A DNA stretch of 64,000 bases, taken from contig JAISUT010000012.1 of the NCBI GenBank assembly GCA_031271905.1, positions 1 to 64,000 on the forward strand, read 5' to 3'. Positions 1-64,000 of this stretch are shown here, in pieces. Both the position numbers and the translations under genes were made by a program. Numbering within the stretch: the first letter of the stretch is position 1; the number at the start of each line of letters is the position of its first letter. The stretch is from Acidobacteriota bacterium. Its GTDB lineage: Bacteria > Acidobacteriota > UBA6911. The notes below the pieces were generated by a model. That model saw only the letters and a program-made list of their open reading frames with translations. It was not told where the DNA came from and did no database searches.

Positions 1-1506
1 TTGCAGATGAACCAATATCAGCGTATTACACTTTCTTTCATCTATCAAAGCCGCGCCGATAACCGTTTTGCCAAAAGCGGTGGGCAGCGATAGCGTACCG
101 TTATCATGTTGCAGCAGGGTGTTGGCAGCAAGTTGCTGTTCTTCGCGCAAAACGCCTGTGAACCTTACTGGTATGCTCGTTCCGGCGTTACGCTTATCCT
201 CGAATTGCGCTTCAACGCCTGCTTGCGTCAGCAGTTCGGCAAGCGCCAGTTTACAGCCTCGCGGGAGGCCAACATAGTCAGCCGTTTCATCTAACGAACT
301 GATTATACGCGGCATACCATACGTTGACATCCTCATGCGCTGCGTTTTGTAGAACTGCGGATTTTGAAACGCTGCGAGCCGTTTGATGCGGTTCAAGGCT
401 CGTGCGCTGATTCCCTCTTTGGGGATATACAGGCGGTTTGCCTCAACAACTGTTATTGAGGGCGGAAAATCCTGTGCTACAAGGATTTGTTCTGTGCTTT
501 TGCGCCGCTCCCATGGCTTTTCGCGCGTGCTGACGGCGGCAACGTTGTCCTTGACTTCGATTTCTGCAAGGTCTCCCATTTCGCTTTTGCAAAACTCTGT
601 CAGGAACGATTTCAATTGCTCGGCGCTAATCTTTTGAATAGTAGCCAGATACGCCCACTGGTCGGGGTAAGAGAGGAACTGTTCATCAACGAACTCACTG
701 TTACCATGCAGGCGTGCGCCACCTTGCAACGGTAGCGCTATGAGGTTGCCAAAGCCGCCCTTAGGCATGAAGTCCTGATTGGGAAACATGCGGTCGTAGG
801 ACGAGAAGCGTATCTCGTGCCGCATAGCCATCGCTTTGGTTAGCAGCGCATTGCCGAGCCGCCTTGCATCAACGGCCGTCGTAGATTCTTCAAAGAAAAA
901 CCACGCATGAGCGCCGTTGCCTGAACGCGAGCGCTCTATGACAACAGGGACATCTAACTCATTGCATAACAGGCGGAAAGCGGCGACGTCTTTCTGCCAC
1001 TCTTCCTCGTCGAAATCTATGGCAAGAAACAGACAGGTATCATCCGTCAGCAGCGGGAAGACGCCAGCAATGCCCGCGCCATGTTCATCCTTATTGCGCA
1101 GATGCGCATCGATAACGTCCTTGGTAAGAGGCAGTAGGTCGCGATTCGTGCAGTCCTTGCATTTCACACGCGGGCGATCGCACAGACCCGGCGCCCACTC
1201 GTTACGACATGCCGGAATGTAGTACGAGCTGCCATGATTACGGCTGTAACAGCGTTTTGCATACACGTCCGTCCGCCCCTTGAAAAGCGACATATACAGT
1301 TCGATTTTCTCATCCGGCGGGCTGAATTTGGTTGTCGGCGCTATATGAGTCATCGACTTCGCCTGCGTCTCCCGCGAGTATTGCTTTGCCGGTGCCTCCG
1401 GTGTTTCCGCGCTTCTCCCCTGCCGCAAAAGCGTATTCTCCACCTTCAGCGCTTCAATCTCCGCCTCCAATTCCGCAATCCTCTGCCTCAATTCCGCCTC
1501 TGTCAT
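1..1506 (-). CDS. TOTE-type conflict-system primase-helicase, N-terminal part (runs off the left edge)
   Basis: The minus strand is open without a stop from 1506 to base 1 (502 codons). An N-terminal coiled coil of about 25 residues (TEAELRQRIAELEAEIEAL) is followed by an archaeo-eukaryotic primase-like domain: FSPPDEKIELY, a Cys cluster (CRNEW, CDRP, KCKDC), the acidic motif LAIDFDEEEW and SRSGNGAHAW with its active-site His. Next come the MPKGGFGNLIALPLQG and YPDQWAYL signatures typical of the AEP domain of TOTE systems. The C-terminal visible part enters a superfamily II helicase: LREEQQLAANTLL and the Walker A PTAFGKTVIGAAL. Such proteins are predicted NTP-dependent anti-element effectors. 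The start ATG at 1506 fits the family N-terminus, but the frame stays open upstream to an ATG at 1638. That ATG overlaps the thpR remnant stop (ATGGTAG). Base composition is close to 50% GC, unlike the neighbours. The helicase body lies outside the window. Confidence 0.85.
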   Translation of the reverse strand, partial: MTEAELRQRIAELEAEIEALKVENTLLRQGRSAETPEAPAKQYSRETQAKSMTHIAPTTKFSPPDEKIELYMSLFKGRTDVYAKRCYSRNHGSSYYIPACRNEWAPGLCDRPRVKCKDCTNRDLLPLTKDVIDAHLRNKDEHGAGIAGVFPLLTDDTCLFLAIDFDEEEWQKDVAAFRLLCNELDVPVVIERSRSGNGAHAWFFFEESTTAVDARRLGNALLTKAMAMRHEIRFSSYDRMFPNQDFMPKGGFGNLIALPLQGGARLHGNSEFVDEQFLSYPDQWAYLATIQKISAEQLKSFLTEFCKSEMGDLAEIEVKDNVAAVSTREKPWERRKSTEQILVAQDFPPSITVVEANRLYIPKEGISARALNRIKRLAAFQNPQFYKTQRMRMSTYGMPRIISSLDETADYVGLPRGCKLALAELLTQAGVEAQFEDKRNAGTSIPVRFTGVLREEQQLAANTLLQHDNGTLSLPTAFGKTVIGAALIDERKCNTLILVHLQ

Positions 1507-1631
1507 ACGCTGTTTTGTGCTATTCAACCGCCGTGTTTCTTGGTGAAAATAGGTGTGTAAGTCAGTTTGCCGTTTATCCGTTCCGATTTCATCAGGTCTA
1601 TTTGGTTGATTGTCTGTCCGAAAAGGGTTGG

Positions 1632-1914
1632 CTACCATGGGTGGGCAGTGGTCTCCACTCTTCTGCCGAGTGTGATGCGGGGGCTGTAACGGCGCTCTTC
1701 GAGGCTGAAACCGGCGGCGCACAGGCATTCGGAAAGTGCGCGCTGCAAGTCCATAAGCTGCTTATCCTCGCGCAAGCCCGCCCACCAGAGGTCGCCATCG
1801 TCGCACCGGAAGCGCCCGACGCGCTCTATCACTGCCTGAAACGGCTCAAAACCGACCGACGTCATTGCCTCTTTCGCGGCTGCGGTCTGCCTTGCGTCGC
1901 ATTCGCCGAGGAAG
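1632..1914 (-). pseudogene. thpR: thpR (RNA 2',3'-cyclic phosphodiesterase / LigT) 3' remnant
   Basis: The minus-strand frame ending at 1632 gives FLGECDARQ, then GRFRCDDGDLWWAGL, LQRALSECLCAAGF and RRYSPRITLGRR. This is the second half of a ThpR/LigT-type 2H phosphoesterase. The N-terminal half with the first HxT motif is absent: homology stops just at FLGE, where the 73-bp repeat begins. The second catalytic motif reads RIT instead of HIT or HLT (CAC to CGC). So the copy lacks both catalytic histidines and cannot be active. The stop overlaps the possible upstream start of the primase-helicase. Confidence 0.7.
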
Positions 1915-1987
1915 GGAAACGTCGGGATTCGGACAGTCGGCTCGCGGCGTCCGTCAGCCGTCGGCTCCGCCGTACCGTATGAACGGC
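1915..1987 (+). repeat. 73-bp direct repeat, left copy
   Basis: This block matches 5182-5254 at 71 of 73 positions in the same orientation; the two differences are single transitions. It contains internal CGGCT/AGCCG arms that could form a hairpin. It cuts thpR at its 5' side and ends 21 bp before the sulfatase stop codon. Confidence 0.9.
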
Positions 1988-2008
1988 TATGGCGGCGGGA
2001 CGCCGGTG

Positions 2009-3826
2009 TCATTTTTGGAAAAAACCGTGGAGCAGCGGCAGGTCCCGGTCGGTGCCGTGCGTCGCGGGCGACGTTTCCTTGGGATCCTTCTCCAAGTCGT
2101 AGACCTTGACATCCTGCCCCAGCACGTCGAAAAGATATTTCTTCGGATACCGCACGAGCGAGATGAAGCCGCCGCCGTAGGGTTGGACCGACACCTTCGC
2201 CCTCCGCGGCTCGCGGCGTCCGCCGCCCGCGCCGGCCAGCAGCCAAGGGGCGAAAGACTCCCCCAGCAGCGCCGGGCGCTCCATGCCCAGCAAGTCCAAG
2301 ACGGTGGGCTGGATGTCCATCTGGCTGAAGCGCGCCGCCACCTCGGCGCCGATGTCGAATTTCGCGGCTTTCGCCGCGGGAGGCACGAAAACCATCGAAA
2401 TCAGGAAGTTCTCCTCGTAGGCGCCCCGCTCGTTGTAGATGTTGTCTTTGTGCACAGGAATGGGCCAGGAATGGTCGCTGACGGCTATGACCGTCCCGTT
2501 GCCGCCGTAGTCCCGCCGGAACAGGTCGTAGAAGGCCCCGAAATAGGCGTCCTGCACGAAGGTCGTGTTGGAGATGTTTTCCGTGAACCCCTTCGGGTCG
2601 GGGAAAGGGACCTTGTCTTTGAGGGCGGGGTCGAGCACCTCGAACGGCGTGTGGTTGGTCGCCCCCGTGTCGATGAAGACGAAAACCTTCCGCCCCGCGC
2701 AGTGAGCCCGCAGATATTCGTGGACGCGGCGGTAGAAGACGTCTTCCCGGTAGCCCCAGTCGAATTTGGCGTCGCCGGGCCGCATGATGTCGTCGGCCAG
2801 GACTTTTTCAAAGCCGACGGCTTGCGCGAAACGCACGATGCGCGGGTTGCGGCTGCCGCCGAAAAAATAGAGCGTGCGGTAGCCGAGCCCCTGGAAGATG
2901 CGCGGCAGGCAGCGCAGCCTCCCCAGGTCTTCGGCAGAGTAGGCGTCGGCCAAGGCCAGCGTGGCGCTGGGCGGCGTGCCGCACAGGATGCAGCCGTAGC
3001 CGCGCAGGCTCTGGATGGTGTTGCCGTACATCTTGGGCAGCAGGATGCCGTCGCGCGCGGCCCTGAGCAGTTGCGGCGTGACTCGCGGGCCGGTCAAAAG
3101 GCCGTTCAGGCTCTCCTGCTTGACGACGAACACCGCGTCGCCCAGGGCTGACGGGTCGAACCGGGCGGTCGCCCGCGGCGGGGCTTCTTCCAGCGCGGCG
3201 ACGTGCTTTTCATAGAGGGCGCGGTAGTCGTCGCGCAACGTCCGGTCGCTCAGGAAATTGGAATAGACGAATCCCGCCGCCGAGCCGCGCAGGGAGCGCA
3301 GGGTCGCGGCTTGGCAAGCCAGGCAACAGGCCAGCGCGACGGCGGCGGCCGTCCACGCTTTTCGCGGCGACCGCCGGAACAGGCGCGAAACGGGCTCGAA
3401 ACCGTTCTTCTGGACGAGGAAAAGCGCCGCCCCGGCCAGCAGGACGACCGGTATCCACGGGGCGAAGAGCTTCCATATCACAGGCAGGGCGTCGTCCGCG
3501 TTGTACCAGAAAAAGTAGAAATCGAAGTCCTGCCTCCGGACGGATTTGTACACCGCGAAAAAGATGACAAGCAACAGATACAGGGCGTTCAGCCCCCGGA
3601 CGGCCGCAAGCAGGGCGCGGCGGCGCGGCAACGCGGGGGCGGAGGCCGTGAGGACGTAAAAGAACAGGGGCAGCAATGGGACGAAAAAAACGTCGGCGGC
3701 CAGAAGCAGCGTGCCCAGCCGGAAAAAGGGGAGGTCGCCGACGAAGCTGTCCAGCTCCAGCCCCCAATAGCTTCCGGCCAGCGTCAGATACAGGGCGAAC
3801 AGCGCCCACGGCAGGTTTTTTCTCAC
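2009..3826 (-). CDS. LTA synthase-like membrane sulfatase / phosphoglycerol transferase
   Basis: 605 residues, integral membrane protein of the LtaS/MdoB/OpgB alkaline-phosphatase superfamily. Hydrophobic segments lie at about 7-25, 36-60, 72-95, 120-138 and 158-178, followed by a periplasmic catalytic domain. Visible family motifs are VVKQES (234-239, metal-binding Glu), YGNTIQSLRG (267-276, candidate Thr or Ser nucleophile) and VSDHS (449-453, metal-binding Asp-His). Members transfer phosphoglycerol, phosphoethanolamine or a similar head group to envelope glycans. The substrate cannot be told here. It follows the MacB-like gene by 33 bp on the same strand, so both are probably one transcript. 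The pair is bracketed by the 73-bp direct repeats. Confidence 0.8.
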   Translation of the reverse strand: MRKNLPWALFALYLTLAGSYWGLELDSFVGDLPFFRLGTLLLAADVFFVPLLPLFFYVLTASAPALPRRRALLAAVRGLNALYLLLVIFFAVYKSVRRQDFDFYFFWYNADDALPVIWKLFAPWIPVVLLAGAALFLVQKNGFEPVSRLFRRSPRKAWTAAAVALACCLACQAATLRSLRGSAAGFVYSNFLSDRTLRDDYRALYEKHVAALEEAPPRATARFDPSALGDAVFVVKQESLNGLLTGPRVTPQLLRAARDGILLPKMYGNTIQSLRGYGCILCGTPPSATLALADAYSAEDLGRLRCLPRIFQGLGYRTLYFFGGSRNPRIVRFAQAVGFEKVLADDIMRPGDAKFDWGYREDVFYRRVHEYLRAHCAGRKVFVFIDTGATNHTPFEVLDPALKDKVPFPDPKGFTENISNTTFVQDAYFGAFYDLFRRDYGGNGTVIAVSDHSWPIPVHKDNIYNERGAYEENFLISMVFVPPAAKAAKFDIGAEVAARFSQMDIQPTVLDLLGMERPALLGESFAPWLLAGAGGGRREPRRAKVSVQPYGGGFISLVRYPKKYLFDVLGQDVKVYDLEKDPKETSPATHGTDRDLPLLHGFFQK

Positions 3827-3859
3827 GGCCGGACTCCTGTTGCTTATGTTTTCCCGCGG

Positions 3860-5050
3860 TCACTCGTAGCGAAGCGCTTCGACGGGATTCATGCGGGAGG
3901 CGCGCAGGGCCGGCAACATGCCGAACGTCAGGCCGACCAGCAACGTGACGCCGAAGCCCAATGCGACGGCGGCGACAGGGATTTCTATCTGCACCGCCGT
4001 GGTGAAAAAACGCACGGAGAACGGCGCGGCGACCCCCAGCAGGATGCCGACCATGCCGCCGCCGCAACTGAGGATCAGGGCTTCCACGAGGAACTCGGTC
4101 AAAAGCACCCGCCGCAACGCGCCCATGGCTTTTTTGATGCCTATCTCCCGCGTCCGCTCCGTGACGGTGATAAGCATGACGTTCATGATGCTGATGCCGC
4201 TCGAAACCAAGGAGATCGCCGCGATGACCAGCAGCACGAGCGTCAGCCCCAGGCTGATCTTGTCTGCCGCGTCCAGAATGGCGGCAAGGTTGTCCACCCG
4301 GTAGAAGGACTGGTTGCGGTGGCGGCTGACCAGCAGCGATTTGACGGCCGCGGACACCTGCGGGACGATTGCCATCGCCTTCGCCGAGACATAGAGGAAG
4401 TCGATGGTGTCGTTCGACTTGAAGAAGCGCACGACGGAGACCGGGGCGATGGCGCTGAAGTCGACCACCTCGGTCTGCCCGAAGGTGTTGACCCGCTCCC
4501 GGAAGACGCCGATGACCTTGAAGCGGATGCCGAAGAGCGTCACATGGCCGTCGTAGAACGGGTCGCGCCGCAACTTCTCGTCGAACGGTTCGGTCACTAG
4601 GCAGACCTTGTTGCGGAACTTCAGGTCGTTCTCGTCCAGGAAGTATCCCCGCACGACCTGGATGTTGCGCACGGTCTGGTATTCGGGCGAAGTGCCGATC
4701 AGCGTCACCCGGTGGGTCAGCCCGTCCATCGTCAGCGAGGGTTGCGCGACCACCACTGCCGCCGCGCTCTGGATGCCGGGGATCTCCGTGCGGATGGCGT
4801 CCAAGTCGTCGAAGTTGATGCGCTCGGCCTGGGGCGCCCCCTCGTTGCTGATGGATACCAGGTTCGTGCCCACGCCCCGGATCTGTTCCAAGGTGTAGGC
4901 GCGTCCGCTGATGCCGACCACCACCACCAGCACGAGCGACGCCGTGCCGACGACCATGCTCAAAGAGGTCAGCACGGCCCGCCCCCAGTTGCGCATGAGC
5001 GCCTGTGCGGAGTTGCGCAAAATCTCCAATACCGGAATCCGTGCCGCCAT
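3860..5050 (-). CDS. MacB-type ABC transporter permease (FtsX-like)
   Basis: About 396 residues with the MacB/FtsX architecture. There is an N-terminal transmembrane helix (AVLTSLSMVVGTASLVLVVV), then a large periplasmic MacB core domain from about 50 to 250 (GVGTNLVSISNEG and similar). Three C-terminal helices include the signature SSGISIMNVMLITVTERTRE and the closing NPVEALRYE. I chose the ATG at 5050 because the frame upstream to 5101 adds only a Gly-rich stretch with no family similarity. MacB-type permeases work with a separate or fused ATPase. No ATPase lies beside this gene in the window, so the partner must be elsewhere or lost. Confidence 0.85.
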   Translation of the reverse strand: MAARIPVLEILRNSAQALMRNWGRAVLTSLSMVVGTASLVLVVVVGISGRAYTLEQIRGVGTNLVSISNEGAPQAERINFDDLDAIRTEIPGIQSAAAVVVAQPSLTMDGLTHRVTLIGTSPEYQTVRNIQVVRGYFLDENDLKFRNKVCLVTEPFDEKLRRDPFYDGHVTLFGIRFKVIGVFRERVNTFGQTEVVDFSAIAPVSVVRFFKSNDTIDFLYVSAKAMAIVPQVSAAVKSLLVSRHRNQSFYRVDNLAAILDAADKISLGLTLVLLVIAAISLVSSGISIMNVMLITVTERTREIGIKKAMGALRRVLLTEFLVEALILSCGGGMVGILLGVAAPFSVRFFTTAVQIEIPVAAVALGFGVTLLVGLTFGMLPALRASRMNPVEALRYE

Positions 5051-5152
5051 CTCGCCATGCCCCGGGCCCAAACCGCCCAAAGTCGATGATTTTATCCGCA
5101 AAGCGGAGCGTTTCCCAGAAAAAACGACAGGGGAAAAGACCTTGCGGGCAGG

Positions 5153-5383
5153 TCAAGCTGCGCGGGTTCGGTCTGCTTGCCGGAAACGTCGGAATTCGGA
5201 CAGTCGGCTCGCGGCGTCCGTCAGCCGTCGGCTCCGCTGTACCGTATGAACGGCGTAATCAATGTTCTCGGTGTTGAGGTCGGTGTCAATCAACTCCAGC
5301 TCCTTTTCCGTCAGCGGGCCGGTCACTTCTTCCATGTACGGGATCAGATATTGTTGTATACTTCGCTTCAGGCTGAAAAGCAT
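5153..5383 (-). pseudogene. Possible transposase N-terminal stub running into the repeat
   Basis: From an ATG at 5383 the minus frame gives MLFSLKRSIQQYLIPYMEEV and then TGPLTEKELELI. This resembles the N-terminus of some IS1182/ISNCY-like transposases (a basic helix, then an LGPLTEK-type motif). At about residue 44 the frame enters the right 73-bp repeat and similarity ends. No transposase catalytic domain follows. The match is weak and rests on a short motif. Confidence 0.3.
5182..5254 (+). repeat. 73-bp direct repeat, right copy
   Basis: 71/73 identical to 1915-1987 and in the same orientation. Left and right copies start 3267 bp apart and enclose exactly the sulfatase and permease genes. 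The right copy sits inside the possible transposase stub. Confidence 0.9.
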
Positions 5384-5511
5384 GGTTGCCACAAGTCTCC
5401 TTTTTGGCGATTGGAAACCCATAATATAATGCTTTTCAGCCACTTGCAACAAAACCGTTCATTGTTCCTTCTTCGGCTGGGGTTTTGCAATCGGCTCAGG
5501 AATGAATTGAA
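5384..5511. other. Intergenic region before the HAD gene
   Basis: Low-GC stretch between the broken transposase-like stub (minus) and the HAD gene (plus). It should hold promoters for one or both. I see no clean -35/-10 pair. With the right repeat and stub, the whole stretch from 5051 to 5511 has no intact gene. Confidence 0.5.
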
Positions 5512-6108
5512 ATGAGACTTGAGATTCCCGCCGGGGATTTCGCCGGCTACATCTTCGACTGCGACGGCACGCTGGCCGACACCATGCCGCTCCACTATCG
5601 CGCCTGGCGTCAGGCGTTCGAGGACTTCCACACGCCCTTCGACTTCACCGAGGACAAGTTCTACAGCATGGGGGGCATCGCCACGTCCAAGATCGTCGCC
5701 GTGCTCAACGAGGAATACGGGACCAGCTACGACTACGACGAGATCGCCGCATACAAGGAGGGGCTTTTCATGGGGGAGCTGCCCGGCGTCCAGCCCATCC
5801 CGCCGGTGTGCGACTTCGCCCGCCGCGCCGCCGCCGACGGGTTCCCGGTCGCCGTCGCCTCTGGCGGGTTCCCGGAGGTCGTCCGCGAGACGTTGCGGCT
5901 CATCGGCATGGACGGCGTCTTTGGAGGACGCATCGTCACGCCCGACATGGTGGCGCGCGGCAAACCCGCGCCCGACATCTTCCTCTATGCCGCCGGTCTG
6001 ATGGGGGTGGCCCCGGAGAAATGCCTGGTGTTCGAGGACGCCGAGCCGGGGATGGCGGGCGCTCTCGCAGCCGGGATGCGACTGGTCGTCGTCCGATCCC
6101 GTTCGTAG
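5512..6108 (+). CDS. HAD-superfamily phosphatase, beta-phosphoglucomutase-like
   Basis: 198 residues, a full subfamily IA HAD hydrolase with alpha-helical cap. Motif I is FDCDGTLADT with nucleophile Asp16 and acid Asp18. Motif II is VAVASGG (the Ser). Motif III is GKPAPDIF with the Lys. Motif IV is FEDAEPGMAGALAAGM with the Mg-binding acids. The family acts on sugar phosphates or as phosphoglycolate or fructose-1-phosphate phosphatases; the substrate is not predictable. The cap insert (residues 25-90) contains the PLHYRAW segment typical of beta-PGM and YqaB-type proteins. The gene stands alone and is convergent with the TPR gene. Confidence 0.85.
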   Translation: MRLEIPAGDFAGYIFDCDGTLADTMPLHYRAWRQAFEDFHTPFDFTEDKFYSMGGIATSKIVAVLNEEYGTSYDYDEIAAYKEGLFMGELPGVQPIPPVCDFARRAAADGFPVAVASGGFPEVVRETLRLIGMDGVFGGRIVTPDMVARGKPAPDIFLYAAGLMGVAPEKCLVFEDAEPGMAGALAAGMRLVVVRSRS

Positions 6109-6117
6109 CGGAGAGGG

Positions 6118-6149
6118 GGCGGGCGAGGCGCCCCCGCGCCCCGCCCGCC
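6118..6149. terminator. GC-rich hairpin between convergent genes
   Basis: Perfect 8-bp arms GGCGGGCG and CGCCCGCC with a 16-base GC-rich loop lie between the HAD stop and the TPR stop. There is no T-run, so intrinsic termination is uncertain. Confidence 0.35.
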
Positions 6150-6160
6150 GATGCGCCAGG

Positions 6161-9100
6161 TCACAGCCGGGAGATGATGCCCTTCACCTCGGACGACTGC
6201 GGCAGGCCCGGATCCAGGCTCAACGCCTTCGCCAAGGCGTCCTTCGCCTTCTGCGGGTTGTTGACCTTGTAGTATGCCATGCCCAGGTGGTAGTAGTAGC
6301 CGGCGTTGGAAGCGTCTTTCTGGACGCAGTCCTCGAGCAGCTCTATCGCCGACCGGTAGGCGCCGCGCTTGTAGTAGACCCACGCCATGGTGTCGGCCGC
6401 CGCATGAGACCGCTGTAGCTTCTCATACGCCTGTTGCGCCAGCCTGAACGCCTCGTCCAGGTCGCCGTTCGTCTCCACGAGCAGGTAGGCGAGGTTGTTG
6501 GCTGCGTCCGCCCGGCCGGGGTCGGCCTTCAGGGCGCTCCGGTAGTGGGACTTCGCCTTTTCGAAATCCTTCTGGTGCTCATAGACCGTCCCCAGGTACA
6601 TATGGGCGGATGCCGAATTCGGGTTCTCCGCGATGGCTTTTTGCAATGCGGGGACGGCCTGGGCGTAGGATTTCTGCGTGATGTAGAGCTGCCCCAGCAG
6701 CTCATACATGTCCGCCGACTTCGGCGCCTTCTGGAGCTGTGCGTTGACGCGCGCCACCGCCTTGTCCGGCTGCTTGCGTTGCAGGTCGAGGGCGACCAGC
6801 GTCTGCAAGGCCCCCGCGTTGGCGGGGTTGCGTTGCAATGCGGCGTTCAGGTTCGCCTCGCCGGCGGCGGTGTTCCCCGTCTTCAACTGCGCCAGCCCCA
6901 ACTGTTGCAACCCGTGGTCGTCCGCAGGCCGGACGCGCACATACGATTCGAGCTCGGCGAGCGCCTCCTTGTTGAAGCCCTTCCCCAGCAGGCTCTCGCC
7001 CAGCAGCAGGCGCATCTCCACCGCGTTGGGGTCGGCCTTCAGCGCCGTCCTGCCATATTGCAGCGCCGAGTCGATGTCGCCGTCTTCCAGTTTGAGTTGC
7101 GCCAGCGCCTGGTACGCCGGGATGTACCGGGCGTCTATGCGCAACGCGGAGTTCCAGGCGGACTCCGCCTGCGCCCGCTTGCCCGTCCGCATGTACGCCA
7201 TGCCCAGGAGGTAGTTCGCCTCTTTCGAGTTGTGGTTGTTCGACAGGGCGGTCTGCACCTCTTTGATCGCGTCGTCCGTCTTGTTCTGCGACATCAGGAT
7301 CTGCGCCTTGAGCAGGCGCACGTCGGTTTCCTTCGGATAGTCCTTCAACGTGTCGTCGATGGCTTTGAGCGCCTTGTCGGCGGCGTTCTGGTTCACGTAG
7401 GAGCCGATGAGCTTCTTGCGGATGTCCATGTCCCTGGGGTTTTCCTTCACCAGCGCCAGCAGTATCTCCTCCGCCTTTCCCGGCTTTTGGGTCGCGGTGT
7501 AGAAGTCTGCCAGGGCGCGGCGGTAAGTCGGGTTCTTGGGGTCGAGGGCGACCGCTTGCTTGAACTCGGCCTCGGCCTTCCCCAGGTCGTCCTTGCCGAG
7601 GTAGATGCGCCCCAGCAGGTCGTGGTATTTGGAGTTGTCCAAGCCGCGGTTCTTCTCCTGGTTGACGCGCTGTATGGCCTTCTCGGGCTGGTTTTGCCGC
7701 ACGTACAGGCCGACCAGGGCGGTCAGCGCCTGGGTCTGCCGGGGGTTGTTCGCGATGGCGGCGTTGTAGCGGCTTTCCGCCTCCGCGAGGTTCCCCTGCT
7801 CCTCGTACGCCTGCCCGAGCCCCAGCAGGGCGTCGGCGTCGTTGGGGCGCGCCTTCACGAAACTTTCCAGCTCGGCGATGGCGCGGGTGTAGTCGCGCCT
7901 GCTGCCGAACGCCTTGCCGATGATCCGCCGCGCGTCCACCGCCGACGGATCCAGCTCCAGCGCCTGCTGGCCGTAGCGTATAGCCGCCTCGGCATCCCCG
8001 TTGTCCAGCTTCAGGTTCGCCAGGGACAGGTAGATCGGGACGTACTGGCTGCCGCCGTTGACCGCCGAAGACCATTCCCGCTCCGCGCGCCGCTTGTCGC
8101 CCGCCTGTTCCGCCGCCAAGCCCAGGAAGTAACGGGCCTCCTGGGAGGTGGGTGCCGCCGTGACCGCGTCCTGCAACGTGTTGACGGCGTCCTGGTTCTT
8201 GTTCTGCATCATGAGGATCTGCCCGCGGATGAGGAGCGCGTTCACATCCTTGGCGTTGACCTTCAGGATTTCATCGACGGTCGTTATCGCCTTGCCGTAG
8301 TCTTTCTTGCCCATATGCATCCGGGCGAGGTACAGGCGGGCGCTGGTGTTGTCCGGGTTCGTCTTCAGGAACGCCTGGATCGCCGCGACGCCCTTGTCCT
8401 GCTGGCCGGTGGACTGGTAAAACTGCGCCAGGGCGAGCTGGGTGTCGGCGTTCTTCGGGTTTGCCGCCGCCGCCGCCTTGTACTCCGCCTCGGCCTTCGC
8501 GGTGTTCTTCTGGCTCAGGTAGACCTGCCCCAGGATCTCGTGCAGGCGGGTCTGCCGGGGGTAGGCGGACAACATCTGGTTCAGGCGCTGTATGGCCTTC
8601 TCGTGCTGGTTCTGCCGCACGTACAGGTCGGCGAGGGACGCCGCCACCGCCAGGCTCTCCGGGTCGGTGCGCAGGGCGTCCTCGAACCGCGCCTCGGCCG
8701 CCGCGAAGTTCCCCTCGGCCAGGTGCAGCATGCCCAGTTGCTGCAAGCCGATGACGTTGTCGGGGTTCGCGTGGACGAACGCCTGCAACTGGGGCGCCGC
8801 CCTCTGGTAGTCCTTCTTGGCGAGCAACGCGCTCCCCAGGATCAGCCGCGCCTCGTCCAGCCCCTGGTTCTGGTCCAACGCCTTCTGCGCGAGCTGGATG
8901 GCCTCGTCCGGGTTCCCCGACGTCAGCTTCAGGTTCGCCAGCGCCAGTTGCGCCCGGTGCAGGGAGGGATCCATGGCGACGGCGATCTCCAGCTCAGGCG
9001 CGGCGTTGGACGGTTCGTTGTTCTGCAAGTACGCCATGCCCAGGTAGTAGCGCGCCTGCGCCGAGGCGGGCCGTGCGCTCACCACGGCCTTCAGGTGGGG

Positions 9101-10174
9101 GATGGCGTCGGCGGTCTTGCGCTGGATCAGCAGGATGCGCCCCTTCATGAGTTGCGCGGTCGCGTCCTCGGGGTCCTTGGCGATCAGCTCGTCGGCGAGC
9201 TTGTCCGCCTTGTCGAACGCCTGCTGGCTGAAGTAGACGGTCGCCAGGCGCCGCTTGAACACGCTGTTGTCGGGGGTCGCGGAGACCATTTTGAGCAGAA
9301 GGTCGATGCCCCGGTCGATCTCCCCGGTGGCGAGGTAGAAGTCGGGGAGCACGACCTTCCAGTCCGGGTCGCCCTTGCACAGGTCCACGTACCTTTTGAA
9401 CTGCGCCTCGGCTTCGCCCAGCCGCTTGTTCTGCATGTAGAAGTAACCGAGGGCGGAGACGGCGTCGCGGGACTGCGGGTTGATGTCGAGCGCCTCTTTG
9501 TATTGCGTCTCGGCCTCGGACATCCGGTTGCGCACCATGTAGAAGTTCCCCAGGGCGAGGTACGCCTCGATGGAACGGCGGTTGGCGGCGACGATGTCGC
9601 GATACATCCCCTCGGCTTTTTGCAAGTCCAGCTTCGGGTCTTCGGCGGGGTTCGGCACCAGCAGTTGGAGCGGTGCCATCAACTGCGGGTCTTGCTCCAT
9701 GCTTTTGCGGATTTCCAAGATCGAGTCGTTGATCTGGAGCATCCCGGAGTAGGCGTTCGCCTGGAGGAACTGCGCATCGATGTTGTTTGGGAATTTCTTG
9801 AGGACTATGTCCGCCTTGGCGCGCGCCTCGTCGAACTTTTTCTGCAACAGCAGGAGGATGCCCGCCCGGAGTTGCGCGTTGGTGTGGTTCTGATCCGCGC
9901 CGACGGTCGTCTGCATCTCCTGCAAGGCGTCGGGGTAGGCGCCGACCTTCATGTAGACGAGCCCCATCTGGTAATGCGCCTCTGGAAAGCGGGGGTTTTT
10001 CTTGAGGGCGTTCTGGAACTCGATCATGGCCTCTTTGTACTTCCCCTCGTCCGCGTACTTCTTGCCTTCCTCGAGGTAGGCGGCTGGGTCTTTGGAACAG
10101 GCGTGGAACACGGACGACAGGAAAGCGGCGCACATGATGACCGCGATGACGCGCACTGGCTTACTCGATGGCAT
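6161..10174 (-). CDS. Giant TPR-repeat lipoprotein (PrsT-like, PEP-CTERM-system style)
   Basis: 1337 residues, almost wholly tetratricopeptide repeats (about 38 units of 34 residues). The start at 10174 is supported by GGAGGG five bases upstream. The longer frame to 10225 lacks a ribosome site. An N-terminal signal (VRVIAVIMCAAFLSSVFHAC) ends in a Cys, suggesting a lipoprotein, though the lipobox is loose (Phe at -3). Beyond single TPRs the protein repeats with an exact 918-bp (306-residue, nine-TPR) period. For example, the tract with YVRQNQ.EKAIQR recurs near 8615, 7695 and, diverged, 6775. PrsT-type proteins occur with exopolysaccharide/exosortase loci. Here a TIGR03008-like CAAX protease lies just upstream. 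The likely role is scaffolding of envelope or polysaccharide export complexes. Confidence 0.8.
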   Translation of the reverse strand: MPSSKPVRVIAVIMCAAFLSSVFHACSKDPAAYLEEGKKYADEGKYKEAMIEFQNALKKNPRFPEAHYQMGLVYMKVGAYPDALQEMQTTVGADQNHTNAQLRAGILLLLQKKFDEARAKADIVLKKFPNNIDAQFLQANAYSGMLQINDSILEIRKSMEQDPQLMAPLQLLVPNPAEDPKLDLQKAEGMYRDIVAANRRSIEAYLALGNFYMVRNRMSEAETQYKEALDINPQSRDAVSALGYFYMQNKRLGEAEAQFKRYVDLCKGDPDWKVVLPDFYLATGEIDRGIDLLLKMVSATPDNSVFKRRLATVYFSQQAFDKADKLADELIAKDPEDATAQLMKGRILLIQRKTADAIPHLKAVVSARPASAQARYYLGMAYLQNNEPSNAAPELEIAVAMDPSLHRAQLALANLKLTSGNPDEAIQLAQKALDQNQGLDEARLILGSALLAKKDYQRAAPQLQAFVHANPDNVIGLQQLGMLHLAEGNFAAAEARFEDALRTDPESLAVAASLADLYVRQNQHEKAIQRLNQMLSAYPRQTRLHEILGQVYLSQKNTAKAEAEYKAAAAANPKNADTQLALAQFYQSTGQQDKGVAAIQAFLKTNPDNTSARLYLARMHMGKKDYGKAITTVDEILKVNAKDVNALLIRGQILMMQNKNQDAVNTLQDAVTAAPTSQEARYFLGLAAEQAGDKRRAEREWSSAVNGGSQYVPIYLSLANLKLDNGDAEAAIRYGQQALELDPSAVDARRIIGKAFGSRRDYTRAIAELESFVKARPNDADALLGLGQAYEEQGNLAEAESRYNAAIANNPRQTQALTALVGLYVRQNQPEKAIQRVNQEKNRGLDNSKYHDLLGRIYLGKDDLGKAEAEFKQAVALDPKNPTYRRALADFYTATQKPGKAEEILLALVKENPRDMDIRKKLIGSYVNQNAADKALKAIDDTLKDYPKETDVRLLKAQILMSQNKTDDAIKEVQTALSNNHNSKEANYLLGMAYMRTGKRAQAESAWNSALRIDARYIPAYQALAQLKLEDGDIDSALQYGRTALKADPNAVEMRLLLGESLLGKGFNKEALAELESYVRVRPADDHGLQQLGLAQLKTGNTAAGEANLNAALQRNPANAGALQTLVALDLQRKQPDKAVARVNAQLQKAPKSADMYELLGQLYITQKSYAQAVPALQKAIAENPNSASAHMYLGTVYEHQKDFEKAKSHYRSALKADPGRADAANNLAYLLVETNGDLDEAFRLAQQAYEKLQRSHAAADTMAWVYYKRGAYRSAIELLEDCVQKDASNAGYYYHLGMAYYKVNNPQKAKDALAKALSLDPGLPQSSEVKGIISRL

Positions 10175-10443
10175 TGAACCCTCCGAAACTCTTGGACGCC
10201 TGCGGGAACGACGGACGTTGCGCAACCGCCTCGCGTGAGGACGGCCGCCCGGCTAGACCGATCCCGCTTTTCCCGCTGCGGCGCACCTTGTCTGCTAGGT
10301 TTTTTGCAGGCGCCCTCTTTTTGTTATCCCAAACAGATGAATCGCCCTGCGTATGACAAACATGACAATTGAAATAATATCGCCAACAATCCCTTGATGC
10401 TATAGCGATGATGCGATTCTTGGCCACGACGGGCGCCCGCGCC

Positions 10444-11103
10444 CTACCAGAACTGCCATGCGTCCTTCCAGACCACCCAGGCGCCGAGCAGGAGGTTGGT
10501 GATCGCGTGGGCGGCCATGGCGTCCCCCAGGCGCCCCTTCCGGCAGACCAGCCCCTGGTAGGCGAAGGCGCAGAGGATGCCCGGTAACCACTCGAAGTGG
10601 TTGAGGCCGAAGACGACGCCGACGACCAGGAACGCCCACCAGCGGAAGGCGCCTAGGGGGACGCTGGCGAAGTCGGGCTTGACCAGCCAGCGGTAGGCGA
10701 AGGAGCGGTAGAACACCTCCTCCAGCGGCGGCACCACCAGCGTGGAGCCGAGGATGCGCACGGCGATGAAAGCCAGCGCCATCGGGCTCCCCCCGCCGTA
10801 GGATTTCACGGGGTTGAACGAGCCGGAGCGCTCCATCAGCATGGGGTACATGCCGTCCAGGCCCACCCATGCCAGGAATACGGCGACGCCGACCGCCGCC
10901 GCCTCCCAGGAAAAGCTCCACCGCATCTCCGCGACGTGCTTGCGCACCAGCCAGAGCAGCCACGCGCCGAGGAGCGTCTTGGCCGTGTATATCCAATACT
11001 GTCCGGCGTCGCCGAACTCCCCCTGGATCAGCGTCAGGGCGACGAAGGCGGCGAAAGGGACGATACGGACGAGATAGGGCGACGAATAGAGTTTCTTCAA
11101 CAT
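10444..11103 (-). CDS. CPBP-family intramembrane protease (CAAX protease-related, PEP-CTERM type)
   Basis: 219 residues with six to seven predicted membrane helices. The three Abi/CPBP motifs are present: EEVFYRSFAYR (double Glu plus Arg), FGLNHFEW (His) and the final HAITN (His). The layout matches the CAAX protease-related proteins found beside exosortase/PEP-CTERM genes. The start at 11103 has GGCGGGGAA directly upstream. The longer frame to 11199 is unsupported. The gene lies upstream of the TPR lipoprotein on the same strand with 269 bp between them. No exosortase is visible in the window, so its substrate is unknown. Confidence 0.8.
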   Translation of the reverse strand: MLKKLYSSPYLVRIVPFAAFVALTLIQGEFGDAGQYWIYTAKTLLGAWLLWLVRKHVAEMRWSFSWEAAAVGVAVFLAWVGLDGMYPMLMERSGSFNPVKSYGGGSPMALAFIAVRILGSTLVVPPLEEVFYRSFAYRWLVKPDFASVPLGAFRWWAFLVVGVVFGLNHFEWLPGILCAFAYQGLVCRKGRLGDAMAAHAITNLLLGAWVVWKDAWQFW

Positions 11104-11383
11104 TTCCCCGCCGGGAGCGGACGGGGCGGCAATGGCGGATGCGCGTTGCCGGCCCGCCCCCGGGCTGATTCCTCCTTCGATCTTTAAGACAACTTCCAAA
11201 ACCCGAAACAGCTTTCAAAATCCACGGCGACACCTGAAATCGATGGCAAAGACAGGGGAATCATGCCATATTTTCACGCGAAAAATGGGGGGGAAGTTGC
11301 GACTTTCCGCCGATTATCATGTTTTATGGCATTGTCGTCCGTCCGGCGATGGGCGCGATTCTTGGAGGTCGCAAGCAAACACC

Positions 11384-12763
11384 ATGTTCTCGAAACGAAT
11401 TGCCTGCATCGGGGCAGGATACATCGGCGGTCCGACGATGGCGGTCATCGCCATGAAGTGCCCCGAATACAAAGTCACCGTCGTGGATGTCAACGCATCC
11501 CGCATCGACGCCTGGCAGACGGACGACCTGCCCATCTACGAACCCGGCCTGCTGGAAGTCGTCAAGGCCGCGCGGGGGCGCAACCTTTTCTTCTCCACCG
11601 ACATCAAGGCCGCCATCCGCGAGTCGGAGATCATCTTCGTCTCGGTCAACACGCCGACCAAGACCTTTGGCGAAGGGGCGGGCAAGGCGGCGGACTTGCA
11701 GTATTGGGAGAAGGTCGCCCGGGAGATATTGCAGGAGTCCACCGCCTCCAAGGTCGTCATCGAGAAGAGCACCTTGCCGGTGAGGACCGCCTCGACCATG
11801 GAGAGCATCCTGAACGCCAACAGCCGGGGCATCCACTTCGAGGTCGTGTCCAACCCGGAGTTCCTCGCCGAGGGGACGGCGGTCAAGGATTTGCTGGAGC
11901 CGGATCGCGTGCTGATCGGCGCGCAGCAGACGGAGGCGGGGGATGCGGCGTGCCGGGAGGTCGTCGACATCTACGCCCACTGGGTGCCGCGCGGGCGGAT
12001 ACTCACCACCAACGTCTGGAGCTCGGAGCTCTCCAAGCTGGTGGCGAACGCCTTCCTGGCGCAGCGCATCTCCTCCATCAACAGCATCTCCGCCCTCTGC
12101 GAGAGGACTGACGCCAGCGTGGCGGAGGTGGCGCGCGTGATCGGCGCCGACTCGCGCCTGGGGGCGCGCTTCCTGAACGCCAGCGTGGGCTTCGGCGGCT
12201 CATGCTTCAAGAAGGACATCCTGAACCTCGTCTACATCTGCGAGTCCTACGGCCTGAACGAGGTGGCGCGCTACTGGGAGTCGGTCTTGCAGATGAACGA
12301 CTACCAGGAGACGCGCTTCGTCCGCGCCATGGTTCGCGGCATGTTCAACACCATCGTGGGCAAGCGCATCGCGCTTTTCGGCTTCGCCTTCAAGGCGGAC
12401 ACCGGCGACACGCGCGAGACCCCGGCGCTGTACATCTCGCGGATGCTGCTGGAGGAGCGGGCGCGGCTGGTGATCACCGACCCCAAGGCGCTGGGCAACG
12501 CCAAGGCGGATCTCGCCGACGCCCTCGACCGCGTGGAGTTGGTGGAAGACCCCTACGAGGCCGCGGCCGGCGCCCATGCCGTCGCCGTCGTCACGGAATG
12601 GGCGCTCTACCGCGAGCTGGACTGGGGGAAGATATACGATTCGATGGAGAAGCCGGCGTTCGTCTTCGACGGGCGCAACATCCTGGAGCACCGGAGGCTC
12701 TTCGACATGGGGTTCAACGTCTACCCGATCGGGATGCCGGCGATGAAGCACTTCTCGATATGA
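11384..12763 (+). CDS. ugd: UDP-glucose 6-dehydrogenase
   Basis: 459 residues, NAD-dependent oxidation of UDP-glucose to UDP-glucuronate for polysaccharide precursors. The N-terminal Rossmann motif is CIGAGYIGGP. The central region has NPEFLAEGTA and EKSTLP. The active-site motif GFGGSCFKKD carries the nucleophilic Cys at about 274, and the C-terminal domain has FAFKADTGDTRETPA. The form (YIGGPTMAVIA, FKKDILNLVYICE) resembles the eukaryote-like UGDH branch rather than short bacterial Ugd. The ATG at 11384 begins the Rossmann fold exactly; TTGGAGG lies 15 bases upstream. The longer frame to 11132 adds unrelated sequence. It is divergent from the CPBP protease, and together they fit a surface polysaccharide context. 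Confidence 0.92.
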   Translation: MFSKRIACIGAGYIGGPTMAVIAMKCPEYKVTVVDVNASRIDAWQTDDLPIYEPGLLEVVKAARGRNLFFSTDIKAAIRESEIIFVSVNTPTKTFGEGAGKAADLQYWEKVAREILQESTASKVVIEKSTLPVRTASTMESILNANSRGIHFEVVSNPEFLAEGTAVKDLLEPDRVLIGAQQTEAGDAACREVVDIYAHWVPRGRILTTNVWSSELSKLVANAFLAQRISSINSISALCERTDASVAEVARVIGADSRLGARFLNASVGFGGSCFKKDILNLVYICESYGLNEVARYWESVLQMNDYQETRFVRAMVRGMFNTIVGKRIALFGFAFKADTGDTRETPALYISRMLLEERARLVITDPKALGNAKADLADALDRVELVEDPYEAAAGAHAVAVVTEWALYRELDWGKIYDSMEKPAFVFDGRNILEHRRLFDMGFNVYPIGMPAMKHFSI

Positions 12764-12866
12764 AAGTGGGGGTGCCGCTCTCCAATGCGGCGCCGATCCG
12801 ATCCCCTTGCGGACGGGGATTCATCCCTGCCTTCGGCCTTGCCAAACACGGGGGCGAATTTGGTGG

Positions 12867-14027
12867 TCAGGCGCAGCGTAGGACGCCCCGCGCCCAGAGG
12901 CAGTCGCCGCAGACGGGGAATGGATTCCCTTGGCAGTCCTTCTCGTTCTTCTCGGAGTCCTCGCAACCGCCGCAGTCGACGCAGGGGGAGAACTCGAACT
13001 TCCGCACCCGGTCGCGGAAGGCCGCATATTCCGGCGCCCGCCAGATCGCCTCCAGCGGCTGTTCCTTCAAATCGCCGTACACGCAACGCCGGAACGACTT
13101 CTTCCAGCCCCGGAGATAGCAGGTGTAGGAATGCAGCAGGGGCGGGCAGGGGCAGACCTCGCCGTGGCACGACAATGCCAGGCTCCCCGGCCTTATGAAC
13201 GGGCAGTAGTTGTTGCGCAGGTTCAGGTCGATGTCCAGATAGTGCAGGTTGGCCCGCTCGCTCGCGATGGCTGCCACGGCGTCCATCGTGTCCCGCCGCC
13301 AGTCCATCTTCGGGAGGTGCCAATGGGGGTTGCGTTCGTTCCCCGCCCCTTCGTAGCTGGTCGGTTCCAAGTCGTAGAGTATCTCGCCCTGCAATTCGGC
13401 GGTGTATGGCAGCACGTTTGAGACGATGACGTAGGACGCCTGGATTTCTTCGGCGATTTTTTGCAAGGCGGGCATCTCGCGGATGTTGCTTTGCATCGCC
13501 ACGAACTCGATGCCTATCCGCAGCGGCTCGGCGCGGCCTTGCTCGCACCGGCGGCGGAGTCCTTTCACGTTTCCGACGATCTTTCCCAGCGACGCGCCCG
13601 GACGGACGGCGGCGAGCGATTCGTCGGAAGTCCCGTCTATGGAGACGGTGATCTGGTCGAGTCCGGCGTCGGCGAGCCGTTCAGCCATAGGCGGGGCGAG
13701 CAGCAAGGCGTTGCTCGTCATCTCGGTCCGCAGCCCGCGTTCATGGGCGAGGCGGACCATGTCGGGGAATCGCGGATGGCACAGCGACTCGCCGAAACCG
13801 GCGAAGGCGACGGTCTTGGCTTCGGGGAAGCCCGCCAGCCCGTCGATAAGCGCCTGGTACGCAGGCCACGGCAGGTCTTCGAACGGTTCGTCCCACGAGT
13901 GCCGGATGCAGGTCACGCAGTTCAGGTTGCAGCGGCTGGTGGGTTCGACGTAGATTTTGGTCAGAGGGTCGGCGGGCGCGGTCAACCAACCACCTTCCGT
14001 ATCCATGTATGAGGTCGGAGTCGCCAT
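12867..14027 (-). CDS. Radical SAM enzyme with C-terminal SPASM-like Cys cluster
   Basis: 386 residues. The radical SAM motif is CNLNCVTC (residues about 33-40), followed by the GFGE-type SAM loop (FAGFGESL). The C-terminal third has many Cys: CPFI, CHGEVCPCPP, CVDCGGCED and FPVCGDCLWA. This is a SPASM/twitch auxiliary [4Fe-4S] arrangement. The N-terminal context (VEPTSRCNLNCVTCIRHSWD) is close to the tungsten-cofactor oxidoreductase maturase subgroup, but no tungsten oxidoreductase gene is present here. The ATG lies 3 nt after the lipoprotein stop, so translation is probably coupled. The target could be that lipoprotein or a peptide elsewhere. Confidence 0.82.
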   Translation of the reverse strand: MATPTSYMDTEGGWLTAPADPLTKIYVEPTSRCNLNCVTCIRHSWDEPFEDLPWPAYQALIDGLAGFPEAKTVAFAGFGESLCHPRFPDMVRLAHERGLRTEMTSNALLLAPPMAERLADAGLDQITVSIDGTSDESLAAVRPGASLGKIVGNVKGLRRRCEQGRAEPLRIGIEFVAMQSNIREMPALQKIAEEIQASYVIVSNVLPYTAELQGEILYDLEPTSYEGAGNERNPHWHLPKMDWRRDTMDAVAAIASERANLHYLDIDLNLRNNYCPFIRPGSLALSCHGEVCPCPPLLHSYTCYLRGWKKSFRRCVYGDLKEQPLEAIWRAPEYAAFRDRVRKFEFSPCVDCGGCEDSEKNEKDCQGNPFPVCGDCLWARGVLRCA

Positions 14028-14030
14028 AGG

Positions 14031-15677
14031 CTACCGGTCTACGACATCGCCCGCCTTGGTGCCAGGCGGTCCATCGACATAGCGGACAACCGTGTCTACC
14101 CCCAAGCTATAGACATAGCGCCCGGAGACGTTGGGTTTGATCGGTTGGGCGACGAACTTAAAAGAATTGGGCGGCAGCGTCGGATCTTCCGTGAAGCGAT
14201 AGCCGTTAAACCCGTCCGGCCCCGAATACCTTTCGTCAATAAATTTTTCAGCGACCAGTTCCCCCAGCGTCGTGAAGTTATTCGAGTTCTGGATGGAATA
14301 GGAGGTTTGGGCGGATCCCAGTGCGCGCAACGCCGATATGGCGGCCATTTCGCGCGACTGCCTGCTCGCCGAGGGGAGGGTGTCTCGGACATAATCGCCG
14401 GGTTTGACGCCGGGCGGGCCGCTCACGTAACGGATCACTCCATCCTCCTTGACACTATAGGCGTAGCGTCCGGTTTTATTGGGGGAGACCGGTCTGGCGA
14501 TCAGCTCGTATGCTTTCGGGAGGCCTGCGGCGTTCTCCGTGTAGCGATAACCGTTGAATCCGTCTTCCGATAGATATCTTTCATTCAGATGATGTTCGTG
14601 CACCAACTGCGCCAGCGTCGCGTAGTCCGCTCTGTTGACGAGGGCATGCGTGTGCTGGGCGCTTACATACGATTGCAACGCCGATATGGCGGCCATTTCG
14701 CGCGACTCCATCGTCGCCGAGGGGAGGGTGTCTCTGACATAATCGCCAGGTTTGAAACCCGTCGGACCGTTCACATAGCGGACGACATGGTCATTGCTAA
14801 TGCTGTAGCTGTAGCGCCCGGTGTGGTTGGGTTTGATCGGCCTGGCTATGACCTCGAAGGATTTTGGCAGCCCCGCCGTGTTTTCCTCGAACCGGTAGCC
14901 GTTAAATCCGTCCGGTGACAGGTGCCTCTCATCCAGATACCCATCATTCACCAGGCGCGCCAACGTCGTGAAGTTCCGTCCGCCGGAGGACACGGCGTAG
15001 ATCAGCATGGATTGCGCAACGTATTGCAACGCCTGTATGGCGGCCATTTCGCGGGACTGCATGGTCGGCGACGGGAGGGTGTCTCGGACATAATCGCCGG
15101 GTTTGACGCCGGGCGGGCCGCTCGCATAACGGACGACCATGTCCGTCGTCATGGTGTAGCTATAGCGTCCGGTGCGATTCGGGGTGACCGGGCGGGCGGC
15201 TATCATGAACGTCTTGGGCGGCCCCGCCGGGTCTTCCTCGAACCGGTAGCCGCCAAATCCATTCGACGACAGCCACTTCGCATCCAGATATTGTTCGGCG
15301 ACCAGGTCCGCCAGCGTCCCGAACCGCCATCCTTCGTGGACTCCGGAATAGTCGATTTGCGCCGTGCCATATGCCTGCAGCGCCACGATTGCCGCCATCT
15401 CCCCGGATTCCAGACGCTTTCTTATCGTCGCTTCGGATTCCGCCGCTGGCTGCGCGGCTGGATTTGACGCGGCTGTGGCGTCGTCAGGCGCTTCCCGCTC
15501 CTTTTCCACGGTCGCCGTTTGCGCCTGGTCGTTTTGACCGGCAGTCGCGCCTTCCGACTTCTCATGGATTTCGGGGGCGACGGTCTTGTCTGCGACGTTC
15601 GGGGGCTTAGAACATGACGCCGAAAACAAGACAGCCGCCGTCAGCGATAAAAACACCCATGCTCTATTCAAGTCCAA
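14031..15677 (-). CDS. Lipoprotein with four tandem pilin-like repeats
   Basis: About 548 residues. A TTG start at 15677 sits behind a strong GGGAGGAGA; an in-frame ATG at 15707 is the alternative. The signal ends in the lipobox-like FSASC, followed by a Lys/Ala/Glu-rich linker. Four repeats of about 115 residues follow. Each runs SREMAAI.AL, an aromatic/TL..LV segment, a DGFNGYRF core, RP(I/V).PN.TGRY.YS and VRY..GP.G.KPGDYVRDTLPS. The AAI.AL...A...Y...Y.TL..L pattern recalls the globular part of type IV pilin-like proteins without their hydrophobic N-helix. Some repeat boundaries are identical at DNA level, so the array is recent. I know no defined function. It is translationally adjacent to a radical SAM enzyme. 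Confidence 0.75.
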   Translation of the reverse strand: MDLNRAWVFLSLTAAVLFSASCSKPPNVADKTVAPEIHEKSEGATAGQNDQAQTATVEKEREAPDDATAASNPAAQPAAESEATIRKRLESGEMAAIVALQAYGTAQIDYSGVHEGWRFGTLADLVAEQYLDAKWLSSNGFGGYRFEEDPAGPPKTFMIAARPVTPNRTGRYSYTMTTDMVVRYASGPPGVKPGDYVRDTLPSPTMQSREMAAIQALQYVAQSMLIYAVSSGGRNFTTLARLVNDGYLDERHLSPDGFNGYRFEENTAGLPKSFEVIARPIKPNHTGRYSYSISNDHVVRYVNGPTGFKPGDYVRDTLPSATMESREMAAISALQSYVSAQHTHALVNRADYATLAQLVHEHHLNERYLSEDGFNGYRYTENAAGLPKAYELIARPVSPNKTGRYAYSVKEDGVIRYVSGPPGVKPGDYVRDTLPSASRQSREMAAISALRALGSAQTSYSIQNSNNFTTLGELVAEKFIDERYSGPDGFNGYRFTEDPTLPPNSFKFVAQPIKPNVSGRYVYSLGVDTVVRYVDGPPGTKAGDVVDR

Positions 15678-16016
15678 GGTCTCTCCTCCCGCCGCATGCC
15701 ACATGACGCGATTCCTGTCATGGCAGGGTTCGTTTTCAACACGTCTGTTTCGGGCTTTGACCCCACGCATTCGAACCCCGCTGACGGTTCGCCACGGAAT
15801 GGATGAGGAGCATAAGCTGCATTTTCCGGCACCCCGCCCCGTTCCAGCTTCCGCATGCCCCTGCACGGCAAAGAGGGCGAGGACAAGAGCGGCTTCGTCG
15901 AAAGTGCGGAGCGCCCGCATTCCACAATCCTATCGGCGGATGCCAAGGAAATCTTTAGTTGCCGAAGTTGCCGATGCGGACGTCCCTGTTATCAGCGCAT
16001 TTGCCATCACCTCCGC

Positions 16017-16479
16017 TTACTCATCGTCAGACTCGGCGGTTTCCCGCGCAAGACTGCTGTTATATTCGTCTTGTAACCTGCGGTAATCCCACTGCTGGTT
16101 GTACGCTTCGATTTCATAGAACTGGCGCTCTTGAATGTTCTTGATTCTCATCAAAATCAAATAATGCGACCAGCTCAGTTTGAACGGGCTGAATTCAGCA
16201 AGCATTGCTTGCGATTTCAGCTGTACTGCATCGCGATTTCAGCTGTGCTGCATCGTCGAATTCGGCAAGCATTGCTTGCCCTTTTGCGCCATCCAATAAG
16301 CCAACAGGCGAATCATGCTCAATCGACGGGGCATACACTTGATAGAACTTTCGCGCATTCTTCAACGTCGTTACTGAGAAGCCTTTACCAAAACGATCGT
16401 TCAAATAATCCGATAGCTCTTTGAGCAATCCTCTACCGTACTCAGCTCTGGCTTTTCCGCCCTGCTCGTTCCCTTGCTC
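16017..16479 (-). pseudogene. DUF1016 (YhcG-type nuclease) N-terminal remnant, frameshifted
   Basis: Starting inside the 3' end of mntA, one frame reads EQGNEQGGKARAEYGRGLLK, then FGKGFSVTTLKNARKFYQVY. After a break, the next frame reads LSWSHYLILMRIKN and QFYEIEAYNQQWDYRRLQ. Together they are the N-terminal DUF1016 domain. A 67-bp direct duplication (GAATTC copies at 16191 and 16258, with a 22-bp tandem repeat inside) shifts the frame. Without it the frame would be continuous (GAKGQAMLAEFSPFKLSW). The C-terminal PDDEXK nuclease domain is missing: a stop at 16017 ends the piece. Confidence 0.75.
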
Positions 16480-16766
16480 TCTCGAGCGTAAATTTCGATA
16501 CCTACACGGTCAATATGTTCTCGCAGAGGTACGTGCGTGATGCTTTCGTAGCCGATCACATCAAATTTGTTGGGGATTGGAAGCTCCTCGAGTTCGTCAG
16601 AAAGCGCACCGATATTCACATCGCCAAATACAGCGATGTCGATGTCCGAGTTTTCGTGCCAGTCGCCTTTCGCCCGTGAACCAAACACGACTGCTCTTGA
16701 TACGCCATGTTTGATCAGAGTGTCAATGATGCGTCCTTTGTGATCTTTCGAAATCCCGATGTTCAT
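16401..16766 (-). CDS. mntA: MntA-type nucleotidyltransferase antitoxin
   Basis: About 121 residues, a minimal nucleotidyltransferase. The active-site motif GSRAKGDWHENSDID is exactly GSx10DxD. In the HepT/MntA system this enzyme adds AMP units to a Tyr of the HEPN toxin and blocks it. The ATG at 16766 overlaps the hepT stop as ATGA, the usual coupled arrangement. The family normally ends near IYAR. Here the frame continues another 25 residues through DUF1016 remnant DNA read in the wrong frame, so the C-terminus is probably a chimera. Confidence 0.85.
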   Translation of the reverse strand: MNIGISKDHKGRIIDTLIKHGVSRAVVFGSRAKGDWHENSDIDIAVFGDVNIGALSDELEELPIPNKFDVIGYESITHVPLREHIDRVGIEIYARESKGTSRAEKPELSTVEDCSKSYRII

Positions 16767-17173
16767 GCTTGGCATCCTTCAAGATATTCCCGTAACTTTT
16801 CAAGCGCTGGATAGAATTCGGTTTTGATTTGCGAGAAAATCGTGTCGAACGTTGCCTCATCATAGCGATGCGACATTTGGTTGCGCGCTTCCAACATATC
16901 AACGAACGCCTGTCCGTCCTCAATGACCTTGGCGGCAAATGCCTCTTTGATCACTGTTCGCGGCGATGGCTGCACGTCATGACCTAGATACAGCAAATAG
17001 TCTTTTGTGGTTTTCCAAGCCAAATCAAACGCCACTTCAAACCTTTGGATGAATCCCTCACGTATGATCGCCGGCGTCGATTCAAGTTCATAGTCGCTTA
17101 TTTCCGCCAATAGCGCGCACGCCTTCGAATAGTTCTCGAACCGCTGCTTCCACCGAATATCCTGACTTCCCAT
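16763..17173 (-). CDS. hepT: HepT-type HEPN ribonuclease toxin
   Basis: 136 residues, all-helical HEPN protein (nucleotidyltransferase substrate-binding, HI0074 type): FEVAFDLAWKTTKDYL, then the catalytic and modification motif RNQMSHRY. That motif is Rx4HxY: the Arg and His form the RNase site and the Tyr is the AMPylation target in known HepT/MntA pairs. All key residues are kept, so the toxin looks intact. I start it at 17173 because AAGGAG lies 10 bases upstream. The open frame extends to 17224, but that part is the hsdM remnant read in the same frame. Confidence 0.87.
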   Translation of the reverse strand: MGSQDIRWKQRFENYSKACALLAEISDYELESTPAIIREGFIQRFEVAFDLAWKTTKDYLLYLGHDVQPSPRTVIKEAFAAKVIEDGQAFVDMLEARNQMSHRYDEATFDTIFSQIKTEFYPALEKLREYLEGCQA

Positions 17174-17473
17174 ATCAATCAATCTCCTTAATGATCTTGG
17201 GATGAAAAAGCCTTTGGTCTTCACGAGGTCTTCGCGGGCTTATTCGGCCTCCATATCGGAAAGCTCAGCATAGCTGAAATCTACGTCACCCGCATCGTGC
17301 TCACCCTTATTGATATAGGCGGTGATGTTCTCGGAGATATAGCGATAGAACAGCATGCCGAGGACGTACTGTTTGAAGTCCCATCCGTCCACACTTCCGC
17401 GCAAGTCGTTGGCGATTCCCCAAATGGTGCGATGCAGCTCGGCGCGTTCCTGCTCTTTCCTGTTGTCCGGCAT
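17174..17473 (-). pseudogene. hsdM: hsdM (type I modification subunit) N-terminal stub
   Basis: The frame from 17473 gives ELHRTIWGIANDLRGSVDGW, then FKQYVLGMLFYRYISENITA and SYAELSDMEAE. This is the N-terminal domain of type I restriction HsdM. A TAA at 17240-17242 interrupts it. The same frame resumes with AREDLVKTKGFFIPRS, matching the next HsdM block, and then runs into hepT. The methyltransferase core is absent. A good GGAGAG site precedes the ATG, 15 bp after the guaA stop. The stub is truncated by insertion or deletion around the toxin-antitoxin pair. Confidence 0.82.
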
Positions 17474-17488
17474 GGTTAATTGCTCTCC

Positions 17489-19060
17489 TTATTCCCACTC
17501 GATGGTGCCGGGGGGCTTGCTCGTCACGTCGTAGACCACGCGGTTGATGCCGCGCACCTCGTTCACGATGCGGGTGGAGATGCGCTCCATCACCTCGTGG
17601 GGGATGCGCGCCCAGTCGGCGGTCATCCCGTCCATGCTCGTCACCATGCGCAGGGCAGCGACGTTCTCGTACGTCCGGTCGTCGCCCATCACCCCCACCG
17701 AGCGGATGGGCAGCAGCACCGCGAACGCCTGCCATATCTCCCGTTCGAGCCCGGCGCGCGCCAGCTCCTCGCGCAAGATGGCGTCCGCCTCGCGCAGCAC
17801 CGCCAGGCGCTCGTCGGTCACCGCGCCCAGGATGCGCACCGCCAGCCCCGGCCCGGGGAACGGCTGCCGCCAGACGAAGCGCGGGTCCATGCCCAGCTCC
17901 TCGCCGACCTTGCGCACCTCGTCCTTGAACAGCTCGCGCAACGGCTCCACCAGGGTGAAGTTCACGTCGCGCGGCAGCCCGCCCACGTTGTGGTGCGACT
18001 TGATGACCGCCGACGGCCCCCGCACCGAGGTCGATTCGATCACGTCGGGATAGAGCGTCCCCTGCACCAGGAACGGCGGGTTGCCCAGCTCCCGCGCCTG
18101 CGCCTCGAAGACGCGGATGAACTCCTCGCCGATGATCTTGCGCTTGCGCTCCGGCTCCTCCACGTCCCGCAACTTGCCGAGGAAGCGCTCGCCCGCGTCC
18201 ACCCCGACCACCTTCAGCTTGAGGTTCTCCCGGTACATCTCCAGCACCGTGCGGAACTCGTCCTTGCGCAACAGCCCGTTGTCTACGAAGACGCAGGTCA
18301 GCCGGTCGCCGATCGCCTTCTGCACCAAGAGTGCCGCGACGGTGGAATCGACGCCCCCCGAAAGGCCGCAGATGGCGGTGCGTTCCGATCCGATGGTTTC
18401 GGCGAGCTGGCGCACGGTCGATTCGATGAACGCCGACATCGTCCAGTCGCGCCGGCAGCCGCAGGCGCGCACCAGGAAGTTCTCCAGCACCTCCCTGCCG
18501 CAGAGGCTGTGGACCACCTCCGGGTGGAACTGCAACCCCCAGAGCTTGCGCCCCTCGTCGGCCGCCGCCGCCAGGATGGAGTCGTCGCCGCCGCCCGACT
18601 CGGCAAGGACGCGGAAGCCGGGAGGCAGCTCGACGACGCGGTCGCCGTGGCTCATCCAGGCTTGGAACCGTTTTTGGAACTGCGCGGGCAGGTCGCGGAA
18701 CAACGTGTCTTCGTCGCGCACCTCGACCGTCGCCTTGCCGAACTCACGCCGGTCGCCGCCGGGAACGACGCGTCCGCCCAGCGTCTGCGCCATGAGCTGC
18801 AGGCCGTAGCAAATGCCGAGGGTGGGGATGCCGGTCTCGAAAGCCTCGCGGGGGAGCGACGGGCTGCCTTCGCGGCAGACCGAGTCGGGGCCGCCCGAAA
18901 GGATGATGCCCGTGGGCTGCGCCGAGGCGATCTTCTCCATGGCGGCGTGGAAGGGGGCGATCTCGCAATAGACCGACAGCTCCCGGACGCGCCGCGCGAT
19001 CAGTTGGGTGTACTGCGAACCGAAATCGAGGATCAAGATGTTTTCGCGATGAGTGGCCAT
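17489..19060 (-). CDS. guaA: GMP synthase (glutamine-hydrolysing)
   Basis: 523 residues, full length; converts XMP to GMP. The N-terminal class I glutamine amidotransferase has [11 protein letters not shown] with the catalytic Cys, and the His-Glu pair in LQFHPEV. The central PP-loop ATP pyrophosphatase is [15 protein letters not shown]. The C-terminal dimerisation domain ends [18 protein letters not shown] precedes the ATG at 19060. It lies 120 bp downstream of hisG on the same strand, which may be one transcript. The defence remnants begin just after its stop. Confidence 0.97.
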
Positions 19061-19180
19061 GGTTCCTTCTGCTAGAAGATGATGAATGCTTTGATGTGGG
19101 GCGCATGCGCCGGACGCGCCGTTGCGGCTCTGATCGTTTGCGGGCGCGGCCAGACCGCCCCGCCGCGCAAACCTCGCCCT

Positions 19181-20077
19181 TTACGCTATCAGCTTGTTCA
19201 GCGTGTATTCGATGATCCCCTCGGCGCCCGCCCGCTTCAACTCGGGGATGAGGCGCTTGACGACCTTCTCCTCCACGACGATCTCGACGGCTATCCAGCC
19301 CGACTGCGCCAGCGGACTCACGGTCGGATGCCGCAGCGCGGGGAGCAGCCCCATGACTTTTTCCAGCTCCCTCTGCGGGAGGTTCATCTTCAGGCCGACC
19401 ATCCCCTCGGCTGCCAGCGCCCCTTTGAGCAGGATGGCGACGTTCTCCATCTTCTCGCGCTTCCACGGGTCCGCCCACGCCTCCTTGTTGGCGATGAAGC
19501 GGGTGGTCGAGGCGAGCACGTCTTGGACGATGCGGAGCTGGTTGGCGCGCAGCGACCGCCCGGTCTCGGTCAGTTCCACGATGGCGTCCACCAATATCCC
19601 CGCCTTGGCCTCGGTCGCCCCCCATGAATATTCGACGTTGGCTTTGACCTTGTTCTTCGCCAAGAACTTCTTCACGAAGTTGACCAGCTCCGTGGCGACG
19701 GTCTTGCCTTCGAGGTCTTCGACCGAGTTGATCTTCGATTTCTCCGGCACCGCCAGCACCCAGCGCACCGGCTTGAAGCCGGACTTGCCATAGACCAGCT
19801 CGCAGATCTCCTTGACGCGCGCGCCGGTCTCCAGAATCCAATCCTGCCCGGTGATGCCTGCGTCGAACAAGCCGTTCTGGACGTACTTGCCCATCTCCTG
19901 CGAGCGGATGAGCATGATCTCGATCTCCTCGTCGTCGCAGTAGGGGAAGTACGAGCGGTCGCTGGAGGAGATGCGGATGCCCGCTTTGCGGAACAGCTCG
20001 ATGGTGGATTCCTGCAAACTCCCCTTGGGAAGCCCCAGTTTCAGTGTCTTTTTTACGCCTGCCTTGTCGTTCGCCAT
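19181..20077 (-). CDS. hisG: ATP phosphoribosyltransferase, long form
   Basis: 298 residues; first step of histidine synthesis (ATP + PRPP). The N-terminal catalytic domains show [21 protein letters not shown] and the PRPP loop region [19 protein letters not shown]. The C-terminal 80 residues ([20 protein letters not shown] and onward) form the ACT-like histidine feedback domain. So this is the HisZ-independent, allosteric long form. GGAG lies close to the ATG. No other his gene is nearby. Confidence 0.95.
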
Positions 20078-20379
20078 GATTCTCCTTGCGAATTATTATG
20101 CCCGTATCGCGCCTGCGCCATACCTGCCGCACCCGCCGCCTTGGAAAAGCAATCGGTCATTTTACCAGACGGATTCCCATAAGAGGTGAAAAAGGGTGTT
20201 GCCGCAGTGGGAGAGAAGTGTATCTTTATGACCATGAAGCGAGGAGAAAAGTGTAGTCGGGAGTGTCGAAGCACGGGAGAAAAATGGAGCGAACAGCAAT
20301 CAAATCGTTGCCAAAAGCTCCCTCATACGCATCGCGGCGCGTCGATGGACGGGGCGAACAAGCTTTGGGAAGGTTCCCC
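20078..20379. other. Intergenic region upstream of hisG
   Basis: 302 bp between nifS stop and hisG start. It has lower GC than the flanks. An extended -10 for hisG is listed separately. The palindrome GGGAACCTTCCC directly follows the nifS stop. No gene is convincing here. Confidence 0.5.
20159..20167 (-). promoter_or_regulatory. Extended -10 (TGGTAAAAT), probable hisG promoter
   Basis: On the minus strand TGGTAAAAT is a TGn-extended -10 box, about 80 bases upstream of the hisG ATG. The -35 region is poor, as is common with extended -10 promoters. Confidence 0.35.
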
Positions 20380-21609
20380 TTATTTCAGGTGCGTCTGGCC
20401 GAGGCGCGCGTCGGCGTCCGCGCGCGGGGCGTTCTTCTCGTTGTCCCAGTACGGGGAGAGCTTGCGCAGGTTCGCCACCACCTTCGGGAGGTGCTCCAGC
20501 ACGTAGTCGATCTCATCCTCGGTGTTGTAGCGGCTCAGGCTGAAGCGGAGGGAGCCGTGGATGGCGGTGAAGGGCACCTTCATGGCGCGCAGGACGTGCG
20601 ACGGCTCCAGCGACCCCGACGTGCATGCCGAGCCGCTGGACGCGCAGATGCCGAGGCCGCTGAGCTGGAACAGCATCCCCTCCCCCTCGATGTAGTGGAA
20701 GGCGATGTTGAGCGTGTTCGGCAGGCGCTCCGCCCCCTTGCCGTTGACCTGCGCGGCGGGGATGCGCTCCATCAACCCCGCCTCCAAGCGGTCGCGCAGC
20801 TTCCCGACGCGCGCCTCGTCCTCGTCCATGCGTTCCGTAGCCAGCTCCAACGCCTTGCTGATGCCGATGATGTAGGGGACGTTCTCCGTCCCCGCGCGCC
20901 GCCCCTCGGCCTGGTGCCCGCCGAAAAGGTAGGGGCGCACCCGCGTCCCCTTGCGCAGGAACAGCACGCCGACCCCCTTGGGCGCGTGCAGCTTGTGACC
21001 CGAGAACGAGAGCATGTCCACGTAGGGGAGCCCGCTCACCAGGTCGATGGGGAGCTTGCCCACGGTCTGCGTCGCGTCCGTGTGGAAGATGATGGACGGG
21101 TCGGTCTGCTTGGCGATGCGCGAAAGCTGGTCGATGGGGAACACCACCCCCGTCTCGTTGTTGGCGTGCATGATGGAGACCATCAGCGTCGCGGGTGAGA
21201 GCGCCTGGATGAACTCGCGGACGTTCAGGTTGCCGTCGCGGTCCACGCCCAGCCAGGTGACCTTGTACCCCTCCCGCTCCAGCTCGCGGCAGACCTCGAT
21301 CACGGCGGGATGCTCGACCGAGGTGGTGATGATGTGGCGCCGCTCCGGGTTGCCGCGCGCCGCGCCGAAGATGGCGGCGTTGTTGCTCTCGCTGGCGCAG
21401 CCGGTGAAAATGACCTCCCTGGGGTCGATGCCGCCCAGGCGGTCGGCGACGCCCTTGCGCGCCGCCCCGAGCGCCTGGCTGGTCTGGCGCGCCGGCTCGT
21501 ACATGGAGCTGGGGTTGAAATAGTCCTCGGTGAAATAGGGTGCCATCGCCTCGTAGACCTCCGGGGCGACCCGCGTTGTGGCGTTGTTGTCGAGATATAT
21601 TGTCTTCAT
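20380..21609 (-). CDS. nifS: Cysteine desulfurase NifS
   Basis: 409 residues, PLP enzyme releasing sulfur from cysteine for Fe-S assembly. It has YLDNNATTRVAPEV at the N-terminus and the HTDATQTVGK pocket. The PLP Lys is in SFSGHKLHAPKG (about 208) and the active Cys loop is SSGSACTSGSLEPSHVL. The short loop spacing and ATT motif are the group I NifS/IscS type. It lies 62 bp downstream of nifU. The two form a NIF-type Fe-S pair, used in many anaerobes for general cluster synthesis; no nitrogenase gene is present here. Confidence 0.96.
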   Translation of the reverse strand: MKTIYLDNNATTRVAPEVYEAMAPYFTEDYFNPSSMYEPARQTSQALGAARKGVADRLGGIDPREVIFTGCASESNNAAIFGAARGNPERRHIITTSVEHPAVIEVCRELEREGYKVTWLGVDRDGNLNVREFIQALSPATLMVSIMHANNETGVVFPIDQLSRIAKQTDPSIIFHTDATQTVGKLPIDLVSGLPYVDMLSFSGHKLHAPKGVGVLFLRKGTRVRPYLFGGHQAEGRRAGTENVPYIIGISKALELATERMDEDEARVGKLRDRLEAGLMERIPAAQVNGKGAERLPNTLNIAFHYIEGEGMLFQLSGLGICASSGSACTSGSLEPSHVLRAMKVPFTAIHGSLRFSLSRYNTEDEIDYVLEHLPKVVANLRKLSPYWDNEKNAPRADADARLGQTHLK

Positions 21610-21671
21610 GGCGCTCCCCCCTCCCCCTATTTCCGCCCTTCCCGCCCTTCTGTCGCGCTTCCTTTACACCC

Positions 21672-22637
21672 TTACACCTCGATGACGCGGATGCGCTCGT
21701 CCACCTGCTCTTTCAGGATGCGCTCCACCATCAGCTTCATCGTGTAGGTGGCGCCGGCGCACCCCTTGCACGCGCCGCGCAGGGAGCAGTAGACCATCGT
21801 CCCCTTGATGTCCACGACCTCTATGTCGCCGCCGTCGCGCTTCAAGCCGGGGCGGACGAACTCGTCGATGACCTTCTCGACCTTCTTGGCGAACTGGAAC
21901 GGGGAGAACTCCGCGACATCCTTCGTCCCGTCCCCGGTCAGCGAGGCGAGCGGCACGATCGGCTTCGCCGCCGCCGCGCCCGCCTTTACGCCCCACACCT
22001 CGTCAAGGATGTCTTGCAGACCGCCCGGCACGTGATGGCAGGACATGCAACCGCCGCCCGCCTTGAGCGCCGCGGTGACCTGCGGGATGGTGCGCAGGTT
22101 CAGCTCGCGGATCTTCCGCTTCAAGTAAGGCTCCGTGACGGAGAAGCACTTGCAGACGACGCGCCCGTCCTCCGTCTCGCCGTCGTGGATGTCCACGCCC
22201 AGCTTCTTCAGATCGACGCCGCGCCGTTGCGCCCAGTTGTAGACGGCGGCCTCCAACGCCTCCGCGCCCATCACGGAGCAGTGGATCTTCTGCTCGGGCA
22301 GCCCTTCGAGGTAGTCCACGATGTCCTTGTTCTGGATGTTCAGCGCCGTGATCGGCGTGTATTGCCCCGCCTCGATGATCTCGCACAACGCCTCGGACGA
22401 GGCGATGGCCGAGGTGCAGCCGAAGGTGAGGTACTTCGCCTCGGTGATCACGTCCTGGGTCGGGTCGCTCGGATGCCGCCGGACGCGGAAGGTGAAACGC
22501 ATGGCGTCGCCGCAAGCTATGGAACCATGCTCCCCCATGCCGTCCGGGTTCTCGATCTCGCCCAAGTGGGTGCCGGGCTTGCCCTGCACGGCGTCCATGA
22601 AAAGCTGCTTGGTCTTCTCGCTGTATTCCCAGCCCAT
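21672..22637 (-). CDS. nifU: NifU three-domain Fe-S scaffold
   Basis: 321 residues. The start at 22637 (MGWEYSEKTKQLFMDAV) has GGAG upstream. The N-terminal IscU-like domain has cluster Cys in SIACGD, TFGCTSA and IHCSVMG. The middle [2Fe-2S] BFD-like domain has VCKCFSV and GGGCMSCHH. The C-terminal NifU/Nfu domain has GACKGCAGAT. All nine expected Cys are visible. It assembles clusters with sulfur from the adjacent NifS. The Lys/Ala/Pro-rich linker (about 212-240) before the Nfu domain is typical. Confidence 0.95.
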   Translation of the reverse strand: MGWEYSEKTKQLFMDAVQGKPGTHLGEIENPDGMGEHGSIACGDAMRFTFRVRRHPSDPTQDVITEAKYLTFGCTSAIASSEALCEIIEAGQYTPITALNIQNKDIVDYLEGLPEQKIHCSVMGAEALEAAVYNWAQRRGVDLKKLGVDIHDGETEDGRVVCKCFSVTEPYLKRKIRELNLRTIPQVTAALKAGGGCMSCHHVPGGLQDILDEVWGVKAGAAAAKPIVPLASLTGDGTKDVAEFSPFQFAKKVEKVIDEFVRPGLKRDGGDIEVVDIKGTMVYCSLRGACKGCAGATYTMKLMVERILKEQVDERIRVIEV

Positions 22638-22880
22638 TTCAAACTCCAATGCCGCCGCCTGGCCGGTGCGAACCCTATCCGCCTCCGCGCCCGCGACGGC
22701 TCTAAACGTTGTCCGATAACTATACTGCGTTTGGGAAGGGCTGACAATGCCGGGCACCCGTCCCCGGACGTCCCCGCCCCACCGGCGCGCTCCGCGACCG
22801 CATGGTCAAATCCCGCCCCGCCCTTAGGCCTGGGGAGGCGCCTTCTGGCGCCGCCGACGCCCCGGCTTCGCCCCCGGATG

Positions 22881-24296
22881 TCAACGGGGGCGGCGCGTTG
22901 CGCCATCCCTTGAGGCTAGGCGGGCCTTCGCCCAAGCGAGCGCCCCCGCATCGTCCCCGAACGCGCCGTCGAGCTGCGCCTCGAACGCCTCGTCCAGCAA
23001 CGGGCGGAAACCCGGTCCCGGCTCAAGGCCCAGCGCGACCAGGTGCCGCCCCATCAATATCCGCCTGGGCGCGGAGTCCTCCAGCGCCAACGCCGCCGCC
23101 CGCTCCAGCAGCCACACCCCCTGCGGCGACTCCTGGGGGCGTTGCGGGGGGCGTCCGCGCCGGTCGGCGTCGTCCACGCGCACGAGGCGGTCGAGGCGCC
23201 CCGCCTTGCGGGCGAGGCGGCGGACGGCGGCGTCGCCCGCTTTCGCGCGCCACAGCTCCAGCGGGCGCATATGCAGCTCGACCAGCGGCAGCACAGCCTC
23301 GATCAGCTCGCGATGGCGCGTCATGCGCTCCAAGAACGCCTGCGCCAGCGGCACGCCCGCCGCCTCGTGCCCGTAGGCGTGCCAGCGCCCGTCCGCCTCT
23401 TTCTTCGTCGCCACCGCCTTGCCGAAGTCGTGGCAGAGCACCGCCAGCCCGACGACCAAGTCCTCCCAGCCGTCCCCCGTCCGGCGTTCGGCGAAGGCGT
23501 CCAGGCTGTATATGGTGTGCGCCCAGACATCCCCCTCGGGGTGCCACTCTTGATCCTGCGCGACGCCGACGAGCGCCTCGAGCTCCGGGTAGTGGCGCAC
23601 CCAGCCGCAGTCGCGCAGGAACCCCAGGCCCAGCGAAGGCTTCCTCCCCTTCAGGAGCAGCTTCGACCATTCCTCGAACACGCGCTCCGCAGGCAAGCCC
23701 TCGTGCCCGACGCTGCGGCAGAGCGCGACCGTCTCCGGCGCGGGGGTCAGCTCGAAGCGCGCCACGAACTGCATCGCCCGCAACACCCGCAGCGGATCCT
23801 CCGCGAACGCGGGCGAAGTGTGGCGCAGCACCCCCGCGCCGAGGTCGCGCCGTCCGCCGTGCGGGTCGAGCAGTTCGCCCGTCTGCGGGTCCCAGTAGAT
23901 CGCGTTGACGGTGAAGTCCCGCCGCGCGGCGGCTTCGGCGAGCGGCATGAACGGGTCGCCCCGCACGGTGAAGCCGCGATGCCCGCGCCCGGACTTCGAC
24001 TCGCGCCGCGGCAGGGCGACGTCGATGCCGCGCCCCTTGACCTTGAACACGCCGAACGCCTGTCCGACGGCGATGATCTCGAAATCCCGGCGGAGGACGC
24101 CTTCCAGCGCCTCGGCGTCGATGCCGTGAACCTCGATGTCGATGTCCTTGGGGCGGACGCCCAGGAGCGCGTCGCGCACGCACCCCCCCACCAGCAGGGC
24201 GCGGCCGCCCCGGTCGGCGACCGCCCGCACGATGGTCGCGACGGCGTCCAGGCCGCCGTCAAGCGCGATCAGGCGGGGGATTTTTTCACCGTCCAT
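22881..24296 (-). CDS. cca: CCA-adding tRNA nucleotidyltransferase with HD domain
   Basis: 471 residues. The class II poly(A) polymerase-like head has LVGGCVRDALLGVRPKDIDIEV, with the catalytic DxD, and RRDFTVNAIYWDP. Next comes the RNA-binding neck (AEDPLRVLRAMQFVARFEL), then an HD domain (LAVLCHDFGKA, HMRPLELW). The HD phosphohydrolase/phosphatase form resembles E. coli Cca. The gene overlaps the end of the panE-like gene by 11 bp, so both are likely co-translated. The C-terminus is Arg/Ala-rich and less conserved. Confidence 0.93.
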   Translation of the reverse strand: MDGEKIPRLIALDGGLDAVATIVRAVADRGGRALLVGGCVRDALLGVRPKDIDIEVHGIDAEALEGVLRRDFEIIAVGQAFGVFKVKGRGIDVALPRRESKSGRGHRGFTVRGDPFMPLAEAAARRDFTVNAIYWDPQTGELLDPHGGRRDLGAGVLRHTSPAFAEDPLRVLRAMQFVARFELTPAPETVALCRSVGHEGLPAERVFEEWSKLLLKGRKPSLGLGFLRDCGWVRHYPELEALVGVAQDQEWHPEGDVWAHTIYSLDAFAERRTGDGWEDLVVGLAVLCHDFGKAVATKKEADGRWHAYGHEAAGVPLAQAFLERMTRHRELIEAVLPLVELHMRPLELWRAKAGDAAVRRLARKAGRLDRLVRVDDADRRGRPPQRPQESPQGVWLLERAAALALEDSAPRRILMGRHLVALGLEPGPGFRPLLDEAFEAQLDGAFGDDAGALAWAKARLASRDGATRRPR

Positions 24297-25224
24297 AACA
24301 GTCCTGGACGAAGCGCAACTGGCGGGCGAGCATGGCGGTCCTGGGCATGTCGAAGCCCGCGTGGGCGGCGGCGGCCACCGGGCGATCGTAGATGTACTCT
24401 ATCTCCATCGGGCGGCGATGGTCGCAGTCCAGTTTCATGCTCGGCGCGTAGGGGGTCATTTGCAGCGTGTTGTCGATCATCTTCTGCGCCAGCGACTCCT
24501 TGAGGGGCACGCCGACGGCGTTCGCGCCGCCGACGACCTCCAGCATGACGTCCCGCACCAGCTCGCGCGTCGCCTCGTGCGCGACCAGCCGGTCTGTCGT
24601 GGCGCCCATGACCACCGTCAGGCCGTTGAAGGGGACGTTCCAGACCAGCTTGCGCCAGCGCGCGAAGGCGAGGTCGGGCGCCAGTTTCGCAGGCACCCCC
24701 GCCGCGCGCAGATCCTCGGCCACCTGCCCCAAGACGCCAGACGCCGCGCCGCCGTCCGCCCCCGTCGCACCGGGGACGCCGATGTCGAGGTCGCCGTAGT
24801 CGAGGTGGGCGATGTGGCCGGGGCCTTTCTTTTGCGCGCAGACGAACGCCAGCCCGCCGGCGACGGCGACGCCGGGGAGCGCGGCGGCAAGGTCTTCCTC
24901 CACGCCGAGGCCGTTCTGCAGGAGCAGCACGACGGCGCCCGGATGCAACAACGGGCGCAACAGGCCTGGCAGCGCGGCGTTGCCCGTGGTCTTGATGCAG
25001 ACCAGGACGACGTCGCACCGGGGCATCTCCCGCACGGTTGCGTAGGCGTTGACGGCGGGCAGGTGGAAGCCGCCCTTGACGGAATCGACCCGCAGCCCGT
25101 TTTCCCGGACGAAGCCGTAGTCGCTGCGCAGCAGGAAATGCACCTCCCGCCCCGCCTGGGCGAGCCTGCCGCCGTAATAGCCGCCCAGCGCCCCCGTCCC
25201 GACAACCCCGTACCTGATCCGCAT
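24286..25224 (-). CDS. panE: 2-dehydropantoate 2-reductase (ketopantoate reductase) family
   Basis: 312 residues, ApbA/PanE family, NADPH-dependent. The N-terminal Rossmann motif is GVVGTGALGGYYGGRLAQAG, then CIKTTGN and LLQNGLG. The catalytic-site segment is FARWRKLVWNVPFNGLTV (Lys and Asn), and EIEYIYDRPV is near the C-terminus. Pantothenate synthesis is the usual role. The subgroup also includes other 2-oxoacid reductases, so the symbol is provisional. It is first gene of the pair with cca. Confidence 0.85.
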   Translation of the reverse strand: MRIRYGVVGTGALGGYYGGRLAQAGREVHFLLRSDYGFVRENGLRVDSVKGGFHLPAVNAYATVREMPRCDVVLVCIKTTGNAALPGLLRPLLHPGAVVLLLQNGLGVEEDLAAALPGVAVAGGLAFVCAQKKGPGHIAHLDYGDLDIGVPGATGADGGAASGVLGQVAEDLRAAGVPAKLAPDLAFARWRKLVWNVPFNGLTVVMGATTDRLVAHEATRELVRDVMLEVVGGANAVGVPLKESLAQKMIDNTLQMTPYAPSMKLDCDHRRPMEIEYIYDRPVAAAAHAGFDMPRTAMLARQLRFVQDCYGR

Positions 25225-25438
25225 GCCGCCCCCTCCGTGTCTCGACGATCACATAAAGCGAAGATGTTACCCGGTCGGAGGACGTCCGTTCAAGACACCC
25301 GTTCCGCGCGGGCGGCCGGCGCCCCGGGCTGGGGCGGGCGGAGACGTCGTCCCCAAGCGTCCCTGCAAAGCGTCCCCGACCTTGAAAACACGCCGGTTTG
25401 CCCATACGATTAGACGCATGGTCACAAAGGGCGGACGG

Positions 25439-26311
25439 ATGACGATGCGGCGGACGGGCTTTCTCCGGCGCGCCGCCGCGTCCGCCGCCATCGCCGTCGC
25501 ATCCCTGTGCGTGCTCGTCGCAAACGCCCACGCCGGGGAAAGCCCTGCCGGTTATCCGCTGGAGGTCGAGGTCGTGACGCCGCTGGAGGCTTCCCCCGCC
25601 TCTGCGCACCCTTCCGCCGGCGCGCGCACCCCCGGCTTCGGGCGCGGCAACGTCGCCGACGGCGCATCCGTCCGCGCCATCGATCTCACCGGCGTCTGCG
25701 ACGTCAAGGTCGGCAGGCTGCCGGAGGGGAGGCGCCACCCCGCCAGGTGGCTGGAACCGGGGCGGCGGCTCCGGTTGCGCGTCGAATGGGGGATGGGCGG
25801 CGAATCCAGCGAATGCGACTTTGACGCGGCCGTCCGCGACGGCGTGTACGTGGAGCAGGGAGGGCGCGCTTCGCTCGCGGGGCAGGCGCAGCTCGCGGGG
25901 TGGCGGGCGGCGGCCGAGGCTGCGGAGCGCGAGGTCGCCGACCGGGCGGATTACACCGTGACCCTGTTCGTGCTCAACGGGAACGCCTCCGACGCGCCGT
26001 CCCGCGTCTTCGGGATCCCCTCCGGCACGTTCAAGGGTTTCGGCCAGGGGGATATCTTTGAAGACCGGGCGGGTCACGGCGTGCATTTCACCTATGAATG
26101 CATCGGCGTGCTCCAACCCGGCAAGAGGTATCCTGCCAAGTGGCTTGAGGGGCAGACCCGCCTGGAGGTCTTGGTGCCGTCGGAGCGCCATCCCGGACGC
26201 CATTACCTGTGCGAGGCGGCGACCGATGTCCGGCAGGAGTTCTACGTGCGCGATGCCGCGCCCCGCCCCGGATGCGGGGCGCGGCATGGGTACATCATTG
26301 GCGTTTTCTGA
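25439..26311 (+). CDS. Secreted protein with two internal repeats, unknown function
   Basis: About 290 residues. A signal peptide (RRTGFLRRAAASAAIAVASL then CVLVANAHAG) ends in an AHA cleavage motif. The mature part repeats itself. Unit 1 has FGRGNVADG, CDVKVGRLPEGRRHPARWLE, then SECDFDAAVRDGVYV. Unit 2 has FGQGDIFEDRAG, CIGVLQPGKRYPAKWLE, then LCEAATDVRQEFYV. Each unit keeps two Cys that may pair. I do not recognise the family. The start at 25439 follows a GGGCGG site; 25418 is an alternative ATG. It stands between panE (divergent) and glnB. Confidence 0.65.
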   Translation: MTMRRTGFLRRAAASAAIAVASLCVLVANAHAGESPAGYPLEVEVVTPLEASPASAHPSAGARTPGFGRGNVADGASVRAIDLTGVCDVKVGRLPEGRRHPARWLEPGRRLRLRVEWGMGGESSECDFDAAVRDGVYVEQGGRASLAGQAQLAGWRAAAEAAEREVADRADYTVTLFVLNGNASDAPSRVFGIPSGTFKGFGQGDIFEDRAGHGVHFTYECIGVLQPGKRYPAKWLEGQTRLEVLVPSERHPGRHYLCEAATDVRQEFYVRDAAPRPGCGARHGYIIGVF

Positions 26312-26344
26312 TTTTGCGCAGACATTTTTGTATAACCGGACACG

Positions 26345-26373
26345 TTGACACTTTTCGCGCGACTGCGTAAAGT
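26345..26373 (+). promoter_or_regulatory. sigma70 promoter of glnB-glnD
   Basis: TTGACA at 26345-26350 and TAAAGT at 26368-26373 are separated by 17 bp, a near-consensus promoter about 45 bases upstream of the glnB ATG. No sigma54 (GG-N10-GC) element was seen. Confidence 0.7.
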
Positions 26374-26421
26374 GATGGTTCAGGTGAACAAGGACGGGAT
26401 TCTTTAGGGAGGTGTTACATC

Positions 26422-26760
26422 ATGCAACTGATTTCGGCGGTTATACGACCCCATCGTTTGAACGAGGTCAAAGAGGCTCTGTTCGCAGTCAACATCGCCG
26501 GGCTGACGGTTTCCGAGGTGCGCGGCGTGGGCAAGCAGAAGACGAAGGTGGAGCGGTACCGCGGCTCGGAGTACAAGTTCGACCTGATGGCGAAGGTGAA
26601 GATCGAAGTCGCGGTGACCGACGACCAACTCCAGACCGCGATCGACACGATCCGCAAGGCGGCGCTCACGGGAGAGGTGGGGGACGGCAAGATATTCATC
26701 ACGCCGCTTGACGAGGTGGTCCGCATCCGCACCGGCGAACGGGGCGAGGACGCATTGTAG
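26422..26760 (+). CDS. glnB: Nitrogen regulatory protein P-II
   Basis: 112 residues. The T-loop contains YRGSEY with Tyr51 at the uridylylation position, and the B-loop is TGEVGDGKIF. The C-terminus is VRIRTGERGEDAL. Two residues of the usual QKGHTE stretch are changed (QKTKVE). P-II reports glutamine/2-oxoglutarate and ATP/ADP status to GlnE, NtrB or AmtB. AGGGAGG precedes the ATG. glnD starts 6 bp after the stop. Confidence 0.97.
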   Translation: MQLISAVIRPHRLNEVKEALFAVNIAGLTVSEVRGVGKQKTKVERYRGSEYKFDLMAKVKIEVAVTDDQLQTAIDTIRKAALTGEVGDGKIFITPLDEVVRIRTGERGEDAL

Positions 26761-26766
26761 CCAGCC

Positions 26767-29349
26767 ATGCAAAAAGACACCGGACGCTTGCAGGCGAAGT
26801 TCCGCGAGGGGAGGGCCGCGCTGTTCCAAAACGTCTCGTGGGACGCGCCCAGCTTGGAGTTGTTGCACGCGAACGCGGCGCTTACGGACGAGATGCTGAA
26901 GGAGATATACCTCATCTCCTGCCGCGCCGCCGACCAGCAGGCGCCCCGGTCCGGGCGTTCGGGACTGTCCATCATCGCCACGGGCGGCTATGGGCGGCGC
27001 GAGCTGAACCCCTTCTCCGACGTGGACATCGCATTCATCCCCTCGGACGAGGACGACCCTTGGGTCGAGGCGCTCATCCACAACGCCTTCAAGCTGGTCA
27101 TGGAGGTGTTCCCCTCGTTGCGCGACGTGCACGTCGGCTACGCCTTCCGCCCGGTCTCCGACGCCGGCGTCTGGGACGTGGTGACCAAGACCGCGCTCCT
27201 GGACGCGCGCCACATCTGCGGAGACGCCATCCTGACCAAGAGGATGGAGATACGCATCCGCGAAGTCCTCTCGCCGCTGGACATCCTGCTGGAATCGCCG
27301 GAGGGGAGCGTCGCTGAAGGCATCCGCACGCGCCCGCGATATTGCGTGGAACCCAACCTGAAGGAGCATCCGGGCGGGTTGCGCGACCTGCACCGCGCCC
27401 GCTGGATGCTCAAGTTGCTGTTCAACGTCGAGGATCACGAGCTGGAGCAGGCGCTCAAGGAGCGCGCGGGCGTCTCCGCGCGGCAGATCGCCGACGTGCG
27501 CGCCGCCGCCGAGTGGTTCTGGCGCGCGCGCACCTGGCTGCACTTGGCCTCGGGCAAGCCCAACGACGTGCTGATCGCCAACTACCAGGATCGCATCGCC
27601 AAGGACTTGGGGGGGTGCGGCTCGCAGGAGTGGTTGGCGCGCCACTTGGAGCATGCCGAGGCGCTGGCGAACTTCCGCGAGACGGCGGTGCGCACCTTGG
27701 CTCAGGGGCCGTTCCGCATGAAGGGGGCGCGGCTGCAGAACGGCTACCTCCACCTGCAGGGCAACGCCCCCGGCACATCCTCCGCCGTGCGGATGCTGCG
27801 CGTCTCCCAGCGCTACAACCTGCGCATCGGGTTGCAAGACCTCAAGCAGCTCGACGACGCGCGCGGGCTGGCGTTGGAGGTGGACGCCCCGGGGAAGGAG
27901 GAGTTGCGCTCGTTCCTCGAGATCCTCGGCGACGTAGGGCGGGGGGTCTCGCCCGTCATCCGCACGATGCTGCGCTTCGGCTTGCTGGACCGCTTCGTCC
28001 CCGGCTTCTCGAAGGTCATGCGTTACGTGCCGCCCGACCCCGCGCACAGCTTCACGGTGGGGGAGCACTCTTTGCAGATCATCGAGGTGCTGGAGCGTCT
28101 TTCCGACGGGCGCGACGGCGAGAGCCGCCGCTTCGCCGACCTGCTCGGGCAGTGCGGGCATTTCGACATGCTGGCGCTCGCCGCGCTGACGCACGACGTG
28201 GGCAAGCTCCAAGAGGGCGCCGACCACTGCGAATCGGGGGCGGACTTCGCCCGCACCGTGGCGAGCCGCCTGAACCTGGCGCCGGAGAAGCGGGATCTGC
28301 TGGACGTGCTGGTGCGCCAGCACCTGCTGTTGGTGCGCACCGCCCGCCTGCAAGACTTGCGCTCGGCGAACGTCATCCAAGGCGTCGCGGAGAAGGTGCC
28401 TTCGATGGAGGCGTTGCAGCACCTGTACCTTTTCACCTACGCCGACACGCAGGCGGTGGGGTTGAAGAACTGGACTTCGATGGATTTCCGCGACCTGGAA
28501 GACCTCTACGCGAGGATGAAGGCGCACTACGACGGCGCGCCTGCCGACGGGGCGGCGGCGCCGGGCAGGGGCGAGAAGGAGAAAGACCGGCAAAGCGTGC
28601 TGATCCGCAAGAAGATCGCGGCGTTGCAAGCCCGCAACGACCCCGCCGTCATGAAGCATTGCGAGACGATGCCGCCGGGCTACGTGCTCAACACGCCGCT
28701 GGAAGACATCGCCTTCCACCTGCAACTGCTGCACCGGATGGAGTCGGAGCAGATCGTGCTGGACGTCTACAACCGCCCCGGCGACGACTACTCCGAACTG
28801 ACGATTTGCGCCGAGGACGACCCCAAGCCGGGGATGCTGGCGAAGATCACCGGCGTGCTCTATGGCGGCAACATCGACATCCACCGCGCCCGCGCGTTTA
28901 CGACGACGGACGGCGGTCGGCGCGTCATCCTCGACACGCTTTGGGTGCGGTGCAACGGGATGCAGATATCCGAGTATCGCGCGCGGAAGGTGCAGGACGA
29001 CCTCAAGGACGTGCTGACGGGCGCGCAGGGGGTCGGCGACTTCCTCGCCAAGGCGGGCAAGACGCCTCCGGCGGGCATCCAACTCGACACCATCGACCTG
29101 ACCAACGCCCTGTCGGAAGACCACACGGTCGTACACATCGTCGCCTACGACCTGCAGGGGCTCTTGTACCTGATGACGCGCGGCCTGTCGCGCTGCGGAC
29201 TGCACATCCACTCCGCGAAGATCGCCACCTGGCAGGGGCGCGCGGAGAACAACTTCTACGTGACGATGGACGGCGGCGGGCAGATCCCCGACGCCGAGCT
29301 GGATGCATGGACGGCGAAGTTGTCCAAGGAGCTTCGCGGCGAGCAATGA
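26767..29349 (+). CDS. glnD: Bifunctional uridylyltransferase/uridylyl-removing enzyme
   Basis: 860 residues, modifies P-II at Tyr51. The nucleotidyltransferase motif is GGYGRRELNPFSDVDI (73-88). The GlnD linker domain contains NLKEHPGGLRDLHRARWM. The HD domain has LAALTHDVGKLQEGADH (about 471-487). Two ACT domains in the last 170 residues begin near LTICAEDDPKPGMLAKITGV and VVHIVAYDLQGLLYLMTRGL. All four modules are present. It is somewhat short for GlnD (usually 850-950). Direct coupling to its substrate gene glnB is the deltaproteobacterial-style order. Confidence 0.95.
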   Translation: MQKDTGRLQAKFREGRAALFQNVSWDAPSLELLHANAALTDEMLKEIYLISCRAADQQAPRSGRSGLSIIATGGYGRRELNPFSDVDIAFIPSDEDDPWVEALIHNAFKLVMEVFPSLRDVHVGYAFRPVSDAGVWDVVTKTALLDARHICGDAILTKRMEIRIREVLSPLDILLESPEGSVAEGIRTRPRYCVEPNLKEHPGGLRDLHRARWMLKLLFNVEDHELEQALKERAGVSARQIADVRAAAEWFWRARTWLHLASGKPNDVLIANYQDRIAKDLGGCGSQEWLARHLEHAEALANFRETAVRTLAQGPFRMKGARLQNGYLHLQGNAPGTSSAVRMLRVSQRYNLRIGLQDLKQLDDARGLALEVDAPGKEELRSFLEILGDVGRGVSPVIRTMLRFGLLDRFVPGFSKVMRYVPPDPAHSFTVGEHSLQIIEVLERLSDGRDGESRRFADLLGQCGHFDMLALAALTHDVGKLQEGADHCESGADFARTVASRLNLAPEKRDLLDVLVRQHLLLVRTARLQDLRSANVIQGVAEKVPSMEALQHLYLFTYADTQAVGLKNWTSMDFRDLEDLYARMKAHYDGAPADGAAAPGRGEKEKDRQSVLIRKKIAALQARNDPAVMKHCETMPPGYVLNTPLEDIAFHLQLLHRMESEQIVLDVYNRPGDDYSELTICAEDDPKPGMLAKITGVLYGGNIDIHRARAFTTTDGGRRVILDTLWVRCNGMQISEYRARKVQDDLKDVLTGAQGVGDFLAKAGKTPPAGIQLDTIDLTNALSEDHTVVHIVAYDLQGLLYLMTRGLSRCGLHIHSAKIATWQGRAENNFYVTMDGGGQIPDAELDAWTAKLSKELRGEQ

Positions 29350-29382
29350 GCCGCCGTGCTCCGCCGCGCGCCGGCAAGCCCG

Positions 29383-30645
29383 TCAGTTGACCGCCCCGCT
29401 CCGATCCTCGTTCCAGATCGCCCGCGAGACGGCGCTCAAGCTGAAGTTGGGGAGCATGCAGACCGGCTTGCCATGCTTTTTGCCCAGCTTCTTGATGATC
29501 AGGCAGGCGGCGTGGCTGTTGCAGTTGATCGGGCACAGCACCATGTCGGCGCGCTTCAGGCAGCACTCCAGCTCCCGCGCCCCCTTCTTCACATGACCGT
29601 CGTGGTATTCCATGACGCCGCCGCCGCCCTCGATGAGCTTGCGGTAGCGCGACTCCATGCGTTCGATGCCGCCGACGATCAGGATGCGCTTGCGGCACAG
29701 GTCGGAGACCGGGCAGTCGTCGTCGCACTCCCGGCACTGCGTGGCCGCCGCAACCTCTCCATACGCCCCTTGCGCCTCGCCGGAAGGGTCGGAGGGGAAG
29801 GGCGCGCGGTCGTAACGCGCCTTGGAATCACGCGACCGCTCCAGTTGCCGCGACAAGCCGGCGTTCTCCTCCTCCAGCAAAGCCGCGTACTGCGAGGCGT
29901 CCTCGCATCGCCGCCTCATGTCCTCGAACATCGCGCGCCACTGCAACGACTCCCCGGCGGCGGCCTCGGCCTCGGCGTCCCGCCTCTGCCGGACGTCCAG
30001 CTCGCCTTGCAGGCGGAGGCGCTCCGACTGCGAGTGCGCCAGCGCGCCTTGCGATTTCTCCAACTCCCGCCGGCAGGCGTCCAGTTCCTTTTGCAACGTC
30101 CTCTTGTCGGCGGCGGCCTGGCGCAGTTCCAGCCGGAGCGCCTCCGTGCCTTCGCCCGCCCGCACCGCCTCCCGTGCGGCTTGCCTCCGCTCGCCGATGG
30201 CGGCGTGCATGGCCATGTGGAGTTCGCCGAAGACCTCCCGCTTCAGCTCCAAGCCGAGGTCGCTCCGCACCGCCGCCGCCCACAGCGCCGCCTCCATCCC
30301 CTCGGACGGCAACGCCTCGCGGAAACGTTCCGCGAAAGCCTCCCGGGGGAGGTTCAGCAGACCGGCGGCATCCCGCGCGTATTTGCGTTGCAACAGGGTG
30401 TCGATGCGCCGCGACAGGCCGTTCTCGCCCCCTGCGGCGGCCACCAACGCTTCGTGGACTTCGTAGGGGGCGGCGTCGGCGATGCGGGCGCCGCTCCGTT
30501 TCAACAGGGATCGCTGCTCCGCATGGGAAAGGCACGCACCGACCACGGGGCATCGGAAACAGGAGTCGATCTCCCAAAACCGCAGGCGCGGCGGGGCTTC
30601 GTCCACATTCGTCGAAGAAAGGGGTGGGGTCGCTTCCGGCATCAT
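29383..30645 (-). CDS. Coiled-coil protein with two Cys clusters and C-terminal DUF2325
   Basis: 420 residues. The N-terminus has CFRCPVVGAC. The middle (about 150-270) is a long coiled coil rich in Glu/Arg/Leu. A second cluster, CRECDDDCPVSDLC, precedes the DUF2325 domain, which begins KRILIVGGIERMESRYRKLI and includes CPINCNSHAA. The clusters look able to bind metal or an Fe-S centre. The function of DUF2325 is not established. AAGGAG lies before the ATG pair at 30645/30642. Its promoter carries the shared TTAG-N6-CTAA palindrome, and the divergent gene is an imelysin, so I place it in the metal/haem regulon by context only. Confidence 0.75.
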   Translation of the reverse strand: MMPEATPPLSSTNVDEAPPRLRFWEIDSCFRCPVVGACLSHAEQRSLLKRSGARIADAAPYEVHEALVAAAGGENGLSRRIDTLLQRKYARDAAGLLNLPREAFAERFREALPSEGMEAALWAAAVRSDLGLELKREVFGELHMAMHAAIGERRQAAREAVRAGEGTEALRLELRQAAADKRTLQKELDACRRELEKSQGALAHSQSERLRLQGELDVRQRRDAEAEAAAGESLQWRAMFEDMRRRCEDASQYAALLEEENAGLSRQLERSRDSKARYDRAPFPSDPSGEAQGAYGEVAAATQCRECDDDCPVSDLCRKRILIVGGIERMESRYRKLIEGGGGVMEYHDGHVKKGARELECCLKRADMVLCPINCNSHAACLIIKKLGKKHGKPVCMLPNFSLSAVSRAIWNEDRSGAVN

Positions 30646-30793
30646 GTCATCTCCTTTGTCTGCGCTTAAGCCGTTCTCGAGGAAAAAGGCGCGTCCCCGG
30701 CCGTCCGGGTGTCCGCGCCTTCACTTGTCCCGCGCCTCTGGGGGCGAAACCCGTAAGACCGCCCGGAGCTCCCGTCCGGGCCGCACGAATTTA

Positions 30794-30822
30794 TTTATAA
30801 TCGCTTATTTTTTTAGCGTCAA
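30794..30822 (-). promoter_or_regulatory. Promoter of the DUF2325 gene
   Basis: Minus strand: TTGACG (30817-30822) and TATAAA (30794-30799) with 17-bp spacing. The -35 hexamer is exactly the spacer of the TTAG-N6-CTAA palindrome, so a bound regulator would occlude it. Confidence 0.65.
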
Positions 30823-30827
30823 CTAAT
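30812..30827. promoter_or_regulatory. Operator palindrome TTAG-N6-CTAA, site 1
   Basis: The sequence TTTAGCGTCAACTAAT contains TTAG/CTAA arms around 6 bases. The same arms and spacing occur at 36141 and 39579. Sites 1 and 3 share the longer form TTAGC-N4-ACTAA. It lies in the divergent region between the DUF2325 and imelysin genes. Confidence 0.65.
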
Positions 30828-30859
30828 TTTTTTATCCAAATCGTCATTTTTTTCGCGGA

Positions 30860-30875
30860 TGTGACCTCAGTCACA
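30860..30875. promoter_or_regulatory. Perfect Crp/HcpR-type site TGTGA-N6-TCACA
   Basis: TGTGACCTCAGTCACA is a perfect dyad matching the CRP consensus and extends as A-TGTGA...TCACA-A. It lies 173 bases upstream of the first imelysin ATG. The local Crp/Fnr protein has the helix RETFSR, with the Arg, Glu and Arg that read TGTGA in CRP. Confidence 0.6.
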
Positions 30876-31047
30876 AGCCCGCGCCGCCCCACCGTGTATA
30901 TTTCGCCTTCCTCGGTTCGCCGCGACGGGCGGGCCGGGGAGTCGTGGCGCGTCGCCGCCTTTGCTTTCGGGGCGGCGCGCGTTGCGGCAATCGCGAGGGC
31001 GATGCCACTGATGGAAATCCAGGGGGCTTGGAGGCCACGGAGGGGGC

Positions 31048-32091
31048 ATGGGGTTTTCATGGACGACGACATTGTTGCTGGCGGCGGCTTGCGGCACCGC
31101 TTTCGCCGGACCGACGGAGTCGGACGCAGTCGCCGCCTTCGTATCCGGCGGCGCGCGCCCCGGCGTGTCCCAGGCGGCGGCGACCGCAGACCGGTTGGCG
31201 GCGGCGTCCCGGAAGCTGTGCCTCCAGCCGGGGGAGGGCGCCCTTCGGCAGGCGCGCGAGGCGTGGCGTGACGCCTATCGGGCGTGGCGGCGGGCGGAGC
31301 CGTTCCTGTTCGGCCCCGCCGACAAGCTGGAGCAGCGTTTCGGGAGCTGGCCGACGAACGCCGTCGTCCTCGACGCGGCGGTGTCCTCGCCGGAATACCG
31401 GGACGTGCGGGGCAATGCGGACGTGCGCGGCTTCCCCGCATTGGAACACCTGCTGTTCGCGCCGCGCTCCGCCAAGGAGGCGACCGCCGGGGAGCGGTGC
31501 GCGCACCTCGCGGACGTGTCGGGGGAGGTCGCGGAATTGACGCGCGCCATCGACCGCGCATGGCGGCAGGACTTCGGCAAGGGGTTCGCCTCCGCCGGAG
31601 ACGGGAAGCCTTTCCTCGTCCCCGGCGACGCCCTCGGCATGGCGATGACCAAGGCGGTGGGCGTCACCGAGCACCTGTTGCGGGAGCGGATAGGATTGCC
31701 CGCCGGTTTTTTCAAGGCGCCTCCCAAGGCGGACTACCTCGAGGCATGGCTCAGCCGCGACACCTTGGACGGGTTCAAGGCGGCCGTCGAAGGGTTGCGC
31801 ATGTCCCTGTCGGGCGGCGGCGAAGCCGCCATCCTGGAGCTGCTCGCCACCAAAGACGGGCTGGTGGAGAAGAAGGACCCGGCGCTCGCGTCGGATATAC
31901 GCAAACAGCTCGCCAAGATCGAAAGAGCCGTTGACGGGCTTGGGGACGGCGACCGCATACGCCGCGACCCCGCGAAGCTCAAGGGGCTGTACAAGCAGGT
32001 GCAGACGCTGCAAGACCAGTTGATCGAGGCGTCGCTCGTCTTGGAGCTGGATGTCAACGTGATCGAGCTGGGGGCGCGCACGCAATGGTGA
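31048..32091 (+). CDS. Imelysin-family iron-regulated lipoprotein/periplasmic protein (COG3489-like)
   Basis: 347 residues with a signal (GFSWTTTLLLAAACGTAFAG). The all-helical imelysin fold is seen in WRDAYRAWRRAEPFLFGP and in RGFPALEHLLF, the imelysin GxHxxE position. That position reads GFPALE here, a variant I believe common in the COG3489 branch. The C-terminal half has DALGMAMTKAVGVTEHLL and the closing LVLELDVNVIELG. Imelysins are linked to iron uptake and are usually Fur-controlled. GGAGGGGG lies before the ATG. The stop overlaps the start of the next imelysin by 7 bp. In pseudomonads imelysins flank a DUF1111 gene, as here. Confidence 0.82.
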   Translation: MGFSWTTTLLLAAACGTAFAGPTESDAVAAFVSGGARPGVSQAAATADRLAAASRKLCLQPGEGALRQAREAWRDAYRAWRRAEPFLFGPADKLEQRFGSWPTNAVVLDAAVSSPEYRDVRGNADVRGFPALEHLLFAPRSAKEATAGERCAHLADVSGEVAELTRAIDRAWRQDFGKGFASAGDGKPFLVPGDALGMAMTKAVGVTEHLLRERIGLPAGFFKAPPKADYLEAWLSRDTLDGFKAAVEGLRMSLSGGGEAAILELLATKDGLVEKKDPALASDIRKQLAKIERAVDGLGDGDRIRRDPAKLKGLYKQVQTLQDQLIEASLVLELDVNVIELGARTQW

Positions 32092-33278
32092 GGGGCGCGG
32101 GCAAGGCATGTCATCGCTTGGCGGGGCTGATCCTCGTCGTCGTCGCGCTGGTCTTGGGCTGCATCCTCGCCTCGCGGAACGACGATGTGAAAAGGTCGCT
32201 CAGGGCGCGGCAGGCGAAGCTGGCGCTACGCGACTACGCGGACAACACCGTCTTGCGGACGCTGGCGGCGCTGGCGGAGGATGCCGGACGGCTGGACGCG
32301 GCGGCGGCCAGGCTCCGGGAGACGCGGAGCGACGCGGACGCCGCCGCCGCCGTCGCAGCGTGGGAAACCGCATACGGCACGTACCTGATGACCGAGGCGT
32401 TCCACTACGGCCCGGCCTCATGGCGCGACTACGACAAGCGCCTCGCCACCTGGCCGTTTGACAAGGTCCTCGTGGATCACGCCTTGGCGGAGATGGCGGC
32501 GGGCAGGTTGGAGATGACGTCTTCCAATCTTCGCGAGGAGAACGCCTCCTCGATGCGGGGCTTCCACGTCGTGCGGCACCTGCTGACACGCGGCGGGCGT
32601 CCTCGCCGCGCACAGGACATCGGTGCCGCCGAACTGGACTACCTGGTCGCCGCCACGCGGTCTTTGCACGAGGAGAGCGTAGACTTCGAAGCCTCCTGGC
32701 GCGGCACGGCGAACCTCCCCGCCGCACGGGCCGCAGTCGCGCGTCAGTCGCGCTTCCCGGAACGGGCGGCGTTCGCCGACGAATTCAAGAACCCCGGCGC
32801 CCCCGGCAGCAGGTACGCCTCCCTCGCCATCCCCCTGCAAGAGGTGTTCCAAGAGGTCGCGAGCGTGGGGGAGGACACGCTGGCGGGCATAGGGGCGTTG
32901 CGCGACGAACTCGCGCCGCCGCCCGGGGGGCGCGGCTATTGGAGCGGCGACGACCCTTGCGCAGACCTGCTCCATAGGCTCAAGGGGGCGGAAAACGCAT
33001 GGCTCGGAGGCGTCGAGGGGACGCGCGGGCATTCCGTGTCGGAGTTGGCGTCGGGTTACAGCCGGGTGATGGATCGGCGGGTGAAGATCGCCTTCGCCCA
33101 TACGGCATACCGCATCGCCGCTGTCCGCGACCTCGGCGATGCGGCGCCGGAGGAGCGGGAGTTGGCGATCCGGCGCGCCGAGGCGGAGTGCGAGAAGCTC
33201 CTGGCTCGCGTCGCCGCCGTGACGGCGCCGCTGGCGATGGATCCGTCGGTCGGCCCCTGGGCCGCATACGGCAGGTGA
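32085..33278 (+). CDS. Second imelysin-like protein, membrane anchored
   Basis: 397 residues. An N-terminal helix (LAGLILVVVALVLGCILAS) probably anchors it, facing the periplasm. Imelysin-like segments are WETAYGTYLMTEAFHYGPAS, TWPFDKVLVD and SMRGFHVVRHLL. In this protein the GxHxxE position reads GFHVVR, so the His is kept and the Glu replaced by Arg. Later blocks are YASLAIPLQEVFQEV and GYSRVMDRRVKIAFAHTAYR. It overlaps imelysin 1 by 7 bp, so the two are co-translated and may be partners. Confidence 0.75.
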   Translation: MVRGAGKACHRLAGLILVVVALVLGCILASRNDDVKRSLRARQAKLALRDYADNTVLRTLAALAEDAGRLDAAAARLRETRSDADAAAAVAAWETAYGTYLMTEAFHYGPASWRDYDKRLATWPFDKVLVDHALAEMAAGRLEMTSSNLREENASSMRGFHVVRHLLTRGGRPRRAQDIGAAELDYLVAATRSLHEESVDFEASWRGTANLPAARAAVARQSRFPERAAFADEFKNPGAPGSRYASLAIPLQEVFQEVASVGEDTLAGIGALRDELAPPPGGRGYWSGDDPCADLLHRLKGAENAWLGGVEGTRGHSVSELASGYSRVMDRRVKIAFAHTAYRIAAVRDLGDAAPEERELAIRRAEAECEKLLARVAAVTAPLAMDPSVGPWAAYGR

Positions 33279-33416
33279 TTCGGCGCGTCGCCCCGTCGTT
33301 TGACGCAGGGGCGTCCCTTGCGGGGTGCGGCGCGAGGCGTCCTGGGCGCTCTCCGCGCCGCAAACGGCGGGGGCGGCGGATGGGGGAGTCGGCGGATTGG
33401 GAAAAGGATGACGGAC

Positions 33417-34886
33417 ATGAACGCGAAGGCTTTCCTTGCATCTGGTAAATTCGTTCCGCTGGCGCTGGGCGTGGCCGTGGGGGGCGCCTGGCTGGCAGGC
33501 GGCTTCCGTCTGCCGCTCTTTGCCACGAGCAGCGTAGGCGGCGTCCCGCCGGGGCTTTCCGAGGAGTATTTCACCGGCGGGCGCAACGGCACGGTCTTCA
33601 ACACCACGACGCGCTGCCTGGAGATGCCCGCGCCCGCCGTCGCCGCCGACCCGTCGTTGCAAGAGCGGTTCAACGCGGGGGAGCTGATCTTCGAGGCGGA
33701 GTTCGTGACCGACCGCGACGCCCCTTACGGGGGGCTGGGCCCGACCTACAACAAGACCTCTTGCAAGAACTGCCACCCCAACTACGGGCGGGGCCGCCGC
33801 GTCGAGAAGTTCTCCGAGCAGTTCGGCAACGGCTACATCGCGATGGTCCACACCCCGGACGGCCGGATCGCGGACGGCTACACGTTCATGCTTCAGACGA
33901 TGGCGACGCCCCCGTACAAGCCGCCCGCCAAGGGGGTGGACATACGCTGGCTCGAATTCACGGACGAGTATGGCAACAAGTACCCGGACGGCGCCCCGTA
34001 CAACCAAGGGACGCCTTTTGAAGGAACTTTGATCTATCCGGCGGCGTCCCTGATAGAGCCGCTGTTGCCGCTTCCCAATGATTACAGGGTCAGCCTCGAA
34101 TCCACCATCGGCCTGTACGGAACCGGCCTCCTGGACGCCATCAAGGACGAGGACGTCGTCGCGGAATACGAGCGCCAGCAGGCCGACTCCGGCCCAGTCA
34201 AGGGGCGGCTCGGCGACTGGATCACCGAGGCGTTCGACGGGAAGCGGCATCTCGGCCGCTTCACCTGGCACAACACGCGGGCGACCCTGATGAACGGCCC
34301 CGGCTTCAACGGCGTGTGGAACGTCACCAACGTCACCCGCGAGGACAGGCCGCAGCTCGAGGCGACGCGGCGGTGGGTGGACGCGCAGGCGCGGCTGGGG
34401 CTGGACGTCGCGCCGCTGGTCGCCCGCCAACCCGTGGAGATGTCCGTCAAGGACTTGGACGACCTGATGGTCTGGTCGCGGGGGTTGGCGGTGCCCGCCG
34501 CGCGCAACCTCGACGACCCGGAGGTGAGGCGGGGCAAGGAGCTCTTCCACTCCACCGGCTGCGCCTCGTGCCACAAGCCTTCGTGGGTCACGGGCGAATA
34601 CGAATACCTGCCCGGCTATTCGCGCCAGAAGATCTGGCCGTACACCGACCTGCTGTTGCACGACATGGGGCCGATGAACAGGGCTTTCCGCACGACGCCC
34701 CTGTGGGCGCGGGGGCTTATGTACAACGTGGCGGACCACACGGACATGTGGCACGACCTGCGCGCCCGCAACTTCGAGGAGGCCGTCTTGTGGCACTTCG
34801 GCGAGGGGAAGGCGGCGCGGGAGGCGTTCCGGCGGCTGCCGGCGCCGGCGCGCGCCGCGCTGATAAAGTTCTGCAAATCGATATGA
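33417..34886 (+). CDS. DUF1111 di-haem c-type oxidoreductase (MauG/CcP-like)
   Basis: About 489 residues. I chose the ATG at 33417 because AAAAGGA lies 8 bases upstream. An N-terminal membrane segment (FVPLALGVAVGGAWLAGGF) exports it. Two haem c motifs are present: CKNCH (about residue 119) and CASCH (about 382). Flanking blocks typical of DUF1111 are GLGPTYNKTSC, FTWHNTRATLMNGP and DLLLHDMG. The family resembles di-haem cytochrome c peroxidases and stands beside imelysin genes in several proteobacteria, where it is iron-regulated. It is third gene of the imelysin operon. Confidence 0.85.
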   Translation: MNAKAFLASGKFVPLALGVAVGGAWLAGGFRLPLFATSSVGGVPPGLSEEYFTGGRNGTVFNTTTRCLEMPAPAVAADPSLQERFNAGELIFEAEFVTDRDAPYGGLGPTYNKTSCKNCHPNYGRGRRVEKFSEQFGNGYIAMVHTPDGRIADGYTFMLQTMATPPYKPPAKGVDIRWLEFTDEYGNKYPDGAPYNQGTPFEGTLIYPAASLIEPLLPLPNDYRVSLESTIGLYGTGLLDAIKDEDVVAEYERQQADSGPVKGRLGDWITEAFDGKRHLGRFTWHNTRATLMNGPGFNGVWNVTNVTREDRPQLEATRRWVDAQARLGLDVAPLVARQPVEMSVKDLDDLMVWSRGLAVPAARNLDDPEVRRGKELFHSTGCASCHKPSWVTGEYEYLPGYSRQKIWPYTDLLLHDMGPMNRAFRTTPLWARGLMYNVADHTDMWHDLRARNFEEAVLWHFGEGKAAREAFRRLPAPARAALIKFCKSI

Positions 34887-34897
34887 GGGGGGGCGGC

Positions 34898-36070
34898 ATG
34901 GAGCGCACAGAAGCGAGGTTCGACGGCACGGAGCTGGCGGCGGCATCGTTCACGGCTGGCGGCGTTACGGAGACCCACCTGTTCGCCAAGGGGGGCGAGG
35001 GCGATTTCGCCCGCCAACTGGGGGGCGTGGTCGGCGCGCTGGACGCCTACTTGCGTGAAAACGGCGTCGCGCGCGGGGCGGTGGCGTTCGCACGGTATTT
35101 CGTCAGCGACTACGCCAACCAGGCCGGGGCGCTCCGCGACATCGTCGAGTGCGGCGCGACCTGCGCCCTCTCCATCGTCCAGCAGCCGCCCCTCGGCGGC
35201 GGCAAGGTCGCGGCATGGTTCTACGTCATCGACGACCGGACGGGCGTGCCGTCAACAGCCGAGGCCGTCCCCGGCTCCGCGCCGGGAGGCGGCCTGCGGC
35301 TCAAGCGCGGGGCGTACGAACACCTTTGGTGCACCAGGCTCACGTCCGGCGACGGCGCGGCGGACTCTTTCCAGCAGACCGCCCGCATCTTCGCCGACTA
35401 CGGCGACAGGCTGGAGAGGCATGGCTGCACCTTGAAGGACAACCTCGTCCGCACCTGGCTGTTCGTGAAGGACATCGACTCCGACTACCAGGGGCTTGTG
35501 GATGCGCGACGGGAGTTCTTCCACGGGCACGGCATGACCGAGCGGACGCATTACGTCTCCAGCACGGGCATCGGCGGCAGGGCGTCCGACCCGCGCGTCA
35601 ACGTCCTGATGGACGCCTACGCCGTCAAGGGCGTGTCCCCGCGCCAGATCAGGTTCCTGCAGGCGCCGGAGCGCCTGAACCCGACCCACGAGTATGGCGT
35701 GACGTTCGAGAGGGGGACGGGCGTCGATTACGGCGACCGGCGGCACGTCTTCATCTCGGGGACCGCCAGCATCGACCGCGCGGGCGGCATCCTGCATGAG
35801 AACGACGTGCGCCGCCAGACGGACAGGGCGTTGGAGAACGTCGAGGCGTTGCTCGCCGACGGCGGCGCGACGGTCGGCGACGTGGCGCAAATGATCGTGT
35901 ACCTCCGGGACGGCGCGGACGCGCAGGCTGTGGCGGAGCGGTTGTGCGGCGGTTGGCGCGCCGTCCCCAAGGTGGTGGTGCTGGCGCCGGTCTGCCGCCC
36001 CGGCTGGCTGGTCGAGGTCGAATGCATCGCCGTCGCTCCGGCGTCCAACCCCGGGTTCGCCAGCTTCTAA
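34898..36070 (+). CDS. Two-domain Rid (YjgF/YER057c/UK114) superfamily protein
   Basis: About 390 residues, clearly longer than single-domain RidA (130). The C-terminal third holds the Rid core: HVFISGTASIDRAGGILHEN, QTDRALENVEALLADGGATV, then VAQMIVYLRD and LVEVECIAV. The N-terminal two thirds (VRTWLFVKDIDSDYQGLVDA, RTHYVSSTGIGGR) resemble chorismatase/FkbO-type Rid relatives. A chorismate- or imine-directed activity is possible but unproven. The ATG at 34898 follows a run of Gs. The DUF1111 stop lies 11 bases before it. In other imelysin loci this fourth place is usually a different gene (DUF1513). Confidence 0.72.
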   Translation: MERTEARFDGTELAAASFTAGGVTETHLFAKGGEGDFARQLGGVVGALDAYLRENGVARGAVAFARYFVSDYANQAGALRDIVECGATCALSIVQQPPLGGGKVAAWFYVIDDRTGVPSTAEAVPGSAPGGGLRLKRGAYEHLWCTRLTSGDGAADSFQQTARIFADYGDRLERHGCTLKDNLVRTWLFVKDIDSDYQGLVDARREFFHGHGMTERTHYVSSTGIGGRASDPRVNVLMDAYAVKGVSPRQIRFLQAPERLNPTHEYGVTFERGTGVDYGDRRHVFISGTASIDRAGGILHENDVRRQTDRALENVEALLADGGATVGDVAQMIVYLRDGADAQAVAERLCGGWRAVPKVVVLAPVCRPGWLVEVECIAVAPASNPGFASF

Positions 36071-36128
36071 TCCCTTTCCAACGCCGATGGTTCGCTTGGC
36101 GCTTCGCGTCAAGAAACATTTTTTTTAT

Positions 36129-36157
36129 TTGACAAATTATTTAGTCATCACTAAAGT
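36129..36157 (+). promoter_or_regulatory. sigma70 promoter of the small-protein/P-type ATPase operon
   Basis: TTGACA (36129-36134) and TAAAGT (36152-36157) with exactly 17 bp between. The palindrome at 36141-36156 fills the spacer and overlaps the -10, a classic repressor position. Confidence 0.75.
36141..36156. promoter_or_regulatory. Operator palindrome TTTAGT-CATC-ACTAAA, site 2
   Basis: Perfect 6-bp arms around 4 bases. It contains the TTAG-N6-CTAA core found at 30813 and 39580. Here the core dyad is the longest and lies between -35 and -10. Confidence 0.7.
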
Positions 36158-36214
36158 GTTGTGGTCTCACTACTGGTTGTTTCGAAAGCTCGTAATTGTA
36201 AAAGGAGGCTTGTG

Positions 36215-36529
36215 ATGGCTGAAGACAATCCTAAGATTTTTACGAAAACACCGTTCATTTTCGCCGCCGGCGCCGCCGCCGGCGTCATCTTCCACATGTT
36301 CGCCCGCAGCGACAAGATGCGTTCCCTCACGGTGAACGCCCTCGCCAAGGGGATGCAGATCAAGGACGACGCCCAGGCGTCGCTGGCGTCCATCCGGGAG
36401 GACGCCGAGGACATCTATGCCGAGGCCCGGCAACAGGCGCAGGCCGGGGCGAAACCCGCACCGCCCGCCACACGCAACCGCCGCACGGCGGTCTCCGGCA
36501 AAACCGCGACCGCCGGGGCGCGGGAATGA
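36215..36529 (+). CDS. Small single-span membrane protein paired with the P-type ATPase
   Basis: 104 residues, start at 36215 behind AAAGGAGG. One hydrophobic span (TPFIFAAGAAAGVIFHMF) is followed by an amphipathic helix (KDDAQASLASIREDAEDIY) and a basic Ala/Pro/Thr tail. The stop overlaps the ATPase start by 4 bp. The layout (short TM protein directly before a divergent P1B ATPase) recalls the mycobacterial PacL-CtpC pairs. The metal-binding Asp/His tail of PacL is not visible here, so the relation is by arrangement only. Confidence 0.65.
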   Translation: MAEDNPKIFTKTPFIFAAGAAAGVIFHMFARSDKMRSLTVNALAKGMQIKDDAQASLASIREDAEDIYAEARQQAQAGAKPAPPATRNRRTAVSGKTATAGARE

Positions 36530-38631
36530 CCCCGAAGATCGCCAGCGACATCCCGGGGCGGCTGCGCGTCCGTTTCGGGCGCGACGCCTTTTCGCCCGAC
36601 CAGTGCGGCGCCGTGGAGAACCTGGCCCTCGCCGTGGGCGGCGTCACTTTCGCCCACGCCTGCCACCGGACGGGAAGCCTGCTCGTGCATTACGAAGGGG
36701 GGGGGCGCGACGCGATCCTGGAGAAGGTCGCGCGCGCGGACCTCGCCGCGCTCGCCCCGATGGAGTCGCTGGCGTCGACTACGCCTTTCATCGACCCCGA
36801 GCTGGGCAGGAGGCTCGCGCTGATGATTGCGCGGCGCTTCGCCACCCGCTACCTCGTACCCCGCCCCGTCCGACTCGTCCTCGCATTCTTCCGCGCGCTC
36901 CGCTTCGTCAGGAAAGGGCTCTCCCGCCTGCTCGGCGGGCGCGTCGACGTGGACGTGCTCGATGCGTCGGCCGTCAGCACCGCCATGCTCCAGGGGAAGT
37001 ACGACACGGCGGAGTCGATCATGTTCCTCCTCTCCGTGTCCGAGGTCATGGAGCGGCACACGCTGGAGAGGACGCGCAAGGTGCTGTTCGAGAGCCTGCG
37101 GTTCCGCATCGAGCGCGCCTGGGCGTTGCGCGACGGCGTGGAGGTGTCCGTCCCGTTCAGCGAGATCGCGGTCGGCGACCTGGTCGTCGTCCGCACCGGC
37201 GGCTCGGTTCCCGTGGACGGCGAGGTCGTGGAGGGGGAGGCCGAGGTCAACGAGGCGGCGATGACCGGAGAGCCGATGGCGGTCTTCAAAAAAGCGGGGG
37301 ACAGCGTGTTCGCCGGGACGGTGTTGGAGGACGGGCGCCTGGTGGTCAAGGTCCGCGTGGCGGAGGAAGGGACGCGCATCCACCACATCATGTCGCTCAT
37401 CGAGGAGTCCGACTCGCTGAAAGCCTCCGTCCAAGGGCGCGCCGAAGCCCTCGCCGACCGCCTGGCGCCGTACAACTTCCTGCTCGCAGCGCTGGTCTAC
37501 GCCGCGACCGGCAACTTCTCCAAGGCGTCGTCCGTGCTGTTGGTCGATTATTCCTGCGCCATAAAGCTCTCCACGCCGATAGCGGTCATGTCGGCCATGC
37601 GCGAGGCGTCCGAACGCGGCATCGTCGTGCGCGGAGGGAAGTACCTCGAAAAGGTCGCGGAGGCGGACGTGTTCGTCTTCGACAAGACCGGCACCCTGAC
37701 GCTCGCCGAACCCCATGTGAAGAAGGTCGTCCCCTTGGACGGGCGGTCGCGCGAAGAGACGTTGCGTCTCGCGGCCTGCATAGAGGAGCACTTCCCGCAC
37801 AGCGTGGCGCGCGCCATCGTCCGCGCGGCGAAGGACGCGCGTCTGAAGCACGAGGAGGAGCACGCCGAAGTCCAATACGTCGCCGCCCACGGCATCGTCA
37901 CCTCCGTGAACGGCCACCGGGCGCTCATCGGCAGCCGCCACTTCCTGTTCGAGGACGAGGGCATCCCCCTCTCGGCGGCGCACCGGCGGCGGCTCGACGC
38001 CGAGGCCGATTCCGTGGTCTGCCTGGCGGTGGACGGGAAGTTCGCGGGGTACATCGTGATCGACGACCCGTCCCGCCCCGAGGCCGCCGCCGCCGTCGCC
38101 GACCTGCGCGCCTCCGGCGTCGGGCGGATCATCATGCTCACGGGCGACGGCGAGAGGGCCGCGCGCAAGACCTGCAAGGAGCTCGGCATCGACGTCTGGC
38201 GCTCGGGGCTCCTGCCCGAGGACAAGGCGGCGTTCATCCGCAAGCTGCGTGAAGAGGGGCACACGGTCGCGATGGTCGGCGACGGGATCAACGACTCGCC
38301 CGCGCTGACGACCGCAGACGTGTCCATCGCGATGCAGGACGCCTCGGATCTGGCGCGTGAGGCGGCGGACATCACCATCAGCGTCCCGGACCTCCGGCAG
38401 TTGGCGGTGTTGCGCAGGCTGGGGCAAAGCCTGCTGAAGCGCATCCTGGACAACTACAAGGTCATCGTCGGGTTCAACTCCGCACTGCTCGTCGGCGGCT
38501 TGGCGGGGGCGATCACGCCGGGCGTGTCCGCCCTGCTGCACAACCTTTCGACGATGGGCGTCAGCGCGATGAGCATGCGCCCCCGCCTCCCTCCCGGAAG
38601 CGGCGTCCGCACCGTCACCCCGCCGCGCTGA
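36526..38631 (+). CDS. Divergent heavy-metal P1B-type ATPase (CtpC-like)
   Basis: 701 residues. A degenerate N-terminal HMA-like domain (IPGRLRVRFGRD) lacks CxxC. The A-domain has MTGEP (about 246-250). The phosphorylation site is DKTGTLT (386-392). The hinge is GDGINDSPAL (about 585-594). The HP motif of P1B pumps is present (EEHFPHSVARAI). The membrane metal site, normally CPC or SPC, reads VDYSCAIKLSTP (about 340-351), so the first Cys and the Pro are replaced. Metal choice cannot follow the standard CPC rule; Mn, Fe or Zn export are possible. The gene ends convergent with and 17 bp inside the Crp/Fnr gene. Confidence 0.82.
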   Translation: MTPKIASDIPGRLRVRFGRDAFSPDQCGAVENLALAVGGVTFAHACHRTGSLLVHYEGGGRDAILEKVARADLAALAPMESLASTTPFIDPELGRRLALMIARRFATRYLVPRPVRLVLAFFRALRFVRKGLSRLLGGRVDVDVLDASAVSTAMLQGKYDTAESIMFLLSVSEVMERHTLERTRKVLFESLRFRIERAWALRDGVEVSVPFSEIAVGDLVVVRTGGSVPVDGEVVEGEAEVNEAAMTGEPMAVFKKAGDSVFAGTVLEDGRLVVKVRVAEEGTRIHHIMSLIEESDSLKASVQGRAEALADRLAPYNFLLAALVYAATGNFSKASSVLLVDYSCAIKLSTPIAVMSAMREASERGIVVRGGKYLEKVAEADVFVFDKTGTLTLAEPHVKKVVPLDGRSREETLRLAACIEEHFPHSVARAIVRAAKDARLKHEEEHAEVQYVAAHGIVTSVNGHRALIGSRHFLFEDEGIPLSAAHRRRLDAEADSVVCLAVDGKFAGYIVIDDPSRPEAAAAVADLRASGVGRIIMLTGDGERAARKTCKELGIDVWRSGLLPEDKAAFIRKLREEGHTVAMVGDGINDSPALTTADVSIAMQDASDLAREAADITISVPDLRQLAVLRRLGQSLLKRILDNYKVIVGFNSALLVGGLAGAITPGVSALLHNLSTMGVSAMSMRPRLPPGSGVRTVTPPR

Positions 38632-39349
38632 TGCGCTTCAACGCGTCGAGGTCGCGGATCTCCACGATGCCGTTTCGCAGGCGGATGACGTCCTTCTTCT
38701 GCAGGGCGGCGAGCGCCCGTGAGAAAGTCTCCCGGGCGAGGCAGATGTCCGTGGCCGCCAACCCGAGCGGACGAAGGTCGGCGGACAGCCCCGGACGGTC
38801 GTCGCGCCCGGGGCAACCGTCGCAGTTGGCGCATCGGTGCAGCAGGTATTCCGCCACCCTCGGGAGCGCTTGGGGCTTCCGGCAGATGCAGGTGAGGCGG
38901 CAGAAGTCCTCGAAATTCCCCGAGAGGGCGGACGCCACATGGAACGCCAAGGCGGAGTCCTGCTTGACCATCCGCTTGAAGGTTTCCACATCCCACGAAA
39001 AGCAGGTCGATGGACTCAACGCCTCGCAGTGGTAGGAATGCCGCCGCGCCTGCGTGAATGCGACGTGCAGGGAGATGTGGCTTCCGGGGACTTGGATGCA
39101 GCGCAGGCAGCTTTCCCCGGACTCGCTCGCGTAGTATTCCTTCAGCTTGCCCGCGAGGAGGCAGTGGATGGAGCGGACGGGATCCCCCTCCATGAAAAGG
39201 AACTCCCCCTTGTGCAGCTTCCGCGCTACACCCATTTGCAGAAGCCGCTCCTGAAGTTCGGGCGAAAGGTCTTTGACGAGGGGCGAGCGCGTCAGGATGT
39301 CGCGTTCGTCGGACGACAGCCCCGGTACGCGCAACGACCGCGTTGTCAT
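38615..39349 (-). CDS. Crp/Fnr-family transcription regulator with Cys insert
   Basis: 244 residues. The N-terminal cyclic-nucleotide-binding fold has LHKGEFLFMEGDPVRSIHCL, a dimerisation helix and a C-terminal winged helix. The recognition helix LARETFSRALAALQ carries the Arg-Glu-xx-x-Arg set of CRP (RETVGR). Between dimer helix and HTH is an insert, HRCANCDGCPGRDD. With CRLTCICR just before it, this gives five Cys and a possible metal, Fe-S or redox site. The usual cAMP-contact motif is not evident. Its own far-upstream promoter (39607-39635) carries the shared palindrome. HcpR-like sensing of redox or NO is possible. Confidence 0.82.
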   Translation of the reverse strand: MTTRSLRVPGLSSDERDILTRSPLVKDLSPELQERLLQMGVARKLHKGEFLFMEGDPVRSIHCLLAGKLKEYYASESGESCLRCIQVPGSHISLHVAFTQARRHSYHCEALSPSTCFSWDVETFKRMVKQDSALAFHVASALSGNFEDFCRLTCICRKPQALPRVAEYLLHRCANCDGCPGRDDRPGLSADLRPLGLAATDICLARETFSRALAALQKKDVIRLRNGIVEIRDLDALKRISAAG

Positions 39350-39578
39350 AGCCACCCCACCCCTCCCCCGAAACAAAAAAAGACGCGACCCTCGGCGCCG
39401 TGACACTGCATGCGCCGCAAATCGCGTCTTCACCTTCTCTCGCGCCCGCCAGTCCGCCGCGCGCGACTGTCGCCACCCTCGCGCGGCCTCACCCCGGGAA
39501 GGCCGAAAGCCGTAAGACCAGCCTAACCCGTCCCGATGCCGCCAGCGGGACGCAAGGCTATATGGAAGTGCATATAAT

Positions 39579-39594
39579 TTTAGCCGGAACTAAA
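39579..39594. promoter_or_regulatory. Operator palindrome TTAG-N6-CTAA, site 3
   Basis: TTTAGCCGGAACTAAA, extending to TTTTAG/CTAAAA (39578-39595). It lies just downstream of the -10 of the regulator promoter, near the expected transcription start. Confidence 0.68.
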
Positions 39595-39606
39595 ATTAAA
39601 GCTACT

Positions 39607-39635
39607 TTTATAGAGGGAAACGCCGCCGCTGTCAA
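39607..39635 (-). promoter_or_regulatory. sigma70 promoter of the Crp/Fnr-family gene
   Basis: Minus strand TTGACA (39630-39635) and TATAAA (39607-39612) with 17-bp spacing. It would give a leader of about 250 bases before the ATG at 39349. No gene is seen in that leader. Confidence 0.65.
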
Positions 39636-39711
39636 GTGGAATAGTGGAACACTTCGGGGGATATTGCGTCCTGCGCGTCGGAGGGACGGGATGACCGCCT
39701 GCAACACCCCT

Positions 39712-39763
39712 AAAAAACAGCTCGCCGCGAGTTTGGCCTGTCGCGGCGCATTCGGGCGAGCTG
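39712..39763 (-). terminator. Intrinsic terminator after gpx
   Basis: On the minus strand CAGCTCGCC pairs with GGCGAGCTG, with an inner CGCCGCGA/TCGCGGCG alternative, followed directly by TTTTTT. It lies about 40 bases past the glutathione peroxidase stop. Confidence 0.75.
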
Positions 39764-39800
39764 CTGTCCCTGCGTTCCGAGTGCGGCACGGCTCTGCGCC

Positions 39801-40346
39801 CTACCGCTGCTCTATCCACGAGACGATTTCGGGCGCGTCGGGCGGGGTCTTGGGCTCGAAGGTCCCGGCCCAGCCGCCGTTCTCGTCGATGAGGAACTTC
39901 TGGAAGTTCCAAGTCACGTCCGCGTCTTGGCGTCCGTTTTCGTCCTTGCGGGTGAGCCAGCGGTAGACCGGGGCGATGTCCTCCCCCTTGACCGATATCT
40001 TCGACATCATGGGGAAGGTGACGCCGTAGTTCACCGAGCAGAACTGGGCGATCTCCCCGTCCGTCCCCGGCTCCTGTCCGGCGAAGTCGTTGGCGGGGAA
40101 TCCGAGGATCACGAAATCCCCTTTGCCATATTTGTCGTACAGCGCTTGCAGTTGCTTGTACTGCGGCGTGAGCCCGCATTTCGAGGCCACGTTGACCACC
40201 AGGATCTTCTTCCCCTTGTATTGCGACAGCGGCACCGTCTTGCCGTCGATGGACTTGACGGCGAAATCGTGGAAATTCTTGCTTTGCGCCGCGAGCGTCA
40301 GCGGCGTCAAGACCGCCAGCGCGACCAAAAGAATCGTTCTCGTCAT
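39801..40346 (-). CDS. Secreted glutathione peroxidase-family thiol peroxidase
   Basis: 181 residues with a signal peptide (TRTILLVALAVLTPLTLAAQ). The peroxidatic Cys is in NVASKCGLTPQY (Cys57). The other tetrad parts are visible: Gln in GFPANDFAGQEPG and the Trp-Asn pair in VTWNFQKFL. A Cys in EIAQFCSVNYG may be the resolving residue, which would make it thioredoxin-dependent. It reduces hydrogen or lipid peroxides in the periplasm. GAGGAG precedes the ATG. It is a single-gene transcript with its own promoter and terminator. Confidence 0.9.
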   Translation of the reverse strand: MTRTILLVALAVLTPLTLAAQSKNFHDFAVKSIDGKTVPLSQYKGKKILVVNVASKCGLTPQYKQLQALYDKYGKGDFVILGFPANDFAGQEPGTDGEIAQFCSVNYGVTFPMMSKISVKGEDIAPVYRWLTRKDENGRQDADVTWNFQKFLIDENGGWAGTFEPKTPPDAPEIVSWIEQR

Positions 40347-40456
40347 GGGATGCTCCTCTATGCCTTGTGCGGATGGGGACTGCATGCGGTGTCTTGCCTT
40401 CTCCAGCCGGATGACCACGTACATCGCGTGGGCGCGACCGCCCTTGTGTCCCGTGC

Positions 40457-40487
40457 AGTATACCAGCCCGCCCGGCGTTCGGCGCAA
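40457..40487 (-). promoter_or_regulatory. Probable gpx promoter with extended -10
   Basis: Minus strand TTGCGC (40482-40487), 19-bp spacer and TGGTATACT (extended -10; hexamer at 40457-40462). Just upstream is a perfect 12-bp tandem direct repeat (40489-40512, GTGTTTTGCGGG on the plus strand). Confidence 0.5.
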
Positions 40488-40545
40488 GGTGTTTTGCGGG
40501 GTGTTTTGCGGGGCGCGGGCGGGGTGCGGCATCCCGCATCCTGAA

Positions 40546-40669
40546 GGGAACCTCTGAAAAGCTCGCAGGCAATGCGTCGCCGCAGGTCGAAAAGCGGAGC
40601 TTGCCGAGGCGAATGGGCATTTTCGATCAATGCGCCGGCCGCCGTCGCCCGGGGTTTTTAGAGGTTCCC
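40546..40669. mobile_element. MITE-like inverted-repeat element, copy 1 (124 bp)
   Basis: Ends GGGAACCTCTGAAAA and TTTTTAGAGGTTCCC are inverted repeats (14/15). A nested pair GGTCGAAAA/TTTTCGATC lies inside. Reverse-complemented, it aligns with 43800-43920. The right end meets the dedA stop codon (TAG then GGAACC), so the insertion point is at the very end of that gene. No coding capacity. Confidence 0.85.
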
Positions 40670-41286
40670 TAAAGGCGCCGCCGCTTCCTGCCCACATGCT
40701 TCCAGGCGAAGAACGCCACGGCGGCGGCCAGGGCGAGGACGACCGCGATGTCGATCGTGTGGCTGTAACGCATCACCCGTTCCCAGTTTTGCTTGAGATA
40801 GAAGCCGACGACCGCCAGGCTGGCGTTCCACAGCGCCGCGCCCGCCGCGGTGTATGCCGAGAAGGGGAGTAGCGGCATCCGCCCCGTCCCCGCCGGGATG
40901 GAGATCAGATGGCGCACCACGGGGACGAACCGGCTGATGAAGATGGTCGCCGTGCCGTATTTGCCGAAGAAGCGCTCGGTCATCTCCAGGTCTTCACGGT
41001 CGAGCAGCAGGTATTTGCCGAAGCGGTCGATGAAAGGGCGCCCGCCCCACGCCCCCATGAAGTAGGAGATCAGCGAGCCGGCGATGCTGCCGAGGGTGCT
41101 GGAGACGACGACGCCGGCCCAGGTCAGCCTCCCTTCGGCGACCAGGAAGCCCGCAAAGGGCATCACCGCCTCGCTGGGGACGGGGAAGACCATGCTCTCG
41201 AGGGTCATGAGCAGGAGTACGCCGGGATATCCGATCTTGTCGATGAAGGCCGTCGCGACGCCGGCGATCCACGCGGTGAGTCCCAC
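40669..41286 (-). CDS. DedA-family membrane protein
   Basis: 205 residues, five to six predicted helices. The DedA signature appears as ESMVFPVPSEAVMPFAGFL, then GSIAGSLISYFMGAWGGRPF and the Arg-rich FISRFVPVVRHLISIPAG, with the conserved Glu, Arg and Pro. DedA proteins act in polyprenyl-phosphate or phospholipid recycling across the inner membrane. GGAGG lies upstream of the ATG. The final codons (GRKRRRL) meet the element copy 1; the TAG shares its last bases with the element border. Confidence 0.9.
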   Translation of the reverse strand: MGLTAWIAGVATAFIDKIGYPGVLLLMTLESMVFPVPSEAVMPFAGFLVAEGRLTWAGVVVSSTLGSIAGSLISYFMGAWGGRPFIDRFGKYLLLDREDLEMTERFFGKYGTATIFISRFVPVVRHLISIPAGTGRMPLLPFSAYTAAGAALWNASLAVVGFYLKQNWERVMRYSHTIDIAVVLALAAAVAFFAWKHVGRKRRRL

Positions 41287-41403
41287 GGTTGCCTCCTTTC
41301 GGTAGGGGCGGCGGAGACCGTCGGCCGCCGCCGCGAAAAATAAGCAATCCTACCGTCCCGCAGAGGCGAATTCAAGACGGGGGCGTTTCGCTTCGGACTC
41401 GCG

Positions 41404-42717
41404 CTAGGGGTTGACGGCGGACAGCACCGAGCCGGTGACGCGCAACAGCTCCAGCTTGCGCTGGAAAAGGACGTGCTCGGCTTCGAGCTTGGCAAGCCTT
41501 TTCTGATGCGCGTCGAGGCGGACCGCAGCCACCCCCTGCTCGTCGGCGCGCCCGCCCTCGAGCAGGACGCCGTTGACCTCGACCATCGCCTCGGCGGCGT
41601 CGAGGTCGCTCGCCGCCGCATCCACCGCCCCCCGCGCGACGCGCACCGCGCTCAGCCCCTTCAGGATGTTCACCTTCAGATCCGACCGCAACCGTTGCAG
41701 CTTGAGCTGCTCCACCGAGACCTCCTGCTTGCCCTGCGCCACCCGGGCGCCGGACTGGAAGCCGTCAAACAGCGGCAATTGCGCCGAGACGCCCACCAGG
41801 TAGTTGTTGCGCACGAAGCGGTTGTAATAGTCCTCGTAGTTGTTGGATCGGCTGAACATGGCGTATTCCCCGATCGCGACGATGCGTGGCAGCCGCGCCG
41901 CCTTCTCCGCCGACACGTGGAACTCCTTGGCGCGGATCTTCGCCTCCGCCTGCCGGATCTCGGGGCTGGCGGCGGCGGCCTGCTCGAACAAGGCGTCCGC
42001 CGCCATGTCGTAGGCGGGGCTCTCCAGCGTCGGCGTCACGGTCTGGATCGCGAACTCGCCGCCGATGCCGGTGAGTTCGCGCAACTCCGCCTCCTTCACG
42101 GCGGCGTCCTCCCCGGCGGACAGGAGTTGCTGCCTCGCGGCGGCGACCGCCGCTTTCGCCAGCGCCGCGTCCACCGGCCTCACCCTCCCCGCCGCGAGGG
42201 AGGCTTCCGTCAGCTCCTGCCGCCGCCGCGCGTCGGCGAGGCGCGCCTCCGCCAGCTCGGTGGTTTTCCGCGCCTGGTCCAGTTGCGCATAGACGAGGGC
42301 TGTGCGCGCCGCCAATTCGTTGCCCGCGAGATCCGCCCCGAGGCGGGCCGCCTTGGCGGACTCCCCCGCCTCCCGCGCCAGGTTCTTGTTCCTCGGGCTG
42401 AAGAGCGGCTGGCTCGCCTCCAGGCGGAAGATCGACGGCGCGGCGCCTTCGATGCTCAACGGGAAGCCGTTGTTGTACGCCGCGCCGGAGCCGATGACGG
42501 CCTGCGGCAGGTTCGAGGCGCGGACCTCCCGCAACGCCGCTTCGGCCTGCAATGTCTCCGCGTCCGCGATGCGCGTGTCGGGGGAGTGCGCGAGCGCCAG
42601 CCGCACCGCCTCCCCCAGCGTCATCGCCCGTTCCTGGGCGCCCGCCTGCCGCACGGCGGGGAGAAGGGTTGCGGATAGTGCGGACAGGATGAGAAGCGCG
42701 CCGAATCGTCTGTTCAT
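41404..42717 (-). CDS. TolC-family outer membrane efflux protein
   Basis: 437 residues. The signal peptide (RRFGALLILSALSATLLPAV) starts at the ATG at 42717, with AGGA upstream. Two OEP repeats follow: AMTLGEAVRLALAHSPDTRI at the start of the first, then long alternating Ala/Glu-rich helices. GVSAQLPLFDGFQSGARVAQ is the beta-barrel return of the second. It forms a trimeric channel-tunnel working with an RND or ABC pump. No pump gene is adjacent; the neighbour is a TPR protein 29 bp upstream on the same strand. Confidence 0.85.
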   Translation of the reverse strand: MNRRFGALLILSALSATLLPAVRQAGAQERAMTLGEAVRLALAHSPDTRIADAETLQAEAALREVRASNLPQAVIGSGAAYNNGFPLSIEGAAPSIFRLEASQPLFSPRNKNLAREAGESAKAARLGADLAGNELAARTALVYAQLDQARKTTELAEARLADARRRQELTEASLAAGRVRPVDAALAKAAVAAARQQLLSAGEDAAVKEAELRELTGIGGEFAIQTVTPTLESPAYDMAADALFEQAAAASPEIRQAEAKIRAKEFHVSAEKAARLPRIVAIGEYAMFSRSNNYEDYYNRFVRNNYLVGVSAQLPLFDGFQSGARVAQGKQEVSVEQLKLQRLRSDLKVNILKGLSAVRVARGAVDAAASDLDAAEAMVEVNGVLLEGGRADEQGVAAVRLDAHQKRLAKLEAEHVLFQRKLELLRVTGSVLSAVNP

Positions 42718-42746
42718 AATGGTGACCGTCCTACGAAGAGTTCCGC

Positions 42747-43721
42747 CTACTTGATTTTGTCGAGGGCTTCCCGGGCCCGGGAGTATTCGGGGTTGTACGC
42801 CAGCGCCGCCTGGAACGCCGCCTTCGCCGCGACTTTGTCGCCCCGCGCCAGATGGTTCTCTCCGAGCCGGCAGTAGACCTCCTCGAAGGAGGGGTCGTAC
42901 CAGCCCAGGGGGCCGTCCGCGAGCTTTTTCAGGTCGCCCGCCGCCGCGTCCAGGTCGCGCCGCAACTCCGTCGCGGCCGCCGCCGCGAGGAAGCGGGCGT
43001 ACTTCGACTGCGGGTCGAGCGCCAGCGCCTTCCTGCTCCATGCCAGCGCGCCTTCGTAATCCCGCCGCCCGGAGAGGAAGTCCGCCAGCTCCGTCGCGGC
43101 GTCGGCGCTCTGGGGGAACTCCGCCGCCGCCTTGGACAGCTCGGACTTCGCCTTGTCCCACTGCTTGCCGCTCTTGTAGATCGCGGCGCGCGCGGAATAC
43201 CCCCGCTGCGGCGAGATGGAGGCGATGGCGCGCGCCTCCGCCTCCGCCTTGTCCTTGCCGCCGCCCAGCATCCCCGGCGCCTGGAGGTAGTATTCGAGCA
43301 GGTCGAAGCGGATGTCCAAGTCGCGGGGAGCAAGCGAGCTGGCCGCCTGGAACTCCTTGACCACCCTCTTCGCCATCGAATAGGCGGTGGTGACGAAGGA
43401 GTGCGACGCCCGTTCCCCGCAGGCGCGCCCCAGCCAGAGATGGTATTGCGCGTTGGACGGCTCCAGCTCGACCGCCTTCTCGATCTCGGCGACGGCCCCC
43501 TTCCAGTCGCGGGACTTGAGGAGCGCCTTCCCCAGCCAGAGCCGCACCTCGGCGTCGCGGGGGGAGTCCTTCGCCTCCTGCCGCAAGGCGTCCGCCGCCT
43601 GCCGGAACGCGCCCGACTCGTATAGGCGCACCCCCGCCGCCAGCCGCACGTCCTTCTCCGCCGCCGGCGCACCGGTGCAGAACGCAACCACCAACAACAA
43701 AGCCAGAACCGGTCTTTTCAT
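42747..43721 (-). CDS. Periplasmic TPR protein
   Basis: 324 residues. The signal peptide (KRPVLALLLVVAFCTGAPAA) starts at 43721. Several TPRs follow: VRLYESGAFRQAADALRQEA, VRLWLGKALLKSRDWKGAV and HLARGDKVAAKAAFQAALAY. The Ala-rich helices are typical of repeat scaffolds. It is first gene of a pair with the TolC-like gene, so it may help assemble or partner that export system. Longer in-frame starts (43748, 43760) are possible. MITE-like copy 2 sits 79 bp upstream and may supply or cut its promoter. Confidence 0.75.
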   Translation of the reverse strand: MKRPVLALLLVVAFCTGAPAAEKDVRLAAGVRLYESGAFRQAADALRQEAKDSPRDAEVRLWLGKALLKSRDWKGAVAEIEKAVELEPSNAQYHLWLGRACGERASHSFVTTAYSMAKRVVKEFQAASSLAPRDLDIRFDLLEYYLQAPGMLGGGKDKAEAEARAIASISPQRGYSARAAIYKSGKQWDKAKSELSKAAAEFPQSADAATELADFLSGRRDYEGALAWSRKALALDPQSKYARFLAAAAATELRRDLDAAAGDLKKLADGPLGWYDPSFEEVYCRLGENHLARGDKVAAKAAFQAALAYNPEYSRAREALDKIK

Positions 43722-43799
43722 CTCCCCCGCACCCCACGACACGCCCATGACGGGAATCAATATAGCCGAAGCCCGGAAAGCCGTTCAAATTTATATTGT

Positions 43800-43920
43800 G
43801 GGAACCTCTGAAAACCCCGGACGCTGCGTTGCGCCTTGATCGAAAATGCCCAGTCGCCTTGGCGGACTCCGCTTTTCGATCTGCGGCGACGCCTGGTCTG
43901 CGGGCTTTTCAGAGGTTCCC
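43800..43920. mobile_element. MITE-like inverted-repeat element, copy 2 (121 bp)
   Basis: Perfect 15-bp terminal inverted repeats GGGAACCTCTGAAAA/TTTTCAGAGGTTCCC. A perfect 9-bp nested pair GATCGAAAA/TTTTCGATC lies inside. It is opposite in orientation to copy 1. No open frame of note. Confidence 0.88.
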
Positions 43921-44437
43921 TTGCATGGACCGGGTCGCCCGCCTCCGGAAGATCAGATGGCGGGACGCCGCCCCGGGGTTCAAGCCCGAATCCGGTTGAC
44001 GGACGACGCCAACCGCGCCGGGAGGCGCGGGGCGCCCGAAGTGCCGCGTCCCCGAAGTGCCCGCGTCGAAAAAAAATCTTGCATCTTCTAAAAAAATCGT
44101 TAAAAATTCCAAGATTTTGATTGCCAAAACCCCCTTTCGATGCTATAAAGCTTTTTTTGGAACAAGGGGACAGGTCTTTCCGTATCATTGGGCTTAATAG
44201 TGGATGTGAAAAACCAAAAGAGGCCAGCCATGACGCCTATCCATATGAAATCATCCCGCCCGATGAGACAAATTCCCGGTATAAGCTATCTAATCTTTGA
44301 CGACCGCCCAAAGGCGGCGTCGGGACATTAATAACAAAGTCGGGTCGGGACGAACAGGTTCCATCGTTTTTTTGCGCATCGCGTCGCAAAGACGGTGGGG
44401 GTGTTTTCCCCAGCACTTTCCCGGTGAGGCTATTTAT
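43921..44437. other. Intergenic region and rpoD leader
   Basis: 517 bp without a gene. AT-rich tracts near 44060-44160 hold the promoter listed below. From 44280 on there are short GC-rich inverted pieces (CCGCCCAAAGGCGG) that could fold in the leader. Confidence 0.6.
44121..44149 (+). promoter_or_regulatory. Promoter of the sigma-factor gene
   Basis: TTGCCA (44121-44126), 17-bp spacer, TATAAA (44144-44149). The transcript would have a leader of about 280 bases. Confidence 0.55.
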
Positions 44438-46039
<1,602 letters not shown>

Positions 46040-46083
46040 CGGCGCGGGCGGTCCCACCGGGATCGCCCGCCGCGCAGACCGCC

Positions 46084-46124
46084 ACGACGGGCCGCCCCCG
46101 GGGACGCGCCCGTCGTTTTTTTTT
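46084..46124 (+). terminator. Strong intrinsic terminator after rpoD
   Basis: Perfect 9-bp stem ACGACGGGC/GCCCGTCGT with a GC-rich loop, overlapping a run of nine Ts. Confidence 0.85.
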
Positions 46125-46156
46125 GCATTTCCGCGCCCAAATCCACGACGGGCTGC

Positions 46157-46183
46157 TTTACATCGCCGCCTTTGGTGTAAAAT
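46157..46183 (+). promoter_or_regulatory. Promoter abutting glgA (possible leaderless start)
   Basis: TTTACA (46157-46162) and TAAAAT (46178-46183), 15 bp apart. The -10 ends 7 bases before the glgA ATG and no ribosome site is seen, so transcription could begin at or next to the ATG. Confidence 0.4.
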
Positions 46184-46190
46184 CTCTCAC

Positions 46191-47684
46191 ATGGACGACG
46201 CGAAGGGGTTGCGAATCGTGATGGTGGCGGCGGAAGCCGCGCCCTACGCCAAGGTCGGGGGGCTGGGGGACGTCGTGGGCGCCCTCCCCCGCGCGCTGGA
46301 GAAGCTGGGGGCCCGGGTCGCGGTCGTCATCCCCGCCTACGGCGACGCGACCGCCGGGGCGCACCCCGCCGCGCCCTGCCGCGAGGTGCCCGGTTTCGAC
46401 GTCACGCTGGGCGGCGTCACGGAGCCGGCGGGCATCTTCCATGCCGTGATGCCGGAAAGCGGCGTGGACGTCTACCGCGTCGCGTCCCGCCGTTATTTCG
46501 CGCGCGCCGGCGTCTACGACGACCCCGCCACGCGCGAGGGGTACCCTGACAACATGGAGCGGTTCGTCTTCTTCATGAAGGCGGCGGTGGGGCTGGTCGC
46601 GCGGTTGACCCCCCCGTTCGACGTCATCCACTGCCACGACTCGCACGCCGGGCTCGTCCCCGGCGTCATCTTGGAGAATTACGACCGCGTCCCCGCCCTC
46701 GCCCGCGCCCGCACGGTCTTCACCATCCACAACCTCGCCTATCAGGGGGTTTTCCCGCGCGAGGCGCTGGCGCTGGCGGGCATCGCCCCCCGGCGGTTCT
46801 ACCCCGGATCGCCCTTCGAGTTCTGGGGGAAGGTCAACTTCATGAAGGCGGGCATCGCGCTCGCGCACGCCGTGACGACCGTGAGCCCGACCTACGCCGA
46901 GGAGGTGCAGACCCCGGAGATGGGGGTGGGGCTGGACGGGGTTTTGCGGGAGCGGAAGGCCGACCTGCACGGCATCATCAACGGCATCGATTACGGGGAG
47001 TGGAACCCGGTGAGCGACCCGCTCATCCCGGCGCGTTTTTCCGCCTTGCGGATGGAGGGCAAGGCCGCCTGCAAAAAAGACCTGCTGGAGTCCTTCGGGC
47101 TCGGCGCCACCGCGAAGCGCATCCCGCTGGTCGGCATGGTCTCGCGCCTCGCCGACCAAAAGGGCTTCGACCTCGTCGCCGAGGCGATGCCGCGGCTGGC
47201 GCGCCTCGACATGCAACTCGTGGTCTTGGGGACGGGGCAGCAGAAGTACCACGACATGCTCCGGGACATCGCGGCGCGCTACCCGGACAGGGTGGCGGTG
47301 CACCTAGGCTTCGACAACGCCTTGGCGCATCGGGTGGAGGCGGGCTGCGACCTGTTCCTGATGCCCTCGCGCTACGAGCCTTGCGGCCTGAACCAGCTCT
47401 ACAGCCTGCGCTACGGGACCATCCCCGTCGTACACCGGACCGGGGGGCTGGCGGACACGGTCGTCCCCTACGACGGGGAGCGGGGCACCGGCTTCAGCTT
47501 CCCCGACTACACCGCCGACGCATTGTTACGCGCGCTCCAGGACGCGCTCCACGCCTACTCCGACGTTGCGGCGTGGAAGAGGCTGGTGCGACGCGCCATG
47601 ACCCGGAACTGGTCGTGGGACGCCTCCGCCCGCCGCTACCTGGCCGTCTACCGCAAGGGGTGCGACGAAGGGGCGGCATGGTGA
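46191..47684 (+). CDS. glgA: Glycogen synthase (ADP-glucose)
   Basis: 497 residues, GT5 family, GT-B fold. The N-terminal KVGGLGDVVGALPRAL carries the ADP-glucose-binding Lys-x-Gly-Gly. HCHDSHAGLVPGVIL and FTIHNLAYQGVFPREALAL belong to the acceptor side. The C-terminal half has GMVSRLADQKGFDLV and the catalytic Glu region MPSRYEPCGLNQLYSLRYGT. It elongates alpha-1,4-glucan. It is not clustered with other glg genes. Its end overlaps the following lipoprotein gene by 7 bp. Confidence 0.95.
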   Translation: MDDAKGLRIVMVAAEAAPYAKVGGLGDVVGALPRALEKLGARVAVVIPAYGDATAGAHPAAPCREVPGFDVTLGGVTEPAGIFHAVMPESGVDVYRVASRRYFARAGVYDDPATREGYPDNMERFVFFMKAAVGLVARLTPPFDVIHCHDSHAGLVPGVILENYDRVPALARARTVFTIHNLAYQGVFPREALALAGIAPRRFYPGSPFEFWGKVNFMKAGIALAHAVTTVSPTYAEEVQTPEMGVGLDGVLRERKADLHGIINGIDYGEWNPVSDPLIPARFSALRMEGKAACKKDLLESFGLGATAKRIPLVGMVSRLADQKGFDLVAEAMPRLARLDMQLVVLGTGQQKYHDMLRDIAARYPDRVAVHLGFDNALAHRVEAGCDLFLMPSRYEPCGLNQLYSLRYGTIPVVHRTGGLADTVVPYDGERGTGFSFPDYTADALLRALQDALHAYSDVAAWKRLVRRAMTRNWSWDASARRYLAVYRKGCDEGAAW

Positions 47685-48967
47685 GCGCGATCCGCTGGTC
47701 GGGGGCGATGCTGCTGGCCGCCTGCCTGGGTTGCGTCTCCGGATCGACGCAACAGGGCGGGACGCCGCCCGGGGCGTCCATCCCCGCCGCCCCGGACGCC
47801 GCCTGCGAACCCGTCGATGCCGCGCCCGAGGCCGCGGGGATGGACGCCTCCGGACTGCAAGGCATCGACAAGGCGGTGACGGACGCCATCGCTGCGGGGG
47901 AGTTGCCGGGGGCGGTCGTCGTGGTCGCGCGGCACGGGAAGGTCGTCTACCGCAAGGCGTTCGGCATGAGGGCGGTCGCCCCCGCGCCGGAGGCGATGAC
48001 CGTCGATACGATATTCGACATCGCCTCCTTGTCGAAAGTCGTCGCCACGACCCCGGCGGTCATGCAGTTGGCGGAGAGGGGGGCGGTGGATCTGAACGCC
48101 CCGGTGAAGCGCTACCTGCCCAGGTTCGCCGGCGGCGGCAAGGACGCCATCACCGTTAGGCAGCTCCTGACGCATTACTCCGGGTTGCGCCCCGACTTCG
48201 ACCTGTCGGTCGAATGGTCGGGCTACGACGCGGCGATCGGAGAGCTCTACAAAGAGAAGGTCGTGGCGGAGCCGGGGCGGAAGTTCGCCTACAGCGACCT
48301 GAATTTCATCGCCCTCGCGGAAATCGTGCGCGTCGTGAGCGGTCAGCGGCTGGACGCCTACGCGGAAGAACACATCTTCGCGCCCCTCGGCATGGACGAG
48401 ACGGCCTTCACCCCCCCCGCCGCCTGGCGCGACCGCACCGCCCCCACCGAGCCTCGGAAGAACACGCTGAAATACCTCAAGGGGAAATCCACCTTGCCGG
48501 AGTACGACGCCATCTTGCGCGGGGACGTCCACGACGCGACCACATGGCGGATGGACGGGGTCTCCGGCCACGCCGGGGTCTTCTCCACCGCCCGCGACCT
48601 GACGCTCTATGCGCAGGCGTTGCTCGACCGCGGCGCCTTCTGCCGCGACTGTGGCGGCGCAAGGGTTGACGGGCGCCTGATGTCCGAAGCCTCGTTCGCC
48701 GCCATGACCAGCCCGCAGTCCCCGGCGGGCGCGGCGCAGGTGCGCGGCTATGGCTGGGACATCGCCTCCACATACGCCTCGCCGCGCGGGAACCTGCCCG
48801 AGGGGGGCTTCGGCCACACCGGGTTCACGGGCACGTCGATCTGGATACACCCCCCGAGCGACAGCTTCATCATCATCCTCAGCAACCGGGTGCATCCTGC
48901 CGGCGGCAAGAACATCAACCGCCTGCGCTCCGCCGTCGCCAACGCCGTGGCCGCCGCCATGCGATAG
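47678..48967 (+). CDS. Serine hydrolase lipoprotein (class C beta-lactamase/DD-peptidase fold)
   Basis: 429 residues. The lipoprotein signal MLLAACLGC is followed by a Pro/Ala linker. The catalytic motifs are DIASLSKVV (SxxK), FAYSDLNF (YxN-type Tyr as YSD) and FGHTGFTG (HTG in the KTG place). The fold is that of EstB, AmpC-like or peptidoglycan-modifying enzymes; true beta-lactamase activity is not implied. The paired CRDC in FCRDCGGARV is unusual. The ATG at 47678 lies inside the glgA end (ATGGTGA). Confidence 0.85.
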   Translation: MVSAIRWSGAMLLAACLGCVSGSTQQGGTPPGASIPAAPDAACEPVDAAPEAAGMDASGLQGIDKAVTDAIAAGELPGAVVVVARHGKVVYRKAFGMRAVAPAPEAMTVDTIFDIASLSKVVATTPAVMQLAERGAVDLNAPVKRYLPRFAGGGKDAITVRQLLTHYSGLRPDFDLSVEWSGYDAAIGELYKEKVVAEPGRKFAYSDLNFIALAEIVRVVSGQRLDAYAEEHIFAPLGMDETAFTPPAAWRDRTAPTEPRKNTLKYLKGKSTLPEYDAILRGDVHDATTWRMDGVSGHAGVFSTARDLTLYAQALLDRGAFCRDCGGARVDGRLMSEASFAAMTSPQSPAGAAQVRGYGWDIASTYASPRGNLPEGGFGHTGFTGTSIWIHPPSDSFIIILSNRVHPAGGKNINRLRSAVANAVAAAMR

Positions 48968-49155
48968 GTGCGGCAGGACGGCGCGCTTCACCGCATCTGC
49001 ATCTGCGGCGGCGAACGCCCTCGGAGGCGGGTATTTCCTGCTGCAGTTATCCGCTTTTTCTGATAAGATCACGACTCCGCCGCATCCCGTCGCTGTCGCG
49101 CCGGTTTTGCTCGCGGCGGTGCATCCTTCCATCGTCCAGCAAGTCGGGAGAACAC

Positions 49156-52100
49156 ATGATGAAGATTCCGAGGCTTCCATTCCTAACGGCAGTCGTCATT
49201 TTCCTCCTCAACCTCCACCCCCCCCTGTTCGGACAGGCTTGGCAAGCGCCGGCACGCATCGACTCGTTCACGCCCGAAGGGACGGTGAAACGGGTGCGCC
49301 AGGTGAAGGTGCGCTTCTCCGAGTCGATGGTGCCCTTCGGCGACCTGCGCGACGTGGCCGCGCCGTTTGAGATCGACTGCCCGGAGGCGGGCTCGCCCCG
49401 TTGGATCGACGACCGCAACTGGGTCTACGACTTCGACCGCGACCTCCCGGCCGGGATGCGCTGCCAGTTCAAAGTCCGCCAAGGCTTGCAGACGTTGCTG
49501 GGCAAAGCCGTCTCCGGGCCGAACGCCTACGCTTTTTCCACGGGCGGTCCCGCCGTCGTCGAGACTAGGCCTTACGAAGGCGCCGAATCCATCGCCGAGG
49601 ACCAGATATTCATCCTGGAGCTGGACGCGGCGGCGGACGAGGCGTCCGTCCTCGCCAGCGTCTATTTCGCCATCGACGGCGTCTCCAGCCGCATCGGGGC
49701 GCGCATCGTCTCGGGCGCGGAGCGCGAGGCGGTCGTCAAGAACGCCTATCGCTACTACGACGAGCCGCCCGAGCACCTGCTGCTAGTCCAGGCGCGGCAA
49801 CGCTTCCCCGAGGACACGCGCGTGACGCTGGTCTGGGGGCGCGGCGTCGCTTCGAAAAGCGGCGTCGTGAATGCCGAAGACCAGGTGCTGCCGTTTGAGA
49901 CGCGGAAGGTCTTCTCGGCCAGCTTCACCTGCGAGCGGGAGAACGAAGAGGCCGACTGCACCCCCGTGTCCCCCATGCGTGTGAATTTCAGCGCGCTCGT
50001 GGCGACGGCCGAGGCGAAAAAGGCGGTGCTCTCCGGGCCGGGCGGCAGGAAGTGGACCCCGGCGGTCCGCTACGACGAAGACGGGGGGGACGCCGACTGG
50101 CAGTTCGCCTCCTCGGTTTCTTTCGAAGGCCCCTTCCCGGCAATGTCCGAGCTGACCCTCAAGCTCCCCGCCGGGTTGAAGGACGACGCGGGGCGCGCGC
50201 TGGACAACGCCGGCCAGTTCCCGCTCAAGGTGAGGACGGACGACTACCCGCCGCTGGCCAAGTTCGCCGCCAACTTCGGCATCTTGGAGCTCAAGGACAG
50301 CCCGGTGCTCCCCGTGACCTTGCGCAACGTGGAGGAGTCGGTCAAGGCGCGCCTGCTGACCTCCGTGTCGCCGCAGAGGCTGGAGCGGGACACGGAGCAA
50401 AAGCAGATCCGGGGCCAGGTCCAAGGCAGGACGTTCAGGATATCCACGCTGGAGGAAATGCTGGAATGGATGGACCGGACGCGCTACCGGAGCTGGGAGG
50501 ACCGCGACAAGTCCGTCTTCGACGCTGAAACAAAACAGAAAACCTACGCCTTCGACATCCCCAAGCCGGAGGGGGGGAAGGCGTTCGAGGTCGTGGGCAT
50601 CCCATTGAAAGAACCCGGATTCTACGTCGTGGAGCTGGAGAGCAGGATCTTGGGCGAGGCGCTCCTGGGGAAATCCGCGCCGATGTACGTGCAGGCGACC
50701 GCCCTGGTCACCAACCTCGCGGTGCATTTCAAGTGGGGCGACGACTCCTCCCTGGTCTGGGTGACGACGCTCGATGAGGCGAAACCCGTGCCCGGCGCCG
50801 CAATCGGGATCCGCGACTGCGAAGGACACGTGCTCTGGTCGGGCAAAACGGACAAGGACGGCGTGGCGCGGACCGACGCGCTGTCCCGGCTGGACAAGCT
50901 GCCGTATTGCAACGGCAGCTACCTCTCCTCCGGCCTTGCGGTCACGGCGCGGGCGGGCGTGGACATGTCCTTCGTGCTGACGAACTGGGACGAGGGCATC
51001 GAGCCGTGGCGCTTCCAACTGCCGACCGAGTGGAGGCCGGAGCCCCTGCAGGCGCACACGGTGTTCGACCGGACGCTGTTCCGCCCCGGCGAGACGGCGC
51101 ACATGAAGCACATCCTGCGCCGCCGCACGCTGGACGGTTTCGCGACCCCCTCCGCCGGGGCGGTCGAAAACACCGTCACCATCGTCCACGAGGGGAGCGA
51201 GCAAAAATACGAAATCGAGTTGCGCAACCGCGCGGGCGGCAAGGTCGAAAGCTCCTGGGACATCCCCAAGGACGCGAAGCTGGGCGTGTATTCCGTCTAC
51301 CTGCGTAAAAGCGGCGGCGACGAAGACGACGATTACGCCTCCCGCGTCCCCGCCGGCAGCTTCCGGGTGGAGGAGTACCGCGTGCCGCTCATGCGGGCGT
51401 TCATCCGCGCCCCTGCGGAAACCCTGGTCGCCCCCAAGTCGGTCCCGGTCGATCTGACGGCGACCTACCTTGCCGGAGGCGGCGCGGGAAACCTGCCGGT
51501 GAAGTTCCGCTATCTGGTGAGCCCGCGCGACCTGTCCGCGCCGGACGGGTACGACGGCTTCTCCTTCGACTACGGCAAGGTGAAAGTGGGGGTGTCGCGC
51601 TACGACGAGGGGGGCGGGCGCGCCCAAGCGCCCGACGTCAAGAGGAAGGACCTGACGCTCGGCCCGCAGGGGTCGGCGCGCACCGAGATCGCCGGGCTGC
51701 CGGAGATCGGGGCGCCGATGGACATCCTTGCCGAAATGGATTTCAAAGACCCTAACGGCGAGACGCAGACCGTTTCCACGCACATCCCGCTCTGGCCGTC
51801 CTCGCGGCAGGTCGGCGTCAAGCCGGACGGCTGGGCGCTGTCGCGCGACTCGCTGAAATTCCAGGTGGCGGTGCTGGACCTCCGCGGCCAGCCGGTCGCC
51901 GGGGCGGCGGTCGAGACGGCCCTTTTCGAACGAAAGACCTATTCGCACCGCAAGCGGCTGGTGGGGGGCTTTTACGCCTACGAGCACTCGACCGAGACGC
52001 GCAAGGTGCAGCCGCTCTGCTCCGGCAAGACCGACAAGCGCGGCCTCCTGCTGTGCGAAACCGCGGTGTCCGCATCCGGGAGCCTCATCATAGAGGCGAC

Positions 52101-54855
52101 GACGAAGGACGAGGCGGGGCGCGAAGCCTCGGCGAGCGACAGCGTATGGGTGGCAGGCGACCGCGACTGGTGGTTCGCCGCCTCGGACAGCGACCGGATG
52201 GACGTGCTGCCCGAAGCCAAGCGCTACGAGCCGGGCGACAAGATGCGCCTCCAGGTGCGCATGCCTTTCCGCCAGGCCACGGCGCTGGTCACGGTGGAGC
52301 GCGAGGGGGTGGCCGAAACCTTCGTGCGGGAGCTTTCGGGCAAGGAGCCGGTCATAGAGCTGCCGGTCAAAGGGAATTGGGCGCCGAACGTCTTCGTCTC
52401 GGTGTTGGCGGTGCGGGGCCGGGCGAACGAAGTCCAGCCCACGGCGACGGTCGATTTGGGGCGGCCCGCCTTCCGGCTGGGCATCGCCGAGGTCAAGGTG
52501 GGCTGGAAGACGCATGAGCTGAAGGTGAAGGTTTCGCCCGAGCGCGAGGTCTACAAGGTGCGCGAGAAGGCGAAGGTGCGCTTCGCCGTCGCGACGGCCG
52601 ACGGCGCACCCCTGCCCGGCGGGAGCGAAATCGCGGTGGCGGCGGTGGACGAGGGGCTGCTCGAACTGAAGCCGAACGAGAGCTGGAACCTGCTCGCGGC
52701 GATGATGGGCCAGCGCCCCTACGGCGTGCGCACCTACACCGCGCAGATGCAGGTGGTGGGCAAGCGGCACTTCGGCCTGAAGGCGCTCCCGCAGGGGGGC
52801 GGCGGCGGCCAGGGGCTGACGCGGGAGCTGTTCGACACGCTGCTGCTCTGGAAGGGGACTTTGAAGCTGGACGCGAAGGGGGAGGCCGAGGTCGAAATCC
52901 CCCTGAACGACTCGTTGACCTCGTTCCGCGTCGTCGCCGTCGCCACGGGGGGCGCGGACCGCTTCGGCAGCGGCGCGGCCTCCATCCGCACGTCGCAAGA
53001 CCTCATCATCTTTTCCGGCGTGTCGCCGCTCGTGCGCGAGGGCGACAGGTTCGCCGCGACTTTTACGGCGCGCAACGCGACGGAGCGCCCGATGAAGGCG
53101 TCCCTCTCCCTGGCGGTCGAGCCGTCGGCGGGGCTGGGCGGGCCGGCCTCGCAGCAGGTCGAGCTGGCGGCGGGGGAGTCGCGGGAGATACGCTTCGACC
53201 TGTCCGCGCCCCAAGGGGTCGATTCGCTGAAATACACGTTGGAGGCCGTGGCCGACGGCGGGGCGGCCGACCGCATGAGCGTGACGCAGAAGGTGGTGCC
53301 CGCCGTCCCGGTGCGCGTGTGGCAGGCGACGCTGGCGCAGATGGACGGCAAGCTGTCCCTGCCGGTCCAGCGCCCCGCCGACGCCGTGGCCGGGGCGGGG
53401 GAGCTGCGCGTCCTGTTCCAGGCGAAGCTGACCAACGGCCTGGGCGGGGTGACGGACTACATGCGGCGCTACCCGTACTCCTGCCTGGAGCAGCAGGTCT
53501 CCAAGGCGGTGGTGCTGCGCGACTCCGGGCAATGGGAGTCAATAGGCGCCGCGCTCCCGGCCTATCTCGACGGCGACGGTCTGGCGAAATACTTCCCCGT
53601 GATGCGGCAGGGGGACGACGCTTTGACGGCGTACCTGGTCTCCGTCGCGCACGAGGCGGGCTGGAAGATCCCGGCGGGCGCCAAGGAGCGGATGCTGAAG
53701 GGCTTGCAGGGCTTTGTCGAGGGGCGGGTCGTGCGCGGCTCCGCGCTGCCGACATCGGACCTGGTCATGCGCAAACTCTCGGCCTTGGAGGCGCTGGCGC
53801 GCGAAGGGAAGGCGACGGCGGAGCTGCTTTCCCCCATCGCCGTCGCGCCGAACCTCTGGCCCACCTCGGCCGTCATCGACTGGCTGAACATCCTGGCGCG
53901 CGTGGCGGACTATCCGGCGCGCGCGGCCCGCGTCAAGGAGGCGCAGCAGGTCTTGCGCTCGCGCCTGACTTTGCAGGGGACGACGATGGGCTTTTCCACC
54001 GAGCGCTCGGACAAGCTCTGGTGGCTGATGGTGTCGGGGGACTCCAACGCGGTGCGCCTCCTGCTCAGCGAGCTGAAGGACCCCGAATGGAAGCAGGACA
54101 TCCCGCGCCTGGTGCAGGGGGCGCTGGGGCGGCAGCAGTCCGGGCACTGGGACACGACGGTGGCCAACGCCTGGGGGCGTCTGGCGATGGAGAAGTTTTC
54201 CAAGGAGTTCGAGAACGTCCCGGTGACGGGCAGGAGCGTGGCGTCGCTGGAGGAGCCGGGCAAGGCGGCGGCGAAGAAGGAGGTCGATTGGCGGGCGCAC
54301 CCCAAGGGGGACGCGGTCGCCTTCGCGTGGCCCGCCGCGCGCGCCCAGCTCTCCCTTGAGACGGCGGGGACGGGCAAGCCCTGGGCGGTCGTGCAGAGCC
54401 TCGCGGCGGTGCCGCTGAAGGCGCCCGTTTCGAGCGGCTTCAAAGTCACGCGGACGGTGACGCCGGTGGAGCAGCGGAAGAAGGGCGTCTGGTCGGCGGG
54501 CGACGTGGTGCGCGTGAAGCTCGAGATGGAGTCGCAGTCGGACATGACCTGGGTGGTGGTGAGCGACCCGGTTCCGGCGGGGGCGAGCATCCTGGGCACG
54601 GGGCTGGGGCGCGACTCGGCGCTGTCGGCGGGGGGCGAGAAGCGCGAGGGCTGGGTCTGGCCGGCGTTCGAGGAGCGTTCGTTCGAAGCCTACCGCGAGT
54701 ATTACGACTTCGTCCCGAAGGGGAGGTGGAGCACGGAGTACACGATGCGCCTGAACGGCGCGGGCCTGTTCCAGCTGCCGCCGACGCGGGTGGAGGCGAT
54801 GTACTCCCCGGAGATGTTCGGCGAGTCGCCCAACCCCTCCGTCGAAGTGAAGTGA
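49156..54855 (+). CDS. Bacterial alpha-2-macroglobulin with thioester
   Basis: 1899 residues, envelope protease trap. The signal peptide is RLPFLTAVVIFLLNLHPPLF, with no lipobox Cys evident. An N-terminal Ig-like/MG series is followed by MG domains, such as HTVFDRTLFRPGETAHMKHI and AVAAVDEGLLEL. The bait region and the TED domain contain the thioester motif YSCLEQQ (Cys1443), so covalent capture should work. The C-terminal receptor-like domain (PVPAGASILGTGLG, EYYDFVPKGRWSTEYTMRLN) is full. GGGAG lies before the ATG. YfhM-type A2Ms usually pair with penicillin-binding protein 1C. None is adjacent here, although a serine hydrolase lipoprotein is upstream. Confidence 0.92.
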   Translation: MMKIPRLPFLTAVVIFLLNLHPPLFGQAWQAPARIDSFTPEGTVKRVRQVKVRFSESMVPFGDLRDVAAPFEIDCPEAGSPRWIDDRNWVYDFDRDLPAGMRCQFKVRQGLQTLLGKAVSGPNAYAFSTGGPAVVETRPYEGAESIAEDQIFILELDAAADEASVLASVYFAIDGVSSRIGARIVSGAEREAVVKNAYRYYDEPPEHLLLVQARQRFPEDTRVTLVWGRGVASKSGVVNAEDQVLPFETRKVFSASFTCERENEEADCTPVSPMRVNFSALVATAEAKKAVLSGPGGRKWTPAVRYDEDGGDADWQFASSVSFEGPFPAMSELTLKLPAGLKDDAGRALDNAGQFPLKVRTDDYPPLAKFAANFGILELKDSPVLPVTLRNVEESVKARLLTSVSPQRLERDTEQKQIRGQVQGRTFRISTLEEMLEWMDRTRYRSWEDRDKSVFDAETKQKTYAFDIPKPEGGKAFEVVGIPLKEPGFYVVELESRILGEALLGKSAPMYVQATALVTNLAVHFKWGDDSSLVWVTTLDEAKPVPGAAIGIRDCEGHVLWSGKTDKDGVARTDALSRLDKLPYCNGSYLSSGLAVTARAGVDMSFVLTNWDEGIEPWRFQLPTEWRPEPLQAHTVFDRTLFRPGETAHMKHILRRRTLDGFATPSAGAVENTVTIVHEGSEQKYEIELRNRAGGKVESSWDIPKDAKLGVYSVYLRKSGGDEDDDYASRVPAGSFRVEEYRVPLMRAFIRAPAETLVAPKSVPVDLTATYLAGGGAGNLPVKFRYLVSPRDLSAPDGYDGFSFDYGKVKVGVSRYDEGGGRAQAPDVKRKDLTLGPQGSARTEIAGLPEIGAPMDILAEMDFKDPNGETQTVSTHIPLWPSSRQVGVKPDGWALSRDSLKFQVAVLDLRGQPVAGAAVETALFERKTYSHRKRLVGGFYAYEHSTETRKVQPLCSGKTDKRGLLLCETAVSASGSLIIEATTKDEAGREASASDSVWVAGDRDWWFAASDSDRMDVLPEAKRYEPGDKMRLQVRMPFRQATALVTVEREGVAETFVRELSGKEPVIELPVKGNWAPNVFVSVLAVRGRANEVQPTATVDLGRPAFRLGIAEVKVGWKTHELKVKVSPEREVYKVREKAKVRFAVATADGAPLPGGSEIAVAAVDEGLLELKPNESWNLLAAMMGQRPYGVRTYTAQMQVVGKRHFGLKALPQGGGGGQGLTRELFDTLLLWKGTLKLDAKGEAEVEIPLNDSLTSFRVVAVATGGADRFGSGAASIRTSQDLIIFSGVSPLVREGDRFAATFTARNATERPMKASLSLAVEPSAGLGGPASQQVELAAGESREIRFDLSAPQGVDSLKYTLEAVADGGAADRMSVTQKVVPAVPVRVWQATLAQMDGKLSLPVQRPADAVAGAGELRVLFQAKLTNGLGGVTDYMRRYPYSCLEQQVSKAVVLRDSGQWESIGAALPAYLDGDGLAKYFPVMRQGDDALTAYLVSVAHEAGWKIPAGAKERMLKGLQGFVEGRVVRGSALPTSDLVMRKLSALEALAREGKATAELLSPIAVAPNLWPTSAVIDWLNILARVADYPARAARVKEAQQVLRSRLTLQGTTMGFSTERSDKLWWLMVSGDSNAVRLLLSELKDPEWKQDIPRLVQGALGRQQSGHWDTTVANAWGRLAMEKFSKEFENVPVTGRSVASLEEPGKAAAKKEVDWRAHPKGDAVAFAWPAARAQLSLETAGTGKPWAVVQSLAAVPLKAPVSSGFKVTRTVTPVEQRKKGVWSAGDVVRVKLEMESQSDMTWVVVSDPVPAGASILGTGLGRDSALSAGGEKREGWVWPAFEERSFEAYREYYDFVPKGRWSTEYTMRLNGAGLFQLPPTRVEAMYSPEMFGESPNPSVEVK

Positions 54856-54979
54856 GGTCGGGGCGCACGGCTTCCCGGGCGCGACTGCGGCGTTTCCGAC
54901 GTTTCCGGCGCCATCGGAGACGCCTTTGCCCGACAGGAGGCTGGCGGAGGTCTGACGTCTTTTCCGAACGGCCTTGGAA

Positions 54980-55189
54980 TTAATATTTCCGTTTTTGGGA
55001 AAAGTGAGCTATAGTCTTGTTACAACTCGGCTTTCGTGAGAGCACGTCATCGGGGTGGGTTGTGGGGAGAAAAAAAACGGAACAAAGCAACGAAAAACGC
55101 CGATTTGTTTCCCAGCGCACAGTGTGCGCCTGGGCAACTGAAAGGCAAAACAACCTCGACAGGGGTTAAAAACAGTTAGGACGATTTAG
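54980..55189 (+). promoter_or_regulatory. csp promoter candidate and long 5' leader
   Basis: A TATAGT -10 candidate lies at 55011 (weak -35). The leader of about 170 bases contains a hairpin CCCAGCGCAC/GTGCGCCTGGG (one bulge) at 55112-55135 and A-rich single-stranded tracts. Long structured leaders are common in cspA-type mRNAs. The rest of 54856-55189 shows no gene. Confidence 0.4.
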
Positions 55190-55393
55190 ATGAGAGAACA
55201 AGGAACAGTGAAGTGGTTTAACAACGAAAAAGGTTATGGTTTCATCAGCCGCGAGGCCGGGGAGGACGTGTTTGTGCATCACAGCGCCATCCAAGGAACC
55301 GGCTTCAAGTCGCTCAACGAGGGCGACAACATCGAATTCGACGTGGCGCAAGGCCCCAAGGGCTTGCAGGCCCAGAACGTCGTGAAGCTGTAG
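55190..55393 (+). CDS. Cold-shock protein (CspA family)
   Basis: 67 residues, single OB-fold. RNP1 is KGYGFIS and RNP2 is VFVHHSAI; the start is [14 protein letters not shown]. It binds single-stranded RNA/DNA and melts structure at low temperature or after stress. AGGA lies 10 bases before the ATG. Monocistronic, with its own long leader and terminator. Confidence 0.96.
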
Positions 55394-55425
55394 GCGGAAC
55401 CATACCAGTCGAAAGAGACCTTATA

Positions 55426-55464
55426 GGAGACGTCGGAACCGTCCGGCGTCTCCTGTTTTTTATT
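55426..55464 (+). terminator. Intrinsic terminator of the csp gene
   Basis: Stem GGAGACGTCGG/CCGGCGTCTCC (one wobble), 6-base loop, then TGTTTTTTATTT. Confidence 0.85.
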
Positions 55465-55480
55465 TGTGCAAAAACATACA

Positions 55481-55543
55481 GGAACTCTAAAAAGCTCGCA
55501 GAGACAAGGCGCAACGCAGTGTCCGGGGTTTTCAGAGGTCCCC
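55481..55543. mobile_element. MITE-like element, shortened copy 3 (63 bp)
   Basis: Ends GGAACTCTAAAAAGCTCGCA and CCGGGGTTTTCAGAGGTCCC match the outer parts of copies 1 and 2. The inner nested hairpin (about 60 bp) is missing. It follows the csp terminator. Confidence 0.75.
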
Positions 55544-55565
55544 TGCGGAACCATCCGGTTCGGAC

Positions 55566-56087
55566 ATGGCGAATCTCACCCAAATGAAACCAAGACTCGG
55601 AATCAGTGCCTGCCTGATAGGAAAAGCAGTCCGCTACGATGGCGAACATAAGATGGACCAGGTCGTCGTCGCCGCGCTGGAGCAGCATTTCGAACTCGTC
55701 CCCGTCTGCCCGGAGGTCGATTGCGGCATGGGCGTCCCCCGCGAATCGATGCGCCTGAAGGGGAACGTCATCGCGCCGCGCCTGGTCACGATCTCTTCCC
55801 ACATCGACAGGACCGACCAACTGGAACGTTGGACGAAACGCCGCATCGCCGAGATGAAGCAGGAAAAGTTGGCGGGGTTCGTACTCAAGAGCGGCTCGCC
55901 CAGTTGCGGCCTTTCCGTGAACGTCTACGACGACAAGGACGTCGTCGCCGGCAACGTCTCCGGCCTGTTCGCCCGCCGGGTCACGGCAGGGTTGTCCCGC
56001 CGCCTCGTCGCGGAGGCGGAGCAACTCCACGACGAATCCTTCCGCACGGACTTCATCCAACGGCTGCGGACTTTCGCCCAGAAATAA
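55566..56087 (+). CDS. DUF523 family protein
   Basis: 173 residues. Family blocks: RLGISACLIGKAVRYDGEHK (Cys in SACLIG), VPVCPEVDCGMGVPRESMRL (two Cys) and LKSGSPSCGLSVNVYDD (SPSCG). These four Cys are conserved in the family and suggest a metal or Fe-S site. Function is not established, although DUF523 proteins are linked to tRNA thio-modification or purine desulfuration. Alone between the short element and the convergent M48 gene. No strong ribosome site; Met7 is another possible start. Confidence 0.85.
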   Translation: MANLTQMKPRLGISACLIGKAVRYDGEHKMDQVVVAALEQHFELVPVCPEVDCGMGVPRESMRLKGNVIAPRLVTISSHIDRTDQLERWTKRRIAEMKQEKLAGFVLKSGSPSCGLSVNVYDDKDVVAGNVSGLFARRVTAGLSRRLVAEAEQLHDESFRTDFIQRLRTFAQK

Positions 56088-56178
56088 CGGCAGGGAAGGG
56101 GGGGCGCGGGGGCGTGCGCCGCATCGCGCCTCCCCTGCGACCATTCCCCATGGACGATGGACGCCCGGTTGGAACGCC

Positions 56179-57588
56179 CTACTGGAACTTCGCCGAGTCC
56201 AAGATGCCTTGGAATGTCTGCTGGTACGCCGCGAAGTCGGCCTCGGGCGCCACGAAGATGAAGTACGCCAGTCCTTCCGGCCTGAGCATCGTCACCAGCC
56301 AATCCACTTCGCGCCCGCCCAGCGGCGACTCGTTGACATATACCCGCGACAACGCCGCTTGGCCGGCCACCTGTATCTGCCCCCGGTCGCGGGAGAGCCG
56401 CATGTTCGGGTTCGACTTCTGGATGCTCTGCGCCAACTGGTCGGTCGCCTGCTTCAGGTCGCGGCGGTTGCCGGAGATGTGTACCGCGAAGTTGGCGCCG
56501 TAGGCGAGCGCCGGGGCGTTGTTCCCGACCTGCACCGCGCCCCGTTCGGGCAGCAACGCGAACTCCTGGTCGCTGCCGCTCGTCTGCCAGTTGTCGGGGT
56601 GGCTCAGGCTGATGTAGCCGCTGCGGAAGTTCCGGTAGCGGGTGGAAGGCTGGGGCGGCGGGGTGTACCGTCCGCCGCCGCCGGACGCCTGTCCCGTCGG
56701 TTGCCCGCCCTGGCCCGAGACATTGCCCTGCTGCGTCCGCGCCCATTCTTCAGCGCTCGGCGCGGCGGGGAGCGATTGCACGTATTGCTTGATGCGCTGG
56801 AACTCCTCCGAGTCGCTGGCGTCGCCCATGGACGCCCGCCCCAGCTTGGCGATCTCCTCGCGGATCTTTTGCATCCGTTTGTCCGGGTTCGGGTGGTCGC
56901 TGAAAAAATCGCTGCCCCGGTCGCCCGACTCCAACTTGGTGAAAAATTCTGCCATGTACTCCGGGTTGTACCCGGCGTCGTAGAGGATCTGCGTGCCGAT
57001 GAGGTCGGCTTCGCGCTCCGCGTCGCGGGAGTATTTCAGCAACACGGAGTTCGCGCCGAGTCCGACCCCGAGTTGCGCCAGCGATCCCAGCGTCTGGTTG
57101 CCGATGATGCTGCCCAGCACCAGCGAGCCGATCTGCGCGAGCCCCTGCGTCTTCTGCGACTTGGTGAGCTGGTTGGTGCCGTGCCGCAACGCCACATGGC
57201 CGATCTCGTGGCCGATGACCCCCGCCAGCTCCGCCTCGTTGTCCGCCGCCTCGATGGTGCCCCGGTTGACGAAGAGGAAGCCGCCGGGGAGCGCGAAGGC
57301 GTTGATGGAGGCGTCGTTGACGCACTTGAACTGGTAGGGGAACTTCTCTCCCGGCGCATAGCCCGCGAGGCGCCTCCCTAGCCGATCCAGGTAGTCGTCC
57401 ACCTGCCCGATGTTCAGCATCGGATACGCCTGCTCGACCTCCGCCGCCGCCTGCCGCCCCATCTCCACGTCCTGCGCCGGGGTGTAGGCGTTGTTGCCCG
57501 GTTTCAGGCGGGTGCGTTCGGCGAACGCGCCCATAGGAAACGCCAAGACCACCATCAAGACGACCCGCAAAACCTTAATGATTCGCAT
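56179..57588 (-). CDS. Periplasmic M48 zinc metalloprotease
   Basis: 469 residues with a signal peptide (VLRVVLMVVLAFPMGAFAER). The M48 domain has the HEIGH zinc motif (127-131) and the third ligand in RDAEREADLIGTQI (about 194-207). The SDHPNPDKRMQKI block is typical of BepA/LoiP relatives, which survey outer membrane protein assembly. The C-terminal 170 residues (after a Gly/Gln/Pro linker near 300) are a separate domain of unknown role. It contains SGYISLSHPDNWQ and YFIFVAPEADFAAYQQTFQG. GGGAGGGGA lies before the ATG. Confidence 0.88.
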   Translation of the reverse strand: MRIIKVLRVVLMVVLAFPMGAFAERTRLKPGNNAYTPAQDVEMGRQAAAEVEQAYPMLNIGQVDDYLDRLGRRLAGYAPGEKFPYQFKCVNDASINAFALPGGFLFVNRGTIEAADNEAELAGVIGHEIGHVALRHGTNQLTKSQKTQGLAQIGSLVLGSIIGNQTLGSLAQLGVGLGANSVLLKYSRDAEREADLIGTQILYDAGYNPEYMAEFFTKLESGDRGSDFFSDHPNPDKRMQKIREEIAKLGRASMGDASDSEEFQRIKQYVQSLPAAPSAEEWARTQQGNVSGQGGQPTGQASGGGGRYTPPPQPSTRYRNFRSGYISLSHPDNWQTSGSDQEFALLPERGAVQVGNNAPALAYGANFAVHISGNRRDLKQATDQLAQSIQKSNPNMRLSRDRGQIQVAGQAALSRVYVNESPLGGREVDWLVTMLRPEGLAYFIFVAPEADFAAYQQTFQGILDSAKFQ

Positions 57589-60056
<2,468 letters not shown>

Positions 60057-60070
60057 GAGGAGGGGCGGTT

Positions 60071-60105
60071 GGCGCCACGGTCTGCCGGACTCAGGCCGTG
60101 GCGCC
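60071..60105. terminator. Perfect hairpin after katG
   Basis: 10-bp arms GGCGCCACGG/CCGTGGCGCC with a 15-base loop, 15 bases past the katG stop. No T-run follows. Confidence 0.45.
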
Positions 60106-60190
60106 GGCCTTCGTGCGAAAACGGTTCGACGGCGGCTGCCGCCGTCGTCATCGAGTTTGCTCCAAGGTGGAAAGACGAGAGCTGGCATAT

Positions 60191-60856
60191 ATGCGAAGAC
60201 AAGTTGATGCGTCGCACTATGACTTCATGAAATATGTCGATAAAAGCCGCTGGAACAGCTTTTACCATCAAATAGACGAGATCGTGTCGAAAAAACCCGC
60301 TTCCGTGCTGGAGGTAGGGGTCGGGACGGGGTTTACACGGGCCGTCCTGAAAGCATTGGGCTGCATGCGTTATGAGTCCATGGATGTCGCGGACGACCTG
60401 GCCCCCGACCATGTCGGTTCGGTCGCTGAAATGCCGTTCGACGACCGCCAGTACGATGTCGTCGGGTGCTTCCAGGTTTTGGAGCATCTGCCCTACGCGG
60501 ACTTTGAAAAAGCGCTTTGCGAGATGTGCCGCGTCGCAAGGGAGGCGGTGATAATCTCATTGCCGGACGCCGGGGCGGTCTGGCAGATAGCCCTCCCGAG
60601 ATTGTTCAGGGGAAACTGCATGAAGAAGATCGTCGAGGAGCGGATGTATGGGAGGCCTTTTGCAAAGGCGATAGTGCATGCGTTTGACGGGGAGCATTAT
60701 TGGGAGATAAATAAAAAAGGCTATGAGTTCAAAAAAATCCTTGCCCGGATAAAGGAAGCGGCGGGGAAATCCGGCTATGCCGTTGAAAAGGAATATCGCG
60801 TCTGGGAAAATCCCTACCATCATTTCTTTGTGTTGAAAAACGCTGGTAAACGCTGA
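60191..60856 (+). CDS. Class I SAM-dependent methyltransferase
   Basis: About 221 residues. Rossmann motif I is VLEVGVGTGFTR. Motif II lies near YESMDVADDL, and the post-motif is FDDRQYDVVGCFQVLEHLPY. This is a Methyltransf_11-type fold. The substrate is unknown. The C-terminal half (ALPRLFRGN, YEFKKILARI) has no motif I recognise. The start at 60191 is the first Met after the katG hairpin; the ribosome site is weak. Base use is markedly less GC-rich than katG and the following gene, which suggests recent acquisition. Confidence 0.75.
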   Translation: MRRQVDASHYDFMKYVDKSRWNSFYHQIDEIVSKKPASVLEVGVGTGFTRAVLKALGCMRYESMDVADDLAPDHVGSVAEMPFDDRQYDVVGCFQVLEHLPYADFEKALCEMCRVAREAVIISLPDAGAVWQIALPRLFRGNCMKKIVEERMYGRPFAKAIVHAFDGEHYWEINKKGYEFKKILARIKEAAGKSGYAVEKEYRVWENPYHHFFVLKNAGKR

Positions 60857-60910
60857 TTTGCAGTTGGATCGCTAATTTGGACCGCTGATAGATATGAGGA
60901 GAGAGAAGCA

Positions 60911-61981
60911 ATGACCGTTCCGCCATTCGACCCTAAAGAACTGGTTGTCACCGGCGAGCTGCCCAATCCCTTCGGGCCGCCGTCGCCGCTGTTGAGCTAC
61001 CCCGTCACGCGCAAGGAGGGGCAGCTCGCCCTGTTGCGGAGACGGCCGGTCTGGCAGCTTTCCGGCGTCGAGCAGGTCTTGTTCGCCGCCAAATGCAACC
61101 CTGACAACATCGCGCGCGGCTTCGTCTTCGACGGCACCAAGACCCCGCCCACAGGCGGCACGGACATGTTCGGCATCGAATGGGAGTACATCCCGAGCGT
61201 CGGCGGCGCCATGGTCCGCCCCGGCAAGCCGTTCATCGCCGACGCCAACGAAATCAAGGACAAGGTGCGGTGGCCCGACATCGACGCCTGGGACTGGCAG
61301 GGGTGCGCCGACGCCAACGTCGAATACCTCGGCGGCAGCGTATACAACTGCTGTTGGTTCCTGAACGGCTGGTACGAGCGCCTGATCTCCTTCATGGACT
61401 TCGAGGGCGCCGTCATGGCCATCGCCGACGAGGATCAGCAGGATGCGGTCAAGGAGTTCTTCGACCGCCTCACCGACCTGTACATCCGCATCTTGGAGAA
61501 ATTCCTCGAATACTTCCCGCAGATCGACGGCTTCTGCCTCCACGACGACTGGGGCGGCCAGAAGGACACCTTCTTCTCCCCCGCGACGGTCGCGGAGATG
61601 ATCGTGCCCTACATGCGGCGCGTCACCGACTTCATCCACGCCAAGGGGAAGTATTGCGAGTTGCACAGTTGCGGGCAGTTGCTGAAGCAGGTGCCGAACA
61701 TCATCGCCGCCGGCTGGGACAGTTGGATGCCGCAGGCGATGAACGACACGCACACGATCTACGACCTGTACGGCGACAAGCTGATCGTCGGGGTCATCCC
61801 GGAGCCGTTCGACCCGGAGAAGACGACGGAGGGGGAGCAGCGCGCCTTCGCCAAGGCGTATGCCGAGCGCTTCTGCCGTCCTGACAAGCCGTCGGTCTAC
61901 AACCTGTACGGCGCGCCCTATCTGACGCCCGCCTTCCGCGAGGAGCTGTACAAGCAGTCGCGCATCTGTTACGGCCGTTAG
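60911..61981 (+). CDS. URO-D family protein, probable corrinoid-type methyltransferase
   Basis: 356 residues, TIM-barrel of the uroporphyrinogen decarboxylase/MtaA-CmuA group. Visible: FCLHDDWGGQKDTFFSP and CELHSCGQLLKQV. His252 and Cys254 of the latter are the Zn ligands of methyl-transferring members. True HemE residues (the RQAGRYLPEY-type N-terminus) are absent, so this is not haem synthesis. Such proteins demethylate methoxy or methylamine substrates or move methyl to corrinoid proteins. GAGGAGAG precedes the ATG. No corrinoid protein is next to it. Confidence 0.8.
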   Translation: MTVPPFDPKELVVTGELPNPFGPPSPLLSYPVTRKEGQLALLRRRPVWQLSGVEQVLFAAKCNPDNIARGFVFDGTKTPPTGGTDMFGIEWEYIPSVGGAMVRPGKPFIADANEIKDKVRWPDIDAWDWQGCADANVEYLGGSVYNCCWFLNGWYERLISFMDFEGAVMAIADEDQQDAVKEFFDRLTDLYIRILEKFLEYFPQIDGFCLHDDWGGQKDTFFSPATVAEMIVPYMRRVTDFIHAKGKYCELHSCGQLLKQVPNIIAAGWDSWMPQAMNDTHTIYDLYGDKLIVGVIPEPFDPEKTTEGEQRAFAKAYAERFCRPDKPSVYNLYGAPYLTPAFREELYKQSRICYGR

Positions 61982-62018
61982 CTTGCGGCAACGAGCGCCG
62001 CTCCCGACGCCCCGTGAA

Positions 62019-62047
62019 GACGCCGCCTCCGACGGGGGGGCGGCGTC
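62019..62047. terminator. Hairpin between convergent genes
   Basis: Perfect 9-bp arms GACGCCGCC/GGCGGCGTC with an 11-base loop; the right arm reaches the ATPase stop codon. No T-run. Confidence 0.4.
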
Positions 62048-63938
62048 ACCCCTCGACATGGCGCAGGGCGCGCATCGCGTTCAGGATGGCGATGAAGGCG
62101 ACGCCGACGTCCCCGAAGACGGCCATCCACATGTTGGCGAACCCCAGCGCGCCCAGGGCGAGGATGACCCCCTTGACGGCGAGGGAGAAGACGATGTTCT
62201 GCATCACGATGCCGTGCGTCCGGCGGGCGATGGCGATGGCGGCGGCGACCTTGGACGGCTCGTCGCGCATCAGCACCACGTCGGCGGCCTCGATGGCGGC
62301 GTCCGATCCCGCGCCCCCCATCGCGAAGCCGATGTCGCTCCGCGCCAGCACCGGCGCGTCGTTGATGCCGTCCCCGGCGAACGCCAGACGCCCCTCGCCC
62401 CCCATCTCCTGTTTCAGCGCCTCCAACCGCGCCACCTTGTCTTGCGGCAGGAGCCCCGCGAAAACCCCGTCAACGCCCAGCTTCCCGCCGATGTCCCTGG
62501 CGACCGCCTCCGTGTCGCCGGTGAACATGTAGACGCCGGAGACGCCGAGCCGCCGCAGCCGCCGGACGGCTTCCGCGCTGTCGGGCTTCAACTCGTCGCG
62601 GATGACGATGTGCCCCGCGTAGCGCCCGTCCACGGCGACATGGACTTCCGCGCCCGCGCCCGCGTCAGCGCTGTCCGGCACCCCGTCCGACGCCCCGCCC
62701 AGCGCCTCGTCCATGAGCGCGCGGTTGCCGACAATGACGACCCTTCCCCCGACGACCGCCCGCACCCCCTTGCCCGGCGCCTCTTCGCAGGATTGGATGC
62801 GTCCGGCGTCCACGGGCTTGCCGTAGGCTTTCACTATCGATTGCGCGATGGGGTGGCGCGAGGCGCTTTCGGCCAAGGCGCAGGTCTCCAGCAGCTCCTC
62901 GCCCGACACCCCTTGCGCGGGGAACACCCCGCCCACGGCGAACACCCCCTTGGTCAGGGTGCCGGTCTTGTCGAAGACCACGCGGGTCACGCCGTTGAGC
63001 GCTTCGAGGTAGTTCCCCCCTTTGACCAGGATGCCTTGGCGGGACGCGCCGCCGATGCCCGCGAAATAGCCGAGCGGGATCGAGATCACCAGCGCGCAGG
63101 GGCAGGAGACCACGAGGAAGACCAGGGCCCGGCGCACCCACTCGGCAAAGCCCGCGCCCGGCAACACAAGCGGCGGGACTGCGGCGACGAGCACGGCGGC
63201 GATGACCACCGCGGGGGTGTAGTAGCGGGCGAACTTCGTGATGAAGTGCTCCAGCGGCGCTTTGCGCTCGCCGGCGTTCTGCACCAGCTCCAGTATCTTC
63301 GAGACGGTCGATTCGGCGAAGGGGCGCGTCACCTCGACGTGCAGCAGCCCGTTGGTGTTGATGGTGCCGGAAAGCACCTCGTCGCCCGGAATCACGTCGC
63401 GCGGCATCGACTCCCCCGTCAGCGCCTTGGTGTCGAGCGTGGAGCTGCCGGAGGAGACCACGCCGTCGAGCGGGATCTTCTCGCCCGGATGCACCACGAT
63501 GGTCTCGCCGACGCGCACCGTGTCGGGCGCGACCCTCTCCTCCCCCCCTTCAGTCCTCAAGTTGGCGTAGTCGGGCCGGATGTCCATCAACGCGCCGATG
63601 GACTTGCGGGAGCGCGCGACCGAATAGTCTTGGAACGCCTCGCCGACCTGGTAGAACAGCATCACCGCGACCCCTTCGGGGTATTCGCCGATGGCGAAGG
63701 CGCCGACGGTGGCGGCGGCCATGAGGAAGTTCTCGTCGAAGACCTCGCCGCGCCGGATGTTGGTCGCGGCGCGCAGGAGCACCTCCCAGCCGATGAGCAG
63801 GTAGGCGCCGAGGTACGGCGCGATGGCGGGGAGCGCGCCAAACCGCGTGAACATGCCGGGCAACGCGGCGGCGTAGACGGCGACGCCGAGGATTTTCAAG
63901 GAGAGGGACGCCTTCCCCCACGGGTTTTCTTCACACAT
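62046..63938 (-). CDS. Heavy-metal P1B-2-type ATPase (ZntA/CadA-like)
   Basis: 630 residues. The canonical metal site is VVSCPCALVISIPLG. The phosphorylation site is DKTGTLT (about 322) and the HP motif is ASRHPIAQS. The A-domain has LTGESMP and the hinge GDGINDAPVL. The ending VKGVILALGALGFANMW carries the Lys of Zn/Cd pumps. It lacks an N-terminal CxxC metal-binding domain and begins almost directly with membrane helices, so it is a short form. It probably exports Zn, Cd or Pb. GGGGGGGA lies before the ATG. The end of another minus-strand gene is 17 bp upstream. Confidence 0.93.
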   Translation of the reverse strand: MCEENPWGKASLSLKILGVAVYAAALPGMFTRFGALPAIAPYLGAYLLIGWEVLLRAATNIRRGEVFDENFLMAAATVGAFAIGEYPEGVAVMLFYQVGEAFQDYSVARSRKSIGALMDIRPDYANLRTEGGEERVAPDTVRVGETIVVHPGEKIPLDGVVSSGSSTLDTKALTGESMPRDVIPGDEVLSGTINTNGLLHVEVTRPFAESTVSKILELVQNAGERKAPLEHFITKFARYYTPAVVIAAVLVAAVPPLVLPGAGFAEWVRRALVFLVVSCPCALVISIPLGYFAGIGGASRQGILVKGGNYLEALNGVTRVVFDKTGTLTKGVFAVGGVFPAQGVSGEELLETCALAESASRHPIAQSIVKAYGKPVDAGRIQSCEEAPGKGVRAVVGGRVVIVGNRALMDEALGGASDGVPDSADAGAGAEVHVAVDGRYAGHIVIRDELKPDSAEAVRRLRRLGVSGVYMFTGDTEAVARDIGGKLGVDGVFAGLLPQDKVARLEALKQEMGGEGRLAFAGDGINDAPVLARSDIGFAMGGAGSDAAIEAADVVLMRDEPSKVAAAIAIARRTHGIVMQNIVFSLAVKGVILALGALGFANMWMAVFGDVGVAFIAILNAMRALRHVEG

Positions 63939-63955
63939 TCCAAATCCCCCCCGCC

Positions 63956-64000
63956 CTATTCCGAGGCGTGCATCAGCCCTTGGTAGAACACGTTCGACAC
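63956..64000 (-). CDS. C-terminal end of a gene entering from the right
   Basis: The minus strand gives SNVFYQGLMHASE and a TAG at 63956-63958, 17 bp upstream of the metal ATPase on the same strand. By position it could be a metal-sensing regulator, but 14 residues are too few to name it. Confidence 0.45.
   Translation of the reverse strand: MSNVFYQGLMHASE

Follow-up and report, generated by a model that had tools for sequence, protein, structure and literature searches.

A predicted iron regulon linking imelysins, a di-haem oxidoreductase, a chorismatase-like Rid protein and a P1B-type ATPase in an Acidobacteriota genome

Do the genes around two adjacent imelysins in an Acidobacteriota contig (JAISUT010000012.1) form one system and, if so, which metal does it handle? 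The locus was analysed within a window of 64,000 nucleotides (the whole stretch of DNA studied). An earlier note had proposed a metal- or haem-handling system composed of a DUF2325 protein, two imelysins, a di-haem oxidoreductase (DHOR), a Rid protein, a small membrane protein and a P1B ATPase. All of these families were recovered with Pfam or NCBIfam profiles, the Rid and small proteins below the cut-offs. The locus is genuine and bigger than that note had it, and the neighbouring Crp/Fnr gene counts as a member of the gene set too. Its features are as follows.

29383–30645, minus strand: DUF2325 protein (PF10087, E 2.7e-24)
30794–30822, minus strand: predicted DUF2325 promoter, TTGACG - 17 bp - TATAAA, -35 element within the next box (sequence, read by hand)
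30812–30827, unstranded: likely DtxR-type box TTTAGCGTCAACTAAT, sharing 14/16 bases with the feoB box read on the opposite strand
30860–30875, plus strand: predicted Crp-type box TGTGACCTCAGTCACA, 21 bp before TATATT at 30897–30902 (sequence)
31048–32091, plus strand: imelysin A, with signal peptide (PF09375, E 1.7e-45)
32085–33278, plus strand: imelysin B, with N-terminal hydrophobic anchor or lipobox (PF09375, E 3.7e-21)
33417–34886, plus strand: periplasmic di-haem oxidoreductase DHOR/DUF1111 (PF06537, E 2.4e-48)
34898–36070, plus strand: Rid protein (AF2 model, pLDDT 91.8)
36095–36113, plus strand: terminator-like hairpin and T run at the 3' end of the imelysin operon (sequence scan)
36129–36157, plus strand: predicted promoter of the ATPase pair, TTGACA - 17 bp - TAAAGT (sequence)
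36140–36155, unstranded: likely DtxR-type box TTTAGTCATCACTAAA, between and over the ATPase-pair promoter elements (sequence)
36215–36529, plus strand: PacL-like small membrane protein (DUF6110/DUF1490 matches, below Pfam cut-offs)
36526–38631, plus strand: P1B-type ATPase (TIGR01525, E 2.5e-147)
38615–39349, minus strand: Crp/Fnr-family regulator (PF00027 and PF13545; 42% identity to the Desulfobulbus elongatus gene)
39579–39594, unstranded: likely DtxR-type box TTTAGCCGGAACTAAA, just 3' of the Crp-gene promoter (sequence)
39635–39607, minus strand: predicted Crp-gene promoter, TTGACA-17-TATAAA (sequence)

The DUF2325 gene is transcribed divergently (minus strand) from an operon of imelysin A, imelysin B, DHOR and Rid (plus strand), which is followed by the PacL-like protein and the P1B-6-like ATPase (plus strand, with their own predicted promoter) and then by the Crp/Fnr gene. 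The locus is not the single transcription unit envisaged earlier, since DUF2325 is divergent and the terminator-like stem, together with the separate promoter, sets the ATPase pair apart from the imelysin operon. The terminator scan returned fewer sites than in shuffled sequences, so the hairpin is argued from its position and not from its count. The cluster adjoins glnB-glnD, and a GSHPx-family gene (Pfam) lies at 39801–40502, near the Crp/Fnr gene.

The palindrome TTTAG-N6-CTAAA was present in all three window promoters (DUF2325/imelysin, ATPase pair and Crp). Shared operators had been claimed before, and the claim held: TTTAGNNNNNACTAA gave four matches in the window, where 0.01 would be expected; they mark three sites, one of which matched on both strands. 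A whole-genome search confined exact copies of this sequence to the three sites. Elsewhere in the genome, the TTAG-N6-CTAA box was found at feoB (between feoA and feoB rather than upstream of feoA), at the one dtxR gene found, whose product is a DtxR-FeoA fusion, and, on contig C43, at a type-II-secretion-like operon with the genome's only FTR1 iron permease at its end. A rubrerythrin-like gene follows FTR1 there. Because of these further positions, the palindrome is likely a DtxR box, and its presence at feoB and dtxR of the same genome bears out the proposal of metal handling. Genome-wide, perfect copies of the 16 bp palindrome numbered 4 against 3 for the reversed control, and one-mismatch copies 23 against 61; the palindrome is thus no commoner than its control, and the case for a DtxR box rests on clustering and conservation. 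Two further sites, probably due to chance, were rejected as regulon members: C52:84452 and C61:68488, the latter a perfect palindrome close to uvrC. No box was seen at feo in the congeners searched; the many perfect operator copies in two congeners resemble repeat ends and so lend the box no support.

The Crp-type 16-mer TGTGACCTCAGTCACA occurs once in the window (0.02 expected) and also precedes the secretion-like operon on C43. At both operons, TGTGA-N6-TCACA lies 20–21 bp upstream of a -10 element; four copies were counted in C43 and four in D. elongatus (0.01 expected each), and at 9/10 of the Crp-type sites examined a -10-like hexamer followed 20–21 bp further on (background 0.9%). The box before the imelysin operon has a class II activator layout, centred near -41.5. 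These sites are probably bound by the local Crp protein, whose recognition helix (ARETFSRAL) and CRxxCxCRK motif between the domains are both kept in the D. elongatus homologue.

Co-occurrence in other genomes, whose absence the earlier note had named beforehand as refuting, was found in D. elongatus, where a 12.5 kb stretch carries DUF2325, the P1B ATPase, both imelysins, DHOR and Crp, with feoAB directly upstream; with secretion-like genes, FTR1 and Rid, the island spans ~42 kb and has both box types. TTAG-N6-CTAA was counted three times in 19.5 kb and three times in 12 kb of this genome (0.01 expected each), with sites before feoA, DUF2325 and the secretion-like genes, and also 33 bp before an ABC gene that is followed by a dtxR homologue. 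A Geobacteraceae MAG shares pieces of the set (TgpA-FTR1-imelysin B-DHOR-FbpABC and Rid-imelysin A-pseudopilin). Full co-occurrence was seen in two genomes only, the window's assembly being one; among 395 genomes of the D. elongatus phylum the imelysin B profile matched only D. elongatus itself, so the complete island is rare.

Since TTAG-N6-CTAA is common to the window operons, feoB, the only dtxR found and the FTR1-ending operon, and since D. elongatus has this gene set together with both kinds of operator, the locus is probably part of an iron-acquisition regulon made up of several operons. The regulon would resemble EfeUOB in its plan, with repression by iron-DtxR and activation by Crp. 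The metal handled is most likely iron, judging from FeoB, FTR1, DtxR and the imelysins; the haem phenotype anticipated earlier gained no support, as nothing tested points to haem as a substrate. With sufficient iron, DtxR-Fe(II) would sit on or beside the promoters and repress them; expression would follow under iron limitation, provided that the Crp/Fnr regulator is in an active state. Feo-DtxR iron regulation likewise has FeoA/FeoB beside a DtxR-family regulator and palindromic TTAG...CTAA boxes, but here DtxR is the FeoA fusion and the regulon would extend to imelysin, P1B and secretion-like operons.

The PacL-like protein scored 20.7 bits for DUF6110 (cut-off 26) and 19.4 bits for DUF1490 (cut-off 28.4). 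It has one TM helix containing KTPFIFAAGAAAG, with K followed by G at +8 and +12, slightly off the published PacL motif (K plus Gly at +8 and +11; PMC13043812), and an acidic/Ala-rich tail in which the C-terminal metal-binding His motif is absent. Its gene lies directly 5' of the P1B ATPase gene, an equivalent position to that in Deinococcus and Azospirillum; in D. elongatus its place is taken by a small HMA-like protein. The ATPase (44% identity to that of D. elongatus) carries SCA in TM4, HN in TM6 (ALLHNLST, the last TM; P1B-6-like) and an N-terminal HMA-like domain without CxxC. P1B-6 ATPases are defined by the HN motif in TM6 and are the usual gene partner of DUF6110 proteins (PMC9374683). 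As in PacL-CtpC and DUF6110-P1B-6 pairs (PMC9374683, PMC13043812), a small one-TM protein precedes a P1B ATPase with the TM6 HN motif, but the window pair carries a predicted iron-regulon operator and, unlike PacL-CtpC, its small protein is of the DUF6110 rather than the DUF1490 type and has no C-terminal metal-binding motif. The pair may export a competing metal, or deliver metal to the periplasm, in the same response. It is unusual for a P1B efflux pump to be induced when iron runs short. An ordinary imelysin-DHOR iron operon that merely adjoins an unrelated, separately controlled P1B-6/PacL-like metal-resistance pair would fit the terminator and separate promoter between them, as well as the occurrence of the pair without imelysins in Deinococcus and Azospirillum and of imelysin-DHOR without the ATPase in G117 and most Bacteroidota. 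This arrangement is nevertheless unlikely: one operator type stands at both promoters, the D. elongatus ATPase and imelysins are adjacent and co-directional downstream of one operator, and the Azospirillum pair itself adjoins an iron ABC transporter.

Binding of the TTTAG-N6-CTAAA palindrome by the local Crp/Fnr protein rather than DtxR appears quite unlikely. Its half-sites are spaced as in Fnr/Crp boxes and exact 15-mers occur only around the window locus, but the R-E-x-x-x-R pattern of the Crp recognition helix is that of TGTGA binders, separate TGTGA boxes are suitably spaced from -10 elements, and the TTAG box is found at dtxR in two genomes.

An association of imelysins with iron, and with peroxidases of the DHOR kind, is on record (PMC3143127). 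Imelysin A has GFPALE where GxHxxE is expected (the IPPA type, an accepted variant) and imelysin B has GFHVVR, with the His retained and Glu replaced by Arg; a motif check found GxHxxE in neither. Imelysin A is 52% identical to Geobacteraceae L066 and 42% to D. elongatus, and imelysin B 42–43% to both D. elongatus and Geobacteraceae; plasmid searches with either protein gave no match. The DHOR, with two CxxCH motifs (residues 116 and 382), is 66–68% identical to those of D. elongatus and Geobacteraceae. The known imelysin-DUF1111 iron module likewise has a pair of imelysins, one with a GxxxxE motif, in an iron-controlled operon with a DUF1111 di-haem protein; that module uses Fur, whereas the window locus has DtxR-type and Crp-type boxes (its iron response being predicted), Rid in the operon, DUF2325 divergent, the GxHxxR form of imelysin B and FTR1 in the putative regulon. 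The plan resembles the ferrous iron transporter EfeUOB/M, which combines an FTR1 permease, an imelysin-domain protein and a haem peroxidase-like enzyme. In contrast to EfeUOB/M, the window imelysins lack a cupredoxin domain (none by Pfam; EfeO model 19.9 bits, cut-off 270), DHOR replaces the DyP-type EfeB, and FTR1 lies outside the imelysin operon, beside TgpA/MoxR and secretion-like genes on C43, in the same putative regulon. The two imelysins would bind iron or pass it on, either in the periplasm or at a membrane, DHOR would perform a redox step in place of the peroxidase EfeB, and FTR1 and FeoB would be the importers.

The DUF2325 protein comprises an N-terminal CxxCPxxGxC motif, a long middle region (coiled, by the prediction of the earlier note), CxxCx3CPxxxxC and the C-terminal DUF2325 domain. 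A full-length homologue in the D. elongatus island (27% identity) has the cysteine motifs mostly in register. Plasmid-borne relatives were set aside, as no imelysin lay nearby and one was near molybdate genes, taken as a different context. The protein may be a cysteine-rich cytosolic companion, perhaps a metal/redox sensor or chaperone. In Campylobacter, the DUF2325 protein Cj1384 is under PerR control and its gene adjoins katA (PMC9426514), which would suit an oxidative-stress or redox regulon in which DUF2325, the DHOR peroxidase, the cysteine-bearing Crp and the nearby glutathione peroxidase guard against peroxide; the GSHPx-family gene and the rubrerythrin-like gene on C43 point the same way. 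Such a regulon is improbable, given that the operator stands at feoB and dtxR, not at peroxidase genes, and that the partners elsewhere are FTR1 and FbpABC.

In a survey of 149 Acidobacteriota genomes, imelysin was found in 2, DUF2325 in 2 (1 above the cut-off) and DHOR in 28; with imelysin and DUF2325 this scarce, other members of the phylum say little. The congeners tested lacked imelysin, DUF2325 and, at the threshold used, the P1B ATPase, which, with the division of the 3.4 Mb assembly into 67 contigs, might suggest a contaminating contig that is uninformative on one organism, but this is very improbable in view of a contamination estimate of 1.5%, the position of the cluster beside glnB-glnD in ordinary sequence, and three separate large contigs that carry both operators or one, dtxR lying on one of them.

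The iron-acquisition regulon proposed here would bring together orphan families (DUF2325, DUF1111/DHOR, incomplete-motif imelysins, the DUF6110-like PacL and the chorismatase-like Rid clade), whose roles become testable together, through named regulators and operator sequences, in the cultured type strain D. elongatus DSM 2908. It would also help to answer the function of imelysin and DUF1111, left open by a 2011 structural study.

The Rid protein is modelled (AF2) as a single chain of three Rid-like subdomains with a chorismatase fold, and a signal peptide is absent. Its best named relative is the FkbO/Hyg5 chorismatase (E 2.9e-14); the score for NCBIfam TIGR04444 (53 bits) is far below the cut-off of 325. 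The best solved-structure matches are the chorismatases 4bps, 5ag3 and 5a3k, over 350 columns. C366, R367 and E373 align with C327, R328 and E334 of Hyg5, and the Glu equivalent to Glu-334, which is catalytic in Hyg5-type chorismatase (PMC7170507), is invariant in 28 sequences. The protein thus shares with FkbO/Hyg5/XanB2 chorismatases the overall fold (TM-score 0.60 over the query) and the aligned Cys, Arg and catalytic Glu, but differs in its ~20% identity, its length (390 residues against ~340) and its partners, which are iron genes. A plain RidA imine deaminase comes second to the chorismatase-like reading, since chorismatases give the best fold matches over the full length. The substrate of Rid may be chorismate or a related enol-ether/imine compound, from which the system would obtain an aromatic acid.

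A bolder reading, which we advance tentatively, is that these genes specify an apparatus for acquiring iron that has not been described before: a type-II-secretion-like machine of its own (pseudopilins, GspE/F/D-like proteins, MoxR and TgpA) would cooperate with FTR1, both imelysins, DHOR and the chorismatase-like Rid, which would make an aromatic compound needed to capture or reduce iron, the whole being switched by DtxR and the cluster-encoded Crp; a simpler core (porin-imelysin-DHOR-porin-cytochrome c-Rid) would be the standard iron system of gut Bacteroidales. Among the literature matches listed, no paper treated imelysin together with either Rid or chorismatase, nor did any link imelysin to both FTR1 and type II secretion. 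Rid in the place usually held by DUF1513, as remarked earlier, proved to be a recurrent arrangement: Rid adjoins imelysin and DHOR in 39 of the 62 adequately covered loci, nearly all from Bacteroidota. No imelysin was found in 15 of the 29 genomes in which Rid is unlinked; the link itself extends to dozens of Bacteroidota genomes, common gut species included.

The families named in the earlier note, which had proposed a metal/haem handling system under shared operators, were all found in the window, arranged as follows:

29383-30645, reads left: DUF2325 gene
31048-36070, read right: imelysin A, imelysin B, di-haem DUF1111 oxidoreductase (DHOR) and Rid protein
36095-36113: terminator-like stem between the Rid unit and the ATPase unit
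36129-36157: promoter for the second unit (hand reading)
36215-38631: small membrane protein and P-type ATPase (second unit)
38615-39349, reads left: Crp/Fnr gene

The genes from imelysin A to Rid followed one another with only a few bases of spacing or overlap, except for ~140 bp upstream of DHOR, and the stem and the following promoter set the ATPase pair apart as a second unit. The original observation stands, and its functional guess was supported and extended: judged from sequence, the system most likely serves to acquire iron, with DtxR and Crp controlling it jointly. All the component families are already known. What seems not to have been described, as far as the literature searched shows, is their combination, which the earlier note had also thought new, together with the regulon of two operators and Rid as a partner. 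Flanking genes were ordinary, with glnB and glnD (named from sequence) on the left and a glutathione-peroxidase-like gene, a VTT-domain membrane protein and an OEP-family outer membrane efflux gene on the right. A NifS-like aminotransferase and a NifU with a middle BFD-type [2Fe-2S] domain (20380-22757), an iron-sulphur assembly pair, lay ~7 kb from the cluster.

The shared operators were borne out. A DtxR-type box, TTTAGNNNNNACTAA, was present at 30812, 36140 and 39579, once in each of the three promoter regions (0.01 matches expected), with no further exact copy in the 3.4 Mb genome. By hand reading, it overlaps the -35 element of the DUF2325 promoter, lies between and over the elements of the ATPase-pair promoter and follows the -10 element of the Crp gene promoter, all positions at which a repressor would act. 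Elsewhere in the genome, the perfect symmetric form TTTAG-N6-CTAAA occurred in two places only, ~55 bp upstream of feoB (contig C67) and in the vicinity of uvrC (contig C61). Allowing one mismatch, it also marked the beginning of the genome's single detected DtxR gene (C67:76060), whose product is a DtxR-FeoA fusion, as well as at 30812 and upstream of a secretion-like operon (contig C43, position 49892). Because the pattern was genome-wide no commoner than its reversed control, the argument for it is its clustering at iron genes.

The only TGTGA-N6-TCACA box of the window, TGTGACCTCAGTCACA at 30860 (0.02 expected), recurred as the identical 16 bases upstream of the C43 operon, 71 bp from its DtxR-type box. 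Downstream of both C43 boxes lay genes for a lipoprotein, pseudopilins, PilM- and GspM-like proteins, T2SSE, T2SSF, a secretin-like protein, MoxR, a TgpA-like transglutaminase and FTR1, of which GspM, PilM, secretin, MoxR and TgpA were named by similarity to Desulfobulbus elongatus and sequence reading, without a Pfam hit. No second FTR1 copy was found in the genome. TGTGA-N6-TCACA boxes numbered four over 18.5 kb of C43, and an equal number fell within 19.5 kb of D. elongatus, against 0.01 expected in each case; a -10-like hexamer followed at 20-21 bp in 9 of 10 boxes examined in three genomes (background 0.9%), a layout that corresponds to class II Crp/Fnr activation. The local Crp protein carries the R-E-x-x-x-R recognition helix typical of Crp-type TGTGA binders and shares 42% identity with the D. 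elongatus Crp, the helix and a CRxxCxCRK motif being kept; we infer that it would bind the TGTGA boxes. At locus L167, TGTGA boxes with correct -10 spacing (3804 and 8088) precede a gene starting at 3974 and a divergent hydrolase gene, which may be additional Crp targets.

The neighbourhood recurred in other lineages, as a set in D. elongatus and in pieces in a Geobacteraceae MAG. A Rid-family scan led to D. elongatus DSM 2908, contig 9, where ~42 kb contain feoA, feoA, feoB, FeoC, a porin-like gene and DUF2325, next a small protein, flavodoxin, an HMA-like protein and a P1B ATPase (44%), then imelysin A (42%), imelysin B (42%), DHOR (66%) and Crp (42%), and also secretion-like genes (GspE 65%), MoxR, TgpA, FTR1, Rid and a small CxxCH protein. 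Two TTAG-N6-CTAA boxes stood in tandem upstream of feoA; others preceded DUF2325, the secretion-like genes and, at a distance of 33 bp, an ABC gene followed by dtxR. In the Geobacteraceae MAG the genes were split between two contigs, one with Rid-imelysin A-small protein-pseudopilin, the other with TgpA-FTR1-imelysin B-DHOR-FbpABC. The linkage of secretion-like genes with FTR1, imelysins, DHOR and Rid therefore recurs in three genomes, with differing gene order. The Geobacteraceae Rid promoter contained a TGTGA box with one mismatch; immediately upstream of it (locus L066, 9780-9833) lay a Fur-box-like sequence, TTGATAATGATTTTC, and Fur may take the place of DtxR at this Rid-imelysin A promoter.

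The island has a rare, patchy distribution. In the D. elongatus phylum, D. elongatus itself was the only one of 395 genomes with a close imelysin B, and imelysins occurred in 2 of 149 genomes of the window's own phylum. DHOR was 66-68% identical between lineages; FeoB and DtxR of the window's genome were 37% and 52% identical to those of D. elongatus. Horizontal transfer would be the likely cause of the patchy spread. Another genome of the window's phylum (locus L160, 7032-10994) carried a porin-imelysin-DHOR unit with the canonical GFHAIE motif, Rid and DUF2325 being absent nearby. A second, short DUF2325 gene on contig C33 (locus L161, 3640-4137) adjoined a molybdopterin oxidoreductase/ferredoxin pair, and a DUF2325 gene on a Methylorubrum plasmid was likewise near molybdate genes.

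The P-type ATPase carries the motifs SCA (TM4) and HN (TM6), the latter named as a feature of the P1B-6 class (PMC9374683). DUF6110 proteins, PacL relatives that lack a tail for metal binding, are reported to be usually encoded alongside P1B-6 ATPases (PMC9374683), the same layout as in the window, whose small membrane protein scored below the DUF6110 cut-off. Since the P-type ATPases characterised as iron exporters belong to the P1B-4 class (PMC7762939), the ATPase in the window was not assigned as one.

Among the 80 top-ranking genome loci encoding the Rid protein, 62 extended 6.5 kb or more upstream; imelysin and DHOR were present in 39 of them, most commonly as porin-imelysin-DHOR-porin-cytochrome-Rid. 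In 29 genomes whose tested Rid gene was not observed next to an imelysin plus a DHOR gene, an imelysin was present in 14 and none was found in 15; the partnership is therefore common, not obligatory. A tree, built by a quick method and with long branches among the outgroups, supports a single family for the Rid proteins of the window, the Geobacteraceae MAG, D. elongatus and Bacteroidota. In many Bacteroidales (L059-L145, Bacteroidota loci), a hemerythrin-domain protein and a LuxR-type response regulator adjoined the porin-imelysin-DHOR-Rid cluster.

The AlphaFold model of the Rid protein (pLDDT 91.8) comprised three Rid-like subdomains, judged by strand/helix order, and its best full-length solved matches were the chorismatases FkbO and Hyg5. 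The Hyg5 site residues Cys, Arg and Glu have aligned counterparts in the Rid protein, invariant in 28 sequences; Glu-334 of Hyg5 is essential (PMC7170507). Chorismatase-like activity is a candidate function. On Acidiphilium and Acidithiobacillus plasmids (L060, L061, L063), Rid lay in a common cassette, SCP2-U32-U32-Rid-pdxS-pdxT (U32, peptidases). This gene context is reminiscent of oxygen-independent ubiquinone synthesis and would fit a chorismate-using enzyme. In two of these three loci, the cassette was followed by an anaerobic ribonucleotide reductase.
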